Assembly (NCBI GenBank): GCA_963682025.1
Contig: OY821519.1
Location: forward strand, 98,081,085 to 98,145,084
Length of the DNA: 64,000 nt
Direction: 5' to 3'
DNA from: Cordilura impudica
Lineage: Eukaryota; Arthropoda; Insecta; Diptera; Scathophagidae
In this document: positions 1 through 64,000 of the stretch, in pieces
How the letters are laid out: each line of letters opens with the position of its first letter
Numbering within the stretch: the first letter of the stretch is position 1
The notes under the pieces: generated by a model
Seen by the model: only the letters and a program-made list of their open reading frames with translations
Database searches by the model: none
What the model was told of the DNA's origin: nothing
Program-made: the position numbers and the translations under genes

Positions 1-1680
1 TTATCGACAGAAATTCTCTTCAGCTATTGATAGCAAGAGAAAATGGAAAGAGATCCGTGAAATAGGTATTGGGAAAAGAAATCCTTGCACTGTTGATTCT
101 GATGTGGACGTTGATAAGTTTGTCGAAATCCAAGTGAATAGACCAACTGAAAATCAGTACGAAAAAATTCATACTGTGCCTATTGAGAACTGTTTTTATT
201 TTCGAAGTATTACATCAATTAAGTCAAATGCTGTGGGCTTAGATGAAATTAATCCAAGATTTTTAAAAATTGTCGTTCCTAAACTTCATACCTATTCCAA
301 AGAATAACAGCGACTTCCGACCTATTGCGATACTACCATTTCTATCCAAGGTTATGAAATCTTATGTACGGGCAAATGAATGAGTATTTTAAGAATCAAC
401 ATCTCGTTACGGATAGACAATCTTGGTTTAGACAGGACAGAAGCTGCATTACGGTTTTGATCGATGTAGTGGAAGAAATTAGATCAAAATTGGATAAGAA
501 TATGGTATCATTTCTTGTGCTTTTAGATCACAGTAAGGCCTTCGATACTGTTGATCACTCGATTCTACTCACTAAACTCGAGAAAATCTTTAATTTCTCA
601 AGTTCGGCTAATAAACTTATTTCCTCTTACCTTATTAATCGTAAACAAGTGGTTTCTTTAAATGGAGTGACTTCTAAAGCAGCGGATGTTGACAGAGGTG
701 TGCCTATTCTATTCTTGGTCCATTGCTCTTCTGTATGTATATTAACGATTTGCTTGAGGTTCTGAATTACTGTGGCGTACAAATGTATGCTGATGACGTA
801 CAGTTGTACTTAAGCAGCAGAATAGAAAATGTTCAACATTGTACTGACTGTATTAATAGTGACTTGGATAATATACATAAATGGGCATGTACAAATGGCT
901 TATGTATAAACCCTGACAAATCAAAATGTATTTTCATTTCAAGAAGTAATAAAAAAACACTGAATGCCAATATTTTTCTACATAATAACAACTCAAGAAT
1001 CGGCTTTGTTCAATCATCATCGAACTTGGGATTCACATTTAATGCTGAACTATCTTGGTATAACCATATAAATACATCAGCTGGTAAAGTTCATGGGATG
1101 TTGAGAAACTTGTGGGCTGTGCAATCATCGACGCCGTTTGAAATAAGAATGCTTTTGGCAAAAACCTATTTAATACCAGTTCTACTGTGCGGGTGTGAAA
1201 TATTTGCAAATTGCGACACTATTGACTTTAATCGCCTCGAGGTCACATATAATAGTATAGCCAGATACGTTTTCAACAGAGGTAGACGAGATAGTATATC
1301 ATCATATTCATACCAGTTACAGAATACAAGTTTTGAAGATTTACTAAAATATAAAAGCCTTTTAATGATGCATAAGATTATTTATCTGAGGAACCCAGAA
1401 TATCTTTTTAACAAAATTATTTTTGCACAATCGCCTCGTGGAAGAAATTTGATATCACAAAAATACTAATATCTAATGTCTACAAGACAATTTTTCAACT
1501 ACACTACGTGTCTTTGGAACAATGTACCATCATATATCCAAGTACAAAGCAAACAGGAACTTAAAAAAATTTTTCTTTGAATCTATGTTAAATGTCAACT
1601 TTATTATGTTCATTATTATGTTAATTTTTATGATTAATTAATAAAGTAATTATTTTTATTAATCTCGAAATTTACTGTAA
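1..1680 (+). mobile_element. Non-LTR retrotransposon remnant (Jockey/CR1 type), RT region
   Basis: Three broken pieces of one reverse transcriptase are visible. Near 215-275 is the RT entry motif SNAVGLDEINPRFLK. At 505-565 is the palm segment LLDHSKAFDTVDHS with its catalytic Asp. At 782-812 is the catalytic YADDVQLYLS. Thumb and C-terminal sequence follow to a stop at 1467-1469. The element is cut by the window start, has an internal deletion near 300 and a frameshift near 700-730, so it is dead. A TTGAA-repeat tail at 2022-2042 may be its true 3' end, with a Helitron fragment lying between. The clade (Jockey, CR1 or Kiri-like) is inferred from motif style only. Confidence 0.8.
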
Positions 1681-1779
1681 CTCAATGTTAATATTACAAA
1701 TGTTACTTGCTATCACTGTAATTTATAAGATTTGTTCTTGTTGTGATAGCAATTCAATAAAACAATATAATAATAATAA

Positions 1780-1926
1780 TAATAATTATAAATGTGTTTG
1801 TGAGTTTGTTCTCTTCATTTACAATAATAATTGGGTTGAATTGAAAAATAATAGCATACCTTTATTAAATGAAAAAAAAAATATTCTAGAATTTGCACTC
1901 GAATTTCGAGGGCTGGAATCTGCTAG
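1780..1926 (+). mobile_element. Helitron family H1, 5'-truncated copy
   Basis: The 3' end carries the family hairpin GCACTCGAATTTCGAGGGC followed by TGGAATCTGCTAG and then T, the canonical CTRR|T Helitron terminus. The same terminus occurs six more times in the window. Similarity to the other copies fades upstream of about 1780. It encodes nothing. Confidence 0.7.
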
Positions 1927-2021
1927 TACATATAAATATTCTAACCAAAAAATCAATTATTAAGTAGAAAAAGAAATAACTTATTCTTCCACTGAACATG
2001 TAAAATGATAAATTTTGAATA

Positions 2022-2042
2022 AAATATTGAATTGAATTGAAA
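2022..2042 (+). repeat. TTGAA-repeat 3' tail of a non-LTR element
   Basis: A short run of TTGAA units ends in A residues, the style of 3' tail seen on I/Jockey-type retrotransposons. It probably belongs to the RT remnant at 1-1680. That assignment is inference. Confidence 0.35.
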
Positions 2043-2493
2043 AAATCTTTTGTGCTTTCTAATTAATTTACAGCTTTTAATACTTCTACGTCAATGTGTC
2101 GCTTGTGAATCAGTAGAATAGAAAAATTACGATTACAAAGAGTATCTTCTTACAGCCTGCAAGTTTAGTTAGGCGCGCTGCGAGACTCTCGACACTCAAA
2201 AGGTTATTTGTTGCAAATTTTTCCACCTCCTAAAATCTGCCGCCCTAGGCAGTGGCACAGTTCGCACAAAATTAAAAATGGTGTAAATCGGGCGCCATTG
2301 TGCTAAGATATGACCTAACATATCGAGTCACCTCAAAAAAATTTTAAATATTCAGTATATTTCTTTGAATAATTTAGTATCAAGTTTATCAAATCATTTA
2401 CTTTTTCAAATATTTTGTTTACCTATTTGTTATAAATAGTGCAATAAGTCAAAGATTCGGCATAGCCGAATTTAACACTCTTACTTGTTTTTT

Positions 2494-3207
2494 TTTATAC
2501 CCTATACCACTATGTGGTCAGGGAATAATGACTTTGTGCTGATGTTTGTAACTAGCAAAAATATTTGACGTAGACTCATTTATTATACCGATCGACTCAG
2601 AATCACTTTCTGAGTCGATTTAGCGATGTCCGTCCGTCCGTCCTTCCGTCTCTGTGTCCACAAATGTTAACATATTTTGATGAAATTTGATATGAAAGCT
2701 TAAATTGGTCGTAGCATGAATACTACTAAAATTGGTGAAAATGACACCTATGAAATCTACTTAAATTGTCATAACATCCAAAATATCATAAGGTCATGGT
2801 CAAATTGGGTTTGTGTATGTTTATTACATCCATTTATCAGTAGTACAAAAATAAACCCTATAGGAGAATTCTTACTCATAGCCCCCATATGAACGTGATT
2901 CCCGATCTTCACTTAAATCTATCAAAAAACTAAAATATTGCACAGATTTTTCTTAAATTTGGTTTGTATATATTTTTGCAAAAAATAAGTGACCTTGCAA
3001 ATATAGTCAGGATCGGTCCATTTTTTGACCTAGCCCCATATAAGTATAGCATCTGATATGAACTTTTTCATATCCGAAGGCAAACAAATTAATATCAATA
3101 CCACTCAAATTTGGCTTATGCTTCTTTTCTTTATCTAATTAGTTGGACCTAAGAGATAGGGTATCGTATAGTCGGTCCAGACGAATTATAATTTTCTTAC
3201 CTGTTTT
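2494..3207 (-). mobile_element. mini-me/INE-like GTCY repeat, copy 1
   Basis: Reads from the reverse of GGTATAGGGTATAAA (2494) through a GTCCGTCCGTCC microsatellite (about 2627-2645) to the reverse of AAGAAAATTATA with TCGTATAGTCGG (3165-3207). The same roughly 750-base unit recurs at 4905, 22230, 28284 and 50270. (GTCY)n cores are the hallmark of dipteran mini-me elements, generally linked to INE-1/Helentron-type repeats. Noncoding. Confidence 0.75.
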
Positions 3208-3216
3208 AATATCTAT

Positions 3217-3353
3217 CAGTTTTTGGATGTCAGTTAAACTTAGTTTAGTTAAACTCTCATTTTGAAACATTAATATCTTTCTACCTATTAGACTAAGCTT
3301 TAAAAATAGTGAGATTAACTAAACTAAAATTGATCCACATCTCAAAAACTCTG
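3217..3353. mobile_element. MITE with TTAAACTTAGTTTAGTTAAA ends, decayed copy
   Basis: The left end, CAGTTTTTGGATGTCAGTTA and the following TTAGTTTAGTTAAACTC, is roughly inverted at the right end (3313-3353). The same family has a cleaner copy at 21139-21284. About 137 bases, noncoding. Confidence 0.55.
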
Positions 3354-4415
3354 CCTTATAACTTTAAATTATTTGACTAAAGAATTAAAAACTTAAATTT
3401 AATCAACTGACATCCCAAACAATCGATATAAATGAATTAACAATGACCAATGCATTTTTTTCAAAAATTTTTAGTTTTCACATGGCTTATGTTTATAGTC
3501 CAAGTATATTTTCTTAAATTTTAATCTTTTAATAAGTATATATTTAGTGGTTTTATATCCACCATTGCTTGTATGTTTCTTCGATACTTAAGTGTAATTT
3601 TTTTTTTTTTTTTTTCAAGTAAAACATGTGTAAATCGGCACCTTTGTTCTAATGTCAACCCGTACACACCAAAAAAGAAAAAAAAAATTAACGAAATTTT
3701 CATTTAGTTGCATTCTTGCATGTTGATGACATAACAAAGAGACATGTTGACAAATGTTAGAGGATTTACAATGAACGAATAACAACATTGGATAAAAACA
3801 AACATAAACATAAGAAATGACAAAAAAATTAATCCCTAACATAATGAATGCATAGACAAATTGAAAGAATGGAATGCCAACCAACAACACGTTTCATGTT
3901 TGTTTGGCTGAAACATACTTGCTTTGAATAAAAACCCAATCCAATTTTCCACAATAACTCATTAACTTTTCCATGAGTTAATACGAGTAAATATTAACAA
4001 AAATTTACTTCAACTAAAATAAAAATTAATTCGAAAATATTTTATGGGAAAAAAATGTTTACAACAAAATTTACACGCACCAACATATGTTAACATTCAT
4101 ACTATGTACAAGTCAAAGTATGTGCGTAAGTTCAGTAAGTACTGATCAGATAAGTATTACGAAAATATACGTTATAAAAAAGATTTTCGATAACTTATCG
4201 GGAGCTTATAGAAATATCTTTCTTATAAAACACAATTGCTTAGGAGAGAACAAAATCTGTTTTACTCACTTACTATGAAACCGTGAAAAATAATAACCAA
4301 ATCACATAAAATGTAATTAAATTCCGAAAGATTTTGAGCTCTATCTACTCGTAGTCGACAAGCTGGTGGAAATTCAATTATAAAAATCCGCCCAAAACAA
4401 AATAAACAGATAAAT
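3354..4415. other. AT-rich intergenic stretch
   Basis: Homopolymer-rich sequence with short chance reading frames only. No domain, RNA gene or element boundary was recognised. Confidence 0.5.
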
Positions 4416-4783
4416 GCCGGTTTTCTCAATGTATCGTCAAACTGCCTGTTACTTAACCAGGACATAAATTTATTGGACCGATAAACTGCCGGTTAACAAT
4501 TTTGGTTTTCTCAATGTACGGACAAAAACATTATTTTCAGTTGGCAATGCCTCTCAAAATACGTATGAAAGTTGGGAGAATTATTTTCAGTTGGCAATGC
4601 CTCTCAAAATTGATATGAAAGTTGGTAGAATAATTTATCTGTACGATAAATAAATAATTGGCAGATGAGTGCCGATTAGCTTTGCGACAAAATAGAAACA
4701 AACCAGACATTGAGAAAACCAATTTTCTTTAATCGGCAGTCTCTCGTTGGGATAAAAGATAATCGCCTATTGAGAAAACGGGC
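4416..4783. mobile_element. Putative foldback MITE with nested inverted repeats
   Basis: The outer ends GCCGGTTTTCTCAATG (4416) and its near inverse ATTGAGAAAACGGGC (4769-4783) face each other. A second inner pair lies at GGTTTTCTCAATGTACGG (4503) and ACATTGAGAAAACC (4707). A 53-base direct duplication around TTTTCAGTTGGCAATGCCTC sits inside (about 4530-4632). No convincing target duplication was found. Confidence 0.45.
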
Positions 4784-4904
4784 AAAAGAGAGTTAAATAA
4801 GTCATGTTAAACCAATATGTTTTTCGCGTTTTTCCGGTAGATAGTCACATTTTTGCATTCAAATATTGTTAATTTGTATTTTAAAATTAACATTGCTTGT
4901 TAAT

Positions 4905-5681
4905 AACAAGTAAGAAAATTATAGTCGGTCTAGACCGCCTATACGATACCCTATAGCATGCGTTTAGAGACCCTATCTCTCAGGCCCAACTAACTGGATA
5001 TAGAAAATAAGCATAAACAAAATTTGAGTGGGATTTTTTATTAATTTTTTTGGCTGCAGATATGAAAAAGTTCATATCGGATGCTATATCTATATGGGGA
5101 CGAGGCCCAAAAATGGACCGATCCTGGCCATGTTTAGTAAAGTCTCTTGTATTTTGCAAAAATATATACAAACAAAATTTGAGAAGAATCAGTGGAACAT
5201 ATTTGTTTTTTGACAGATTTAAGTGAAGATCGGGAAGCAGCTGTATAAGAGTTGTCCCATAGGGATCATTTTTGGACTACTCATTAATGGATGTCATAAA
5301 CGCATATAAACCCAATTTGAATAAGATCTATATAACAATTTGGATCTTATGGCAATTTATGTAGATTCCATAGGGGTCATTTGTATTGGGGCTAGGTCTG
5401 AACATGGACCGATACTCACCAATTTCAATAGCGTTCATCATATGGCCGATAGAAGCTCTTATACCAAATTTCATCAAAATATATTCATATTTGCGACCTG
5501 CAGTTTGATTACAAGGTTTACATGGACACACAGACGGACGGACGGACGGACATCGTTAAATCGAATCAGACAGTGATTCTGATTTCATAGGTATAATTAA
5601 AGATGGGTCTATGTCAAATATTTTTGGTAGTTACAAACAGCAGTCATTATACCCAAACCACATAGAGGTATAGGGTATAAA
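4905..5681 (+). mobile_element. mini-me/INE-like GTCY repeat, copy 2
   Basis: Runs from AACAAGTAAGAAAATTATAG to CATAGAGGTATAGGGTATAA with the ACGGACGGACGG core near 5532-5550. It is close to the copies at 22230 and 50270 over its whole length. Short open frames inside recur between copies only because the DNA is similar. Confidence 0.8.
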
Positions 5682-5759
5682 AATAGTTTTATCGTTTCTC
5701 AATAAATCAAGAAGGGGCGTTTTTTAGACCGTCCACACTAGTGTGCAGAGGATATATAA

Positions 5760-5900
5760 AAGTTTGTCATTCCATTTGTAATAATTGGAAAAAATATGGA
5801 CCACATAAAATATGTATATATTCTTGATGTTTATAACAAGAGGTTTTGATAAAGCGATGTCCGTCTGTCCGTCTGTGAAAATGGCGATCACGCTCTCAAT
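5760..5900 (-). repeat. Older mini-me/INE-like fragment
   Basis: Contains AAGCGATGTCCGTCTGTCCG next to ATATATTCTTGATGTTTATAA, which is the inverse of the common dipteran GTCY-element core. A divergent fragment in the opposite orientation lies at 23560-23745. Confidence 0.5.
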
Positions 5901-6374
5901 AGGTTAACTAGGATGCTAATTTTTTGTGAGAATGATTGTAACCAGGTTAGTGTTTAAAATTATCGAAATTGCTTCAATAGGTCCCAATATTTTAGTAAAA
6001 ATGTAAAGAAACTATTAAAAAAATATGATATTTTCTGTTGTTTTTATTGTTGTTATTCAAAATTTTTTATTTTGTGTGTGGTAGCTGTAATTGTTATTGT
6101 TGTTGCTGTTCTACTCGTTGTGTGTATGTATGTATGTATGTAGCGTTATACTTAAAGTGACCATATTTTTTTTACCTGAAAACGGGACATCGAATAATCC
6201 AGATGGGTTCGGTTATATGAAATGGAAATGCATACATAATATAATAATATTTTATTTGTCCATAGTGAGTGGCATTATTTATTTTACGTTACACTACAAA
6301 AAAATTGTTTATACATTGTTATATTTTTCAGAGGCACAAATTTGTTTCAAAATTTTAGGTGACGATTTCAAATA

Positions 6375-6990
6375 TGGCAGGATTTTTTAATATTAACTTT
6401 AATAATTAACATAGCCTTAAGCACTGATACCCTTAATTGAGTTTTATCTTCAGTCCACAACTTGTTCATCAAAGAAAACACACGTTCAACCGGCGCATTT
6501 GTACCAGGCAAACATAAAATATATTCAACTATAATTTGAAAATATGCATGGTTTAGGTAATTGCTATTAAAATGTTTAAATACTTCCACCCAACGATTTT
6601 CCGTAGAAATATTTTGTTGATTCCATTCATCATTTTCTGCGATGTTACGTATTTAGATAAGAGTGAATATTCATCGAATACTTCCGTATCTTATTGCAAT
6701 CGATATGTTCTTTTTCGATCAATATATCCCAGTGTGGTACTTCTGTTAAATTTTCCCAATTAAGTTTTTCTAAATCTTTGTTATAAACAGTCCATTGCTC
6801 TAAATACTTCGACTAGTTTTATAAAATTCTTTAGACTTAATTTTCACGAAATTCTCGTCAATATCGGTGTAACCATCTTCTTTTAATTTTTCAAGTAAAC
6901 CACGGACTGAATACGGAAGACAGTGCGTTGTCTCTTTCTGAAACAAATTCCCTTTTAATTTGTTAATTTCCCTTGCTGCTTCAATTTTTT
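6375..6990 (-). pseudogene. hAT transposase C-terminal fragment (dimerisation domain)
   Basis: The minus strand encodes the hAT C-terminal signature GTNAPVERVFSLMNKLW near 6455-6505. Upstream sequence (6590-6985) reads REINKLKGNLFQKET and EQWTVYNKDLEKLNWENL, typical of the segment before the dimerisation region in BED-type hAT transposases. Stop codons and frame changes (near 6660 and 6825) break it. The N-terminal zinc finger and the catalytic part are missing or unrecognisable. Confidence 0.75.
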
Positions 6991-7459
6991 GGCAATTTAT
7001 ATATTACAAGTGTCTACAGCAGCTGAAGAATCCAAGGGAGGCGGACACACAGAAAAAAAAGGTGTGACATTTATAAAAATTATAGTAAAATTTTACAAAG
7101 TTTTGTGGTTATTATACGACTACATAAAATTCACGATAAATTTTGTTTCACCCCGTCAATTTAAATTTTGGTAAGTCTTTTTAGTGTCTAAGCAAATCTG
7201 ACTCAATACGATAAAATTGTCTAAAAAAAAAGCGGAAAAAATTTTGGTACCGTGAGGATTGAAAAAGTACAATTTATGTGTCTGGATGGTACAATAACAG
7301 AAAACATATTTTCCATCCTTGGGTAGGTTAGTTTTTGTTCTGTACTGCACTTTGGCCTCTTCTATATTAAAACTCTTTGATTAAGTACAAAAACTTCATT
7401 ATAAAAAAAAACAATTACTCTATTTTTGTCTCTTGTGTTCCGCAATATATTTATTCATA

Positions 7460-7797
7460 CTAGGAGATTCCAGCGCTCGAAATTCGAGTGCAGTTTCTAG
7501 GCAGCTTTGTTTTTCAACTTAGCCAATTCAGAAACCAACACTTTTATGGTTTATTATTATTGTGAATGAAGATAACAAACTCATTAACAAATTAAATAAA
7601 ACACACATAGCATATGTATAATTTTATGTATGTGTTAGTAGCAACTTTAAATGCAATTTACTCAAAATAAAGCAAAAAAATTAAAAAATCTATAAATCTT
7701 AAAATCTATAAAATGGCTAAAAAGAAATTCCTTTCAAATAATATACGTTTGGTAAAAATCGGTCACAAGAAATCGCCTAGCCTATTAATATTATAGA
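7460..7797 (-). mobile_element. Helitron family H1, near-complete copy nested in hAT
   Basis: On the minus strand it starts A|TCTATAATATTAATAGG (7797) and ends with the hairpin GCACTCGAATTTCGAGCGC and CTAG|T (7460), matching Helitron rules. 338 bases, noncoding. It lies inside the hAT element and so inserted after it. Confidence 0.85.
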
Positions 7798-8811
7798 TTT
7801 ATTCATATTCTGCAACAAAGAAAGAAGAGAAGATGATTTTTGTATTGCTGCATTTCAGGTTAAGCAAGCAAATTTATAGCACTGCAATTTCAATTTTTTG
7901 CAATGTTTTTTTTTTTTTTTTGTTTTTGGTTTTATTTTGATTATTAGTAAAAGTAAAACGCAACGTATTCTTATTTTGAGAGGGGGTTAAATTTTTTATT
8001 TTTTGGTTTTTAAGAACAGTAATTTAAGTTTATGTACCATGAATTGATTCAACCAAATTCATAAGAAATTCAGTTAAATCGTTTTAAATATTTTTTAGAT
8101 GAAATTATTTTTCAGCTGACTTGTGATGTATTTTAACATACATATATTAAAAAAACTATCTTTGACGAATTTGAAGATTTGTTCTTACATTTTCGAACAA
8201 ATCAACTATCTCTTTTTTCGAATTTCTGAAAACGGGACATTTTTGCGTCCCCGAGTTGTTGTCGGGGACAACGGGACAAAGTAGCTGAAAACGGGACGGT
8301 CCCATTCAAAACGGGACGTATGGTCACGTTAGTTATACTCCACGTGTTATATTAATTTAACATTTTTTTTATTCACTTTTTTATACGAAATATATACAAA
8401 AAACGCCAATACGAAATAAAAATAACAATAAACAAGTAAGAGTACTAAATTCGGCTGTGCAATCCACCCGTATTCTGAACACATTATTATAACCAAAGTT
8501 AAGAGACAAAAGAAGCTAGGTTTCACATCACCATGATGAATGATGTATAAAATTAATAAGATAATTACAAAAATCTTAGGTATTTTTGCGCTTTTTTAAT
8601 TGAAAGCACTTATTAAATAAATAAGCATAAATGTAAATTCATTCATAAAATTACATTCTTGTTTGTTTGTTTATCAGCGATGCATACACATTTTTGTTTG
8701 CTTGAACGTTTAGACGTACAAAAAAAGCAACAATTAAGCCAAAATCTGTATGCATAGTTGATACATACTTATACGCACATGTTCCGTTGTGTATAAACAT
8801 TTTCACTAGTT

Positions 8812-9340
8812 ATACCCTATATGTGGTTAGGGTTTAATAACTTTGTGCTGATGTCTGTAACTATCAGAAATATATTTTGACAAAATTTGATTATAAGCTT
8901 CTATCGGTAATAGTATAAACGCTATTGAAATTGGCGATAAAACGGTTCATGTTCATACCTAGTCCCCATACAAATGAATCCTATGCAATCGACTTAAATA
9001 GCCATAAGATCCAAATTATCCTATAGATTTCGGTCAAATTGGGTTTGTGTGTGTTTATTATATCCACTAATTAGTAGTCCAAAAATAATCCCCATAGGAC
9101 AATACTTAGTTATAGGCCCCATATAGAGCTGCTCCCCGATTTTCACTTAATCTATCAAAAAACAAAAATATTGCACAGATTTTTCTCAAATTTGGCTTGT
9201 ATATATTTTTTTCTAAATATAAGTGACTTTACCAAATATGGTCAGGATCGGTCCAGTTTTCAACCTAGGCCCCCGATATGAACTTTTTTATATCCGAAGG
9301 CAAAAAAATAATAATGTCATTCAAATTTTGGAGAGTATAA
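8812..9340 (-). mobile_element. mini-me/INE-like repeat, copy 3, lacking the GTCC core
   Basis: Similar to the reverse strand of the other copies (AATTGGGTTTGTGTGTGTTT, GGTCAGGATCGGTCCAG), but the segment with the GTCC microsatellite is missing near 8870. A related 5' end, AACAAGTAAGAGTACTAAAT, lies just upstream at 8432. Confidence 0.6.
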
Positions 9341-9387
9341 AAAGTGGTATGGAGAGTATAAAAAGTAGTTATTTATAAACAAATTTA

Positions 9388-9439
9388 ATGAATTTTTGAA
9401 ATATATGCTTTCTTCTTCTTTACCACGCACCATTTAAAC
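9388..9439 (+). repeat. 52-base direct repeat, left copy
   Basis: Begins ATGAATTTTTGAAATATATG and ends CCACGCACCATTTAAAC. It recurs almost unchanged at 10556-10607. The two copies bracket a MITE and a tRNA-like segment. Confidence 0.6.
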
Positions 9440-9501
9440 AAAATTAAAATTTGCATATTAATTACAGTAGTAATTGCAATATGTCTGAAAAATGACTATA
9501 A

Positions 9502-10065
9502 GGGCCATTATTACAACTTGCCTTTAAAGTAAATGTTAGTTAAAGGTAACTTTAGCTAAAGTGAACAATAAAGTTACCTTTAACTTCTTTTCGTTATTAC
9601 AACTTCCCATTAAAATAAAATTAATATTTTTGATATTGTGGCAGCACCAAAGGAAACACCGATTACTTTTGACCAAATGAATTGATTTATCAAAATACAT
9701 AGGGGCAACGTTCCTTTAGTTGTTCGCAAATAAAAAATAAAAACAATAGAATAAAAACGAAAAAACCTTTATTATAACTTGCATAATTGTTGTAAATGTG
9801 TAATAAAACTTTTTAAAAATATACAAGCATATATTTAAGTATTATAAATAAATTTATTTCCAAAACTAAATTGATGTGAATTTCGTCTTCATAGGTCAGA
9901 AAATTTGGCAATATTAAATACATAAACCTTACGTTAAAAGTTAAAGGCAACAATATCTTCCCTTTAGCTTATCGGTCACTTTTAGTATAGTTGTAATAAC
10001 GAAAAACTAATAATCTGCCTGATAACATCCTAACTTTAGCTATTGGCAAGTTGTAATAATGGCCC
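9502..10065. mobile_element. MITE, PIF/Harbinger-like, with TAA target duplication
   Basis: Perfect inverted ends GGGCCATTATTACAACTTGC (9502) and GCAAGTTGTAATAATGGCCC (10046-10065), flanked by TAA on both sides (9499-9501, 10066-10068). A 3-base TWA duplication with GGGCC-type ends is usual for PIF/Harbinger. A second inverted pair TCGTTATTACAACT / AGTTGTAATAACGA lies inside (about 9591 and 9989). 564 bases, noncoding. Confidence 0.8.
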
Positions 10066-10329
10066 TAAATCTAACAAAAAAAAAAAAATTTCTTCGCTTC
10101 AAAGCGTCATCTCAAATATGTGTAAAGTGCATGTAGGTATGTACAAAACCGTACATCACATATGACAACTCTTACGAAGACTGAGAATAGTGGAAATTAG
10201 AAGTAAAAATGCAAAAAAAATATTAAAAATTGAAAAAAATAACGATTGTTTGTTTGGACAGAGTTGTATCTTCTGAAATTAATACAAAGTAAAGCTGTAT
10301 GGTACGAAAACTGAATCTAACCACACTGT

Positions 10330-10440
10330 TCGTAGGCCTGACTTTAGGTGAGTGTGTTAAAGCGTTGACCAAAAAGTGCAAGTACGAGTGTATGTGAAGA
10401 TTCATGGTTCAAACCTCACGGCCGCCCTAAGTAGAAAAAT
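10330..10440 (+). repeat. tRNA-like (SINE-head-like) segment
   Basis: TTAGGTGAGTGTGTTAAAGC resembles an RNA polymerase III A box. About 60 bases later GGTTCAAACCTC (10408) matches the B-box consensus within a T-arm-like context. It could be a tRNA-derived SINE head or a decayed tRNA. No clear target duplication. Confidence 0.35.
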
Positions 10441-10555
10441 TTTCATATAGAAACAATCTATTCAATTAAAACATAACAATTATCACAATGTTCAATAAAT
10501 CGCTGATGAAGGCTGATATGCCAGAAACCGGTCCGATTAAGAATACAGTGCAGTT

Positions 10556-10607
10556 ATGAATTTTTGAAATATATACTTTCTTCTTCTTTACCACGCACCA
10601 TTTAAAC
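10556..10607 (+). repeat. 52-base direct repeat, right copy
   Basis: Second copy of the 9388-9439 sequence, with a single visible G-to-A change (ATATATGC to ATATATAC). The origin of the pair is unknown. Confidence 0.6.
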
Positions 10608-10689
10608 TAATTTAATAACTGTTCACAGATTTTAATAGAAATAAAAATTAATCAGATTTTCATAACTTTTTTTTAACACTTTAGATGTA

Positions 10690-11545
10690 ATCAGTTTTAG
10701 GAAGTTCAAGCATTTTCGCAACATTTGCGGCCCTATTTCGTCAATAACTCGTAGAATGTTGATTTCCAGGTGTTCATTTGTCTCTGGTTTATCGAAATAA
10801 CCAAAATAACCCTAAAGAAAATGGAGTTAAATTACACGACCTTGGTGGCCAATTATCAGGACCATTACGTGAAATAAATTAATGCCAGCTAATTGAAGTA
10901 AGAAAAATCTTGTAATCATTTCTCTATACCATTCACCGTTGACCGTAACATCTGTCCATCATCATTTTTGTGGACATGAGGACACCAATCACTCAGCCGG
11001 TCAATAACGTGCATCAAACAGTAATTTTCTTTGATTGCAATAAAATGTTTTGTCAAAATCTTGTGAATTATCTTCACTCCAAATGCGACCTTCAACCAAA
11101 AACGGGTTGGAACAAAATTTTTTATGGAAAGTCAGAATCAATTCCAATTTGTGCTCCAGCCCATTGGTCGTTTGGCTTCAATTCTGCACAAGTTGAAACT
11201 TAAGACCTCGTAAACCAAGATTCTTTCGTAAAATCCCATAGAGTGAATGGACTCACCCCCATCTGCTGAGAACGGCGCCGAATTCTTCAAAGCTTTGCTG
11301 TACAGCAGCTACAGAGATGCACGTTATCATTGAGAGTAATTGTGGTGCGAAAACGATCCATAGTTATTCAAATTAGCCGCTCTGATGGGACGATTATGAC
11401 TACCATAAAATGGACGAACAGACTGATGAAAAGAATTATCATTTTGATAGAAATTTTCAACAATTTGCAAGCGTTGCTCTCGTGTAAGTCGATCCAAAAT
11501 GAAATAGCAAACCAAACTAAACAAAAAGTAACTATCATCTGTTCA
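10690..11545 (-). pseudogene. Tc1/mariner (rosa/DD41D-like) transposase, heavily decayed
   Basis: Minus-strand pieces: RLTREQRLQIVENFYQN (about 11460-11500), the N-terminal helix-turn-helix region; PFYGSHNRPIRAAN; KFQLVQ followed by LKPND (about 11160-11200); and PDNWPPRSCNLTP (about 10835-10870) from the region of the last catalytic Asp. Many stops and deletions remove the first catalytic block. The pattern matches the fresher mariner at 34483-35768, so it is the same superfamily group. No inverted ends were recognised. Confidence 0.65.
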
Positions 11546-11559
11546 CAACTCTTCTTGGC

Positions 11560-14014
11560 TTCACCATTCGAGTCAAACAACTCTCGAAGGCCGTTACGTT
11601 GAGCTTTTCGCCGCGCATAACCACTTAGCGCAACTAGTTAATGAACCAACGCACATTCCGTGCATTGAAGGGCAAAGACAAAATACTCTCGATCTTTTTC
11701 TAACTTCACACCCAGACAAGTATGAAGTGAAAACACTTGCACCTCTTGGTAATTCGGATCACTGTACCATTTCCGCTTCTTTTTCGTACTCTGTACTTCA
11801 CAGTGTTTCAACACCAGCTATGAAACGCTCAGTTTTCATTTACGAAAAGGCTCGTTGGGCCGAGCTCAACGATTTCTTCAAGCATTTCAACTGGAAACTT
11901 TGTTTCCTAGATAATAATGTTGATGCTGCTGCGATAATGGTGGAAAAATAATAGTGCTTGGTATGAGATTATTCATTCCATCAAAGCGCATTTCGGCTAA
12001 ACCTAATCAAAAATCTTGGTTTAACCAGACTTGCAGAGATGCAGTCAGATCCAGAGAGGAAGCATTCAGACTTTGGAGCGAAAATAAAAATTCCGTCACT
12101 GAACTGCTACGCAAACAGGCGAGAAATCAATGTGCCAAAGTACTAAGGCGCGAAAAGTTTATTCACGGTCAGCGTCTTCGTGCTAAAGTTCTTTCTGCTC
12201 CTCGGGGCAGCAAGAGCTTTTGGTCATTTGTTAAAAGAGTAAAGAATAATGCTAGTTCTGCTATCCCAACTCTTATAATGAATGACCAAATATTCACTGA
12301 CCCGGTTGATAAGACTAACCTTTTAGCTGAACTTTTTGCAAAAAATTCATTTTTGCCGGATAGCGATCAACCACTGCCCGAACTCGAAAGAGTATCTTGT
12401 ACTATGCCTAAAATATTCTTCCGAGCACGTGCAGTTAAAAGGGTTCTTTCGGATCTCAACATTAACAAGTCTCCGGGACCGGATGGTATACCAGCACTGG
12501 TGCTGAAACAGTGCTCTTCGACGCTAGCCAGTCCATTGGCCAACCTTTTCAGCCTTTCGTATCATTCGGGAGTCTTTTCCTCTTGCTGGAAGGTTGCTAA
12601 TGTCCAGCCAATCCCTAAAAAGGGTGCGGCTAATAACCCTGAAAATTACCGTCCAATTGCAATCTGCTCTGCGCTCTCAAAGGTGATGGAGAGCATGATC
12701 AATTTCCACCTTGTGAACTACCTAGAGGCCAACTCACTTCTTAATGATCGACAGTATGGCTTCCGTAGAAATCGTACCACGGGAGACCTGTTAGCTCTAC
12801 TCTCTGAGCGCTGGAGTCGATCCATTCGCAATTTTGGCGAAAGTAAAGTGGTTGCTCTGGATATTTCCAAGGTATTCGACCGTGTATGGCACGGTGCATT
12901 GATATCAAAGCTTATTGCATTTGGGGTCGGTAATGACTTATCTCGATTTATATCGAGTTTTCTCAGAGACCGAACAATACGTGTTGTTATTGATGGGGTC
13001 TCATCTAATGAGTTTCAGCTTAATTCAGGGGTACCCCAAGGTTCCGTTCTTTCTCCTTCTCTTTTCCTTATCTTTCTGAACGACCTTCTTGGCCAAACTT
13101 TTAACTCTATATACTCTTTCGCAGATGACAGCAGCATTTGTCATTCATTTTCCTTTAATGAATGACACACTCAATCAAGACCTCTTAACAATCTCCGAGT
13201 GGGGTAAAACGAAAAGGGTTGATTTTAATGCGCTGAAGACTCAATGTTGTATGTTGACCCATAGGGCCATGGAACCAACAATGTCATCTGTATATATGGG
13301 TGGTATAGGTATTGAGGAATCGGATACTCTTGATGTTTTGGGCATGAGAATTCAATGTGATGTTCGTTGGAACGAGCATGTTTTTCAAGTGTCGAAAGAA
13401 GCATTCAAGTGTCTTGGTTTTCTAAAACGGTGTAGAAATTACTTCACTCCTTCTGATCTCCTTAAAATCTATACCACTTACATCCGACCGAAAATGGAAT
13501 ACAACTGCCATATATGAGCAGGGGCTTCGAAGTCTATTTTGGAGCTACTGGACCGTGTGCAAAGGAGGGCGTTGGCGCTCATCAATGATAGTAGGGTATC
13601 CAATTCTATTGATTCATTGGAACACCGTCGGAATGTGGGTTGTGTAGCACTGTTCTATAGATATTACCATGGGAAATGTTCTTCTGAGATTAGCGAACTT
13701 ATTCCAAGTGCCCGAGTTTCGGTTCGCTCTACCCGCTTCTCTAGTAGATCACATCCGTTTGTAGTCTATTGTCCAGTTGACCGCACAACGCATTACAGAG
13801 AGAATTCGTTTATCAGTCGAACTAGCCGTATGTGGAATAAACTCCCCGCAGAGGTCTTTCCTGACAGTTATAATCTAATAAAATTTAAGTCAAATATCCA
13901 TAAACTCTACTCCCTCTCTCCTCCTTCCCATAACCTATTTTCCTTAAATAAACACAATGCACTGCATTTGTAGGGGGCATCCCCTGAGTGTTGGTTAACA
14001 AAAAAAAAAAAAAA
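11560..14014 (+). mobile_element. Non-LTR retrotransposon, 5'-truncated, endonuclease end plus RT
   Basis: Begins inside the endonuclease C-terminus (LDLFLTSHPDKY, then LGNSDHCTISASF). RT follows: NKSPGPDGIPALVLKQ, VANVQPIPKKG, ENYRPIAICSALSKV, VALDISKVFDRVWH (catalytic Asp), NSGVPQGSVLSPSLF and SFADDSS (FADD in place of YADD). The tail region reads LLDRVQRRALALIND and SRTSRMWNKLPAEVFPDSYN, with a stop at 13971-13973. A poly(A) run follows at 14000-14014. Lesions: a frameshift near 11950, another near 13150, and TGA in place of a Trp codon at 13515-13517. Otherwise well preserved, so a fairly recent insertion of a Jockey/CR1-group element. Confidence 0.85.
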
Positions 14015-14082
14015 TCGGTTGTTACCAACTCCAAAGCTAGAAACCAGGTATAAATTTTGATATTCATTTGAGGTATTTTTTT

Positions 14083-14177
14083 CTAGTGAACATTTCGGAA
14101 AGATTCAAAAGAAATCATAAGAATATATACAAAATATAAAAAATTATGACTTTTTTCGCTGCCCAAATGTTCACTGG
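14083..14177. mobile_element. Small MITE-like inverted repeat
   Basis: CTAGTGAACATTT (14083) and its near inverse AAATGTTCACTGG (14165-14177) bracket about 95 bases of AT-rich DNA. No target duplication was established. Confidence 0.35.
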
Positions 14178-15484
14178 GTAGTCTTCAATAAAGCCTTTAA
14201 TATTTATTAAAATGTAAGAGTATTATGATTATATTCATTTAATTTTTCATTCGATTAACAACTTTATTAATCACAGAGCCAATTATTTCCTAGCATTCTC
14301 TTTTTAAAAATTGCATGAAAATATTTTTCTGCTCCAATCAAAAATTATAATAAAAAAAAAAAAAAAAACATCAACAAATTATGTACGAGTACTTCATTAT
14401 TTTAGCAATATCTCACGTTTTAGCGATTTATGAAGATTGGAAAGAACTCTATTTGAACGCATTTAATGAACTCATTATTTACAGTGAATGGTTGCGGAGA
14501 ACATATACAAATAAAATACTTTCATTTTTCTAAGAAAATATGAAATCTGAGAATGCTTCAAAGTATGAACAAAATAAAAACAACAACTCAAGTCAATGAC
14601 CATCTTATATTAAGTAATGTATTGGAATTTTTTTTTTTTTTTTCAATTTAAACTACATTTCGTTTTATTGTATATTATAAATTCTTGAGCTGCGCGGTGC
14701 CATCATAATATTTTCTTATAATAAATTTTCTTATTGACAAACATTCTTGTAAACGAATTTATAGGCATTTATTCTCAAAAGAAGGTGGTCGTTTTCATTT
14801 ATTACAATTTCTTTTATTCTTAAGAAAAACCTCTTGTATTTTATTGTGTATTTGAATATAAATTTATGAATGTCATAGAGGTGTAACAATGGGATCACCA
14901 TAAAATCTCCATAATGAATCTTAAGTTCGAAACAAACCCTCATTTGTGATTATGTTATTTTTTTTAGTATTACAAAAATCGTCGATTGTTCTTTCTATTG
15001 TTTAGCGATCAAATACATATTTCCAAAATGGGACAGAAAAAAAATTCTTTTGATCTTTATGTCTCCTGTTTGGAGTTTTTAATTTTTATGCGTTTTTAAT
15101 AAATTTTATGTTAAAAGTTAAGACATTTGATTTAATGTGTGTTGTTGGGGTAATCAATAGAATTTAATGAGTTATTTAAGTTGAAAAGGACCACCTACAC
15201 ATACGGACTGTTTGTTTAATGTTACTAGGGCTAGAACTAAAAATTTGTGCTGAAGCATAGTAGAAATGTTAGTAACAAATTAGTAAGATATTAAAAGTCG
15301 GTCAGAGGTTCAAAATGGTGGATGAATGCCTTAAAAATCAGCAGTGCCGGATGGCATTTTCCCAGTCCTCATTCAAGAGTCCATAATATTATAGAAATTT
15401 ATTATTATCATCTATTTTTATTTTCATAATTATACATAATTCATATTTATTTATCAAGTTGCAACTTTATTAATGCCTTTTTCG
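14178..15484. other. AT-rich stretch without recognised genes
   Basis: Poly(A)/poly(T) runs (14355, 14628) and short chance frames only. Confidence 0.5.
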
Positions 15485-15493
15485 TGATATCGG

Positions 15494-16554
15494 CGTCTGC
15501 GGAAAATTTCCCGAAAACAATTTCCCAAATACAATTGCCCGAAAACAATTGCCCGAAAAAACAATTCCCCGAAAAACAATTCCCCGAAAACAATTTCCCG
15601 AAAACAATTTCCCGAAATTACAATTTCCCGAAATTACAATTTCCCTATTTTTAGTTTACAACTTCCCATATATTCTTGATTTCCCCCATAAAAAAAACTT
15701 GCTGCATACGATTTCTTGAAAAAACAATTTCCCGAGTATACGACTTCTCGAAAAAAAAAAACAATTCCCCCACCCCGCGCCGCGCCCTTCCTCTTCCACC
15801 CTCCCTCGTCATCCGGACCTATTTATTGGAGTGTCATACGCTTATTTTTTCATTGTGACTTTGAACACTTCGGTATTCAGACTTCCCGACGGATAACGCT
15901 CACTCCATAACATCATGCCCATGCAGTAGCTGCTACGGAATCGTTACCATCTTGCATATCGAAGTTTTTTAGTTATTTGGGTTGTAATACTCAGTTACTA
16001 TGCCACTCGAATTCCTGGATAGCGAAAAAGTTAAACCGAGGTTGCTTTTGAATGGTTTCTTGTATCATGACGACGGTCAGTCCGTTGATAGCGTTTATTG
16101 GCGTTGTATCCTTTATCGAGGAAAACATTGTACCGGTAGGGTCATAAAAATCACAGTGCCGAAGCGGCTTTCGTTGCTAAAGAAAAAATCGTTAATGAGC
16201 TGAAAGATCTTGCCCGGACCACTACACCAAGAGGTCATGAACTGATTGCTCGCGCTTCGGCCGGAATTTCTGATGATATTGTTTCGGAAATGCCATCAAC
16301 AAGCTCTTTGAAGAAATAGTAATTTCGGGATATTGTAGTTTCGGGAAATTGTGTTCGGGAAATTGTATTTCGGGAAATTGTAATTTAGGGAAATTGTAAT
16401 TTCGGGAAATTGTGTTCGGGAAATTGTAATTTCGAGAAATTGTTATTTCGGGAAATTGTGTTCGGGATATTGTAATTTCGGGAAATTGTTTTCGGGAAAT
16501 TCTTTTCGGGAAATTGTTTTCGGGAAATTGTTTTCGGGAAATTTTCCGCAAATC
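15494..16554 (+). mobile_element. FLYWCH foldback element, copy 1
   Basis: Exact 9-base target duplication TGATATCGG (15485-15493, 16555-16563). Ends TCTGCGGAAAATTTCCCG and, inverted, GATTTGCGGAAAATTTCCCG. The left arm is an array of 14-16-base units of TTTCCCGAAA(TT)ACAA type (about 15510-15650). The right arm is the same array inverted (about 16320-16550). Between them are a conserved noncoding leader and a FLYWCH reading frame from ATG 16000. The duplication size suits Mutator-like elements; no transposase is present. Confidence 0.85.
16000..16203 (+). pseudogene. FLYWCH zinc-finger frame, internally deleted
   Basis: Starts MPLEFLDSEKVKPRLL and keeps the FLYWCH core GFLYHDDGQ, VYWRCILYRG and HCTGRVI. 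It then lacks about 35 bases relative to the intact copy at 56224-56499, so the HNH zinc ligands are lost and the frame shifts. The remainder is still recognisable in another frame to about 16318. Confidence 0.75.
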
Positions 16555-16973
16555 TGATATCGGTCATGTTTCAACCTAGAGAAGAATTGACTTAAGTCGT
16601 AAACTATTCACTGTTCTCACTGATCTTTTTCTTTAATTGATAAGTAGGCTTTTTTCAACTTATTTCTTTACTCTGCCTCGTTTCGTTTTAATTTTACCAC
16701 CACGTGTTGATTTCTGTTTTTGCACAAACAGTGTTTCAATACAAGCCTCAATGTATTAAAGTTTTTGTATAAAGATTTATTTTTATAAGTTGAACTTTTT
16801 TTTTACTTTTTACACTTGGGACCAGGACCCCATGACGTGGCCATGGCAGGATCGCCATGTAATGTTTATTACTCTTGTATTTTTAAAATATTTCTATCCC
16901 GTTGAAATTAAATAACTGAGTGATTCATGTTAAGGCTCCGAAGAGCTATTCTATTAGTATCTAAAGTACAATT

Positions 16974-19840
16974 GACGACGTTGGAGCCAGAGTGAGATAA
17001 ATAAAATAATATTATTACACAATGACATAAAAAACTCATAATTCTTCCATGCCACACTTATGTAATTGCTCTTCAGTGCTTTCCTTCCTGAGAAATCGCA
17101 ATATCTCACTATAGAATTAGTGCGGTCTGCAAAGTAAAGGCATGCCATACTGATCTAAGTAATGAAGTGCACTTAGATCATTATGGTCCCAATTTTATAA
17201 GAGTTGTTACCGTTTATGGAAAACCAAAGTAATCTAAGTGCAATAAAGAAACAATGCATTATCGTATTATTACAAATTTTTTTACATCATATCTACGTTT
17301 ATATATTATTATTCAACAAAACTGAATATTACATTTCTGCATATTTTTTAAACTGGCAACGACAGCCAACTACGTCAAAAAAAAATTCAAAATCATTTTG
17401 ATTTACGCTTGCGATTATCTATTGTCTTATTCTTAAATATTTTAATTGAAAAAGTGTTACGCTGGAATTGTGAATATTATGACATTACAATCTTCATTTC
17501 GGTCATCTCCATCAACTTCAACTACGAATGGAGATTTTCAAGTGATTATTCTTCTTACATTCCAGAGAAAAAAAAAAGAAAGTTCCACAAAATTAGAAAA
17601 CAATGATGGTATGTATGTATGTATGTGCTGCTTCTGTGCTTCTGGAGCGGGTTACAGCTGATGCTATTATTTATAGAAAATGAAGAAGTCAGAGCAAATC
17701 AAGAGGGTCCTATTGGTATTTTGGGGGAAATAGACAATCCAGATTTCGACGAACGTGTCAGAGGAAGAAAAAGAGTTCGAAATTTCGACAATTGGGCCAA
17801 AAATATAAGGAAGGGAAAAAGAACAGCAGGCAAAGAATATACCAATGTACGAGGTAATGTTGTGCCGGCCAAACAATTAACACCAGTTGCATGTAAGTGT
17901 AGGTTCAAATGCAGTGAGCAGGTTTCATCTGAAAACCAAAAAGCAGCACACGAAATAGTTTAGCGGCTCACTTCATGGGACGCTCAAACAAAATGGCTGT
18001 GCAGCGTCGTAAAGATTTTAAAACCAAAACGACGTAAGGAGAGACAACCTGCTCAAAATCCTAGCCGCATAAATTATGTACGCCAATTAATGCTATTTGA
18101 TAAATGAGTATGCAAAAGTTTCTTTTTAAAAGTCATGCAAATATCTAACAAGAGATTAGATTATGCATTAAGTTATAAAAAATCTGTTTCTGGAATTGCG
18201 GAAAGGGACAAGAGAGGACAACATGTACCTTCTAACAAGCTATCTGATGAAAGGTTGACATGGATTAAGGACCATATTAATAGTTTCTCAAAATATGTAA
18301 GTCACTATGGAAAACGACGATCAACCCGCCAATATTTACGCCCAGACTTTTCAATGAACAAAAGTATGAACTTTTTAAAGCAAAAATGCCTACGTCAAAA
18401 CATTTACAACCGAGTTTAATTTACACTTTTATATACCTAAGGCAGATACTTGTAAAACCTGTGATATGCTCGATATCCCAATAAAATCTGAAGAAGACCT
18501 ATAAAAATGCATAGATATAATAGTGCAAAAAGATGAGCATATTAAACTTGTAGGCGAAGTACGAAACATATTAAATGACTGTGAAGGTAAAGTGAAAACT
18601 GATGAATCTTTATTAGTAGCTACTTTTGACCTTGAAAGAACCCCGCCTCTTCCTTATTTGAACACTGGAGAAGTTTATTATTTAAGACAACTGCAAATGC
18701 TTAATTTTGGGATTCATGCTTATACAAAGGAGAAAAAATCTTAATTCATGGCCAGAACATTGTGGGGCTAGAGGCTCTCAAGAAATTATGCACTCAATGC
18801 ACTACTTTCTAGAAGATTCCGTGCCAGACACCGTCAAATCTCTATGTTTTTTTAGCGACTGTTGCTCTGGTCAACAGAAACTGGAATGTTTTGCACTTGA
18901 TGATGTTTCTGCTTAATAAATCGCCATATCTAGAAACGATCACCATACACTATCTCGTCAGTGGCCATACTTACCTGCCTAACGATACCGACTTCTCTTT
19001 TATAAATCGGGAACAAAAAAAAAGTCTAATATCTATACACCAGAAGATTGGATGAAACTCGTCCGTGACTGCAGAAAGCAAAAACCCTTTAAAGTACGAG
19101 ATATGCAAAATAAGTTCCTTGATTTCGAAAGCCTCACAGAACTGTTTAAAGAGTATCAGATTATATTAAGAGAACGCGCGAAAATTCCAAGATGCGAAAG
19201 ATAAAGTTTTGTAAAGATTTAAGTTTAATCAATTACAATGATAATTACACGGAAACATATGAAACGGTTGATCTGAAACCAAATGATATGGATTCCGAAA
19301 CTTTTTTTTAACCCTGAAGAATTATACACCGGAAAAAGCCCCCACAAACAGACTAATACCGTATAAAAAATGCAAGATATAAGAAAAATTCTAAAATTCG
19401 TGCCTCCCATTCATCATCACTTTTACTTGACATTACCGCATGCTCCTAGAAGAAGTGGCAATCAGGAAGCACTAGATGATGAAAACTTATTGCCTGCTGT
19501 GTTAGGTGAAAATTAAGATGTGTTTTATCTTATGATATCAAAGTACATTGTTTTCCCTTACAAAAACCTACATTTTTAATATATTTTTCAAATTTGTGTA
19601 ATGCCATATTGATCTAAGTAATTTGTTCTTCGCAAAAATAGGAATATTTGCTTTATTAAATAAACTATATAGATAACACTTATTCCTAATATATTTCATA
19701 CTCATCAGAGGTACATTTAACAAAAAAAAAAAATAATAATAAAACCCCCATCGGTATCTCACAAAACCACGTAACTCGTTTCCTTAATTTTCTCAGAAAT
19801 TTACTTTTGTGCCGTAGATCAGTCTGGCTCCAACGCCGTC
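16974..19840 (+). mobile_element. DNA transposon S-A: Cys-rich transposase-like gene, inverted ends, AATT duplication (possibly Sola-like)
   Basis: The left end GACGACGTTGGAGCCAGAGT (16974) is matched at the right end by the inverse of GACGGCGTTGGAGCCAGACT (19821-19840). AATT flanks both sides (16970-16973, 19841-19844). The only long coding content is the decayed gene at 17690-19516. Length 2867 bases. The related element at 33054-37241 has the same plan with ATAT flanks. Sola transposons are described with 4-base duplications and DDD transposases; the assignment is an inference that needs a database search. Confidence 0.75.
17690..19516 (+). pseudogene. Transposase-like Cys-rich protein (DUF7869-type family), decayed, in element S-A
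   Basis: Order of motifs: RGRKRVRNFDNWAKNIRK (about 17760), VACKCRFKC (17890), SHYGKRRSTRQYL (18300), IPKADTCKTCDMLDIP (18440), ATFDLERTPPLP (18620), FFSDCCSGQQ (18850), SGHTYLPNDTDFSF (18960), IYTPEDWMKLVRDCRKQKP (19040) and RKILKFVPPIHHHFY (19385), then a stop at 19514-19516. This is the layout of an abundant family of uncharacterised insect proteins. The Asp of ATFDLE and of SDCCSGQ are candidate catalytic residues; that role is inferred. Stops and frameshifts near 17960, 18115, 18420, 18730 and 18916 inactivate it. Confidence 0.7.
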
Positions 19841-21138
19841 AATTATTTGCTTAGCTTGCAAATTCACATACGGATAAACTAACCTATAATAATACTTTTG
19901 TGGAAGTGCAAGCAAGTCATTTCACAACGTTTGGGTTTGGTTACTATTACTATCACTACAGGAAATATGTTTTGGCTACTTTTTTGGACGCAGAAGAGGA
20001 ATTCAATAATGTCCAAATATCATAAAATCGTGAAATACCTAGAGAAAACAGACATGGATCCACGAAGAATCCTATGTGTGAGCGACATGCTGCAAAGCAC
20101 ACTCCTCTTCCTCGAGAATTGAGGATGGGTAGTGAGGAAGGTCTTTATAAGAGGAATTTACATCTTCTCTCTTATTGAACGTTCTATTCAATGAAATCCT
20201 CCTATACTTTGGCGAAACGTTGTGCCGATGACGTTGTGCTTCTGGTCAAGGGTACATTTGTTATGTGGAGGTTAACCCTCTTAAAGTGACTAAAACTAAG
20301 ATACCAGAGTTTGAGAGTTTTCGTACTGGCACTCTCGAAATTTGAAAAATATTTGGGCTCGTTTAAATCGATTTTATCCAAAAAATGAGGTTATGAGGTT
20401 ATGGTTTTACGCTGGTACTTTATTTTTATATAATCAGTTGAATCACTTCTGAACAGTATCAGTCTATTAATAAAAATTATCCGGTGTACAAATTATTAGT
20501 TAAAAGGGACACTTTAATAACCTTCAACGTAAGAATTCAGAATTTCTCAAGTGCAAACGACAATTGCTTGAAATGTTGGCAATATTTTGGCATAAAATTA
20601 AATCCGTTAACTACATCTTCCAAATTTGAAACCAACACGTCACTTGTCATTGTCACTATAGCAGAAATATTAAAACACCCTACTGTGGATGAAAAAGTTT
20701 GGCTTTCTGAACTCGAGAAGGTATAGTGGTAGGCCTGACTCGGCACGACCGGAGCCATTTGATCGACAGCATAGGTGGGGCAAGAGGTTATGCTGAATAG
20801 CATACCTTTATATATATTCATCAACAGCACGATATCAAGGGTGGTTCTCCGTTGAAAGGAGTCTTGTCTAGAACAAAGTTATTGAGGACACAACACAAAT
20901 TCTCCGATAAGTGGGCGCAATACAGATTGATAGGGAAACTGATTTTATTTCACCGGTGACGGTCAGAATGTCTTCCAGGAAAGACAGGATGGACGTACTT
21001 CCCTTCTTCGATACTGATGGTGAGAACAAGGATAGGGTCAGGAATCAGGGAATACTTAGGGAACTTGAATTTCAGATGTATCGTAGGCTTCCTAATAAAT
21101 ATAGTGCTCTTCAAGTCCAGATTCATGTAATTCACTTA

Positions 21139-21284
21139 GGACCAGTTTTTGAAATGTCAGTTAAACTTAGTTTAGTTAAACCGAGAATTAATTTTTTCAG
21201 ACATGTCCAAATTCATAAAAGAATTGATGAATAAATTCTGGGTTTAACAAAACTAGGTTTAACTGATATCTTAAAAACTGGGTC
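21139..21284. mobile_element. MITE with long inverted ends and TTA target duplication
   Basis: The ends GGACCAGTTTTTGAAATGTC and, inverted, GACCCAGTTTTTAAGATATC continue as about 40-base inverted repeats (TTAGTTTAGTTAAACC). TTA on both sides (21136-21138, 21285-21287) fits a PIF/Harbinger-type 3-base duplication. It interrupts the RNase H remnant exactly where the homologous copy at 45195 reads CACTTAGCAA. A decayed sibling lies at 3217-3353. Confidence 0.75.
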
Positions 21285-21490
21285 TTAGCAACGTAAATTA
21301 TTGTGTAACAGGATATTGATACATCAACCATTAAAATTTTGTGGCACTCAAAGTCTTAGTATCGAAGACAGTGATGTAAAAATTTGAAAGGCTCTGGGTC
21401 GGTGGAACGGCTTTAAATGGAAGACGAGATGGATGGCTGAATATCCCAGATCCTGTGACCCTTGCCAAATGCAAAGAAAACTGAAACACT

Positions 21491-21639
21491 TAGCGCTACC
21501 TACGCCACGGTAGGGGGTCGTGGGTTCGATTCCCACCAGAGGCTTTGGTCTGTCGCTGAAAAAAAAACTAGCCTAATTAGAATCTGCAGACAAGCCACTT
21601 CGCGGAACTATGCTTAAAAAAATATATATATATATATAA
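21491..21639 (+). mobile_element. tRNA-derived SINE, 5'-truncated, with AAACACT duplication
   Basis: Flanked by AAACACT on both sides (21484-21490, 21640-21646). Contains a perfect T-arm GTGGG-TTCGATT-CCCAC (21520-21536) with the B box GGTTCGATTCC, preceded by an anticodon-arm-like CTACC/GGTAG pair. The A-box half is mostly missing. It ends in A-rich and (TA)n sequence, as SINEs do. Inserted in the non-LTR remnant. Confidence 0.65.
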
Positions 21640-22229
21640 AAACACTAAAAAAAATATATAGGAGTTCTTATAGGACTTATATAATAGGGACTCTGGACAC
21701 TGCATGATAGGGCGGGTGACCAAAATCAAAGGAGTTCTAGAAGCCGATTTATGTAGGAGCTGTATGGACGTGTACGAGGAGTAGTTAGTTCATAGGACTG
21801 AAGAAACGACACCATGGATATCATTGATAATCTGGGCCGCATAGTAGATGTTCCACTGGGTGATCTTGCGAAATTCATACGAAAATCTAAACGGTTCAGG
21901 GCGCGAACATAGCGGAAAATCTTATTTCCTCTACTATTAAATCTTTGTCAAAATCCTTTCTATCTTTCTTCTAAAGATTATCATAATAGGCCATATGGCC
22001 TCTCACTTTCGAGCATGCTATCCACCTAAATAATCATTTTTCATTGCTTCCAAAACAACAACGTGGATGTGATTTGAAGTAACTTCTAATGTTATTATGA
22101 AACCTAAGTTATTATGAAAATCTACAGGTTCAACTTTTCACGTTAGTAGCCAAATTAATATGTTAAATTGAAAATTTGTATCGAGAATCAAAAAAAAAAA
22201 AAAAAAAAAAATATATTTATATAAAAGAA

Positions 22230-23039
22230 AACAAGTAAGAAAATTATAGTCGGTCGAGACCGACTATACGATACCCTATACCATGCGTTTAGAGACCCTA
22301 TCTCTCAGGCCCAACTAACTGGATATAGAAAATAAGCATAAACAAAATTTGAGTGGGATTTTTATTAAGTTTTTCGGCTGCAGATATGAAAAAGTTCATA
22401 TCGGATGCCATATCTGTATGGGGACTAGCCCCAAAAATGGACCGATCCTGATAATGTTTGGGAAAGTCTCTTGTATTTTGCAAAAATATATACAAACAAA
22501 ATTTGAGAAGAATCAGTGCAATATTTTTTTTGATAGATTTAAGTGAAGATCGGGAAGCAGCTCCATATGGGGCCTATGCCTAAGAGTTGTCCAATAGGGA
22601 TCATTTTTGGACTACTGATTAATGGATGTAATACATACATACAAACCCAATTTGACTAAGATTTGTATGATAATTTGGATCTTATGGCAATATATGTTGA
22701 TTTCATAGGGGTCATTTGTATGGGGGCTAGGTCTGAACATGGACCGATTCTCACCAATTTCAATAGCGTTCATCCCATGGCCGATGAAAGATCAAGTACC
22801 AAATTTCATCAAAATATATTCATATTTGCGACCTGCAGTTTGATTACAAGCTTTACATGGACACACAGACGGACGGACGGACGGACGGACGGACGGACGG
22901 ACATCGTTAAATCGAATCAGATAGTGATTCTGATTCGATCGGTATAATTAAAGATGGGTGTAGGTCAAATATTTTTGGTTGTTACAAACAGCAGCACAAA
23001 GTCATTATACCCAAACCACATAGTGGTATAGGGTATAAA
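22230..23039 (+). mobile_element. mini-me/INE-like GTCY repeat, copy 4 (longest)
   Basis: Starts AACAAGTAAGAAAATTATAG and ends ACATAGTGGTATAGGGTATA. The (ACGG)n array near 22868-22905 is the longest of the copies. It follows a 30-base poly(A) at 22190. Best-preserved representative of the family here. Confidence 0.8.
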
Positions 23040-23559
23040 TATCCAGTCACTTAAGTGGACTCAGATTTTCTTGATTTGGACATTAGTCGTGAATATTCTT
23101 TCTGATCCTGCATATTAAACCACTAATATTTGGAAATTCCAGAAACGAATTTAGGACTAAAAAATCGGTTGTGCTAAATTCCAAAACTCGGCGAAGGCTA
23201 AAAGAGGGTAGACGAACATGCCAAAGATTTGAAAGAAAAAGACGAATAAATACAAACGGTTATGAGTTAAAGAGACAGGTTTTGGGACAATATCACTTTT
23301 ATATGAATCAAATTAAACTGAGCCGAATTTTTGGTACCCTCCACATCGGTTTTACGTTTACATTAACAACAATTTGATAATTTAATAAGCTTAATACTAA
23401 ATTATTACAACAAACATACTGAATTTTTTACAATTTTTAGAGGTGTCTTCATCTTTTTAGACTTATCTCTGCACTATGATGGCCGATTTACCCCATTTTC
23501 AATACAACGTGCTCGAGATACAGACAAAGAATATGTCTTAACTTTACGTAGGTAAAAGG

Positions 23560-23745
23560 TTTATTTTGTGAATGTGCGTGATTTAAACAGACTGGCGGAC
23601 GGACGGACAGACGGAAATTGCTATATCGACTCGAGTTGTTATAAGGATCGAGAATATACATACATATACCTTATGTGGTCGCAAATGCATTTTTCGATGC
23701 GTTGCAAACGGAAGAGCAAACTGGTGTGGAGGGTATAAAAATTAA
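23560..23745 (+). repeat. Divergent mini-me/INE-like fragment
   Basis: Contains GGCGGACGGACGGACAGACG and GAGAATATACATACATATAC, then a G-rich GGAGGGTATAAAA end, the classic dipteran GTCY-repeat core. More diverged than the 800-base family. Confidence 0.5.
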
Positions 23746-25029
23746 GAATGCTCTTTATTCAGACTATCATTTAAATGGCCCTACACTGTTTGATTTTCGG
23801 CTGATGGTTATGGATATATAAAAGAATCAGGATCTTAGCAACATTTAATTTTACTTTGAGTGTGTCATTTGCTTTGGGGTCTTGCTTTGAACGTACATCA
23901 TCAATTTTAATAGCGAACGTTCTGGAGACAACCAAACTATATTAAATTTAAGTCAAATAGCTTAATAATTCACAGACAGTTAAATCGTAAAATCGCCTCT
24001 GATTAAATAGAAGGTGGTATACGCTAATATGATCCCAAACTCATTATACCCTGACCACAGAGTAATTTTGTATATAAATAAATCTCTAACGAGGTGTCAT
24101 TGTATGACAAGTGTTTTCGCGACTAGTATAAATTCTTCAGAAATTTATACAAGTACAATAACTTAAAGCAGCTGTTGCTGCTTGCTAATTAAATGCTGCG
24201 AAACATTTGTGTTCCAATAAATAATGAAATCATTGTTAAATCTACAACTGCGACTAGTTGCATTCTACTCCCTTTAATAATTGTATGGTATTGCCATGAC
24301 AAACATTTACTGTTCTCTTTACAATTATAACATTTTGCATTTCCGTACTCGTCTTTTGATTGGATTTTTTAAAGGCAGCTGTGTTTTCTTTTTATTCTAG
24401 TTAAAATAACTCTGGAATTAGTTTTACATGGAAACTGATTTAAGAATATTGCTCTCAATAAAGTTATTTCTATTGTATGGATTTGATGGCAGTGTAAAGC
24501 TACTTGTTTTTACTGTCTTTTATTGGAATATTTAGATTATTGAGAAATATTGAATGTTACAAATGGTACCAAATTACTACCGTTTACTATTTATTTCCAA
24601 ATATAGTCGTCCATCATCCGAAAAATATAATATCAAACTATATCCCGACACTGATTACACTAGGCAACAACCAAACTGCACTTTAAGTGTGATTATTTTT
24701 TTTATGTATTGTGGTAAGCTAAACTCGAAAATCGCAATAAAATAATTTATGTACAAGATTTTGTTTTATTATTTTTTTATTCGAAAGTAGTTTGACTATT
24801 CAAACTATATTTCTTCAGTAAGGTTTGTATTGATTAGGATTTGATGCTCGACGGGCATCATAATGAATACTGTAACGGTCTAGGCTAGGTTGAGAACAGG
24901 CCTTTTCCTCTAGGTATATCTGAGGTTGGGGGGTAGCCTTTATAGGCTACCACGTAAAAAATATTACAATAAGATGTCATATAAGAATAACCCTGCAAAA
25001 GTATAAAGGATCACGATTTACGGATTTAC
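23746..25029. other. AT-rich stretch, no gene recognised
   Basis: Short chance frames only. A small TATACCCTGACCACAGAG remnant of a mini-me end lies at 24047. A G-rich patch near 24890-24950 has no recognised identity. Confidence 0.45.
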
Positions 25030-25850
25030 ACTTAAAACGGTAGAACCGTCTATATACAAGGTGGAACTAACTGACAACAGTCCTCGAAAACTATAAATCT
25101 GCAATCCAAGAATTGCGATAGACAGGGCAAGGGTGCTCGAAAAACGCAACTTGCGATATATATTATAGCTGTAATGAAGGAAGGTAAAAGTTCGGTTGCG
25201 GCTTTGTAGTCAAAGGCCTGCACAAGCTTGTCGTTGGTTTCATACTGGTTGATGAACAACTTCCATTATTACGCAATGTTAAATTCTTCAACATTAGCCT
25301 AATATGAGTATATGCCACACGCTCCCACTGAAGATAAAGACGAAGAGGTCAAGGATCGACTCGATGAACTCTACGATCGCTGTCCGAAACAAAACATTAA
25401 AATTGCCGACTATATCAATGCCAAGGAATGGGAAGGAAAATGTGTTTTATCCTACTGTCGGAAAATTTTGACTCCATGACATTACCTCCGATAACGGAAT
25501 GAGTTGACTTTGCCGTGACTCGCAAAATGGTGATAAGTAGTATTGACTTCAACATCGAATTATCCACAAGTCTACTTGGTTTTCCTTAGCTCAAAGCACA
25601 AGAAACCATATTGAGCATGTTGTGATATATGGAAGGTATACATCTAGTATTTTGGGAATACGGACCATGCGAGGCGCAAATATCGATTCGAACCACTATC
25701 CTCTAGCAGCAGAACTCCGAACTCACCTAAGTAAATCAAAATCGGGCCTCTTAGACAGGCGAAGAAAACCAGATATCTCAAAGCAAATCAAGCAAATCAA
25801 ATCACAACAGATAGCTACGAATAGGAGCTATTCAACTCCCCTACAATAAA
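25030..25850 (+). pseudogene. RTE-type non-LTR endonuclease remnant
   Basis: Readable pieces are LPLLRNVKFFNISLI (about 25260), HAPTEDKDEEVKDRLDELYD (about 25319-25378) and, near 25600-25730, HIEHVVIYGRYTSSILGIR followed by GANIDSNHYPLAAELR. These match the APE endonuclease of RTE-clade elements (consensus RNQIDHVLI ... NIDSDHYLV). Frameshifts and stops separate them, and no RT is attached. Confidence 0.65.
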
Positions 25851-26431
25851 TGATTGACCGAAACTAACACCTAAACAATTTTTGTGCTAACACACTTGCA
25901 ACAATTTTCTATTTGAAAAACATATGACTGTCATTGATGATGCAAATATCCATCATTGCTGATGTTGTAGTTGTTTTTTTTTAATTTTTTTAATATTTGT
26001 GAATTCCCGGTTGTAAATCATTAAAAATTTGTATTGCGGATAGTACATTCAATAAATTAATTTAATTGTGTGAAATTGTTTAAAAAAACAAAAATATAGA
26101 CAACAAAATTAAAGTTTTTTTTGTGAAAAAAGTCAATTTAAGTCTTTAATCATCTTAAGATTCGATGACACCAAAATAATGAGAAGTAATAGGGACAATA
26201 TTTCTTGTTGAAAATAAATTTGTAACATCCCAAAAAATATTTCTTAAATTTCAGCTACAATACCAGGTGTTGTATATCATACGGGTGGTATAAATTCAAG
26301 AGAATCGTATGCAGCTTCCAATTTCCAAAGGCAAATGACTATTCTAATAAGAGCCGAATCAATAAGGGGAAAAAATTAAATCGAACGAGTTGTACAGTGA
26401 GTTCTCTATAAGATATCTAAAACGACAATTT
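25851..26431. other. AT-rich stretch before the ATPase remnant
   Basis: No recognised gene. It could hold further, unreadable upstream parts of the ATPase pseudogene. Confidence 0.4.
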
Positions 26432-27190
26432 TAAAGCCATATTCATTATCTCAAGTCCCGATCAAAAAGCCTTGATCGAAGCTTGTGGTCATTTGGGTTT
26501 AGTTTTTATGGGCGATGACGATGAAATCCTCAAAATAAGTGTCACCCCCAACACATGGACTATTAGCGACCTTTTAGTGTGGGTAAAGTTAATGAGATGA
26601 ATTTCGATCGTTTATATACATTGGAATTTACCTCTGATCGAAAGCGGATGAGTGTAATGATCAAAGATGAAAATGGCACCAACTGGATATATTACAATCG
26701 AGCTGAGAGCTATGTGATTCCATTGTGCAGCAACAATTCGGGAGAGATTGTGGCCAAGACGGACATACATATTAATGAATTTGCTAGATTGCGTCTAAGA
26801 ACACTAGTCGTGGCTAGAAGAAAAATACCCGATGATGAGTACAATCAATTCATAGCAGACTTAAATGAAGCCCATAGTTCTCTAGAGAATCGAAGAGTTG
26901 AGAATAGTAAGTGGAGAGAAAATTTAGATATATAACTGTATAACTAGATAATTGTTTTTATTATACATCTTTACAGATTTAGATTTATTGGGCGCCACGG
27001 CCAAGATGAAGAACCGGATAATTTGATATCCTCGTAAAGGGCTGGTATTAAAATATTGGCTCTTACTGGTAATAAAGTCGAAACGGCTTTGAACATTACT
27101 CTCTCCTGTGGCCATATAACCCCGAATGCATTCAAATACTTAATCATAGATTGTTCACGCAAAGAGCATATGCTTTTACATTTAAATGCT
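26432..27190 (+). pseudogene. P4-ATPase (phospholipid flippase, ATP11-like) fragment with a retained intron
   Basis: Nucleotide-binding-domain motifs in order: SSPDQKALIEACGHLGLVFM (about 26444), YTLEFTSDRKRMSVMIKDE (about 26612), RAESYVIPLC (family KGAES), and INEFARLRLRTLVVARRKIP (about 26770). A GTAAGT...TTTACAG intron (26907-26976, 70 bases) follows, then LDLLGATA, KILALTGNKVETALNITLSC and GHITPNAF. Flippases move phospholipids between leaflets. Here the Lys-Gly of KGAE is changed to Asn-Arg and the TGDK motif reads TGNK. A frameshift near 26580, another near 26995 and a TAA near 27035 break the frame. The intron shows it is a DNA-level duplicate or dying gene, not a retrocopy. No N- or C-terminal parts seen. 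Confidence 0.75.
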
Positions 27191-27351
27191 TTTTAATATT
27201 TATTTAATGTTTATTTTCTAATTTTTCATTTTTGGTTTATGATACTGAATTTTAATATATAATGTTTATTTTCAAATTTTTCATTTTTTGATTTTTAATA
27301 CAATAAATAAATATATAATAAATCGTATTTCATTATAATCAAGCGTAACTA

Positions 27352-27425
27352 GTCAACGATGATGTCTATATCCATCAAGTGTGACCTGTCAACGATGATG
27401 TCTGTATCCATCAAGTGTGACCGGT
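27352..27425 (+). repeat. Two-unit 37-base tandem repeat
   Basis: GTCAACGATGATGTCTATAT with CCATCAAGTGTGACC is repeated twice head to tail with one or two changes. A third partial unit (GGTCAACAGCGG) follows. Confidence 0.6.
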
Positions 27426-27750
27426 CAACAGCGGTAGAGTGAGCAGTTCAGATATACATATATTCTATGGTTTACATACTTTCATAGGTTAGAGTAAGAT
27501 GCAAAATCACATGTACACAAAAGTTTCGATCATTTTTTGCATATTGGCCTTAATAGAATGATAGAAACTGTGTTCTATGCAATGACCGAAACTTCAGTCA
27601 GTAGTGACAGTCGTATGATCAGTCAAATGACCGTCACTGTACTTGTAGGGTCGGCTATCCGAAATGCTACAAGAGACAAATAGTCTCAATGGACACATAC
27701 ACAGCGGTACAGGTAGAAGAAAAAGGATGAGCGACCCATGATCAGAAGTA

Positions 27751-27908
27751 AACAAGTAAAAAATTATAGTCGGTCTAGACCGACTATACGATACCCTATA
27801 CCATGAGTTTAGAAACCCTATCTCTCAGGCCCAACTAACTGGATATAGAAAATAAGCATAAACCAAATTTGAGTGGGATTTTTATTAATTTTTTTGGCTG
27901 CAGATATG
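27751..27908 (+). mobile_element. mini-me/INE-like repeat, 5' fragment
   Basis: AACAAGTAAAAAATTATAGT through TTTGGCTGCAGATATGA matches the first 160 bases of the family and then stops abruptly. Confidence 0.75.
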
Positions 27909-28283
27909 ATATTTACTTTTACTTTATATGGCCATTTTGTTGCTCCTGGTGACTTCAAAGAAGATTGGGCCGCCCCTTTCTACATTTCCCATTGATGAGT
28001 TCTTCCTTGCTTATATAGTCGGCCGCCGGTATGTCAATGCCATCGTTGTTCATTAACGTTTCAGGAACAAATTCTCTACTTGCGGAATTGTTTTTTTATC
28101 GCCTGCGAAAAGCTTGGAATAGTGCTCTTCATCAACCTGAGTATTACTTGTGTGTCGGTGACAAGATTTTAATTATTATCTCTATAGGAACAGGTCCCAC
28201 ATTTAAAGCCTTCAATTTCCGGGTTTCATTCCTGTTGTGATGCATCTCAATTTCTTCTAACTCATGCCTTTCTTGTTATTATT
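27909..28283. other. Unidentified spacer between two opposing mini-me copies
   Basis: Less AT-rich than its neighbours (GGGCCGCCCCTTTC, GTCGGCCGCCGGTATG) and readable in short stretches on both strands, but no family was recognised. It may be a fragment of another transposon. Confidence 0.3.
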
Positions 28284-28952
28284 TTTATACCCTGTACCAC
28301 TATGTGGTTTGGGTATAATGACTTTGTGCTGCTGTTTGTAACTACCAAAAATATTTGACCTAGACCCATCTTTTATTATACCGATCGAATCAGAATCACT
28401 TTCTGATTCGATTTAACGATGTCCGTCCGTCTGTCCGTCCGTCCGTCCGTCTGTGTGTCCATGTAAAGCTTGTAATCAAACTGCAGGTCGCAAATATGAA
28501 TATGTTTTGATGAAATTTAGTATATAAGCTTTTATCGGCCATGGGATGAACGCTATTGAAATTGGTGAGAATCGGTCCATGTTCAGACCTAGCCCCCATA
28601 CAAATGACCCCTATGAAATCAACATAAATTGTCATAAGATCCAAATTATCATATAAATCTTAGTCAAATTGGGTTTGTATGTGTATATTAAATCCATTAA
28701 TCAGTAGTCCAAAAATGATCCCTATGGGACAACTCTAAGTCATAGGCCCCATATAGAGCTGCTTCCCGATCTTCACTTAAATCTATCCAAAAACAAAAAT
28801 ATTGCACTGATTCTTCTCAAATTTTGTTTGTATATATTTTTGCAAAATACAGAGACGTTACCAAACATAGTTGGGCCTGAGAGATAGGGTCTCTAAACGC
28901 ATTGTATAGGGTATCGTGTAGTCGGTCTAGACCGACTATAATTTTCTTACTT
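28284..28952 (-). mobile_element. mini-me/INE-like GTCY repeat, copy 5
   Basis: Inverted relative to the 27751 fragment: TTTATACCCTGTACCACTAT at the left, GTCCGTCC array at about 28419-28455, GTCGGTCTAGACCGACTATA near the right end. A piece around the GCTGCAGATATGAAA segment is missing. Confidence 0.8.
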
Positions 28953-29223
28953 TTTTTTTGCATTTTATGAACACAGCGCTATGAGATCTTTCGATTGATG
29001 TATAAAATAAGGTTGCTCTTAATTCAGAATATATAAAAAAAATACACTTTCGAGAAAAGTATTTCATGCAAAGATTTGCGTTTAGTGCAAAAAATTAATT
29101 CCAAAAAATTTTGGTTGTTACCTAACTAATTAATACCTATCCCCTTTTTATCCCTTAACAAAACTTTTGCAAAAACTTTTTTCTTCTATTCAAGCAATGT
29201 TTCCTTAAATACTTTTCATTGCA

Positions 29224-29564
29224 ATTAATAGGCTAGGCGATTTTTTGTGATTGATGTTTCGTTCTACCGTTTTATCCCGATTTTGACCAAACGTATATTA
29301 TTTGAAAGGTTTTTCTTTTTAGCCGGTTTGCAGATTTACAGATTTTTAAATTTTTTCCTTTGTTTTGAGTAAATTGCATTTAAAGTTGCTACTAACTCAT
29401 ACATAAAATTATACAATGCTATGTGTGTGTTTATTAAATTTGTTAATGAGTTTATCTTCATTCACAATAATAAACCATAAATGAGTTGGTTTGTGAATTG
29501 GATAAGTTGAAAAATAAAGCTGCCTAGAAATTGCCCTCGATTTTCGAGCGCTGGAATCTGCTAG
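29224..29564 (+). mobile_element. Helitron family H1 copy
   Basis: The 5' end is eroded (GCAATTAATAGGCTAGGCG). The 3' hairpin GCCCTCGATTTTCGAGCGC and CTAG|T are intact. Noncoding. Confidence 0.75.
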
Positions 29565-29572
29565 TAGATATA

Positions 29573-29749
29573 ATTGGGCTTCATCACGACTTAGGTCAGT
29601 ATATTTTTAATAATAACATTTTAACAGTGTTAGACAAATGGAGATTTCACATAAATAAGAAGCGTTGTTAGTAGAATATGATGGCACACATAACTCAAAT
29701 CGTTCTTAAGTCGACTTAGACGGTTATCGCTTGTGACCACAGATATATA
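29573..29749 (-). mobile_element. MITE family M44 fragment
   Basis: Near-identical on the opposite strand to 44707-44885: GTCGACTTAGACGGTTATCG and TTGTGACCACAGATAT at the right end. The other inverted end is missing, cut where the upstream Helitron stops. Confidence 0.65.
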
Positions 29750-30303
29750 TAAAAATACAAAAAATGTGTGTGTTTGACATTCATAGGTGGTTAATCATAG
29801 GACTGATCTTCTTGAAATTTTCACAGTGTGTACGTTTGGATCAGGAAAGTAAAATTGGCTATACTTTTTAATACATGAAGTAAGCGTGGTACCCGCCATA
29901 CAAAAAAAATATTTAACATCACATTATCTGGAGCTCTATGATAGCAAGAGTCCTGAAACTTAGTAGGAGTACATAAGTTAGTAATGCCGTGCTTCGCTAC
30001 GACTTACAGTGAATATCAATTTTTTACTAATAAATGTTTCCTATGTTCATTCCACGAAGTAAGTGTAATACCAAAATTTTTTTTTTAATTTTTTATTTCA
30101 ATGTTCTTTACGCTAAGGAAATACACTGTATTGAGAAAATAAATGGTTAATGTTTTTTTGTTTTCATCGGCGATCATGGTCTACAGCGCTCCATTCCTCT
30201 TTCTGTCATAGATCGCATCCCCATACATTCATTATTTTTTAACAACAAAAATATTCACCAGAAATTAATTATATGGCAAAACAACGTTTGCCGGGTCAGC
30301 TAG
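29742..30303 (+). mobile_element. Second Helitron-like element (H2)
   Basis: Ends ACGTTTGCCGGGTCAGCTAG followed by T, a 3' terminus widely seen on non-autonomous insect Helitrons. It starts with a GATATATATAAAAATAC stretch that resembles their 5' ends. No protein. The 5' boundary is approximate. Confidence 0.5.
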
Positions 30304-30305
30304 TA

Positions 30306-30672
30306 TCTATAATATTAATAGGCTAGGCGATTTCTTGTTACCGATGTTTTGTTCTACCGTCTTATCCCGATTTGGACCAAACATATATTATTTGAAAGGT
30401 ATTTATTTTTAGCTGTTCACCAGGTTTACAGATTTTTAAATTTTTTCCTTTATTTTGAGTAAATTGCATTTAAAGTTGCTTCTAAACGTACATAAAATTA
30501 CACATATCCTATGTGTGTGTTTATTAAAACAGTTAATGTGTTTGTTAATGAGCTTGTTATCTTCATACACAATAATAATAAAACAAAAAAGTGTTGATTC
30601 GTGAATTGGCTAAGTTGAGAAATAAAGTTAACTAGAAATTGCACTCGAATTTCGAGCGCTGGACTCTGCTAG
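30306..30672 (+). mobile_element. Helitron family H1, full-length copy
   Basis: A|TCTATAATATTAATAGGCT at 30306 and hairpin GCACTCGAATTTCGAGCGC plus CTAG|T at 30669-30672. 367 bases. It begins two bases after the end of H2, so it landed immediately beside that element's 3' end. Confidence 0.88.
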
Positions 30673-31086
30673 TGTATATAAAAATGTTATTGATTACTTG
30701 TGTTTATTATAGAATAAATATCTTCTTTTCCAACCAAAAACAAAAAAAAGTGAAATTGTGAGACATGGCGAAAACTAAATATATTAGCCCTCAATTTATT
30801 CAAAATAGCCACCTACGATTAATAAGAAGGGGCACTGTAGACTTGATGGAGATATAGTGGATGGTTGGTTTTAGGAAAAAATTTTGCCGCATTACTCTTC
30901 TCCTTCAAAACACTTTTTGAATTTTGTCAGATATCTTTTTTCTTCTGAATCAAAGCGTCCGTTGAAATTACTTATTCTGACGTATTCGTTGCAGACCACT
31001 TGCCTAAAAGTTTTTGGGCCACTGAAAGCGAATCTGTCCTCAGAACTGCTCCGTTACATTGCTCTTAACTTTTAATAATGACAAAT
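30673..31086. other. AT-rich spacer
   Basis: No recognised gene. The frame at 30884-31075 has no family resemblance. Confidence 0.45.
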
Positions 31087-31785
31087 CTGTGGTTTTCTGG
31101 AATAACCGCGTATGTCCATTTTTGTCAGTTTTGAGTTAACGATGTCAAATATATTAATTTTTAACGTTCTTTAAATGTGCTAAATTTTTTTAAAAAAAAT
31201 ATTGACCATTTCTGAGTTTTTTCTTTAAATAACGACGTAACTCAAATGTTTATTAAATTAATTTGCAGCACTATCGACGTATGTCAACATACGTTTGATC
31301 GCTGACAAATTATTTTCTCAGAAAACGACACATAGCGACATACGTTGTTATTAATGAAAAATGTTGTTAGTAATGAAATGCAAAATAATTTTGAATTATT
31401 TTTCAGTTTATAACCACTTATAAAAACTTGTGTGTTTACTTCTGTTATTTTTGGTCACTATTATTCTTGATACGCTGTTATATTCTCATCCTAAGTCCTG
31501 TTAACTTTTTTTTGACGAACAAAAAAATCCATTTTGTGTGGTTGCATTTGTAGTTTATTTAAGTGTTATTTACATATTGTTTTTTCGTCCTTCTCTAGGA
31601 TATATTCCTCTTAAGATTTTTGACTCGAAATTTTATATTAAGTATTTATTGCCCATATCTACAGGACTGTTAAATAAAAAGCTCTAAAACCTTTATATCG
31701 AGCCCATAATTTCAAATATAACGTTTTTTGGCTCCCCTGAACATTTTGATATTATGACATAAACGGTTATTCTAGAAAACCACAG
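31087..31785. mobile_element. Non-autonomous DNA transposon with AAAT target duplication
   Basis: Inverted ends CTGTGGTTTTCTGGAATAAC (31087) and the inverse of CTGTGGTTTTCTAGAATAAC (31766-31785) are flanked by AAAT on both sides (31083-31086, 31786-31789). Internal TATGTC/GACATA motifs (31112, 31277, 31338) repeat near the ends. 699 bases, no coding. Confidence 0.7.
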
Positions 31786-32253
31786 AAATGGAGTTTTTGT
31801 TAAATTTTTAGGTTGGGATTTATAGAAAACTGATTTGATGTCGTAATTCCAAAGTCAGATTCAGATTCAGCGTGCTTAAGAACTTTAGGACAGTAAAATC
31901 TGGTCTCAGGCAATTTATTTTTTATATATTATACAAAAATACCCAAAAAAGAAAATATCATCGGATGTCTAAGAACAAATTGGATATCAGCAAAATTCAA
32001 GAAGTTTATTGAAGGGGAGGAGTAGTGGTTTCCGTTATTTTTTATAAAGTAGTAGTTTCCATTTTAGCAATAAATCCTTTTTTACAAATCGTTCCCTGCC
32101 ATAATCGAGACCTTTCACAACCGAACATACATATACTGCAACTGTGGACGTCCGGCTATGGAAAATGTCACTGTACATCAAGATTTGACGATTTTTTTTT
32201 TTGTCACATTGAAAAGTTTTTATTTCTCAACAAAAATCTGGAAGTTTTTTATA
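31786..32253. other. Region downstream of the DCST gene
   Basis: AT-rich. No gene seen on either strand beyond the poly(A) signal of the DCST gene. Confidence 0.45.
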
Positions 32254-32259
32254 TTTATT
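32254..32259 (-). terminator. Poly(A) signal AATAAA of the DCST gene
   Basis: Minus-strand AATAAA lies 50 bases past the TGA at 32310-32312, at the spacing expected for a short fly 3' UTR. Confidence 0.5.
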
Positions 32260-32309
32260 AAAATATGTATAACTCAAAACAATTGAACATGTAATAACAC
32301 TCATAAAAA

Positions 32310-32889
32310 TCACTTCTTTACCAGGCAATCTTCATCTGTTTCGTCAACATGCAAAACATTAGAATCATCCGATGAATCTCTAAAATATTTCAATGAAATT
32401 AAAATATGAAAGAATTAAAAATCTCAAGAAAAATCTTACTCTACTGCTGATAAGTCACTAAAATCACCATATTCCAAAGGATTATGACAAATACAACACA
32501 CATTATTGGATTCTTTGAAACACGTTTTACAATAAAGGGCCGTACAGCCAATAGTATCACATTTTGCACGAGTTTTACTGCAACATAAAAGTTAATAAAT
32601 TAAGACCAAACCAAATGAGAATTATAAAAGAATTTAAGTACTCATTTAAAGTGATGCTACACAATAAACACTTGTCCATTGATCTTGAACCCAAAATAAC
32701 ACGACATATCCACCATCTACAAAAATATATGGAGATTCTAAAGATTCGTTACTACGTAAGATTGAAAGAGAATATTTACTTACGTATCTGTTTGCACTCT
32801 CAACCACTCCAAACATGAAAAATTATCAATGTGTTCATTTTTCGAAAATGTCAAGCGGGCCTTTCGTCTGGCCAATTTAAAGAAACTCA
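32310..32889 (-). CDS. DCST gene, exons 8-10 (C-terminal RING-like domain)
   Basis: Exon 8 (32889-32784) reads MSFFKLARRKARLTFSKNE and SCLEWLRVQTD. Exon 9 (32577-32440) gives AKCDTIGCTALYCKTCF, then VCCICHNPLEYGDFSDLS. Exon 10 (32379-32310) gives EDSSDDSNVLHVDETDED and ends at TGA. The Cys spacing C-x4-C-x4-C-x2-C and CxxC is the RING-like end known in DCST proteins, and YGDFSDLS plus the Ser/Asp tail is also family-typical. The first expected CxxC pair reads CLEW, so one ligand seems replaced. Donors are GTAAGT and GTAAGA; acceptors end TTCTAG, TTGCAG and TTTTAG. Confidence 0.88.
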
Positions 32890-35800
32890 CTAGAATGATT
32901 GAATAATTGTTTTCAAAACCAAAATCATTTCTTTGTATGAATTAGATCGCCTTAAAATCAAATAAAATATCTGTTGTCGCAAGGCATAACAGACAGTCTG
33001 TTTTTTCAACTTTTCGGTAGAGCATTTTTTATACCCGTTCAAAGGGTATATATCGTCGGTATCCTGCAAAAACATATCAAGTCCACTTTTTTGTGAAATG
33101 GACTTAATGATGCAAAAGTGTCGGAAAAGTCATAGTCTATGCCCTGTAAAAAAATCCAATGTCTATTTAAAATAGTTTTGTAGTTATTGTATCAAAACAA
33201 TTTATTCTAAATCCCAAGTAGACTTGGGTCTTTTTTACACAAATCGTTTTTCTATTTTTTTTTTTCTGCAAAAAAAACTCAAGTCCTCAAATTCATAGAA
33301 AATACACACAACAAAAAAAAAACTATTTCATAGCCTACCTAAAAATTTATTATAATGGAATTTTACAACACATTTGCTATGATTCGCTTTGAATTTACAT
33401 TTAGGGAAATTATCATTATTGAAAAATTTTAATGAGAAAAGGTTAAGCTTTAAAAAAAATGAATTCCAATAAAAATTGTGATATAAATTTGTGCAATCAC
33501 AATACTTCAATAGGTTCAAAAGCAAATTCAACGGAATCAAATGGTACTTCTTGACTTATACAAATCATTTTATGATGTACATCTTAAATTTTAGTTTGTA
33601 TTTTATGTTTAGATATTGAAGAATCAATTGCTGGACGCAGTAAACAAAACATTGAAACAGAATGGGATGAGTCAAGCCTTGACCAAGATTTTTCAGGCGA
33701 TGACGATGACCTGGAATATTTTCCTGAAAACAACAAAGAATCAAGCGACAATTATGATGAAGAAGTGGCCATGGTTTTGGAAGCACCAGAACGATCTACC
33801 GCCGAAACACTCACATCAATCACTGAAAAGAAAAATATATGGACTAAGAACTATGGAAAAGAAATATAAAGCGTGCCGATATTATATGAGGTAAGAATCC
33901 CAAGCAATCAAATTGTGAAAAATGTCGTTTCAAATGCAAGGACAAATTTACTGAAGAACAGTGATTGAGAATGTGCAAGGACTTTTGGAAGTTGCCATAT
34001 CAACGCCAAAAAGATTTTGTTTTAAAGTCGGTCATCGATACAAAAATACAAAGGTCCCGAGTAAAATCTTCAATCAAAAAAGTCAACCGTAATGTATCGA
34101 GGTCATAATTTTTAGAAAATGGAAACTCTAATGTACGGATCTGCCGCGACTTTTTTTGTGGAACGCTAAGTATTTCATATAGCGCAGTTATAACGGCATT
34201 TAAACATAAATGACCAACTGGAGTTTTTTTTAAAGACGACGAAAGGGGCAGATCAAAAGCTGCAAATAAAACATCGGATGAAAATATAACACGCAGTAAG
34301 GTCCACATCGAAAGCTTCTCAACTGTAGAGTCTCACTGCTGCCGCAAAACTTCAAAGAGGATGAATTTAGATGCCAATCTGAGTGCATCAAAAATGTATT
34401 CCTTATTTTTAGACAAATACAAGAGTGACACGTCAACAAAGCTACCTTCATTGACCAGCTACAGGAAAGTTTTCGGTGAATATAGGGTCCGCCATCTAAC
34501 GTTTTTTTTTTCAACTAGTGCTTATTTCGTGAATGGTAACAATTAGCTCATGTCTGATTTGACAGATAATTAGTTTTATCCTTCCGCTGAACGAATTTGG
34601 TTGTGTATACGCTTGAACAACGCTGGGAAATATTGCGAATTACTTTGAAAATCATGGTAATGTTGCAGAATGTGTGCGAAAATTGCGTACGGATTTTGGA
34701 AGAAGAGAAGCACCGTCAGCTCCGTATGTTCGTTATCTTGTGAAAAAAGTGAAAGAAACTGGCATCCTCATCGATAAACCAAAGCGTGAAAAGCCAAAAA
34801 CGGTGCGTACACCCGAGAATTTTGCTGCTGTGGCAGAAAGTGTGCGTGAAGCGCCATCAACATCAATTCACCGTCGTTCTCAAGAATTGAACATTTCGGA
34901 GGCATCATTGAGACGAATTTTGCATAAAGACCTTGGTATGACGCCATACAAAGTCCAATTGGTTCAGGAGTTGAAGCCAACTGACCATCCAATGCGTTTT
35001 CGCTTCGCTAAGTGGGCCTGCGATCGACTTACAGAAGATGCCGATTTTGCCAAAAAAAATCATCTTTTCAGATGAAGCTCATTTTGTTCTTGGCGGGTAT
35101 GTAAACAAGCAAAATTGTCGCATTTGGGGCACAGAAAACCCGCACGCATACATTGAAAAGCCGATACACCCAAAACGAGTCACTGTTTGGTGCGGATTTT
35201 GGTCCAGAGGCATAATTGGGCCATTTTTCTTCAAAATTGAGCAAGGAGTGGCCGTTACAGTCAATGGCGATCGTTATCGGGCCATGTTGAATGAATTTTT
35301 GTTCACAAAAATTGAAGAGCAGGATATTGGCAACATTTAATTTCAACAGGACGGCGCTACGTGCCACACAGCCGAAGCTACACTCGATGTTTTGCGCCCT
35401 GTTTTTGAAGATCGCATTATCAGCCACAGAGCTGATGTCCTTTGGCCACCTCGTAGCTGCGATTTGACACCATTGGACTATTATTTGTGGGGTGCCTTCA
35501 AAGATAAGTGTTAGCCAACAAGCCAGAGACAATTGACGCTTTAAAGCCATTGGTGAAATACAGCTGCACACAATCGATAATGTGCTTAAAAATTGGACCG
35601 ATCGTGTAGGCTACTGCATGGCCAGCCGAGGCAGCCATTTGAATGAAATTATTTTCCATTATTAACCGGAAGGATTGTACTTTCAAATAAAAAAAGAAAT
35701 TTGAGATAATATTGAGTAGTTTTTTTTTATAGCATTTTCAAAAAAAAAAAGTTATTTGGCGGACCCTTTACAATTTATCGTTCTTCCATCCAAAAAAAGA

Positions 35801-38800
35801 CCAGTGTCATGCATGCGAAAAAGGTAAAGAAACCCAAAATGAAGATTATCTGGCCCACAATACAATCTGTATTACAAATTCCATCAAGTGATGTAAGCGC
35901 AATGTACTACACCCGAAAATTATGTGCATACAATTTAACCATATACAACGCTGCTACACCAAACGATGCTTTCTGCTATTTTTGGACAGAAACTGAAGGC
36001 AAAATAGGAAGTAATGAAATTGGTTCGTGCTTGTATAAGTATTTGCATCAACTTTCACCGGAAATAAAAGAAGTATCCTTTTCGGTGGCCAAAATAGAAA
36101 CAAAAATATTTCCATATTATTTCTCCATATGATTCAAAGTTTAAATTTGGATGTAATTGTACACAAATTTCATGAAAGTGGACACAGTTACATGGAAGTT
36201 GGTAGCATGCACAGTGCTATCGAAAAGCAAAAGAAGAATGTTCCAGTATATACGATTCAAGACTGGCTAACTATATTCAGACTCGCACGGTACAAGAGAC
36301 TTAAAAGCAAAGGAAATCCTTATAATATAACCCAAATGCGGTATACTGATTTTCTGGATTAGTCAAATTTATCGGAGATTATAAAAAACAAAAATTTGGA
36401 CGAAAACAGAGATAAAGTGAACTGGTTGAAAGTAAAATCTTTTAGGTACCAAAAGATTAAACCTGGTGTGATGGAGTACAAGTATGACCACAATGAAACA
36501 TATAAAGAAATACGTGTTTTTGGTAAAGGTCGGCCCATAGATTTGAAAGAAGTAAACATCAAAATGGTGTATAAAAGCAGTCTTCCTATAAGTATCGAAA
36601 AGAACAAAGATTTACTTAATAAAAACAAGCAAAACTACCACAAATATGGCCCCAGAACCCGATATAAATGATGATTCGGAATCAGATCAAGATTAATAAA
36701 TTTAAAATGAAAATCACAAACAAGCTATTTTCATAAAAAAAACCCACGTCCATAAAAAAATATTTTTTAATGCAAAAAGGCCTATGTCCAAGATTCATTT
36801 TGTTTTTGTATAAAAAATCATGTGAGTCCGATCACAGGGGAGATGTGTAAACATCTGGTAATAAATAAAATACAGAAAACAGCGACACAAAGGTTATTTC
36901 ATATAATAATTTTTTCACCAAACAATCATAAGTCATACCGATTTGTCTTAATGGTCACATCTTACGCGTAAGATGTGACTCTCGCTGTTTTTGTGATTGT
37001 ATTGTGAAATAGAAATTTACCCCCTGCGCGTATAGATTTTACACATCAAAAAGTTGAATAAATTAAATTGAATACCATTTTTTGGTTTCATCTTATTTAT
37101 AAATGTTTTTACTATCAGATTTGTATATCCAATTTCAGATTAAAACTCCTTAATGATTTTTTCAGCGGCCATAAACTTTAAATATTCAATAACTCAGAAA
37201 CATAATTATGTGACTTGAGATCTTTTGGCAGGATACCGACGATATAAGTTTTTTATTACGTTTTTATTAAATAGAAAAAATCTTAATCCAATAATATATA
37301 TATATTCTGGATGCACATAATAAGCGAAGTGGAAATGCTGATCACGGTAAGCTAAGCTGTTTGTTTAAAAAAGCAGATTGGTATTTAAATCCATCACGGA
37401 GTGATCTAAATGTCATTTCCCCTCATCCGATCGATCTGAAACTTGCTCCGTACACTTGCTGTGAAAAAAAAGATGAACTTCGACTCAGTCACGCACAGTC
37501 ATGGAGAGATTTAAAATGGAATTCCCCTCATCCAATCAATCTGAAACTTGGTCGATATACTCATTGTAAAGAAAGATTAATTTCGACATAGTCACACACA
37601 GTCACGCATATTCACACAGAGTCACGGAGTGATTTAAAATCCATTTCCCCTTATCCGATCGATCTGAAACTTGGTCGATAAACTTGCTGTGAAAAAAGTT
37701 TAACTTTGACATAGTCACGCACAGTCACGCATAGGCACGCACAGTCACGTAGAGATTAAAACCTCACTTCCCCTCATCCGATCGATCTGAAACTTTGTCC
37801 ATAGACTTATTGTGGCCAAAGATTAATTTTAAAATAGTCAAGCAAAATCACTCGCATTCACGGGGAGATTCAAAACTCATAAGCATAAGGAAAGAAAGAG
37901 TTTTAATAAAACCTTTGTTTTTATGGGTGAGATTTTTTAAAAAATAAGTTTTCTCTACAAAGCACCTTTTCTTAAAAAAGACTTTTTCTTAGTTACTTCT
38001 AACAAAAAAGGAACTTTTCATAAAAAAGTACTTTTTCTTACAAAAAATTTTCTTAAGAAATTACATTTTCTTAAAAAAGATTTTTTTCTTTAAAAGTACA
38101 TATTCTTAAAAAATTACCTTTTCTTAAATAAGTAAATTTTCTTAGAAAAGTACATTTAAATAAATAAGTACATTTTGATAACAAAGTACCTCTTCATAAA
38201 AAAGTTCCTTTTCTAAATTTTCCAAAAAAAATGTATTTTCTTCAAATGTACCTTTTTCTTTAATAATTAAATTCTCTTCAAAAAGAACCTTTCCTTAAAA
38301 AAATACCTCTTCATACAAATGTACCTCCCCTAAAATAGTAAATTGTCTTCAAAAAAAAGTGAATTTTCATAATAAAACGCATTTTCATAAAAAAGTACCT
38401 ATTCTAAAAAAAGTATTTTTTCTTAAAAAGTACCCAGTCTTAAAAAGCCTTTTCTTTAAAACAGTACCCTTCTGAACAGATTAACTTTTCTTAAAAAAGA
38501 ATCTTTTTAATAAATAACTTTTTAAAATAGTACATTTTCTTTTAAAAAAATGTACCTTTTCTTAAGAAAAATTATTTTTCTTAAAAAGTACCTATTCTTA
38601 AACAAGTAAATTTTCTTAAAAAAGTACCTTTTCATAAATAGTAAAATTTCATGAAAAAAGTACGTTTTCTAAAGTAAGTACCTATCCTAAAAAATTATCT
38701 TTTCTTAGAAAGGACATTTTCACAAAAAAAGTACCTCTCTTATAAAAATTACTATTCTTTAAAAATTAAATATACTTCAAGAAGGAAATTTTCTTAAAAA

Positions 38801-41800
38801 AGTTCCTTTTCATAACAAACCACATCTTCATTAAAAAGTGCACTTTCTTAATAAAATTGATACCTATCCTTAAAAAGTGCTGTTTTAAAAAAGTTACATT
38901 TTCTTTAAAAAAAAGTACCTTTCTGAACAAAGTAACTTTCCTTAAAAAGTATATTTTCTAAAAAAGTACCTTTTCCAAGGAGTACCTTATACCTTCCGAT
39001 CAATCTGAAACTTGGTCCATACACTTGCTGTGAAAAAAAGATGAACTTCGACTCAGTCACACACATCCGCATGGTCACGCACAGTCACGGAGATATTTAA
39101 AATGGAATTCCCCTCATCCAATCAATCTGAAACTTGGTCGATATACTCATTGTAAAGAAAGATTAACTTCGACATGGTCACACACAGTCACGCATATTCA
39201 CACAGAGTCACGGAGTGATTTAAAATCCAATTCCCCTTATCCGATCGATCTGAAACTTGGTCGATAAACTTGCTGTGAAAAAAGTTTAACTTTGACATCA
39301 TCATCCGATCGATCTGAAACTTTGTCCATAGACTTATTGTGGCCAAAGATTAATTTTAAGATAGTCGCACACAATCACGCATAGTCACACACAATCAAGG
39401 AGTGATTTAAACCCCATTTCCCCTCATCCGATCGATCTGAAACTTTGTCCATAGACTTGTTATGGCCAAAGATTAATTTTAAAATAGTCAAGCAAAGTCA
39501 CTCGCAGTCACGGGGAGATTCAAAACTCATAAGCATAAGGAAAGAAAGAGTTTTAATAAAAACTTTGTTTTTATTGGTGAGATTATTTAAAAAATTAGTT
39601 TTCTCTACAAAGCACCTTTTTTAAAAAAGTACTTTTTCTTAGTAACTTTTAACAAACCAGGAACTTTTCATAAAAAAGTACTTTTTCTTACAAAAAATTT
39701 TCTTAAAAAATTACCTTTTCTTAAAAAAGATTTTTTCTTTAAAAGTACATATTCTTAAAAAAGTTCCTTTTCTTAAATATGTAAATTTTCTTGAAAAAGT
39801 ACATTTAAACAAATAAGCACATTTTCATAACAAAGTACGTTTTCTTAATAAACTGAGTTTTCTGAAAAAGTAACTCTTCCTAAAAAGTACATATTCTTAA
39901 AAAAGTACCTTTTCATAAAAAAGTTCCTTTTCTAGAAAGTACCTTTTCCTAAAAAAATGTATTTTCTTCAAATGTACCTTTTCTTTAATAATTTAATTCT
40001 CTTCGCAAAGTACCTTTCCTTAAAAAAATATTTTACCATCCCCTAAAATAGTAAATTTTCTTTAAAAAAGTGACTTTTCATAATAAAACGCATTTTCATA
40101 AAAAAGTACCTATTCTAAAAAAAAGTATTTTTGCTTAAAAAGTACCCCGTCTTAACAAGCCTTTTCTTAAAAAAATTACCTTTCTGAACAAATTAAATTT
40201 TCTTAAAAAAGAATCTTTTTAATAAATAACTTTTTTTAAAAGAGTACCTTTTTTAAAAAAAAATTACCTTTCATAAGAAAAATTATTTTTCTTAAAAAGT
40301 ACCTATTCTTAAACAAGTAAATTTTCTTAAAAAAGTACCTTTTCATAAATAGTAAAATTTCATGAAAAAATTACGTTTTCTAAAGTACCTATCCTAAAAA
40401 ATTATCTTTTCTTAGAAAGGACATTTTCACAAAAAAAGTACCTCTCTTATAAAAATTACTATTCTTTAAAAATTAAACATACTTCAAGAAGGAAATTTTC
40501 TTAAAAAAATATTCTTAAAAAATTTCATTTTCATAACAAACCAAATCTTCATTAAAAAGTGCACTTTCTTAATAAAATTGATACCTATCCTTAAAAAGTG
40601 CCTTTTTAAAAAAGTTACATTTTCTTTTAAAAAAAGTACCTTTCTGAACAAAGTAAATTTCCTTAAAAAGTACCTTTTCTAAAAAAGTACCTTTTCCAAA
40701 GAGTACCTTATATTCTCTTTAAAAAGTAACTTTTCTAAAAAAAGTAACTTGTCCTAAAAAAAGTGCCTTTTAGAACAGAGTATTTAAATTTATCTAAATA
40801 GATATAATGGGTCACGAGACATAGATGAGAACTTAATAAAACTCTTGAAAAAATATTATTTTTTTATGAGGTTGTTTTTTACATTTTGTACGTAGTTTTT
40901 AATATTACTGCTGTTATAATCGTTGTTGTTGTAGCATTAATAATTTCCTAATTTATTTACGCTCATCTCTGACTCACTGACTATCTGACCCTGAAACATT
41001 GTATCAGCGTATTCTTAAAAGGTACTTTTTCTTAAAAATGTACGTTTCAATAAAAAACTAGTTTACATTAAAAAAGAAATTTTTTTAAAAAAGTACCTTT
41101 TTTAAAAAAGTACCTTTTTAAAATAAGTACCTTTCCTTGAAACAAATACCTTTTCTTAAAAAGTAAATTTTCTTAAAAAAGTACCTCTCTTAAAATATTT
41201 ACATCAAAAAGAAAATTTTCTTTAAAAAGTTCCTTTTCGCAACAAAACCACATTTTCATAAAAATGTACCTTAAATAAACAAAAGTAAATACATTTTCTA
41301 TAAAAAGTTCGCTTTCTTAAATAAGTACCTATCATTAAAAAGTGTCTTCCCTTAAAAAGTGCCTTTTAAAAAACAATTACCTTTTCTTTAAAAAAGTACC
41401 TTTCTGAAAAAAGTATCTTTTCTAAAAAAAAGTACCTTTTCTTATAAAAGAAACATTTTTTTTAAAAAACCTTTTTCTTAAAAAAGCACATTTTCTTTAA
41501 AAAGTACCTTTTCATAAAAAAGTTCCTTTTCTTAAGAAGTAAATTTTCTTTAAAAAGAAAGTAACCTTATTTAAAAATTTACCTTTTCGTAAAAAAATAC
41601 CAAAGAAGTACCTTTTCTTAAATAGTTAATTTTTTTAATTACAATTTCTTGAGAAAGTATCGTTTCTAAAAAAAAGATGTTTTCTTAAAAAGTTCATTTT
41701 CCTTTTAAAATAAGTACCTTTTCTTAAAAAAGTAATTTTTCATAAAAAGTACCATTTCTTAAAAAATTAAATTTTCTTAATAAAGAATTTACCTTGTCGT

Positions 41801-44800
41801 AAAAAATTCAACACTCTGACTACAGGTAATTAGGATATCTAAATGCCTTATTGGCCAAATAACAAAGAATTCAAAACAAAGAAATAAAAAATATTTAAAC
41901 TTTATAAATTTGACTGTTATTCTAATATAAAAAAAGCTAAAAACTGGTTATTAGGATTCATGGTATCAATAATATTAATAGGCTAGGCGTTTTCTTGTGA
42001 CCGATGTTTTGTTTTAACGTTTTATCCCGATTTTCACCAAACGTATATTATTTGAAAGGTATTTCTTTTTAGCCGTTTTGCAGATTTACAGATTTTTAAA
42101 TTTTTTCCTCTATTTTCAGTAAATTGCATTTAAGGTTGCTACTAACACATACATAAAATTATAGATATGAATGCTATGTATGTTTTATTAAATTTGTTAA
42201 TGAGTTTGTTATCTTCATTCACAATAATAATAAACCATAAAAGTGTTGGTTTGTGAATTGACTAAGTTGAAAAATAAAGCTGCCTAGAAATTGCACTCGA
42301 ATTTCGAGCGCTGGAATCTGCTAGTAAAATCTTAATTTTTCAAGCTAAAAACGAAATTTTGTGAGGATATCTATAATATTAATAGGCTAGGCGATTTCTT
42401 GTGACTGATGTTTTGTTCTATCCTTTTATCCCGATTTTGACCAAACGTATATTATTTGAAATGTATTTTTTTTAGCCGATTTGCAGATTTACAGATTTAC
42501 AGATTTTTAATTTTTTTTCTTTATTTTGAGTAAATTACATATAAAGTTGCTACTAACACATACATAAAATTATGCAATGCTATGTGTGTGTTTATTAAAT
42601 TTGTTAATGTGTTTGTAATAAAAATGAGTTTGTTTTTTGTGTTGATTTGTGAATTGGCTATAATTGATTAGCATTCTTTTAGGCTCTGTATTTAATGAAA
42701 AAATAAAATTTCCTAGAATTTGCGCTCGAATTTCGAGGGCTGGAATATGCTAGTCACTATTATTGTGGTAACTATTTTTTGTTCTAAACCGACTTCGGCT
42801 GTTATGCCTTGGGACCATAGATATATAGAAAATGTTTGCAAAAAATTTCAGCTCAAATGGATCGTTGTGAAAAAAAAGGTCTTAGCGATTTCATACTGTG
42901 AATATTCATTTTTCTTACTTCTTTTCAATAAAATCCGATTGTATAACCATACAGCTCTCTGTTTTGCAACTTCTGGATAATATAATCGCATTACTATATG
43001 CCTCAATCGCAGTCCATATGGTTGAACGAATAAGAATATCCATGAGAAAAGGACTAACATTCCAATTATATAATAAGTCGTGTAATTGGGTACTCTCGGC
43101 TTTGGTAGACACGTTTCAGAATCGATTGTATAATTCTGGGAGACCGGTTCAAAGCCATGCACAACTCCACGAAATATTTCCCCAACAAAGCCACCACCTT
43201 TAACTTCGACAGAAATATAGGGAGGAACTGTTCAGCGATGAGAGGATATAATAAGAAATTCAATCTTCTTAGAATTGGCAAATTCTGTTTTCGTAAATAT
43301 AATTAACGGTTTAGTCGTATGTATTACGAACGATAAATTTCTATAGACAATTATTTTGTATTTTTTTCAGTTACGTTTATCTTCGAATTTCGGAAATATT
43401 TTTCGACAATTTTTACTACACAAACTAAACCGTAAATCTTTTCCAAACAAAAAAATTCTCTGAAATACGACTAATGATTTTTAATGTTTGTCAGTCATAT
43501 CGCCAACTAGAAATTTCGAATATTACCTTCAAATCCCAAATTTTTGTGGCCATAATAAGAAATAATGGCTAATATCCAAAACAGAGCATAGTCAGCAAAG
43601 CAAATACAAAACAATTGAATACTGGTGATTGTTATAAATATACTGGAACGAGCTATTCCAATCCATTCCTTTTTGGTGAGCATACAATCATTTATCTAAA
43701 AGAATGAATTCCATACATTACTTTTCATTTCCATATTGAAAATTTAAAAAAGTATTTATTACCTTGGGATATTTATATCCTTCTATAACTGTTAGAGGCA
43801 GAGCAGTTTCCATTTTCATAGTTATGCGTTTTTGATCGATTTCTATAAAATCGCTAGTAATGTAACAGTTTTGATAGCCAGGATTATTAATATATTTGAG
43901 ACGAAAGTAAATCGCTCTGGTGGAGTGAAAGTTTTTGAATTCAGTTTGAGGGTTTTTTTTTACAGATTTTCGTATATTGATTTCGATTTAACATTTTACA
44001 AAAAAAAAAATTGTAATCTTTTGTTTAAAATGCACAAAATTTTTTGAAAATTATTAAATTTTATGTCAGAATCTAGAAATTATACATTAAAAATGTAACG
44101 ATCATTGCCCGAGCATTGACTTTTAAGCTGAATTTTCATTAGGTTTATCGATTAGCCGATTCTTCAATCTATATAAATATTAGCGTGTCCATTTGGAGAG
44201 ACTTTTGTAATAATACTTCCCTAGTAATGTGAATTAACGAACTCAATACGGGATATTTTTTGAAAAGATCTGTAGAACCCCTCCAAGCGCTTTTAATTTG
44301 CGATCGTAGCGTATTTTATTTAAAAAAAAAATTAGTTTCTTTTGGCAAAATTGGGCTCAAAATATTTTCCATAAAATTCGTTGAGTATTTTTTGTCCACA
44401 ACAGCTTCTTGAAGTTTTGAGCAATTACAATTTTCAAATTACATTTTATTTTAATGGTGCAAATAATATTGCTTGCCGGAAATCAGCTGTTTTATTCTAT
44501 ATCCCTCAATAATATTTGAAATATAGACGTTCAAAGAAATCTTTTATATTTTTTCCCATATTCCGCTTGTCAATAGGCAGCGTTTGAAAGGTATTACTAC
44601 ATCAAATTCAAAAAAGTGGTTTTACGGTGCAAGCTCATGTATATAACTTACAAAAAGCATATGACCTTAACAAGAATGTGAGCGTAACACAAATTGAAAA
44701 CCGATTATATCTGTGGTCACAAGCGATAACCGCCTAAGTCGACTTAAGAAAGATTTGAGTTATGTATGCGATCATATTCTACTAAAAACGCTTTATATTT

Positions 44801-47800
44801 ACGAGAAATCCCCATCTCTCTAACACCGTTTAACAAAAAGTTATTAATGAAAACATACTGACCTAGGTCGTAATGAAGCCTCAATACATTTATATAAAAA
44901 GTCATTTTTCTCGAAAGCATGATTTTCGACTTAGGCGGCTAATGCTTGTGACTACAGATATGTCACCATTCAAGAAATGTGGGGGAAATTTTACAACTAT
45001 AATACCTTCCAGGCAAGACTTGGAAACAGACTATTTTATAAACTGAGGTAAGATCGCAAGCTATACTGATGGTTCCACGATGTGAACAGGGATAGCGTCA
45101 AGGGTTTATTTCAGTGAACTTGTTATTCAAATGTCTCGTAATTTTCCTGACAAGTGTAATATTTTTTAGGCCGATATTCATGCAATTCACTTAGCAAAGA
45201 AAATAATTAGAGAACGGGATATGAATCCATCAACCATTAATGTGTTCGTGGACAGTCTTGCTGTTTTCAGAGCCTTAGAATCGAAGACAGCGAGGTTAAA
45301 ATATGTAAGGGAATTTATTGGGCCTCTCGACGGATTCCAACAACGCACTTTGTGGCTAACATAGTAGGGTCATGGGGAACAAGTTGGCCGAGCAGTGTTC
45401 ACGAATAGCTTCTGAATCGATAAGTGGACAATTGACAATAATATTTGAATGCCTTTATCTGAACTGTCAAACACTATGAAGGAGTCAGTTGACTTTAAAT
45501 GGATAACGAGATGGACACAACAGGCTTCTTGCAGGATATCGCTGATGATATGGCCCTTGCCAAAACCAATGAGAATTAAAACATTCATTGGATTTGATAA
45601 ATGGACAATCAACTTATAGAAGTGTATACTGTGGATACTGGATAAAAGGGAGTGGATACTGTGTAATTGGGCAGATGATCGAAGATATACGTGTCCAAGG
45701 AGCCGCCTTTTGAAGGAGCTATATAGAGGTGGACGAGGAGATGGCAGTGAACCATCTACTGTGTGAGTGCCCAAAACTAAAGGAATGACAACTTAGTAAA
45801 TGTAAATATAAATGTTTCACTTGGTGATCTTGTGGACTACAAGCGGTTCAGGATGCGAACATAGAGAACAATCTTCTCTTCTATACTTCCATATCCTTTT
45901 CAAAAAGGGTACCACAAGTGCACTCGCTTTCTAGTGGGCTACCCACCAACATAACCTAACTTTAACAAGGCTCCAATCAGCTTGCTTTGATACTCGTTCT
46001 AAGTTAGTTGTGAATTGGAAGATTCGATTCCAATCTGATGTTAAAGGGCCATCATATACATTCTGCCAAAAAAATGTATCGGGAATTTGTCATTTGAAAT
46101 CAAAATATTATATTTATATAAAGTTTCATTTATATAACTGTCTTGTATTATTTTTTTACAGCTAGCGTCGCATGGGCGACGGCCGGCCGTCGACATTTTT
46201 TAATAAATAAAAAAAATAAAAAACCCATATTTCATGCTAAAAGTTACAAAAAAAAATGAAAAGTTCAACTTTAACCTAGAATTTTTTAAAAAGTACTTAA
46301 TGAAATTAAAACAGACTCAAGTTCATCTAAATATTTACCGACTAGAAAAAGAATTACTAAAATATTTTGATCCATTCAAAAACTACAGAATTTTGGCCAA
46401 TAAAAACAATTTTCAGCCACTGTGCGGCCATGCAAACTAGAAAAGAAGCATCCGAATATCGCTTACTTAATGAGCCGACAGTCGACTAACTTGCTATACA
46501 CTTAGTATTCCTTCCGCAAGGACAAACGGTGATCAAATAAAATTATCTGTGCTTTATGAAACGTTTGAGAATAAATATCCGACTTAAAATGCGTGGTTTC
46601 TTCTTATATCGAAATATTTTTATCCAAGAACTAAAATAAACATAATTTTCTCGAAACTTATATTGAAACTCCGTGTAAGGCGTCTCGACTCAATAGAAGC
46701 TATAAAAAGAAACTCACAGAAAAAGCTGAATACCATACCGAAATATGTGGATACGGGCGCGGGCATATTCGATCCCAATTTCAAACGTACCATACCCATG
46801 GGCAAATACCCATCCATTTTTCAAGAGGTTTTCGCCATTTATGTATGCGTAACTGAATGTCTTAGAAGAAAGACAAATAGGGCACTCATTTACATACTAC
46901 CCGAGAGTCATGCTGCGCTAAAAGCAATTATGTGCTACAACGTGACGTCTTAACTCGTTTTGGATTGCATCGAAGTGCTCAACCAACTAGGCAAATGCAA
47001 CAAATTAACTTTATGCTGGATTCCGGGACACGAGGCTAACGTCCTTTCATCGATCCGAAAGGACGAAAAAGGATAAAAGTCCTGGCTAACGGCAAGCTTA
47101 GAGATTTATAACTCCATCCAGTGTTCAATCCGAAAGGTTACCTGATAAGAAGTACTTAAGGAGAATCTTTACTGGACACTGTAATCTTAGATATCATCTA
47201 CGAATAAAAGGTCAGTCTGTTACAGACACGTGTAGGTTCTGCGAACAAGGGGTGGAAACAGCCGAACACATTCTCTGTGAATGTCAGAACTAAGTGGCAA
47301 AAGAACCCATGCCCTTGGAGGATACACTGTATCTTCCCGAGACATATGGTATATCATGCCAAATAGGGTAATTGGCTTCATAAGGAGTCCTAAGCTTTAG
47401 GACAACCACGGGCTCCATAAAGGATCAAATTGGTCACATTGTATAGAGCCTTCTTAATCTATTCTAATCTAAATACCGAAATACGCATTTTTAAAATGTT
47501 TTTAAAAATTAAAACTACTTTGGAGGTGTCAAAATAAATTTTTCTTTTATTTTTATAAACCTGGAGTTTTATTAACAAATTCCCGGAGAGAATATTCCTC
47601 ATGTGCCCTCATATGCCATATGTCGGATGGCTTTCGTAAAGTATGACCGGTCCTACACATTTATATAGCTGTAGGCCAGAAAAAATATTTTAGATCTTTC
47701 TTAGGTATGTTTTCTATGAAAACATGTACAAAACATTTGTTTCAAGTGGAGCTAAATTCCACGTCTCCCAACTACAAAGTTAGTTAGATTTAACACCGAT

Positions 47801-50800
47801 ATATATATGATGAGTTATGAACTGATTTAAAAAAGCCCAATGACAAGCAGGCTCTGGTTTGAAGCTAGTGGAAACATCCGGTTTTGAGCCTCTACTCTAA
47901 TTAAACACACTTTCAGCCTTATAACCTTTAAACAAATAACTTAATTCTTTAATGTTTATTATTTAATTTATAAATTTATAATGATTATTATTTAATTTTT
48001 TTGTTTTTTAATTAAAATTTTGACCTTTTCTAGAATGCCAGTCATTTTTCCAGGATTTTTCTGTATCTTTCGTGACCTTTTTTTGTACCTAGTACCTAAG
48101 CAGTTTTTTCGAAACTATTTTTCATTTTAAGCGGAGTCCTTAGTGGCCTTTAGTTGCAGAGCTGAGGGCAGTTTGGTACAATAATAACCCTGTTTGGTAC
48201 CACTCAATTGCCGATGTACTTATTGGCAACAGGCCAGGTCGACCCAGAAGAAAGAGAAGAATTCGTGTTTTCTTAAAAATGGAAGAAGTCGTTTTTAAAG
48301 ACACGCTTTGATTTATACATCTGTATTTATAGAGCCAGTGGTTATAAAAGAATTGCTCCTTTCACCACAAGAACAAATAGCTTGCCCGGCCAGAAACTTC
48401 TTTCGGAATTTTGTGCTCCTATGCACACGAAACTCTTCTTCTGCAACATTCATATCTAAATTTGATGTTTTATTTGCGTTAAATAATTTCTTAAAAACAA
48501 TTTTAACTAAAAATTTTCTAATGGAAATTTAAGTAACGTAACGTCACGTAACGTCACGTAACGTCGCGTCAGATGCTTAAGCTAGTAAAGAAGTCCAAGT
48601 CAAAACTCTCTGCTGTTTTTTGTAACGTAAAGCCAGCGTATTTTTTTTTTTTTAATTAATATAGTGCTACTTAATTACTACACACCTATAAGAACACATT
48701 TTAAAAAATTTGATTTTTTCATTACTTTCTTTAAAGTTTTTTCGTACAAATGTCACGTCACGCCAGATTGGAAATGCCCATATATAAACCAAATTTGAGA
48801 AAAAATCTTCGCAATATTTTTGTTTTTTGGCAGAAGATGGAAGCAGATTTATATGAGGGGCTATGACTAACAATTTTCCTATAGTTTCTTTTGGGACTAA
48901 TGTTTAATGGATGTAATAAGCACATAAAACCCCAGTTTGAGCGAAATCTATATGATAATTTAGATCTTCTAGGAATTTAAGTAGATAGTAGCTTATATAC
49001 CAAATTTCATCAAAATATATTCATATTTGCGACCTGTGGTTTGATTACAATGTTTACATGAACACACATACGCACGGACAGACGGACATCGCTAAATCGA
49101 CTCAGAAAGTTATTCTGACTTCAGAAAGTTATTCTGAGTCGATCGGTATAATAAAAGATGGGTCAAATATTTTTGGTAGTTACAAACTTCAGCACAAACT
49201 CATTATACCCTGACCACATAGTGCCTCTGCGGAAAATTTCCCGAAAACAATATCTCAAATACAATTGCCCGAAAAAACAATTCCCCGAAAGAACAATTCC
49301 CCGAAAACAATTTCCCGAAAACAATTTCCTGAAATTACAATTTCCCGAAAACAATTTCCCGAAATTACAACTTCGCTATTTTTAGTTTATAACTTCCCAT
49401 ATATTCTTGATTTCCCCCATAAAAAAAACTAGCTGCATACGATTTCTCGAAAAAACCATTTCCCGAGTAAACAACTTCTCGAAAAAACGATCCCCCCACA
49501 CCGCACCAAGGCCTTTCTCTTCCACCCTCCCTCGTCATCTGGACCTATTTATTGGAGTGTCTTACGCTCATTTTTTCATTGTGGCTTTGAACACTTCGGT
49601 ATTCAGACCTCCCGATGGACAACGCTCACTCCATCACATCCTGTCCATGCAGTAGCTGCTACGGAATCGTTACCACCTTGCATAGCGAAGTTTTTTAGTT
49701 ATTTGGGTTGTAATACTCAGTAACTATGCCACTCGAATTCGTGGATAGCGAAAATGGTTTCTTCCGTTGGTTCAGTCCGTTGATAGCGTTTATTGACGTT
49801 GTATCCTTTATCGAGGAAAACATTGTACCGGTAGGGTCATAACTTGCAACGATACTATAAAAAAAAGAGACTCTTCACAATCACAGTGCCGAAGCGGCTT
49901 TCGTTGCTAAAGAAAAAATCGTAAATGAGCTGAAAGATCTTGCCCGGACCACTACATCATGTGGTCATGAACTGATTGCTCGCGCTTCAGCGTGAATTTC
50001 TGATGGTTTTGTTTCGGAAATGCCATCAACAAGCTCTTTGAAGTTTCGGGAAATTATGCTCGGGAAATTGTATTTTGGGAAATTGTAAATTCGGAAAATT
50101 GTAATTTCGGAAAATTGTCTTCGGGAAATTGTAATTTCGGGAAATTGTCATTTCGGGAAATTGTGTTCGGGAAAATGTAATTTCGGGAAATTGTTTTCGG
50201 GAAATTCTTTTCGGGAAATTGTTTTTGGAAAATTTTCCGCAAATCCACATAGTGGTATAGGGTATAAAAAACAAGTAAGAAAATTATAGTCGGTCTAGAT
50301 ACCCTATACCATGCGTTTAGAGACCCTATCTCTTAGGCCCAACTAATTGGATATAGAAAATAAGCATAAACCAAATTTGAGTGGCATTTTTATAAATTTT
50401 TTTGGCTGCAGATATGAAAAAGTTCATATCGGATGCTAAGTCCATATGGGCACTAGGTCCAAAAATGGACCGATACTGACCATGCTTGGTAAAGTCTCTT
50501 GTATTTTGCGAAAATATATACAAACAAAATTTGAGATGAATCAGTGCAATATTTTTGTTTTTTGATAGATTTAAGTGAAGATCAGGAAGCAGCTCTATAT
50601 GGGACCGTTTTTGGACTATTCATTAATGGATGTAATAAACACATACAAACCCAATTTGACTAAGATCTATACAATTTGGATCTTATGGCAATTTATGTCG
50701 ATTTTACAGGGGTCATTTGTATGGGGCCTAGGTCTGAACATGGACCGATTCTCACTTATTTCAATAGCGTTCATCCCATGGCCGATGAAAGCTTATATAC

Positions 50801-53126
50801 CAAATTTCATCAAAATATATTCATATTTGTGACCTGCAGTTTGATTACAAGGTTTACATGGACACACAGACGGACGGACTGACGGACGGACATAGTTAAA
50901 TCTATTCAAAAAGTGATTCTGATTCGATCGGTATAATAAAAGATGGGTCTAGGTCAAATATTTTTGGTTGTTACAAACAGCAGCACAAAGTCATTATACC
51001 CAAACCACATAGTGGTATAGGGTATAATTATCATGTGATTGACATAAAATTTAGGGCATGGTTTTTGACAATAATGGCAACCGTTATAAAATGTTAAATG
51101 ATGAGATGTGTTTAAAGTTGTAAGCCTAAAATTATGTTAAATTTCTTTCGCGCCACCTCAACATCTTCCAAAAAGTTGATTTTGTTTTTAAATAGTCTCT
51201 CTCATTTGTCCACGTTTAAGCGCCTAACTTTTGTTTCTTTCTTAAACTAGTGACAGATGTGGTCCACATTGTAAGGATCTTCACAATTTTCCTAGCAGAC
51301 CCCGGGTTATACCGTGGCTTTAGGCATTACTAAGTCTAAAACACAGTTAAAATGCAAGGGAGAAAGCATACAGTTTTGACGGACTCCGGTATTATGTTTG
51401 TCAACTGTTTTTCATGGCGTGTACGACAGTTGGCGTTTGCAAGAGAGAGCCCATCCATATTGCTGAGTGTATCAGTGATATACAATAGCTATCAGACTGG
51501 TCACACGATCGATACTAATATCGTGAAACTTATTTCACTTCACGGTTCTTTGAGAGACGAATAATTATTAGACCCGAGTAATAGCTCGATTTTCAGTATT
51601 TCTTCAAGCGGCTGAATTTCAAAATATAGTAACCTGGATTTACTTAAAACAAAAATGTTTTTGGCAAAGGGTACTGGATGATCGCTAACAGACTGGATGA
51701 GCATAGGCCAAATTTTAGTGAGATTGTTATGCATCTTTGCTATGAGATTGTAAATGTAAATTCGGATGTGACTATTTCACGAAACGTCGTTTCGGGCGCA
51801 CATAGTCGATCGTACCGATAGTATAAAATTTTCTTACTTAAATAAAATCCATACAAGCGTGAGTAGACTGATAATATCCAACCAACCAAAAATTAAAATA
51901 AATGTTCTCATTTGTCTATGAATATCAGCCATTATATCTCGCTTAACTTGATCCAATTCCTTGGATGACGTAGTTTGGAAATAAAAATCATGATCAAATG
52001 TAATGGAAACATCAAATAATTTTCTAATTTCATTGGCGAATTCCTTTAGTTCTGGAAGAGAGATAATTTTTCTAGGCAAAATCTTAAATTCCTTTTAAAA
52101 TACTTTAAAAACTTACTAGCCATGACAGTTGCAATTATATTTTCATTAACAAAATCTATTAAAACGCAAATAACATCGAAAAATTTGACTGTATAGCAAA
52201 GCAATGATAATACATTTGTCAGATGGCATAGACCCTTTATAGGACCTAATTTTTGACGACAATCTTCCATGGCTTCATCGGATATTTTCATGCATCGATC
52301 ATAAGGAGTACCAAATTCTCGATTACATACTTTCACTATACTTTCTAGCCAGCCGAAGGCGTTTTTGATGCCAGCCACTTAAATTTTAATGGGGAAAAAA
52401 ACTTATTTCAACTCGAAAAGACAACCAATAAAGCAACTTACATAGAATCATTACTAGTTCTTGAATTCTGACCAGAACCACTTGTACCTTCTTGAGGACT
52501 GTTTTCAAATCGTTTATCGCATTGCGTATAGCATCCTTAATAGCCACCAAGGGCTTCTTTAACGTATCTAACATATCACTTAAAGCCTCTTTCAATTGCA
52601 TTTGACCACAAGTCAAACTGTTAACCATAGCATCGATATTATAGAATAAGTTGACAGTGGGACCAGTGGCTGCCAAAAAAAACGCAATGGCTATAAGGAC
52701 AGTCCGACCTTTGGAACTGCACAATATCGGTATGGCCACGGTAACAGTACATCTTGAATAAATAAATTTAAAACCAAATACAAAGCAAGAGTTCCATATG
52801 AAATCTCACCTAACTTCTATGCTGTATGACAAAATTAGTATTACAAATCCAATAACTAATAAGCAAATCCATCGATACATATTCAATTGTTTAGTTGTAA
52901 CATAATTATACCATAATATGGTGATAATAATGCCAATTATATAACCCAGAGCAATGCCATTCAGTACTTCCTTAATCGGTATACCACTATATATAATTTT
53001 TCGAAAGATTTGTGCGAAAAATGACTCCTTTATAAGATCTTTTGCAACCGATTTCTCATTTTTATCACTTTCCGGTTTTTGCGAATTTCCCAAACTTTCA
53101 GCAGAGGATTCTTTGTTGTGTTTCAT
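32310..53126 (-). CDS. DC-STAMP domain-containing protein (DCST1/DCST2; sneaky/CG6845-like), complete ten-exon gene
   Basis: Exons, in coding order: 53126-52810, 52752-52442, 52377-52117, 52051-51838, 43916-43763, 43695-43527, 43227-42919, 32889-32784, 32577-32440, 32379-32310. They sum to 2049 bases, 682 residues, with no internal stop and all junctions in phase. Introns follow GT-AG and seven of the nine are under 300 bases. The protein has hydrophobic segments near residues 55-75, 83-101, 124-142, 345-365, 440-465 and 520-540, the DC-STAMP domain over the middle, and a C-terminal Cys-rich RING-like region with an acidic tail. In animals DCST1/2 act in sperm membranes at fertilisation; Drosophila sneaky is needed for sperm plasma-membrane breakdown. 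Which of the two paralogues this is cannot be told from the sequence alone. Introns 4 and 7 are packed with transposons. Confidence 0.9.
34483..35768 (+). mobile_element. mariner-type element (DD41D, rosa/Visitor-like), recent insertion
   Basis: TA duplication (34481-34482, 35769-35770). Inverted ends TAGGGTCCGCCATCTAAC and, inverted, AAGGGTCCGCCAAATAAC. 1286 bases, of normal length for the superfamily. It interrupts the S-B gene between TSYRKVFGE and YNLSFFHPKKD. Confidence 0.88.
34674..35650 (+). pseudogene. DD41D mariner transposase with few lesions
   Basis: The HTH region (RKLRTDFGRREAPSAPYVRY) is followed by KDLGMTPYKVQLVQELKP, then IIFSDEAHFVLGGYVNKQN with the first Asp, TVWCGFWSRGIIGPFF, FQQDGATCHTAEATLDVL with the second Asp, and RSCDLTPLDYYLWGAF with the third. 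Exactly 41 residues lie between the second and third Asp. Lesions: one extra A in an eight-A run near 35052, a TAA where Trp is expected (35338-35340), and a one-base loss near 35513. A likely start lies upstream of 34674 in the same frame. Confidence 0.82.
36954..36979. repeat. Perfect 26-base palindrome
   Basis: GTCACATCTTACG and its exact inverse CGTAAGATGTGAC are joined with no spacer, in the noncoding 3' part of element S-B. Could be a protein-binding or cruciform site of the transposon. Confidence 0.85.
37375..37890 (+). repeat. Tandem repeat block T1a (about 100-126 base units)
   Basis: Units begin near CCGATCGATCTGAAACTTGG (37428, 37530, 37656, 37778) and contain CACGCACAGTCACGCATA. 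The same block recurs at 38990-39545. Confidence 0.75.
37424..40710 (+). repeat. 1.57 kb composite satellite duplicated in tandem
   Basis: The T1 block plus the following CTTAAAAAAGTACC array (37424-38990) is repeated as a whole at 38994-40710, with an offset near 1570 bases. Shared irregular features, such as GCTGTTTTAAAAAAGTTACA versus GCCTTTTTAAAAAAGTTACA and TTTTCCAAGGAGTACC versus TTTTCCAAAGAGTACC, show duplication of the composite unit. It lies in DCST intron 7. Confidence 0.7.
37930..41815 (+). repeat. TTTTCTTAAAAAAGTACC minisatellite arrays
   Basis: Irregular 16-22-base units built on TTCTTAAAAAAGTACCTT occupy about 37930-38985, 39590-40790 and 40990-41815, with a unique gap at 40790-40990. 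The same motif forms a fourth array at 59826-61770. Frames read through them are artefacts. Confidence 0.85.
38990..39545 (+). repeat. Tandem repeat block T1b
   Basis: Second copy of the T1 block, with an internal deletion near 39297 where TTGACATCATCATCCGATCG joins two units. Confidence 0.72.
41966..42324 (+). mobile_element. Helitron family H1, full-length copy
   Basis: A|TCAATAATATTAATAGGCT at 41966, hairpin GCACTCGAATTTCGAGCGC and CTAG|T at 42321-42324. In DCST intron 7, same orientation as the next copy. Confidence 0.87.
42370..42753 (+). mobile_element. Helitron family H1, full-length copy (longer subtype)
   Basis: A|TCTATAATATTAATAGGCT at 42370, hairpin GCGCTCGAATTTCGAGGGC and CTAG|T at 42750-42753. 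Shares with 53345-53722 an extra segment (TTTAATGAAAAAATAAAATT) before the hairpin. It lies only 166 bases from DCST exon 7. Confidence 0.87.
42919..43916 (-). CDS. DCST gene, exons 5-7 (core of DC-STAMP domain)
   Basis: Exon 5 (43916-43763): AIYFRLKYINNPGYQNCYIT then IDQKRITMKMETALPL. Exon 6 (43695-43527): INDCMLTKKEWIGIARSS and a hydrophobic run with FADYALFWILAII. Exon 7 (43227-42919): VKGGGFVGEIFRGVVHGFEP, a transmembrane span YYIIGMLVLFSWIFLF, and RLYYPEVAKQRAVWLYNRI. These are the most conserved parts of the family. Junctions: GTAATA/TTTTAG and GTAATA/GAACAG; phases agree. Confidence 0.9.
43917..44706. other. DCST intron 4, AT-rich part
   Basis: Noncoding. No element boundary recognised. 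Confidence 0.45.
44707..44961. mobile_element. MITE family M44, complete copy
   Basis: The ends ATATCTGTGGTCACAAGCGA (44707) and, inverted, ATATCTGTAGTCACAAGCAT continue as about 37-base inverted repeats including CCGCCTAAGTCGA. 255 bases, noncoding. A fragment lies at 29573-29749 and a possible end remnant at about 42780-42818. Confidence 0.65.
45050..45960 (+). pseudogene. RNase H and zinc-knuckle remnant of the 19880 non-LTR family
   Basis: AYTDGSTM (about 45069) with RNase H continuation ADIHAIHLAKKIIRERDMN and TINVFVDSLAVFRALESKTA (about 45240-45300) supply TDG and DS active-site motifs. The zinc-knuckle region near 45725-45780 reads VDEEMAVNHLLCECPKL. Stops at 45087 and elsewhere; no RT attached. 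It lies in DCST intron 4, antisense. Confidence 0.7.
46663..47310 (+). pseudogene. RNase H remnant of a second non-LTR family
   Basis: VDTGAGIFDPNFKRTIPMGK, then FQEVFAIYVCVTECLRRKTN and ALIYILPESHAALKAI, then TLCWIPGHEAN (about 47010) are RNase H motifs of R1/outcast-type elements (consensus FQAEVYAI, SDSQAALKAL, WVPGH). Downstream, FTGHCNLRYHLRIKGQ and CRFCEQGVETAEHILCECQN (about 47228-47290) is the C-terminal zinc-knuckle tail. The DSQ Asp is replaced (PESHAAL). Dead. Confidence 0.72.
47311..48775. other. DCST intron 4, no recognised gene
   Basis: Mostly AT-rich. Contains a short ACGTAACGTC tandem stretch (48534-48566) and a poly(T) at 48640. Confidence 0.45.
48534..48566 (+). repeat. Short ACGTCACGTA tandem repeat
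   Basis: Three to four 10-base units of ACGTAACGTC type. GC-rich against its surroundings. Confidence 0.6.
48776..50269 (+). mobile_element. mini-me/INE-like repeat, 5'-truncated copy 6, split by a foldback element
   Basis: Family sequence runs from about CCCATATATAAACCAAATTT (48776) through GCACGGACAGACGGAC to ACCACATAGTG (49223). It resumes after the foldback with CACATAGTGGTATAGGGTAT (50246). The next mini-me copy starts immediately. Confidence 0.75.
49224..50245 (+). mobile_element. FLYWCH foldback element, copy 2
   Basis: Exact 9-base duplication CACATAGTG (49215-49223, 50246-50254). Left array of CCCGAAA units (about 49240-49370), right inverted array (about 50043-50235). The FLYWCH frame (from ATG 49727) has lost its Lys-rich and YHDD part: GCGAAAATGGTTTC joins to CTTCCGTTGGTTCAG, the same CTTCCGTTGG junction as copy 4, suggesting a shared subfamily. 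The rest is frameshifted. Confidence 0.83.
50270..51027 (+). mobile_element. mini-me/INE-like GTCY repeat, copy 7
   Basis: AACAAGTAAGAAAATTATAG to CATAGTGGTATAGGGTATAA, ACGG array at 50869-50892. It follows copy 6 head to tail. Confidence 0.8.
51028..51837. other. DCST intron 4, donor-proximal part
   Basis: Noncoding. No element or RNA recognised. Ends at the GTAAGA donor of exon 4 (51832-51837). Confidence 0.5.
51838..53126 (-). CDS. DCST gene, exons 1-4 (N-terminal membrane segments)
   Basis: Start chosen at ATG 53126: an in-frame TGA lies 18 bases upstream, and the ATG is followed by a Lys/Ser-rich cytoplasmic head. Exon 1 (53126-52810) has GIPIKEVLNGIALGYIIGII and a second membrane span. 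Exon 2 (52752-52442) has RTVLIAIAFFLAATGPTVN. Exon 3 (52377-52117) has GIKNAFGWLESIVKVCNREF and GTPYDRCMKISDEAMEDC, family-typical Cys motifs. Exon 4 (52051-51838) has FDHDFYFQTTSSKELDQV. Introns are 57, 64 and 65 bases with GTGAGA, GTAAGT and GTAAGT donors. Confidence 0.9.
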
Positions 53127-53344
53127 TGTGTAACTAAATTTTCAATACTTTCAATTCTGACAGGGTGAAGTAAAACTATCACAATTTTCTTTTTTTATAA
53201 AGCAATCTATAAATTTACAGTAAATTGTCGTTGCGATGGAAACAGGAACACATATACCAAAATGAATTATATGCACTTAAAATGGAAAATAAGATGAAAC
53301 AATCATAATCAAATGTGAGTAAAAAGTTTGAACATCTACAGACA

Positions 53345-53722
53345 CTAGCAGATTCCAGCCCTCGAAATTCGAGTGCAAATTCTAGGAAATTTTATTTTTC
53401 ATTAAATAAAGACCCCAAAGGTATGCTAATCAATTATAGCCAATTCACAAATCAAGACCAAAAAACAAACTCATTTTTATTACAAACACATTAACAAATT
53501 TAATAAACACACACATAGCATACGTATAATTTTATGTATGTGTTAGTAGCAACTTTAAAAGCAATTTACTCCAAATAAAGGAAAAAATTAAAAAATCTGT
53601 AAATCTGGTGAACAACTAAAATGAAATACCTTTCAAATAATATACGTTCGGTCCAAATCGGGATAAAACGGTACAACAAAACATCGGTAACAAGAAATCA
53701 CCTAGCCTATTAATATTATAGA
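53345..53722 (-). mobile_element. Helitron family H1, full-length copy
   Basis: On the minus strand A|TCTATAATATTAATAGG (53722), hairpin GCACTCGAATTTCGAGGGC and CTAG|T (53345). 378 bases. It lies 219 bases upstream of the DCST start codon. Confidence 0.87.
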
Positions 53723-53752
53723 TATATAACTTAATGCGAGAAGATGTGTTAA

Positions 53753-55523
53753 CCCTTTCGCTACCGTACTATAAGGAGTAATTTTTGACAATATGAAGCA
53801 ATTTTTTCGTATAGATGTGATATTAAAAAGCACAAAAATTTTTTTAAAAAAATAATGTATCCTTCTGAAATAAGATATGTCCTGGGATTTTATATCCCAC
53901 TGTGTTTTTTAAATCTCATAAATTGGGACTAAATATCCCATCGGTAGTTCATCTATGAGAATAATAAAATACAGGTTTTGTTAAATTTTTTATTAAATTT
54001 TTATTTTTCAAGGCTTCGGGACAGTTAATAACAGCTCTAGAACTAGTTGGCAGGTTCTTCCTATTTTGAATACATGTTCCTATGTAAGCAAATGGTAAAG
54101 TTTTCATCAGTTTATATGATGTGAAGAAACGATCAAGCACCAAAACTGTTTGGATTGCGAATAGTATTGCTCAATTTAGTAACGACTTTTTCCCCTAAAG
54201 TGTCAAATGAAGCAGGGCATTCATCCTTACCGGCGTAAATATTAAAATCGTACGTGTATCCAGTTTTGGAATCGCACTATTGACAAATTTTTATACCCCG
54301 TTTAATTGGCTTTAGCGGAAGATACTGCTTTAGAGAAGACCTGGCTTTAAATTTGGCCATGGATTCGCCAATGCTCTGATGCAAACTATCGCTGCGAGAT
54401 TTTATAATAGTATACTTCAAACAATTGGTAACTTCTTCCATATAATAAAATCTTAGAGGCTGCTACCGGGTTTTCGGGAAAATTAAAATACAATTTCGAC
54501 ATCAAAGTTTGATATCGATTTCGCTCCATAGCCTTCTTTATACATTCATATCCTATTGACTCATTTTGGGACCAGTAGTCAGAAATCTGGGGAAGTTTGT
54601 TATAGCCCATTATAACAGAAATACCTAACAAAATTTTAATTTGTGATGCATCAGTTCGTGGTATATTTCGACCTTCTTTTTCTTCCAAAAGACTCAATCG
54701 TTCATTGGTGCACTGCGCAATAAAAATGAACAGAGATTCTGCAAGCAAACATTGAAAAATTAGCAGCTCAGTTGAATTTCTTGAAATTGGTGCTACTATA
54801 ACGGTCTTAATATTTTCACTGATAGAAAATTGACAACAAAATAAGTCCGATGATTGTCCCTATACTACTTGAAACTTGGAATTTACACCGGACACTGTTG
54901 AAATTTACATCATTGTCTAAAAGTTCATCAAGCTCGTCCAAAGATTCATCAGTTTGTTCGTCGAAAGCAGGATTATATTCTGAATCAGAAGCACTAAAGT
55001 CTCCAAGATCAGAGTCACTGGAATTTATTATCGCGGAGATTTCGTCTTCCTTCAATCTACCATCAGATTGTTTTTATTCATTCTGCAAAATTACAAATTA
55101 CCTTAGTAATGTATACCAATGGGACAATATATCCCATTTATGGGAATCAAACAAAACCAGTGGGATCTATTTTCCCAAATGATAAAAACCCACATAAAAT
55201 AAAATATTTACAGCTTATTGTTGTTTAATAACTTGATTATAATACAAAGCACTTATATTATTTGCAAAATATAACTCAAAATGGAAAAACTATTATTCAC
55301 ACCGAAAAATTGAAAGACACGTCCGCATCCAACAGAGATTACCGCCAAATGATTGTAATAAAAAACAATATACTCACTGAATACGCTCAAAACAGCTAAT
55401 TATGAGCAGAAAATACTTAAAGCTACCAATGGGACTTTGTCTTACTTTAATAAAGCGAGTATTGTAATTTTGACGATTTTTAAATTTAGCTTGGGACGCA
55501 TGATCCCAATGGTAGTGAAAGGG
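53753..55523 (-). mobile_element. piggyBac-like element with TTAA ends
   Basis: TTAA flanks both ends (53749-53752, 55524-55527). Terminal inverted repeats CCCTTTCGCTACC and, inverted, CCCTTTCACTACC. 1771 bases, with a decayed transposase on the minus strand. Confidence 0.88.
53949..55055 (-). pseudogene. piggyBac transposase, decayed
   Basis: In coding order: acidic head (SDSDLGDFSASDSEYNPAF, about 55010), DASQIKILLGISVIMGYNKL then PQISDYWSQNE (about 54570-54650), GESMAKFKARSSLKQYLP then LKPIKRGIKIC (about 54290-54370), TGYTYDFNIYAG (about 54240), VLDRFFTSYKLMKTL (about 54100). The first catalytic Asp, normally in DESM, reads GESM. Internal stops and frameshifts (near 54390 and 54145) kill it, and the C-terminal zinc domain is not seen. 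Confidence 0.8.
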
Positions 55524-55952
55524 TTAATGGAGATTGAGAATAAAGTTCATTACAAATGTGCTGCTACAATAAGCTCAGTATACACTACCGAAATGCTTAA
55601 TATCATTACCACTACCTTTTAGATGTCCATGAACCATCAGAGTCGTAATGATATTATAAACAAAATTTAAAAATTGGATGAAACCGTAAATAAACTTTCA
55701 GATATAAAGAATATCAAAGAAGAATTAACTCGATGTTCGGCAAAGGCAATTGAAACTGAAACATTAGTGAAGGAGAAAATACAGGAGCTAATGGGCGATA
55801 ATGAGTCTATACGTCAACACTTTTACTGTGGATATATAATTATACAAGGGATAGATGCTAAACTTGTCAAGTGTACAGATGAATTGTGTAGTGCAATATT
55901 CTAAATCGGAAGCATATCTTTGGTTGAATTAACTCACAATGATATCAACTTC
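55524..55952 (+). pseudogene. Unrecognised coiled-coil coding remnant, interrupted by transposons
   Basis: One frame stays readable: MEIENKVHYKCAATISSVYT, then LDETVNKLSDIKNIKEELTR, then AIETETLVKEKIQELMGDN and AKLVKCTDELCSAIF. It has stops TAG (55620), TAA (55668) and TAA (55902). The frame seems to continue to the left of the piggyBac (CTTAATGCGAGAAGATGTG, 53731-53749) and to the right of the foldback (TGCACTTTTATTCAAAATAA, 57074). I do not recognise the protein. It could be a duplicate of a gene that lay head to head with DCST. Confidence 0.45.
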
Positions 55953-57064
55953 GATTTGCGGAAAATTTCCCGAAAACAATTTCCCGAAATTACAATTTCA
56001 CGAACACAATTTCCCGAAATGACAATTTCCCGAAATTACAATTTCCCGAACACAATTTCCCGAAATTACAATTTCCCTAAATTACAATTTCCCGAAATAC
56101 AATTTCCCGAACACAATTTCCCGAAACTACAATTTCCCGAAATTACTATTTCTTCAAAGAGCTTGTTGATGGCATTTCCGAAACAATACCATCAGAAATT
56201 CCGGCTGAAGCGCGAGCAATCAGCTAATGACCACTTGATGTAGTGGTCCTGGCAAGATCTTTCAGCTCATTAACGATTTTTTCCTTAGCAACGAAAGCCG
56301 CTTCGGCACTGTGATTGTGAAGAGCCTCTTTTTTTATAGTATCGTTGCAAGTTATGACCCTACCGGTACAATGTTTTCCTCGATAAAGGATACAACGCCA
56401 ATAAACGCTATCAACGAACTGACCGTCGTCATGATACAAGAAACCATTCAAAAGCAACCTCGGTTTACCTTTTTCGCTAGCCAGGAATTCGAGTGGCATA
56501 GTAACTGAGTATTACAACCCAAATAACTAAAAAACTTCGGTATGCAAGATGGTAACGATTCCGTAGCAGCTACTGCATGGGCAGGATGTGACGGAGTGAG
56601 CGTTATCCGTCGGGAAGTCTGAATACCGAAGTGTTCAAAGTCACAATGAAAAAATAAGCGTATGACACTCCAATAAATAGGTCCGGATGACGAGGGAGGG
56701 TGGAAGAGGAAGGGCGCGGTGCGGGGTGGGGGAATTGTTTTTTCGAGAAGTCGTATACTCGGGAAATTGTTTTTTCAAGAAATCGTATGCAGCAAGTTTT
56801 TTTATGGGGGAAATCAAGTATATATGGGAAGTTGTAAACTAAAAATAGGGAAATTGTAATTTCGGGAAATTTTTTTCGGGAAATCGTAACTTCGGGAAAT
56901 TGTTTTCGGGAAATTGTAATTTCGGGAAATTGTAATTTCGGGAAATTGTAATTTCGGGAAATTGTTTTTTCGGGGAATTGTTTTTTCGGGGAATTGTTTT
57001 TTCGGGCAATTGTTTTCGGGCAATTGTTTTTGGGAAATTGTTTTCGGGAAATTTTCCGCAGACG
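55953..57064 (-). mobile_element. FLYWCH foldback element, copy 3 (best preserved)
   Basis: Imperfect 9-base duplication ATCAACTTC / ATCAAGTTC (55944-55952, 57065-57073). Inverted relative to copies 1, 2 and 4. Arms of CCCGAAA-type arrays at about 55960-56155 and 56850-57060. It contains the only intact FLYWCH frame. Confidence 0.85.
56224..56499 (-). CDS. Small FLYWCH zinc-finger protein encoded by a foldback element
   Basis: 91 residues from ATG 56499, closed by a stop at 56224. FLYWCH layout: LLLNGFLYHDD (about residues 15-25), VYWRCILYRGKHCTGRVIT with both Cys ligands (about 32-50), then LHNHSAEAA with the two His ligands. The helical tail EKIVNELKDLARTTTSSG ends it. FLYWCH fingers bind DNA or proteins and occur in Mutator-like transposases and chromatin factors. 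No catalytic domain adjoins. Whether it is expressed is unknown; conservation of remnants in all four copies suggests it belongs to the element. Confidence 0.75.
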   Translation of the reverse strand: MPLEFLASEKGKPRLLLNGFLYHDDGQFVDSVYWRCILYRGKHCTGRVITCNDTIKKEALHNHSAEAAFVAKEKIVNELKDLARTTTSSGH

Positions 57065-57150
57065 ATCAAGTTCTGCACTTTTATTCAAAATAAGACGGCA
57101 GTATTGGTCAAATTTAATAGCGTTTTTATTTCCTTAAAAAAGAATGTTAA

Positions 57151-57518
57151 TATATAAGTTTTTTTTATTTCTAATGACTTGGAACTAAAAAAAAACATAG
57201 TTTTGTTAATAAAAATTAAAAAACAAAATATTTGGAACAGATGGATCATATAATGTTTTAAAAATATTACAAAATTACATACAAGCGATAGTTGAAACAA
57301 AATAAATAAAAACTTGTTGAGAAATTGTGTCTGCCTGACAATTAAATACTACTTTTTTTGGATTTAAGAAATCATCTTTTTGTATGAAAATATTTATATC
57401 CATATGATTAAAAAATACCGATTATAGTAAAGCCCAACACCGATTCATAAAAAAAGATCACTCATACGTCTAAGCCTCTTGCATAAATTTTACACGCACA
57501 AATACTCTTAACTCTTCT

Positions 57519-57523
<5 letters not shown>
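57151..57523. other. AT-rich spacer
   Basis: No gene recognised between the foldback element and the non-LTR tail. Confidence 0.45.
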
Positions 57524-57561
<38 letters not shown>

Positions 57562-59843
57562 GCTGATTTAAATATATATATTTACAAAAATATTTTAGAA
57601 AAATAGTACCGACTTTAAATACAGTTATAAACATAATCATTAGAGTTCAAATATGTATGTGGTTAATCTTCTTTTAATAACATCAACATCATCGGATAAA
57701 TCAATTAAAGCATAGTGTCTGTTCACTTCGGTGCAGATTCTTCGGAATGGATCGAAATTAATGAAATTTGATCTGTGGAAATTCAGGTAAACCGGCTCAT
57801 ACGATCGAAGTTGTCTGTTAGGGATATTTATACATATTTTTCCAAGAATGCATTCAGAATCAATTTTACCATGAACCAGGTTGAGGAAGAATCTTATAAA
57901 TATTAGAAATGATCCTTCTACATTTCAAAGTTGGAAGCTTTATTAGAGCCAAACGACTGCGATACGGTGGAAGACTCAATTCCGCATTCCACTCAAGATA
58001 TCGAAGACAAAATAGTAAGAATTGTTTCTGAACTGATTCAAGTTTTTTGATGAAAACATTGTACTGTGGATCCCAGATTACTGATGCGTATTCAAGTATC
58101 AGCCTGACCAAAGACGTGAATAGATTTTTTGTTATATAAGGATCATTAAATTCCTTTGCCCAACGCTTTATAAAAGATAAAACACCATTTACCTTATTAA
58201 CAGTCATTGTTACGTGAGAATTAAAACTTAGTCTTTTATCAAAATGAACTCCCAAATCTATGAACGAGTCAGCTGAGTTTAGTTTTAGTAGTCGTAGACC
58301 GTCCTTTGCAAAAGCCATGTTGAGCTGGTGATAGAATTGATGACATTTCGTGTGATAATAAGCATTAAGCTTTGCAATTGCTCTATAATTAGTAGCATCA
58401 CTGCGGCTACCAGATTTATAGTGCGGAATAATAAATGAATTTTTCCAACACTTTCGAAAGATACCGAATTTAAGAGAGTTATTATATGTAAGAGTTAACG
58501 GGGTAGCCAATATTTTAGCACAATTTTTTAAGATGCAGCTGGGAATACCATCTGGACCCCGATTAAATGAACTTTTTATACTTCTTAGACTCTTAAGAAC
58601 AGTCAACACGTCTAAGGATGAAATATTAATTGATGTCAGCCTTGGAATATCATAGGGATATCGTGTGTTGTTTAAAATGATTGTGGAAAATGTGGACGCA
58701 AAGAATTCGGCAAAAAAAATTTGCAATATCAACATCGTTTGAAAGCACAGTACCATTCATTTTCATAATGGATGGATATGATGAAATTTTGCGTTTAGAA
58801 TTTAGAAAGTTGTAAAACATTTTTATATTTGAATTCATTTTACTAAGATAACTATCGTAACATTTTTTATTTTCTAGGTTATTATGACTTCTGGCTATAA
58901 TATATAGACTTTGATCAATTTGGTTATTACTTTTCTTAAATTTTTTATAGAGCCTGTTTTTCCGATTTTTCAACCATGCTAGTTTGATTATATTCCATGA
59001 AGGAGCAGTTGCCTTACCTATTTTTATTAAAGGAACAGTTTTCGTTATATTTGTTGATATTATCTTATAAAAAATTTCGATTACCTGATCAAAATTACTT
59101 CCATCGTTTGAAAATGAAATGACTTAAAGCCAGTTATAGTCAGATAGTAATTGATTTAACATTTGGTAGTTAGTTCGTTTAAAGCACAATGATTCAGAAA
59201 CACTAGAAATATTAGCTCTCTGTGGAAGTGGTGTGGATATAAAAAGTGTTGGATGATGACAATCCTCAGGAAAACTTAACGAACTTGTTCTAATTACACT
59301 GAATAGTGTAGAGTTATTTACGAACACGAGATCCAGCATTCTATCATTGCAGTTAGGAACGTCATTTATTTGGAAAACACACATATCAGCAAGAGATTTA
59401 AGGAAATCAGGACTCCAATCAGTTTGGGTAATTGGAACTAAGAAATCAGTATCATCTAAGTTTTTCCAAGATGTTGTCGGTATATTAAAATCGCCAAGTA
59501 GGATCAGGTAGTCAGTTGGTCTTATTTTATTTGCAACAGATCTAATAGCTAAAGCGTGTTTTTCATAAAGTTGGAAATCGGAGTTGGGAGGTATATAAGA
59601 GCAAGTAATAAGTAGTAAATTATTTCCAAATTTTATGGCCACAACCACTAGCTCCAAATTTGAAGAGTTTTCAACGATGATTTCTTCAGCAGGATACATA
59701 CTCGACACAGCAATTAAAACACCGCCACCAAGCTTTCCATTTCTATCTCGCCTAAAGATTTGATATTTATCACACATTATTTCGGAGTTATTAATATTAA
59801 TTTTTAGCCAGGTTTCCATAAAGAAGTGTATAATCTTAAACAA
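57524..59843 (-). mobile_element. Non-LTR retrotransposon, 5'-truncated, RT palm deleted, (AAAT)n tail
   Basis: Minus strand. Endonuclease frame 59843-59124 (239 codons): FRRDRNGKLGGGVLIAVSS, TCSYIPPNS, LILLGDFNIPTTSW, NDRMLDLVFVN and EDCHHPTLF, all standard APE-type motifs. RT linker at 58973-58650. RT 58756-57866: FNRGPDGIPSCILKNC, FRKCWKNSFIIPHYKSGSRS, NYRAIAKL, which jumps directly to NMAFAKDGLRLLKLN, removing the palm and YADD. The tail reads VRLILEYASVIWDPQY. Ends in about nine AAAT units (57524-57560 as TTTA on plus). Jockey/CR1-like. Its 5' end abuts the satellite at 59826. Confidence 0.8.
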
Positions 59844-61770
59844 GTACTTTTTCTTAAAAAAGTCATTCTTAAAAAAGTGACTTAAAAAGCCCCTTTACTT
59901 AAAGAAAGGTACCTATTTCTAAAAGTATTTTTCTGAAAAAGTATCTTTAAAAAAGTATATTTTCTTAAAAAAGCATATTTTCCTGAAGAAGTATATTTTC
60001 TTAAAAAGAGTCCAATTTTTTAAAGAAATAAATTTTCTTCAAAAAGTACATATTCTTTACAAATTAACTATCCTTAAAAAGTAGCTCTTCACATAAGTAT
60101 TTTTTTTTTAAGTACCTTTTCTCAAAAATGTACATTGTCTTAAAAGAATGCGCTTTCGTAAAATACTATATTTTCTAAAAAAAAAGTACTTTTCTAAAAA
60201 AAGGATATTTCTTAAAAAAGTACTCTTCTTAACACTTTGTTTTTTACAAGTACTGTTTCTTAAAAAAAGTACCTTTTTAATAAAGTTCCTCCTCATAAAA
60301 GTACTTCTCTTAAAAAAAAGTATCTTCTCTTAAAAAAGTACCTTTTCTTAAGTAGTAGCTTTTCTCAAAAAATTAGCTTTTCAAAAAACTACCTTTTCTT
60401 AGAAAATTACCTTTTGTAAAACAACGTTTTCTTAAAAAATTCCTTTTTTAAAATGTACGTTCTCGTAAAAAGTACTTTTTCTTAAAAAACATCTTTTCAA
60501 AAAAATAAATTTTCGAAAAATGTACACTTTCTTCAACAAGCACATATTCTAAAAAACATTGCTCTTTTTGAAAAAGCCTCTTTCTTAAAAGAGTACCTAT
60601 TCGTAAAAAGAACCTTTTCTTAACAAAAAAACTTTTTCTTAAAGAAGTAAATCTGCTTAAAAAAGTGCCTTTTTTAAAAGTACCTTTACTTAAAAAATAT
60701 CTTTTTTAAAAAAGTGTATTTTCTTAAAAAGTACCTTTTCTTAAAAAAAAGTGGCTTTTCTTAAGAAAAGTACCTTTTTCTTAAAAAATATCTTTTCTTA
60801 AAAAAAATATATCTTTCAATAAAGTACCTATAAAATTATCTTTTCCAAAAAGGTATATTTTCCAAAAAAAGCACCTCTTAAAAACATACCTTTTCTGATA
60901 AAATACTCTTCTTAAAAAAAATATATTTTTTTTAAAAAAAGTATATTTTTTTAAGCTTATAAAATTATCTTTTCCAAAAAAAATTTATATTTTATAAAAA
61001 ACATACCTTTTCTGGAAAAATACTCTTCTTAAAAAAGTATCTTTCTTTAAAAAGTTAATTTTCTTAAAAAGAACATTTTCTTAACAAAAGCACGTTTTCT
61101 CATAAAAGAAAAATTTTTCAAAAAAAAAAAAAAATACTCTTAAAACAGTGTTTTTTTATAAGCATGTACTGTCACGTAAATATGAACCTTTTCTTAAACA
61201 AGTATCTTTCCTAAAAAATAAAGTTTTCTTAAGAAGGTACATATTCCCAAAAGTGTCTTCTCTTAAAAAAGTGTCTTTTCTTAAAAAAGTGAATTTCCTT
61301 AAAAAAGAATCTTTTCTTCTTAAAAAAGTAAAAAGTAAATTTTCTTTAAAAAGTACTTTTTCTTAAAAAGAAATACCTTTTCTTAAAAAAGTAAATTTTC
61401 TTAAAAAATACATTTCCTTAAAACAGTACCTTTTCTTAAATAAATACCTATCCTTAAAAGAATACATAAGAATGTACCTTTTCCTCAAAAAGTACATTTT
61501 TTAAGAAGGTACCTTTCTTAAAAATTGTCTTTTTCTTAAAGAAGTACCCTCACTTAAAAGAAGTTTTTCTTAAAAAAGTATCTTATATTAAAAAGTACCT
61601 CTTCTTAAAATAAAATTAAAAAAGATATACATTTTCTTAAAAAAGTACCTTCTCTTAAAAGAATACCTTTTTTTAAATACTGTTTTTACTAAACAACAAA
61701 ATTACGTTTTCTTAAAAAGAACTTTTTCTTAAGAAAAGAATCATTTCTTAAAAAATTACCCTACAAAGTT
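59826..61770 (+). repeat. CTTAAAAAAGTACC minisatellite, fourth array
   Basis: The same 16-22-base TTTTCTTAAAAAAGTACC units as in 37930-41815, nearly 2 kb, without the T1 blocks. Reading frames rich in Phe-Leu-Lys-Lys on both strands come from the repeat. Confidence 0.85.
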
Positions 61771-62240
61771 TTAAAACTTTTTTTTTTGCATTTATCTTTC
61801 TGAATGTACAACATGTCGAGAGAGTTGTATCAAAATTTCCAGTAAATCGGAGCAAAACTTAAGAAGTACAGCGTTTCCAGCGACTGGCCTCATACGGAAT
61901 ATAGTATATAAATCAGTTTTTAAAAAATTTTAAATCGATTTTCTCGCAAATAAATGTTCGAAGTCCGTGAACATCATAACTCAAAATCTACTTGACCGAT
62001 TCTTTTGATATTTTACACACTATATCTACACATAAGTCGTCAGGTAACCACGATGAGTTTTTTTTATTTTCCATTCTCTTCCCCATTTTTTAACCTCAAA
62101 TTCCCGAAATTTTATAGCAAAAATCGTGTTTTTCACTTCAAAATGCTGCCAAAAAAAAAATTAAAACTCTTCGTCGCTACCTCAAGAAACATGTCACGTT
62201 TTAAACGCATTTCGATTTTTTTTATTTCCATGATCCGGTA
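61771..62240. other. Spacer between satellite and foldback copy 4
   Basis: No recognised gene. The frame at 62005-62241 has no family resemblance. Confidence 0.4.
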
Positions 62241-62248
62241 ACGACTTC

Positions 62249-63334
62249 CTCTGCAGAAAATTTTCCGAAAACAATTTCCGAAATACAATTTCCCGAAGAC
62301 AATTGCCCGAAAAAACAATTCCCCGAAAACAATTTCCCAAAATTACAATTTCCCGAAAATAATTTCCCAAAAACAATTTCCCAAAATTACAATTTCCCGA
62401 AAACAATTTCCCGAAATTACAATTTCCCTATTTTTAGTTTACAACTTCCCATATATTCTTGATTTCCCCCATAAAAAAATAAAAATTTCCCGAAAATACA
62501 ACTTGCTGCATACGATATCTCGAGAAAAAAAATTCCCGAATATACGACTTCTCAAAAAAACAATTCCCCCATCCCGCACCGCGCCCTTCCTCTTCCATCC
62601 TCCCTCGTCATCCGGACTTTTGGAGTGTCATACGCTTATTTCAGACCTCCCGACGGATAACGCTCATCCATCTCCATCATATCCTGTCCATGCAGTAGCT
62701 GCTACGGAATCGTTACCACCTTGCATAGCGAAGTTTTTTAGTTATTTGGGTTGTAATACACAGTTACAATGCCACTCGAATTCGTGAATAGCGAAAAAGG
62801 TAAACCGAGGTTGCTTTTGAATGGTTTCTTCCGTTGGTTCAGTCCGTTGATAGCGTTTATTGGCGTTGTATCCATTATCGAGGAAAACATTGTACCGGTA
62901 GGGTCATAACTTGCAACGATACTATAAAAAAAGAGACTTCACAATCACAGTGCCGAAGCGGGTTTCGTTGCTAAAGAAAAAAATCGATAATGAGCTGAAA
63001 GATCTTGCCCGGACCACTACATCAAGCGGTCATGAAGTGATTGCTCGCGCATCGGCCGGAATTTCTGATAGAATTGTTTCGGAAATGTCATCAACAAGCT
63101 CTTTGCAGAAATATTAATTTCGGGAAATTTTAATTTCGGGAAATTGTGTTTGGGAAATTGTAATATCGGGAAATTGCAAATTCGGGAAATTGTGTTCGGG
63201 AAATTGTAATATCGGGAAATTGCAATTTCGGGAAATTGTGTTCGGGAAATAGTAATTTCGGGAAATTGTTTTCGGGAAATTGTTTTCGGAAAATAGTTTT
63301 CGGGAAATTGTTTTCGGAAAATTTTCCGCAAATC
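62249..63334 (+). mobile_element. FLYWCH foldback element, copy 4
   Basis: Near-exact duplication AACGACTTC / AACGACTTA (62240-62248, 63335-63343). The left array is degraded (TTTTCCGAAAAC, CCCAAAATTACAA); the right inverted array runs about 63117-63330. The FLYWCH frame from ATG 62769 reads MPLEFVNSEKGKPRLLLNGF, then shifts at CTTCCGTTGGTTCAG. Confidence 0.82.
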
Positions 63335-63343
63335 AACGACTTA

Positions 63344-64000
63344 TAATGTTCTCCGCAAAACAACAACGCCTCCGGAGACTCGCTGTCACGGACTTATTTA
63401 TTAAAATTTTTAATTGAAATTTTTTCAAAGATTCTTCACATGTTATGCTATAATATGTACATGCACATATACATATACATTGTATATGTTATTCATACCC
63501 AATAGACCAAAACTCTTTAGAAAAATATTATAACAAGCTTGCGAACATAAGCCTTAAGCTTTAAAAAGATTTGAGAAACTATTGAAAAACGCTTTAAATT
63601 TATTGTAGAATAATCAAAAAGGAACCCTCGTGATAATATTACTGAAATAATAATTTAATAAGCTTATATTCTCAATTATAGAAATAGCTTATCAAAATAA
63701 TATTTTATTAAACTAAATGAAAATAAGCTTAGACCTACAATTGTAGAATTAGCTTATGCTAGCAATTGTAGAATAAGCTTATACCTACAACTGTAAAATT
63801 AGCTTATGCTTGTAAATATAAAAACACATTTTATAGAATTTTGTTATTGATTAATTTTTATTTAATTAAAATTAAAAATACAGCTCCTATTTGGTCATTA
63901 TAGATAGTTAAGTAGGATAAGTAGTTTTAACAAAAACAAATAATCAAATAGGTTTTTCTAGATTTTTACCTTCAACAAAAGTTTATTAATTAAGCAGAAA
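63344..64000. other. AT-rich end of window
   Basis: No gene recognised. Contains the 25-base tandem repeat at 63727. Confidence 0.45.
63727..63825 (+). repeat. 25-base tandem repeat, about four units
   Basis: Units AGCTTA(g/t)(a/g)C(c/t)... with CAATTGTAGAAT, spaced 25 bases apart (AGCTT at 63727, 63752, 63777, 63802), alternating AAGCTTA and TAGCTTA. Confidence 0.6.

Follow-up and report, generated by a model that had tools for sequence, protein, structure and literature searches.

A probable decayed DNA transposon carrying a DUF7869-family gene in the genome of Cordilura impudica

The element and its decayed gene

The window (the whole stretch of 64,000 nucleotides of Cordilura impudica DNA that was analysed) contains an element bounded by inverted copies of a 26-nt sequence at 16970–16995 and 19819–19844, which are 92% complementary when the outermost AATT is included. 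Between these ends lies a decayed gene of the DUF7869 family, the only gene recognised there, about 0.47 kb inside the left end and 0.32 kb inside the right one. The features are listed below; residue numbers refer to P0001, a DUF7869-type protein of Parnassius mnemosyne (682 aa).

16970–16973, no strand: left AATT, a palindrome that may be a 4-bp target-site duplication or else the outer tip of the terminal inverted repeat (TIR)
16974–16995, plus strand: left TIR, 22 nt, 20 of 22 bases matching the right end (sequence comparison, shuffles)
17145–17163, plus strand: subterminal repeat CCATANTGATCTAAGTAAT, exact; candidate transposase-binding site
17168–17186, minus strand: inverted, partial CCATANTGATCTAAGTAAT copy with 3 mismatches (sequence scan)
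17446–19516, plus strand: decayed putative transposase gene, DUF7869 family; start uncertain, stop codon TAA at 19514–19516
17609–17676, plus strand: probable 68-bp GT-AG intron (by eye)
17892–17900, plus strand: conserved CxC pair in the N-terminal part (C126, C128; alignment to P0001)
18111–18113, plus strand: conserved Cys codon (C199; alignment to P0001)
18451–18462, plus strand: DTCxxCD motif with Cys codons (C324, C327; alignment to P0001)
18628–18630, plus strand: first putative catalytic Asp codon (D383, DLE motif, strand 1)
18857–18859, plus strand: second putative catalytic Asp codon (D462, SDxCxGQ motif, after strand 4)
18984–18986, plus strand: third putative catalytic Asp codon (D505, GHTYLPNDxDF motif, start of the last core helix)
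19604–19622, plus strand: subterminal repeat CCATANTGATCTAAGTAAT, right side, exact
19819–19840, minus strand: right TIR, 22 nt (sequence comparison, shuffles)
19841–19844, no strand: right AATT, which may likewise be a target-site duplication or the outer tip of the TIR

The inverted ends, given as 20 bases long in a preliminary description of this DNA, are real. Without AATT, 20 of the 22 bases match between 16974–16995 and 19819–19840, including 17 of the 18 bases of a TIR core, and the termini read GACG..CGTC. The element measures 2,867 bp between the two AATTs. Of 300 dinucleotide-preserving shuffles of the two flanks, one produced a gene-flanking end pair that matched at 17/18 or better, and none produced such a pair with a 4-bp duplication beside it. 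A search for the 18-base core with up to 3 mismatches found no third place in the window, where 0.01 would be expected by chance. Self-comparison of the window (E ≤ 1e-8) found no repeat crossing either end. The exact core also occurs in two stretches of viral contigs; neither has AATT outside the core within 10 bases on either side and at most three further bases agree with the element, so both are taken as chance.

Two exact copies of CCATANTGATCTAAGTAAT and one partial copy lie inside the element, approximately 170–240 bases from each end. With up to 4 mismatches the sequence recurs in the window at only two places, each with 4 mismatches and outside the element. Transposase-binding repeats are often found at such subterminal distances. 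The CCATANTGATCTAAGTAAT copies may be transposase-binding sites, and their placement supports the element boundaries.

Open pieces in the three forward frames between 17.45 and 19.52 kb align to P0001. In a frame-aware alignment 522 of 656 residues are identical (80%) over 17446–19513, which bears out the earlier description of a decayed gene between the inverted ends. The first 30 residues of P0001 align weakly, and the tblastn match begins at residue 31. Three in-frame stops and 11 frame changes interrupt the gene, which is dead in this copy. The frame change at 17605 is probably better read as the GT-AG intron at 17609–17676, since its removal keeps the frame and agrees with P0001; approximately 10 frame changes are left if it is excepted. 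The three putative catalytic Asp codons and the conserved Cys codons that were checked are still present.

Several other repeats occupy the window. A foldback-like family of about 1.03–1.10 kb is represented by four copies (15493–16554, 49223–50248, 55957–57060 and 62250–63337), the arms of which are inverted arrays of a 14–16-bp minisatellite, AATTTCCCGAAAAC, with ends near TGCGGAAAATTT..AAATTTTCCGCA. Three of the four copies show by eye a likely 8-bp duplication (TGATATCG, CACATAGT and AACGACTT). The copy at 49223–50248 is nested in another repeat, copies of which at 22228–23043 and 50267–51032 carry a single CACATAGT in the equivalent position, like empty sites. This dispersed repeat of about 0.7–0.8 kb, with palindromic parts GTCGGTCTAGACCGAC and CCACTATGTGG, is found in at least five places (2480–3207, 4902–5684, 22228–23043, 28280–28958 and 50267–51032). 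In the upstream flank of the 2,867-bp element, another repeat stops near 16554, which leaves some 0.4 kb to the left end. A tandem unit of about 18 bp, the AT-rich TTTTCTTAAAAAAGTACA, forms large arrays at 38004–38975, 39664–40771 and 41012–41785, and also a distant one at 59947–61755. Remains resembling non-LTR retrotransposons at 693–1469 (+), 11924–13165 (+) and 59124–59894 (−) include two reverse transcriptase open reading frames (PF00078) and one endonuclease-like frame (PF14529, just under the cut-off). No Rfam family matched the window at gathering scores.

The DUF7869 family, its predicted fold and its acidic triad

P0001 contains the Pfam domain PF25273 (DUF7869) at residues 454–547, a segment that spans the regions of the second and third Asp. 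The domain was matched in 37 of 54 scanned relatives at E ≤ 1, leaving 17 without a match; these 54 are the aligned ones of the 71 relatives of a first search. The read-through of the window copy scores 25.3 against Pfam, just below the cut-off of 26. A profile search gave 82 relatives, and one with a profile from a broader alignment gave at least 581 at E ≤ 1e-3, 120 of which were listed. In a tree of 43 rows, namely the window read-through and 42 sequences chosen from 137 proteins, the window copy groups with four close Parnassius rows (support 97/97). It belongs to a common family with P0001 and P0002 of P. mnemosyne and P0003 and P0004 of P. apollo. Unlike the Parnassius DUF7869 proteins it is broken, and Pfam assigns the domain no function.

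The named relatives are mostly animal, and most rows are metagenome proteins without a name. The insect sources include Parnassius, Spodoptera, Arctia, beetles, bees, wasps, a fly, thrips and a stick insect; beyond the insects there are molluscs, a fish (Coilia) and a sea cucumber (Holothuria). P0109 and P0119 carry names of bacterial metagenome assemblies and probably represent animal DNA in the sample. Searches with the DNA of relatives returned 108 pattern stretches in viral contigs and 51 in prokaryote genomes, with no relative among either. The matches listed are named ‘uncharacterized’, ‘hypothetical’, ‘unnamed’ or DUF7869, apart from a few automatic labels (OTU or JmjC domain-containing, and an RNA polymerase subunit name); no transposase label appears among the names listed, most rows bearing none. 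An OTU protease domain is also present in 8 of the 82 profile-search proteins (P0090, P0091, P0092, P0094, P0096, P0101, P0106 and P0122). The scan of the 54 members listed 25 of its 33 Pfam families, and the integrase family rve is absent from those 25. In the open-licence literature searched, neither DUF7869 or PF25273 nor phrases for AATT as a target site or target-site duplication were found, and the motif GQNKN/GQNRN led to no transposon paper as judged by title or start of abstract.

The AlphaFold model has an RNase H-like core. Structure alignment with a second aligner placed only DDE transposases or integrases among the first 50 entries listed. With Foldseek the full model gave nothing at E ≤ 0.001, and a shorter model gave three matches at this threshold, two of them NurA chains and the third Hermes (3.8e-4). 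The shorter-model list also contains chains of RNase HI, terminase nuclease, Argonaute and MutS, so that Foldseek by itself does not point to transposases specifically. A sequence profile search of the PDB gave 0 matches at E ≤ 1, and a library of viral structures no match at E ≤ 0.001. The likeness to the Mos1 mariner transposase and to retroviral integrases is one of fold only, with about 4–13% sequence identity in the listed alignments; the mariner target is TA, as against AATT at the present element.

The positions of D383, D462 and D505 are Asp in 106/106, 106/106 and 105/105 of the ungapped rows examined. The DLE and SDxCxGQ motifs singled out in the preliminary description hold the first two of these putative catalytic residues. 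A strict scan for the motif D.C.GQ misses 9 of the 137 proteins, which are fragments or have changed residues in the cases looked into. The preliminary description had proposed that the family is a transposase. This is strongly supported by a predicted fold like that of transposases and integrases, by a D-D-D triad that is invariant in the rows examined and by the single gene between TIRs.

Placement among transposon superfamilies

For the family the prospects are about even that the element belongs to the known Sola superfamily, with Sola2 as the best guess, and that DUF7869 is a Sola-type transposase domain lacking a Pfam name; Pfam names the domain DUF7869 only. Sola elements are described as having a DDD transposase, a 4-bp target-site duplication, a length of mostly 2–9 kb and TIRs of 11–1124 bp (PMC10741241). 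The third triad residue is Asp in all 105 ungapped rows, giving DDD and not DDE, and 2,867 bp with a 22-bp TIR fall within these ranges. Dictyostelid Sola2 elements have TIRs of 12–13 bp or 21 bp and 4-bp AT-rich duplications, which follow AWWT in one host (PMC3627910). AATT fits AWWT, as a single and palindromic pair. Molluscs, reported to harbour Sola1–3 elements (PMC10294476), have DUF7869-type proteins as well. Against this, 4-bp duplications are also found in Ginger, piggyBac and Kolobok. The likeness to Sola2 thus consists of the DDD core, a possible 4-bp AT-rich target, the length and the TIR, compared by published description only (PMC10741241, PMC3627910).

Other superfamilies were considered and rejected. 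Kolobok is defined by a TTAA target (PMC9587614), and AATT is found here instead. A C/DxxH motif between the second D and the last acidic residue, as described for Kolobok, hAT, P, MuDR and Dada (PMC9587614), occurs in 2 of 105 rows and in different columns. The TTAA target and CC..GG termini of piggyBac (PMC9587614, PMC10045372) are absent, with AATT and GACG..CGTC in their place. The clade of CACTA/EnSpm, Chapaev and Transib has C(2)C and H(3-4)H between the second D and the last E (PMC12730594); in the corresponding interval CxxC occurs in 0 of 105 rows and Hx3-4H in 4 of 105. Tc1/mariner elements are defined by a TA target duplication (PMC10045372), and TA is at neither junction. Finally, the TGTNR termini of Ginger1/2 are absent, the element starting with GACG or AATT, and the last triad residue is Asp and not Glu in 105/105 rows (PMC2836005).

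Ginger1 has a 4-bp duplication, for which the present element offers a candidate in AATT, and its OTU protease domains (PMC2836005) have a counterpart in those of some DUF7869-type relatives. It differs in its TGTNR ends, its CCGG/CCGT targets and its Gypsy-type DDE integrase, none of which are seen here (PMC2836005). The OTU domain is C-terminal in Ginger1 (PMC2836005), whereas in P0096 (994 aa) it apparently precedes the DUF7869 part, as judged by eye. A shared accessory function of OTU in Ginger1 and the DUF7869-type relatives is possible.

A more doubtful proposal is that DUF7869 marks a large transposase superfamily of insects, molluscs, a fish and an echinoderm that is neither Sola nor any other superfamily with a name. 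Its DDD signature would be WxE..(G/A)xRG, SDxCxGQN(R/K)N and GH(S/T)xxxxD, with target specificity for the palindrome AATT in one lineage or more.

Reading of the element and its implications

Taken together, the locus is very probably a decayed, once autonomous, single-gene cut-and-paste DNA transposon of 2,867 bp with a DUF7869-family transposase that has a DDD core. The preliminary description had reported an AATT duplication at its ends. AATT does stand outside each 22-nt end, and a match between two random 4-mers at these positions has a chance of 0.006, so that the match requires either a duplication or a longer TIR. As AATT is its own reverse complement and one copy of the element is at hand, the two are indistinguishable, and the duplication stands as one of two readings. 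That AATT is the outer part of a 26-bp inverted repeat, with a duplication that is invisible or different, is unlikely. The palindrome gives equal letters under both readings, but palindromic 4-bp targets are known in the TTAA of piggyBac and Kolobok, and the bases farther out than AATT do not match between the two sides.

It is very unlikely that the inverted repeats belong to another element, either non-autonomous or unrelated, and that the DUF7869 gene is a passenger or a host gene. A single copy was seen, with no second in the window, and the gene models of some relatives are fused to OTU or JmjC domains; however, the gene between the ends has a transposase-like predicted fold and triad, and is the sole gene recognised there, at the distances from the ends given above. 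It is hardly credible that the inverted ends match by accident and surround a pseudogene of transposase origin with its true ends elsewhere: the window is AT-rich and full of repeats, but the shuffles and the expected number of core matches speak against this reading.

As a cut-and-paste transposon the element may have moved as follows. The Cys-containing N-terminal part of the transposase would bind to the 22-bp TIRs and might also bind the CCATANTGATCTAAGTAAT repeats further in. Two or more subunits would then pair the element ends, allowing the DDD core to excise the element and join it to target DNA. The target would most likely be cut with a 4-bp stagger at a preferred AATT, and gap repair would produce the duplication.

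The finding links the DUF7869 domain to a concrete element that has ends, and a function for the domain is suggested by its predicted fold and triad. Annotators could reclassify DUF7869 genes, now ‘host gene of unknown function’, as ‘transposon’, and the end sequence GACGNCGTTGGAGCCAGA can serve to look for further copies and for empty sites. Should the family lie outside Sola, it would be an unnamed superfamily in plain view. The locus is ordinary in kind, yet it likely gives a widespread unnamed protein family a function.
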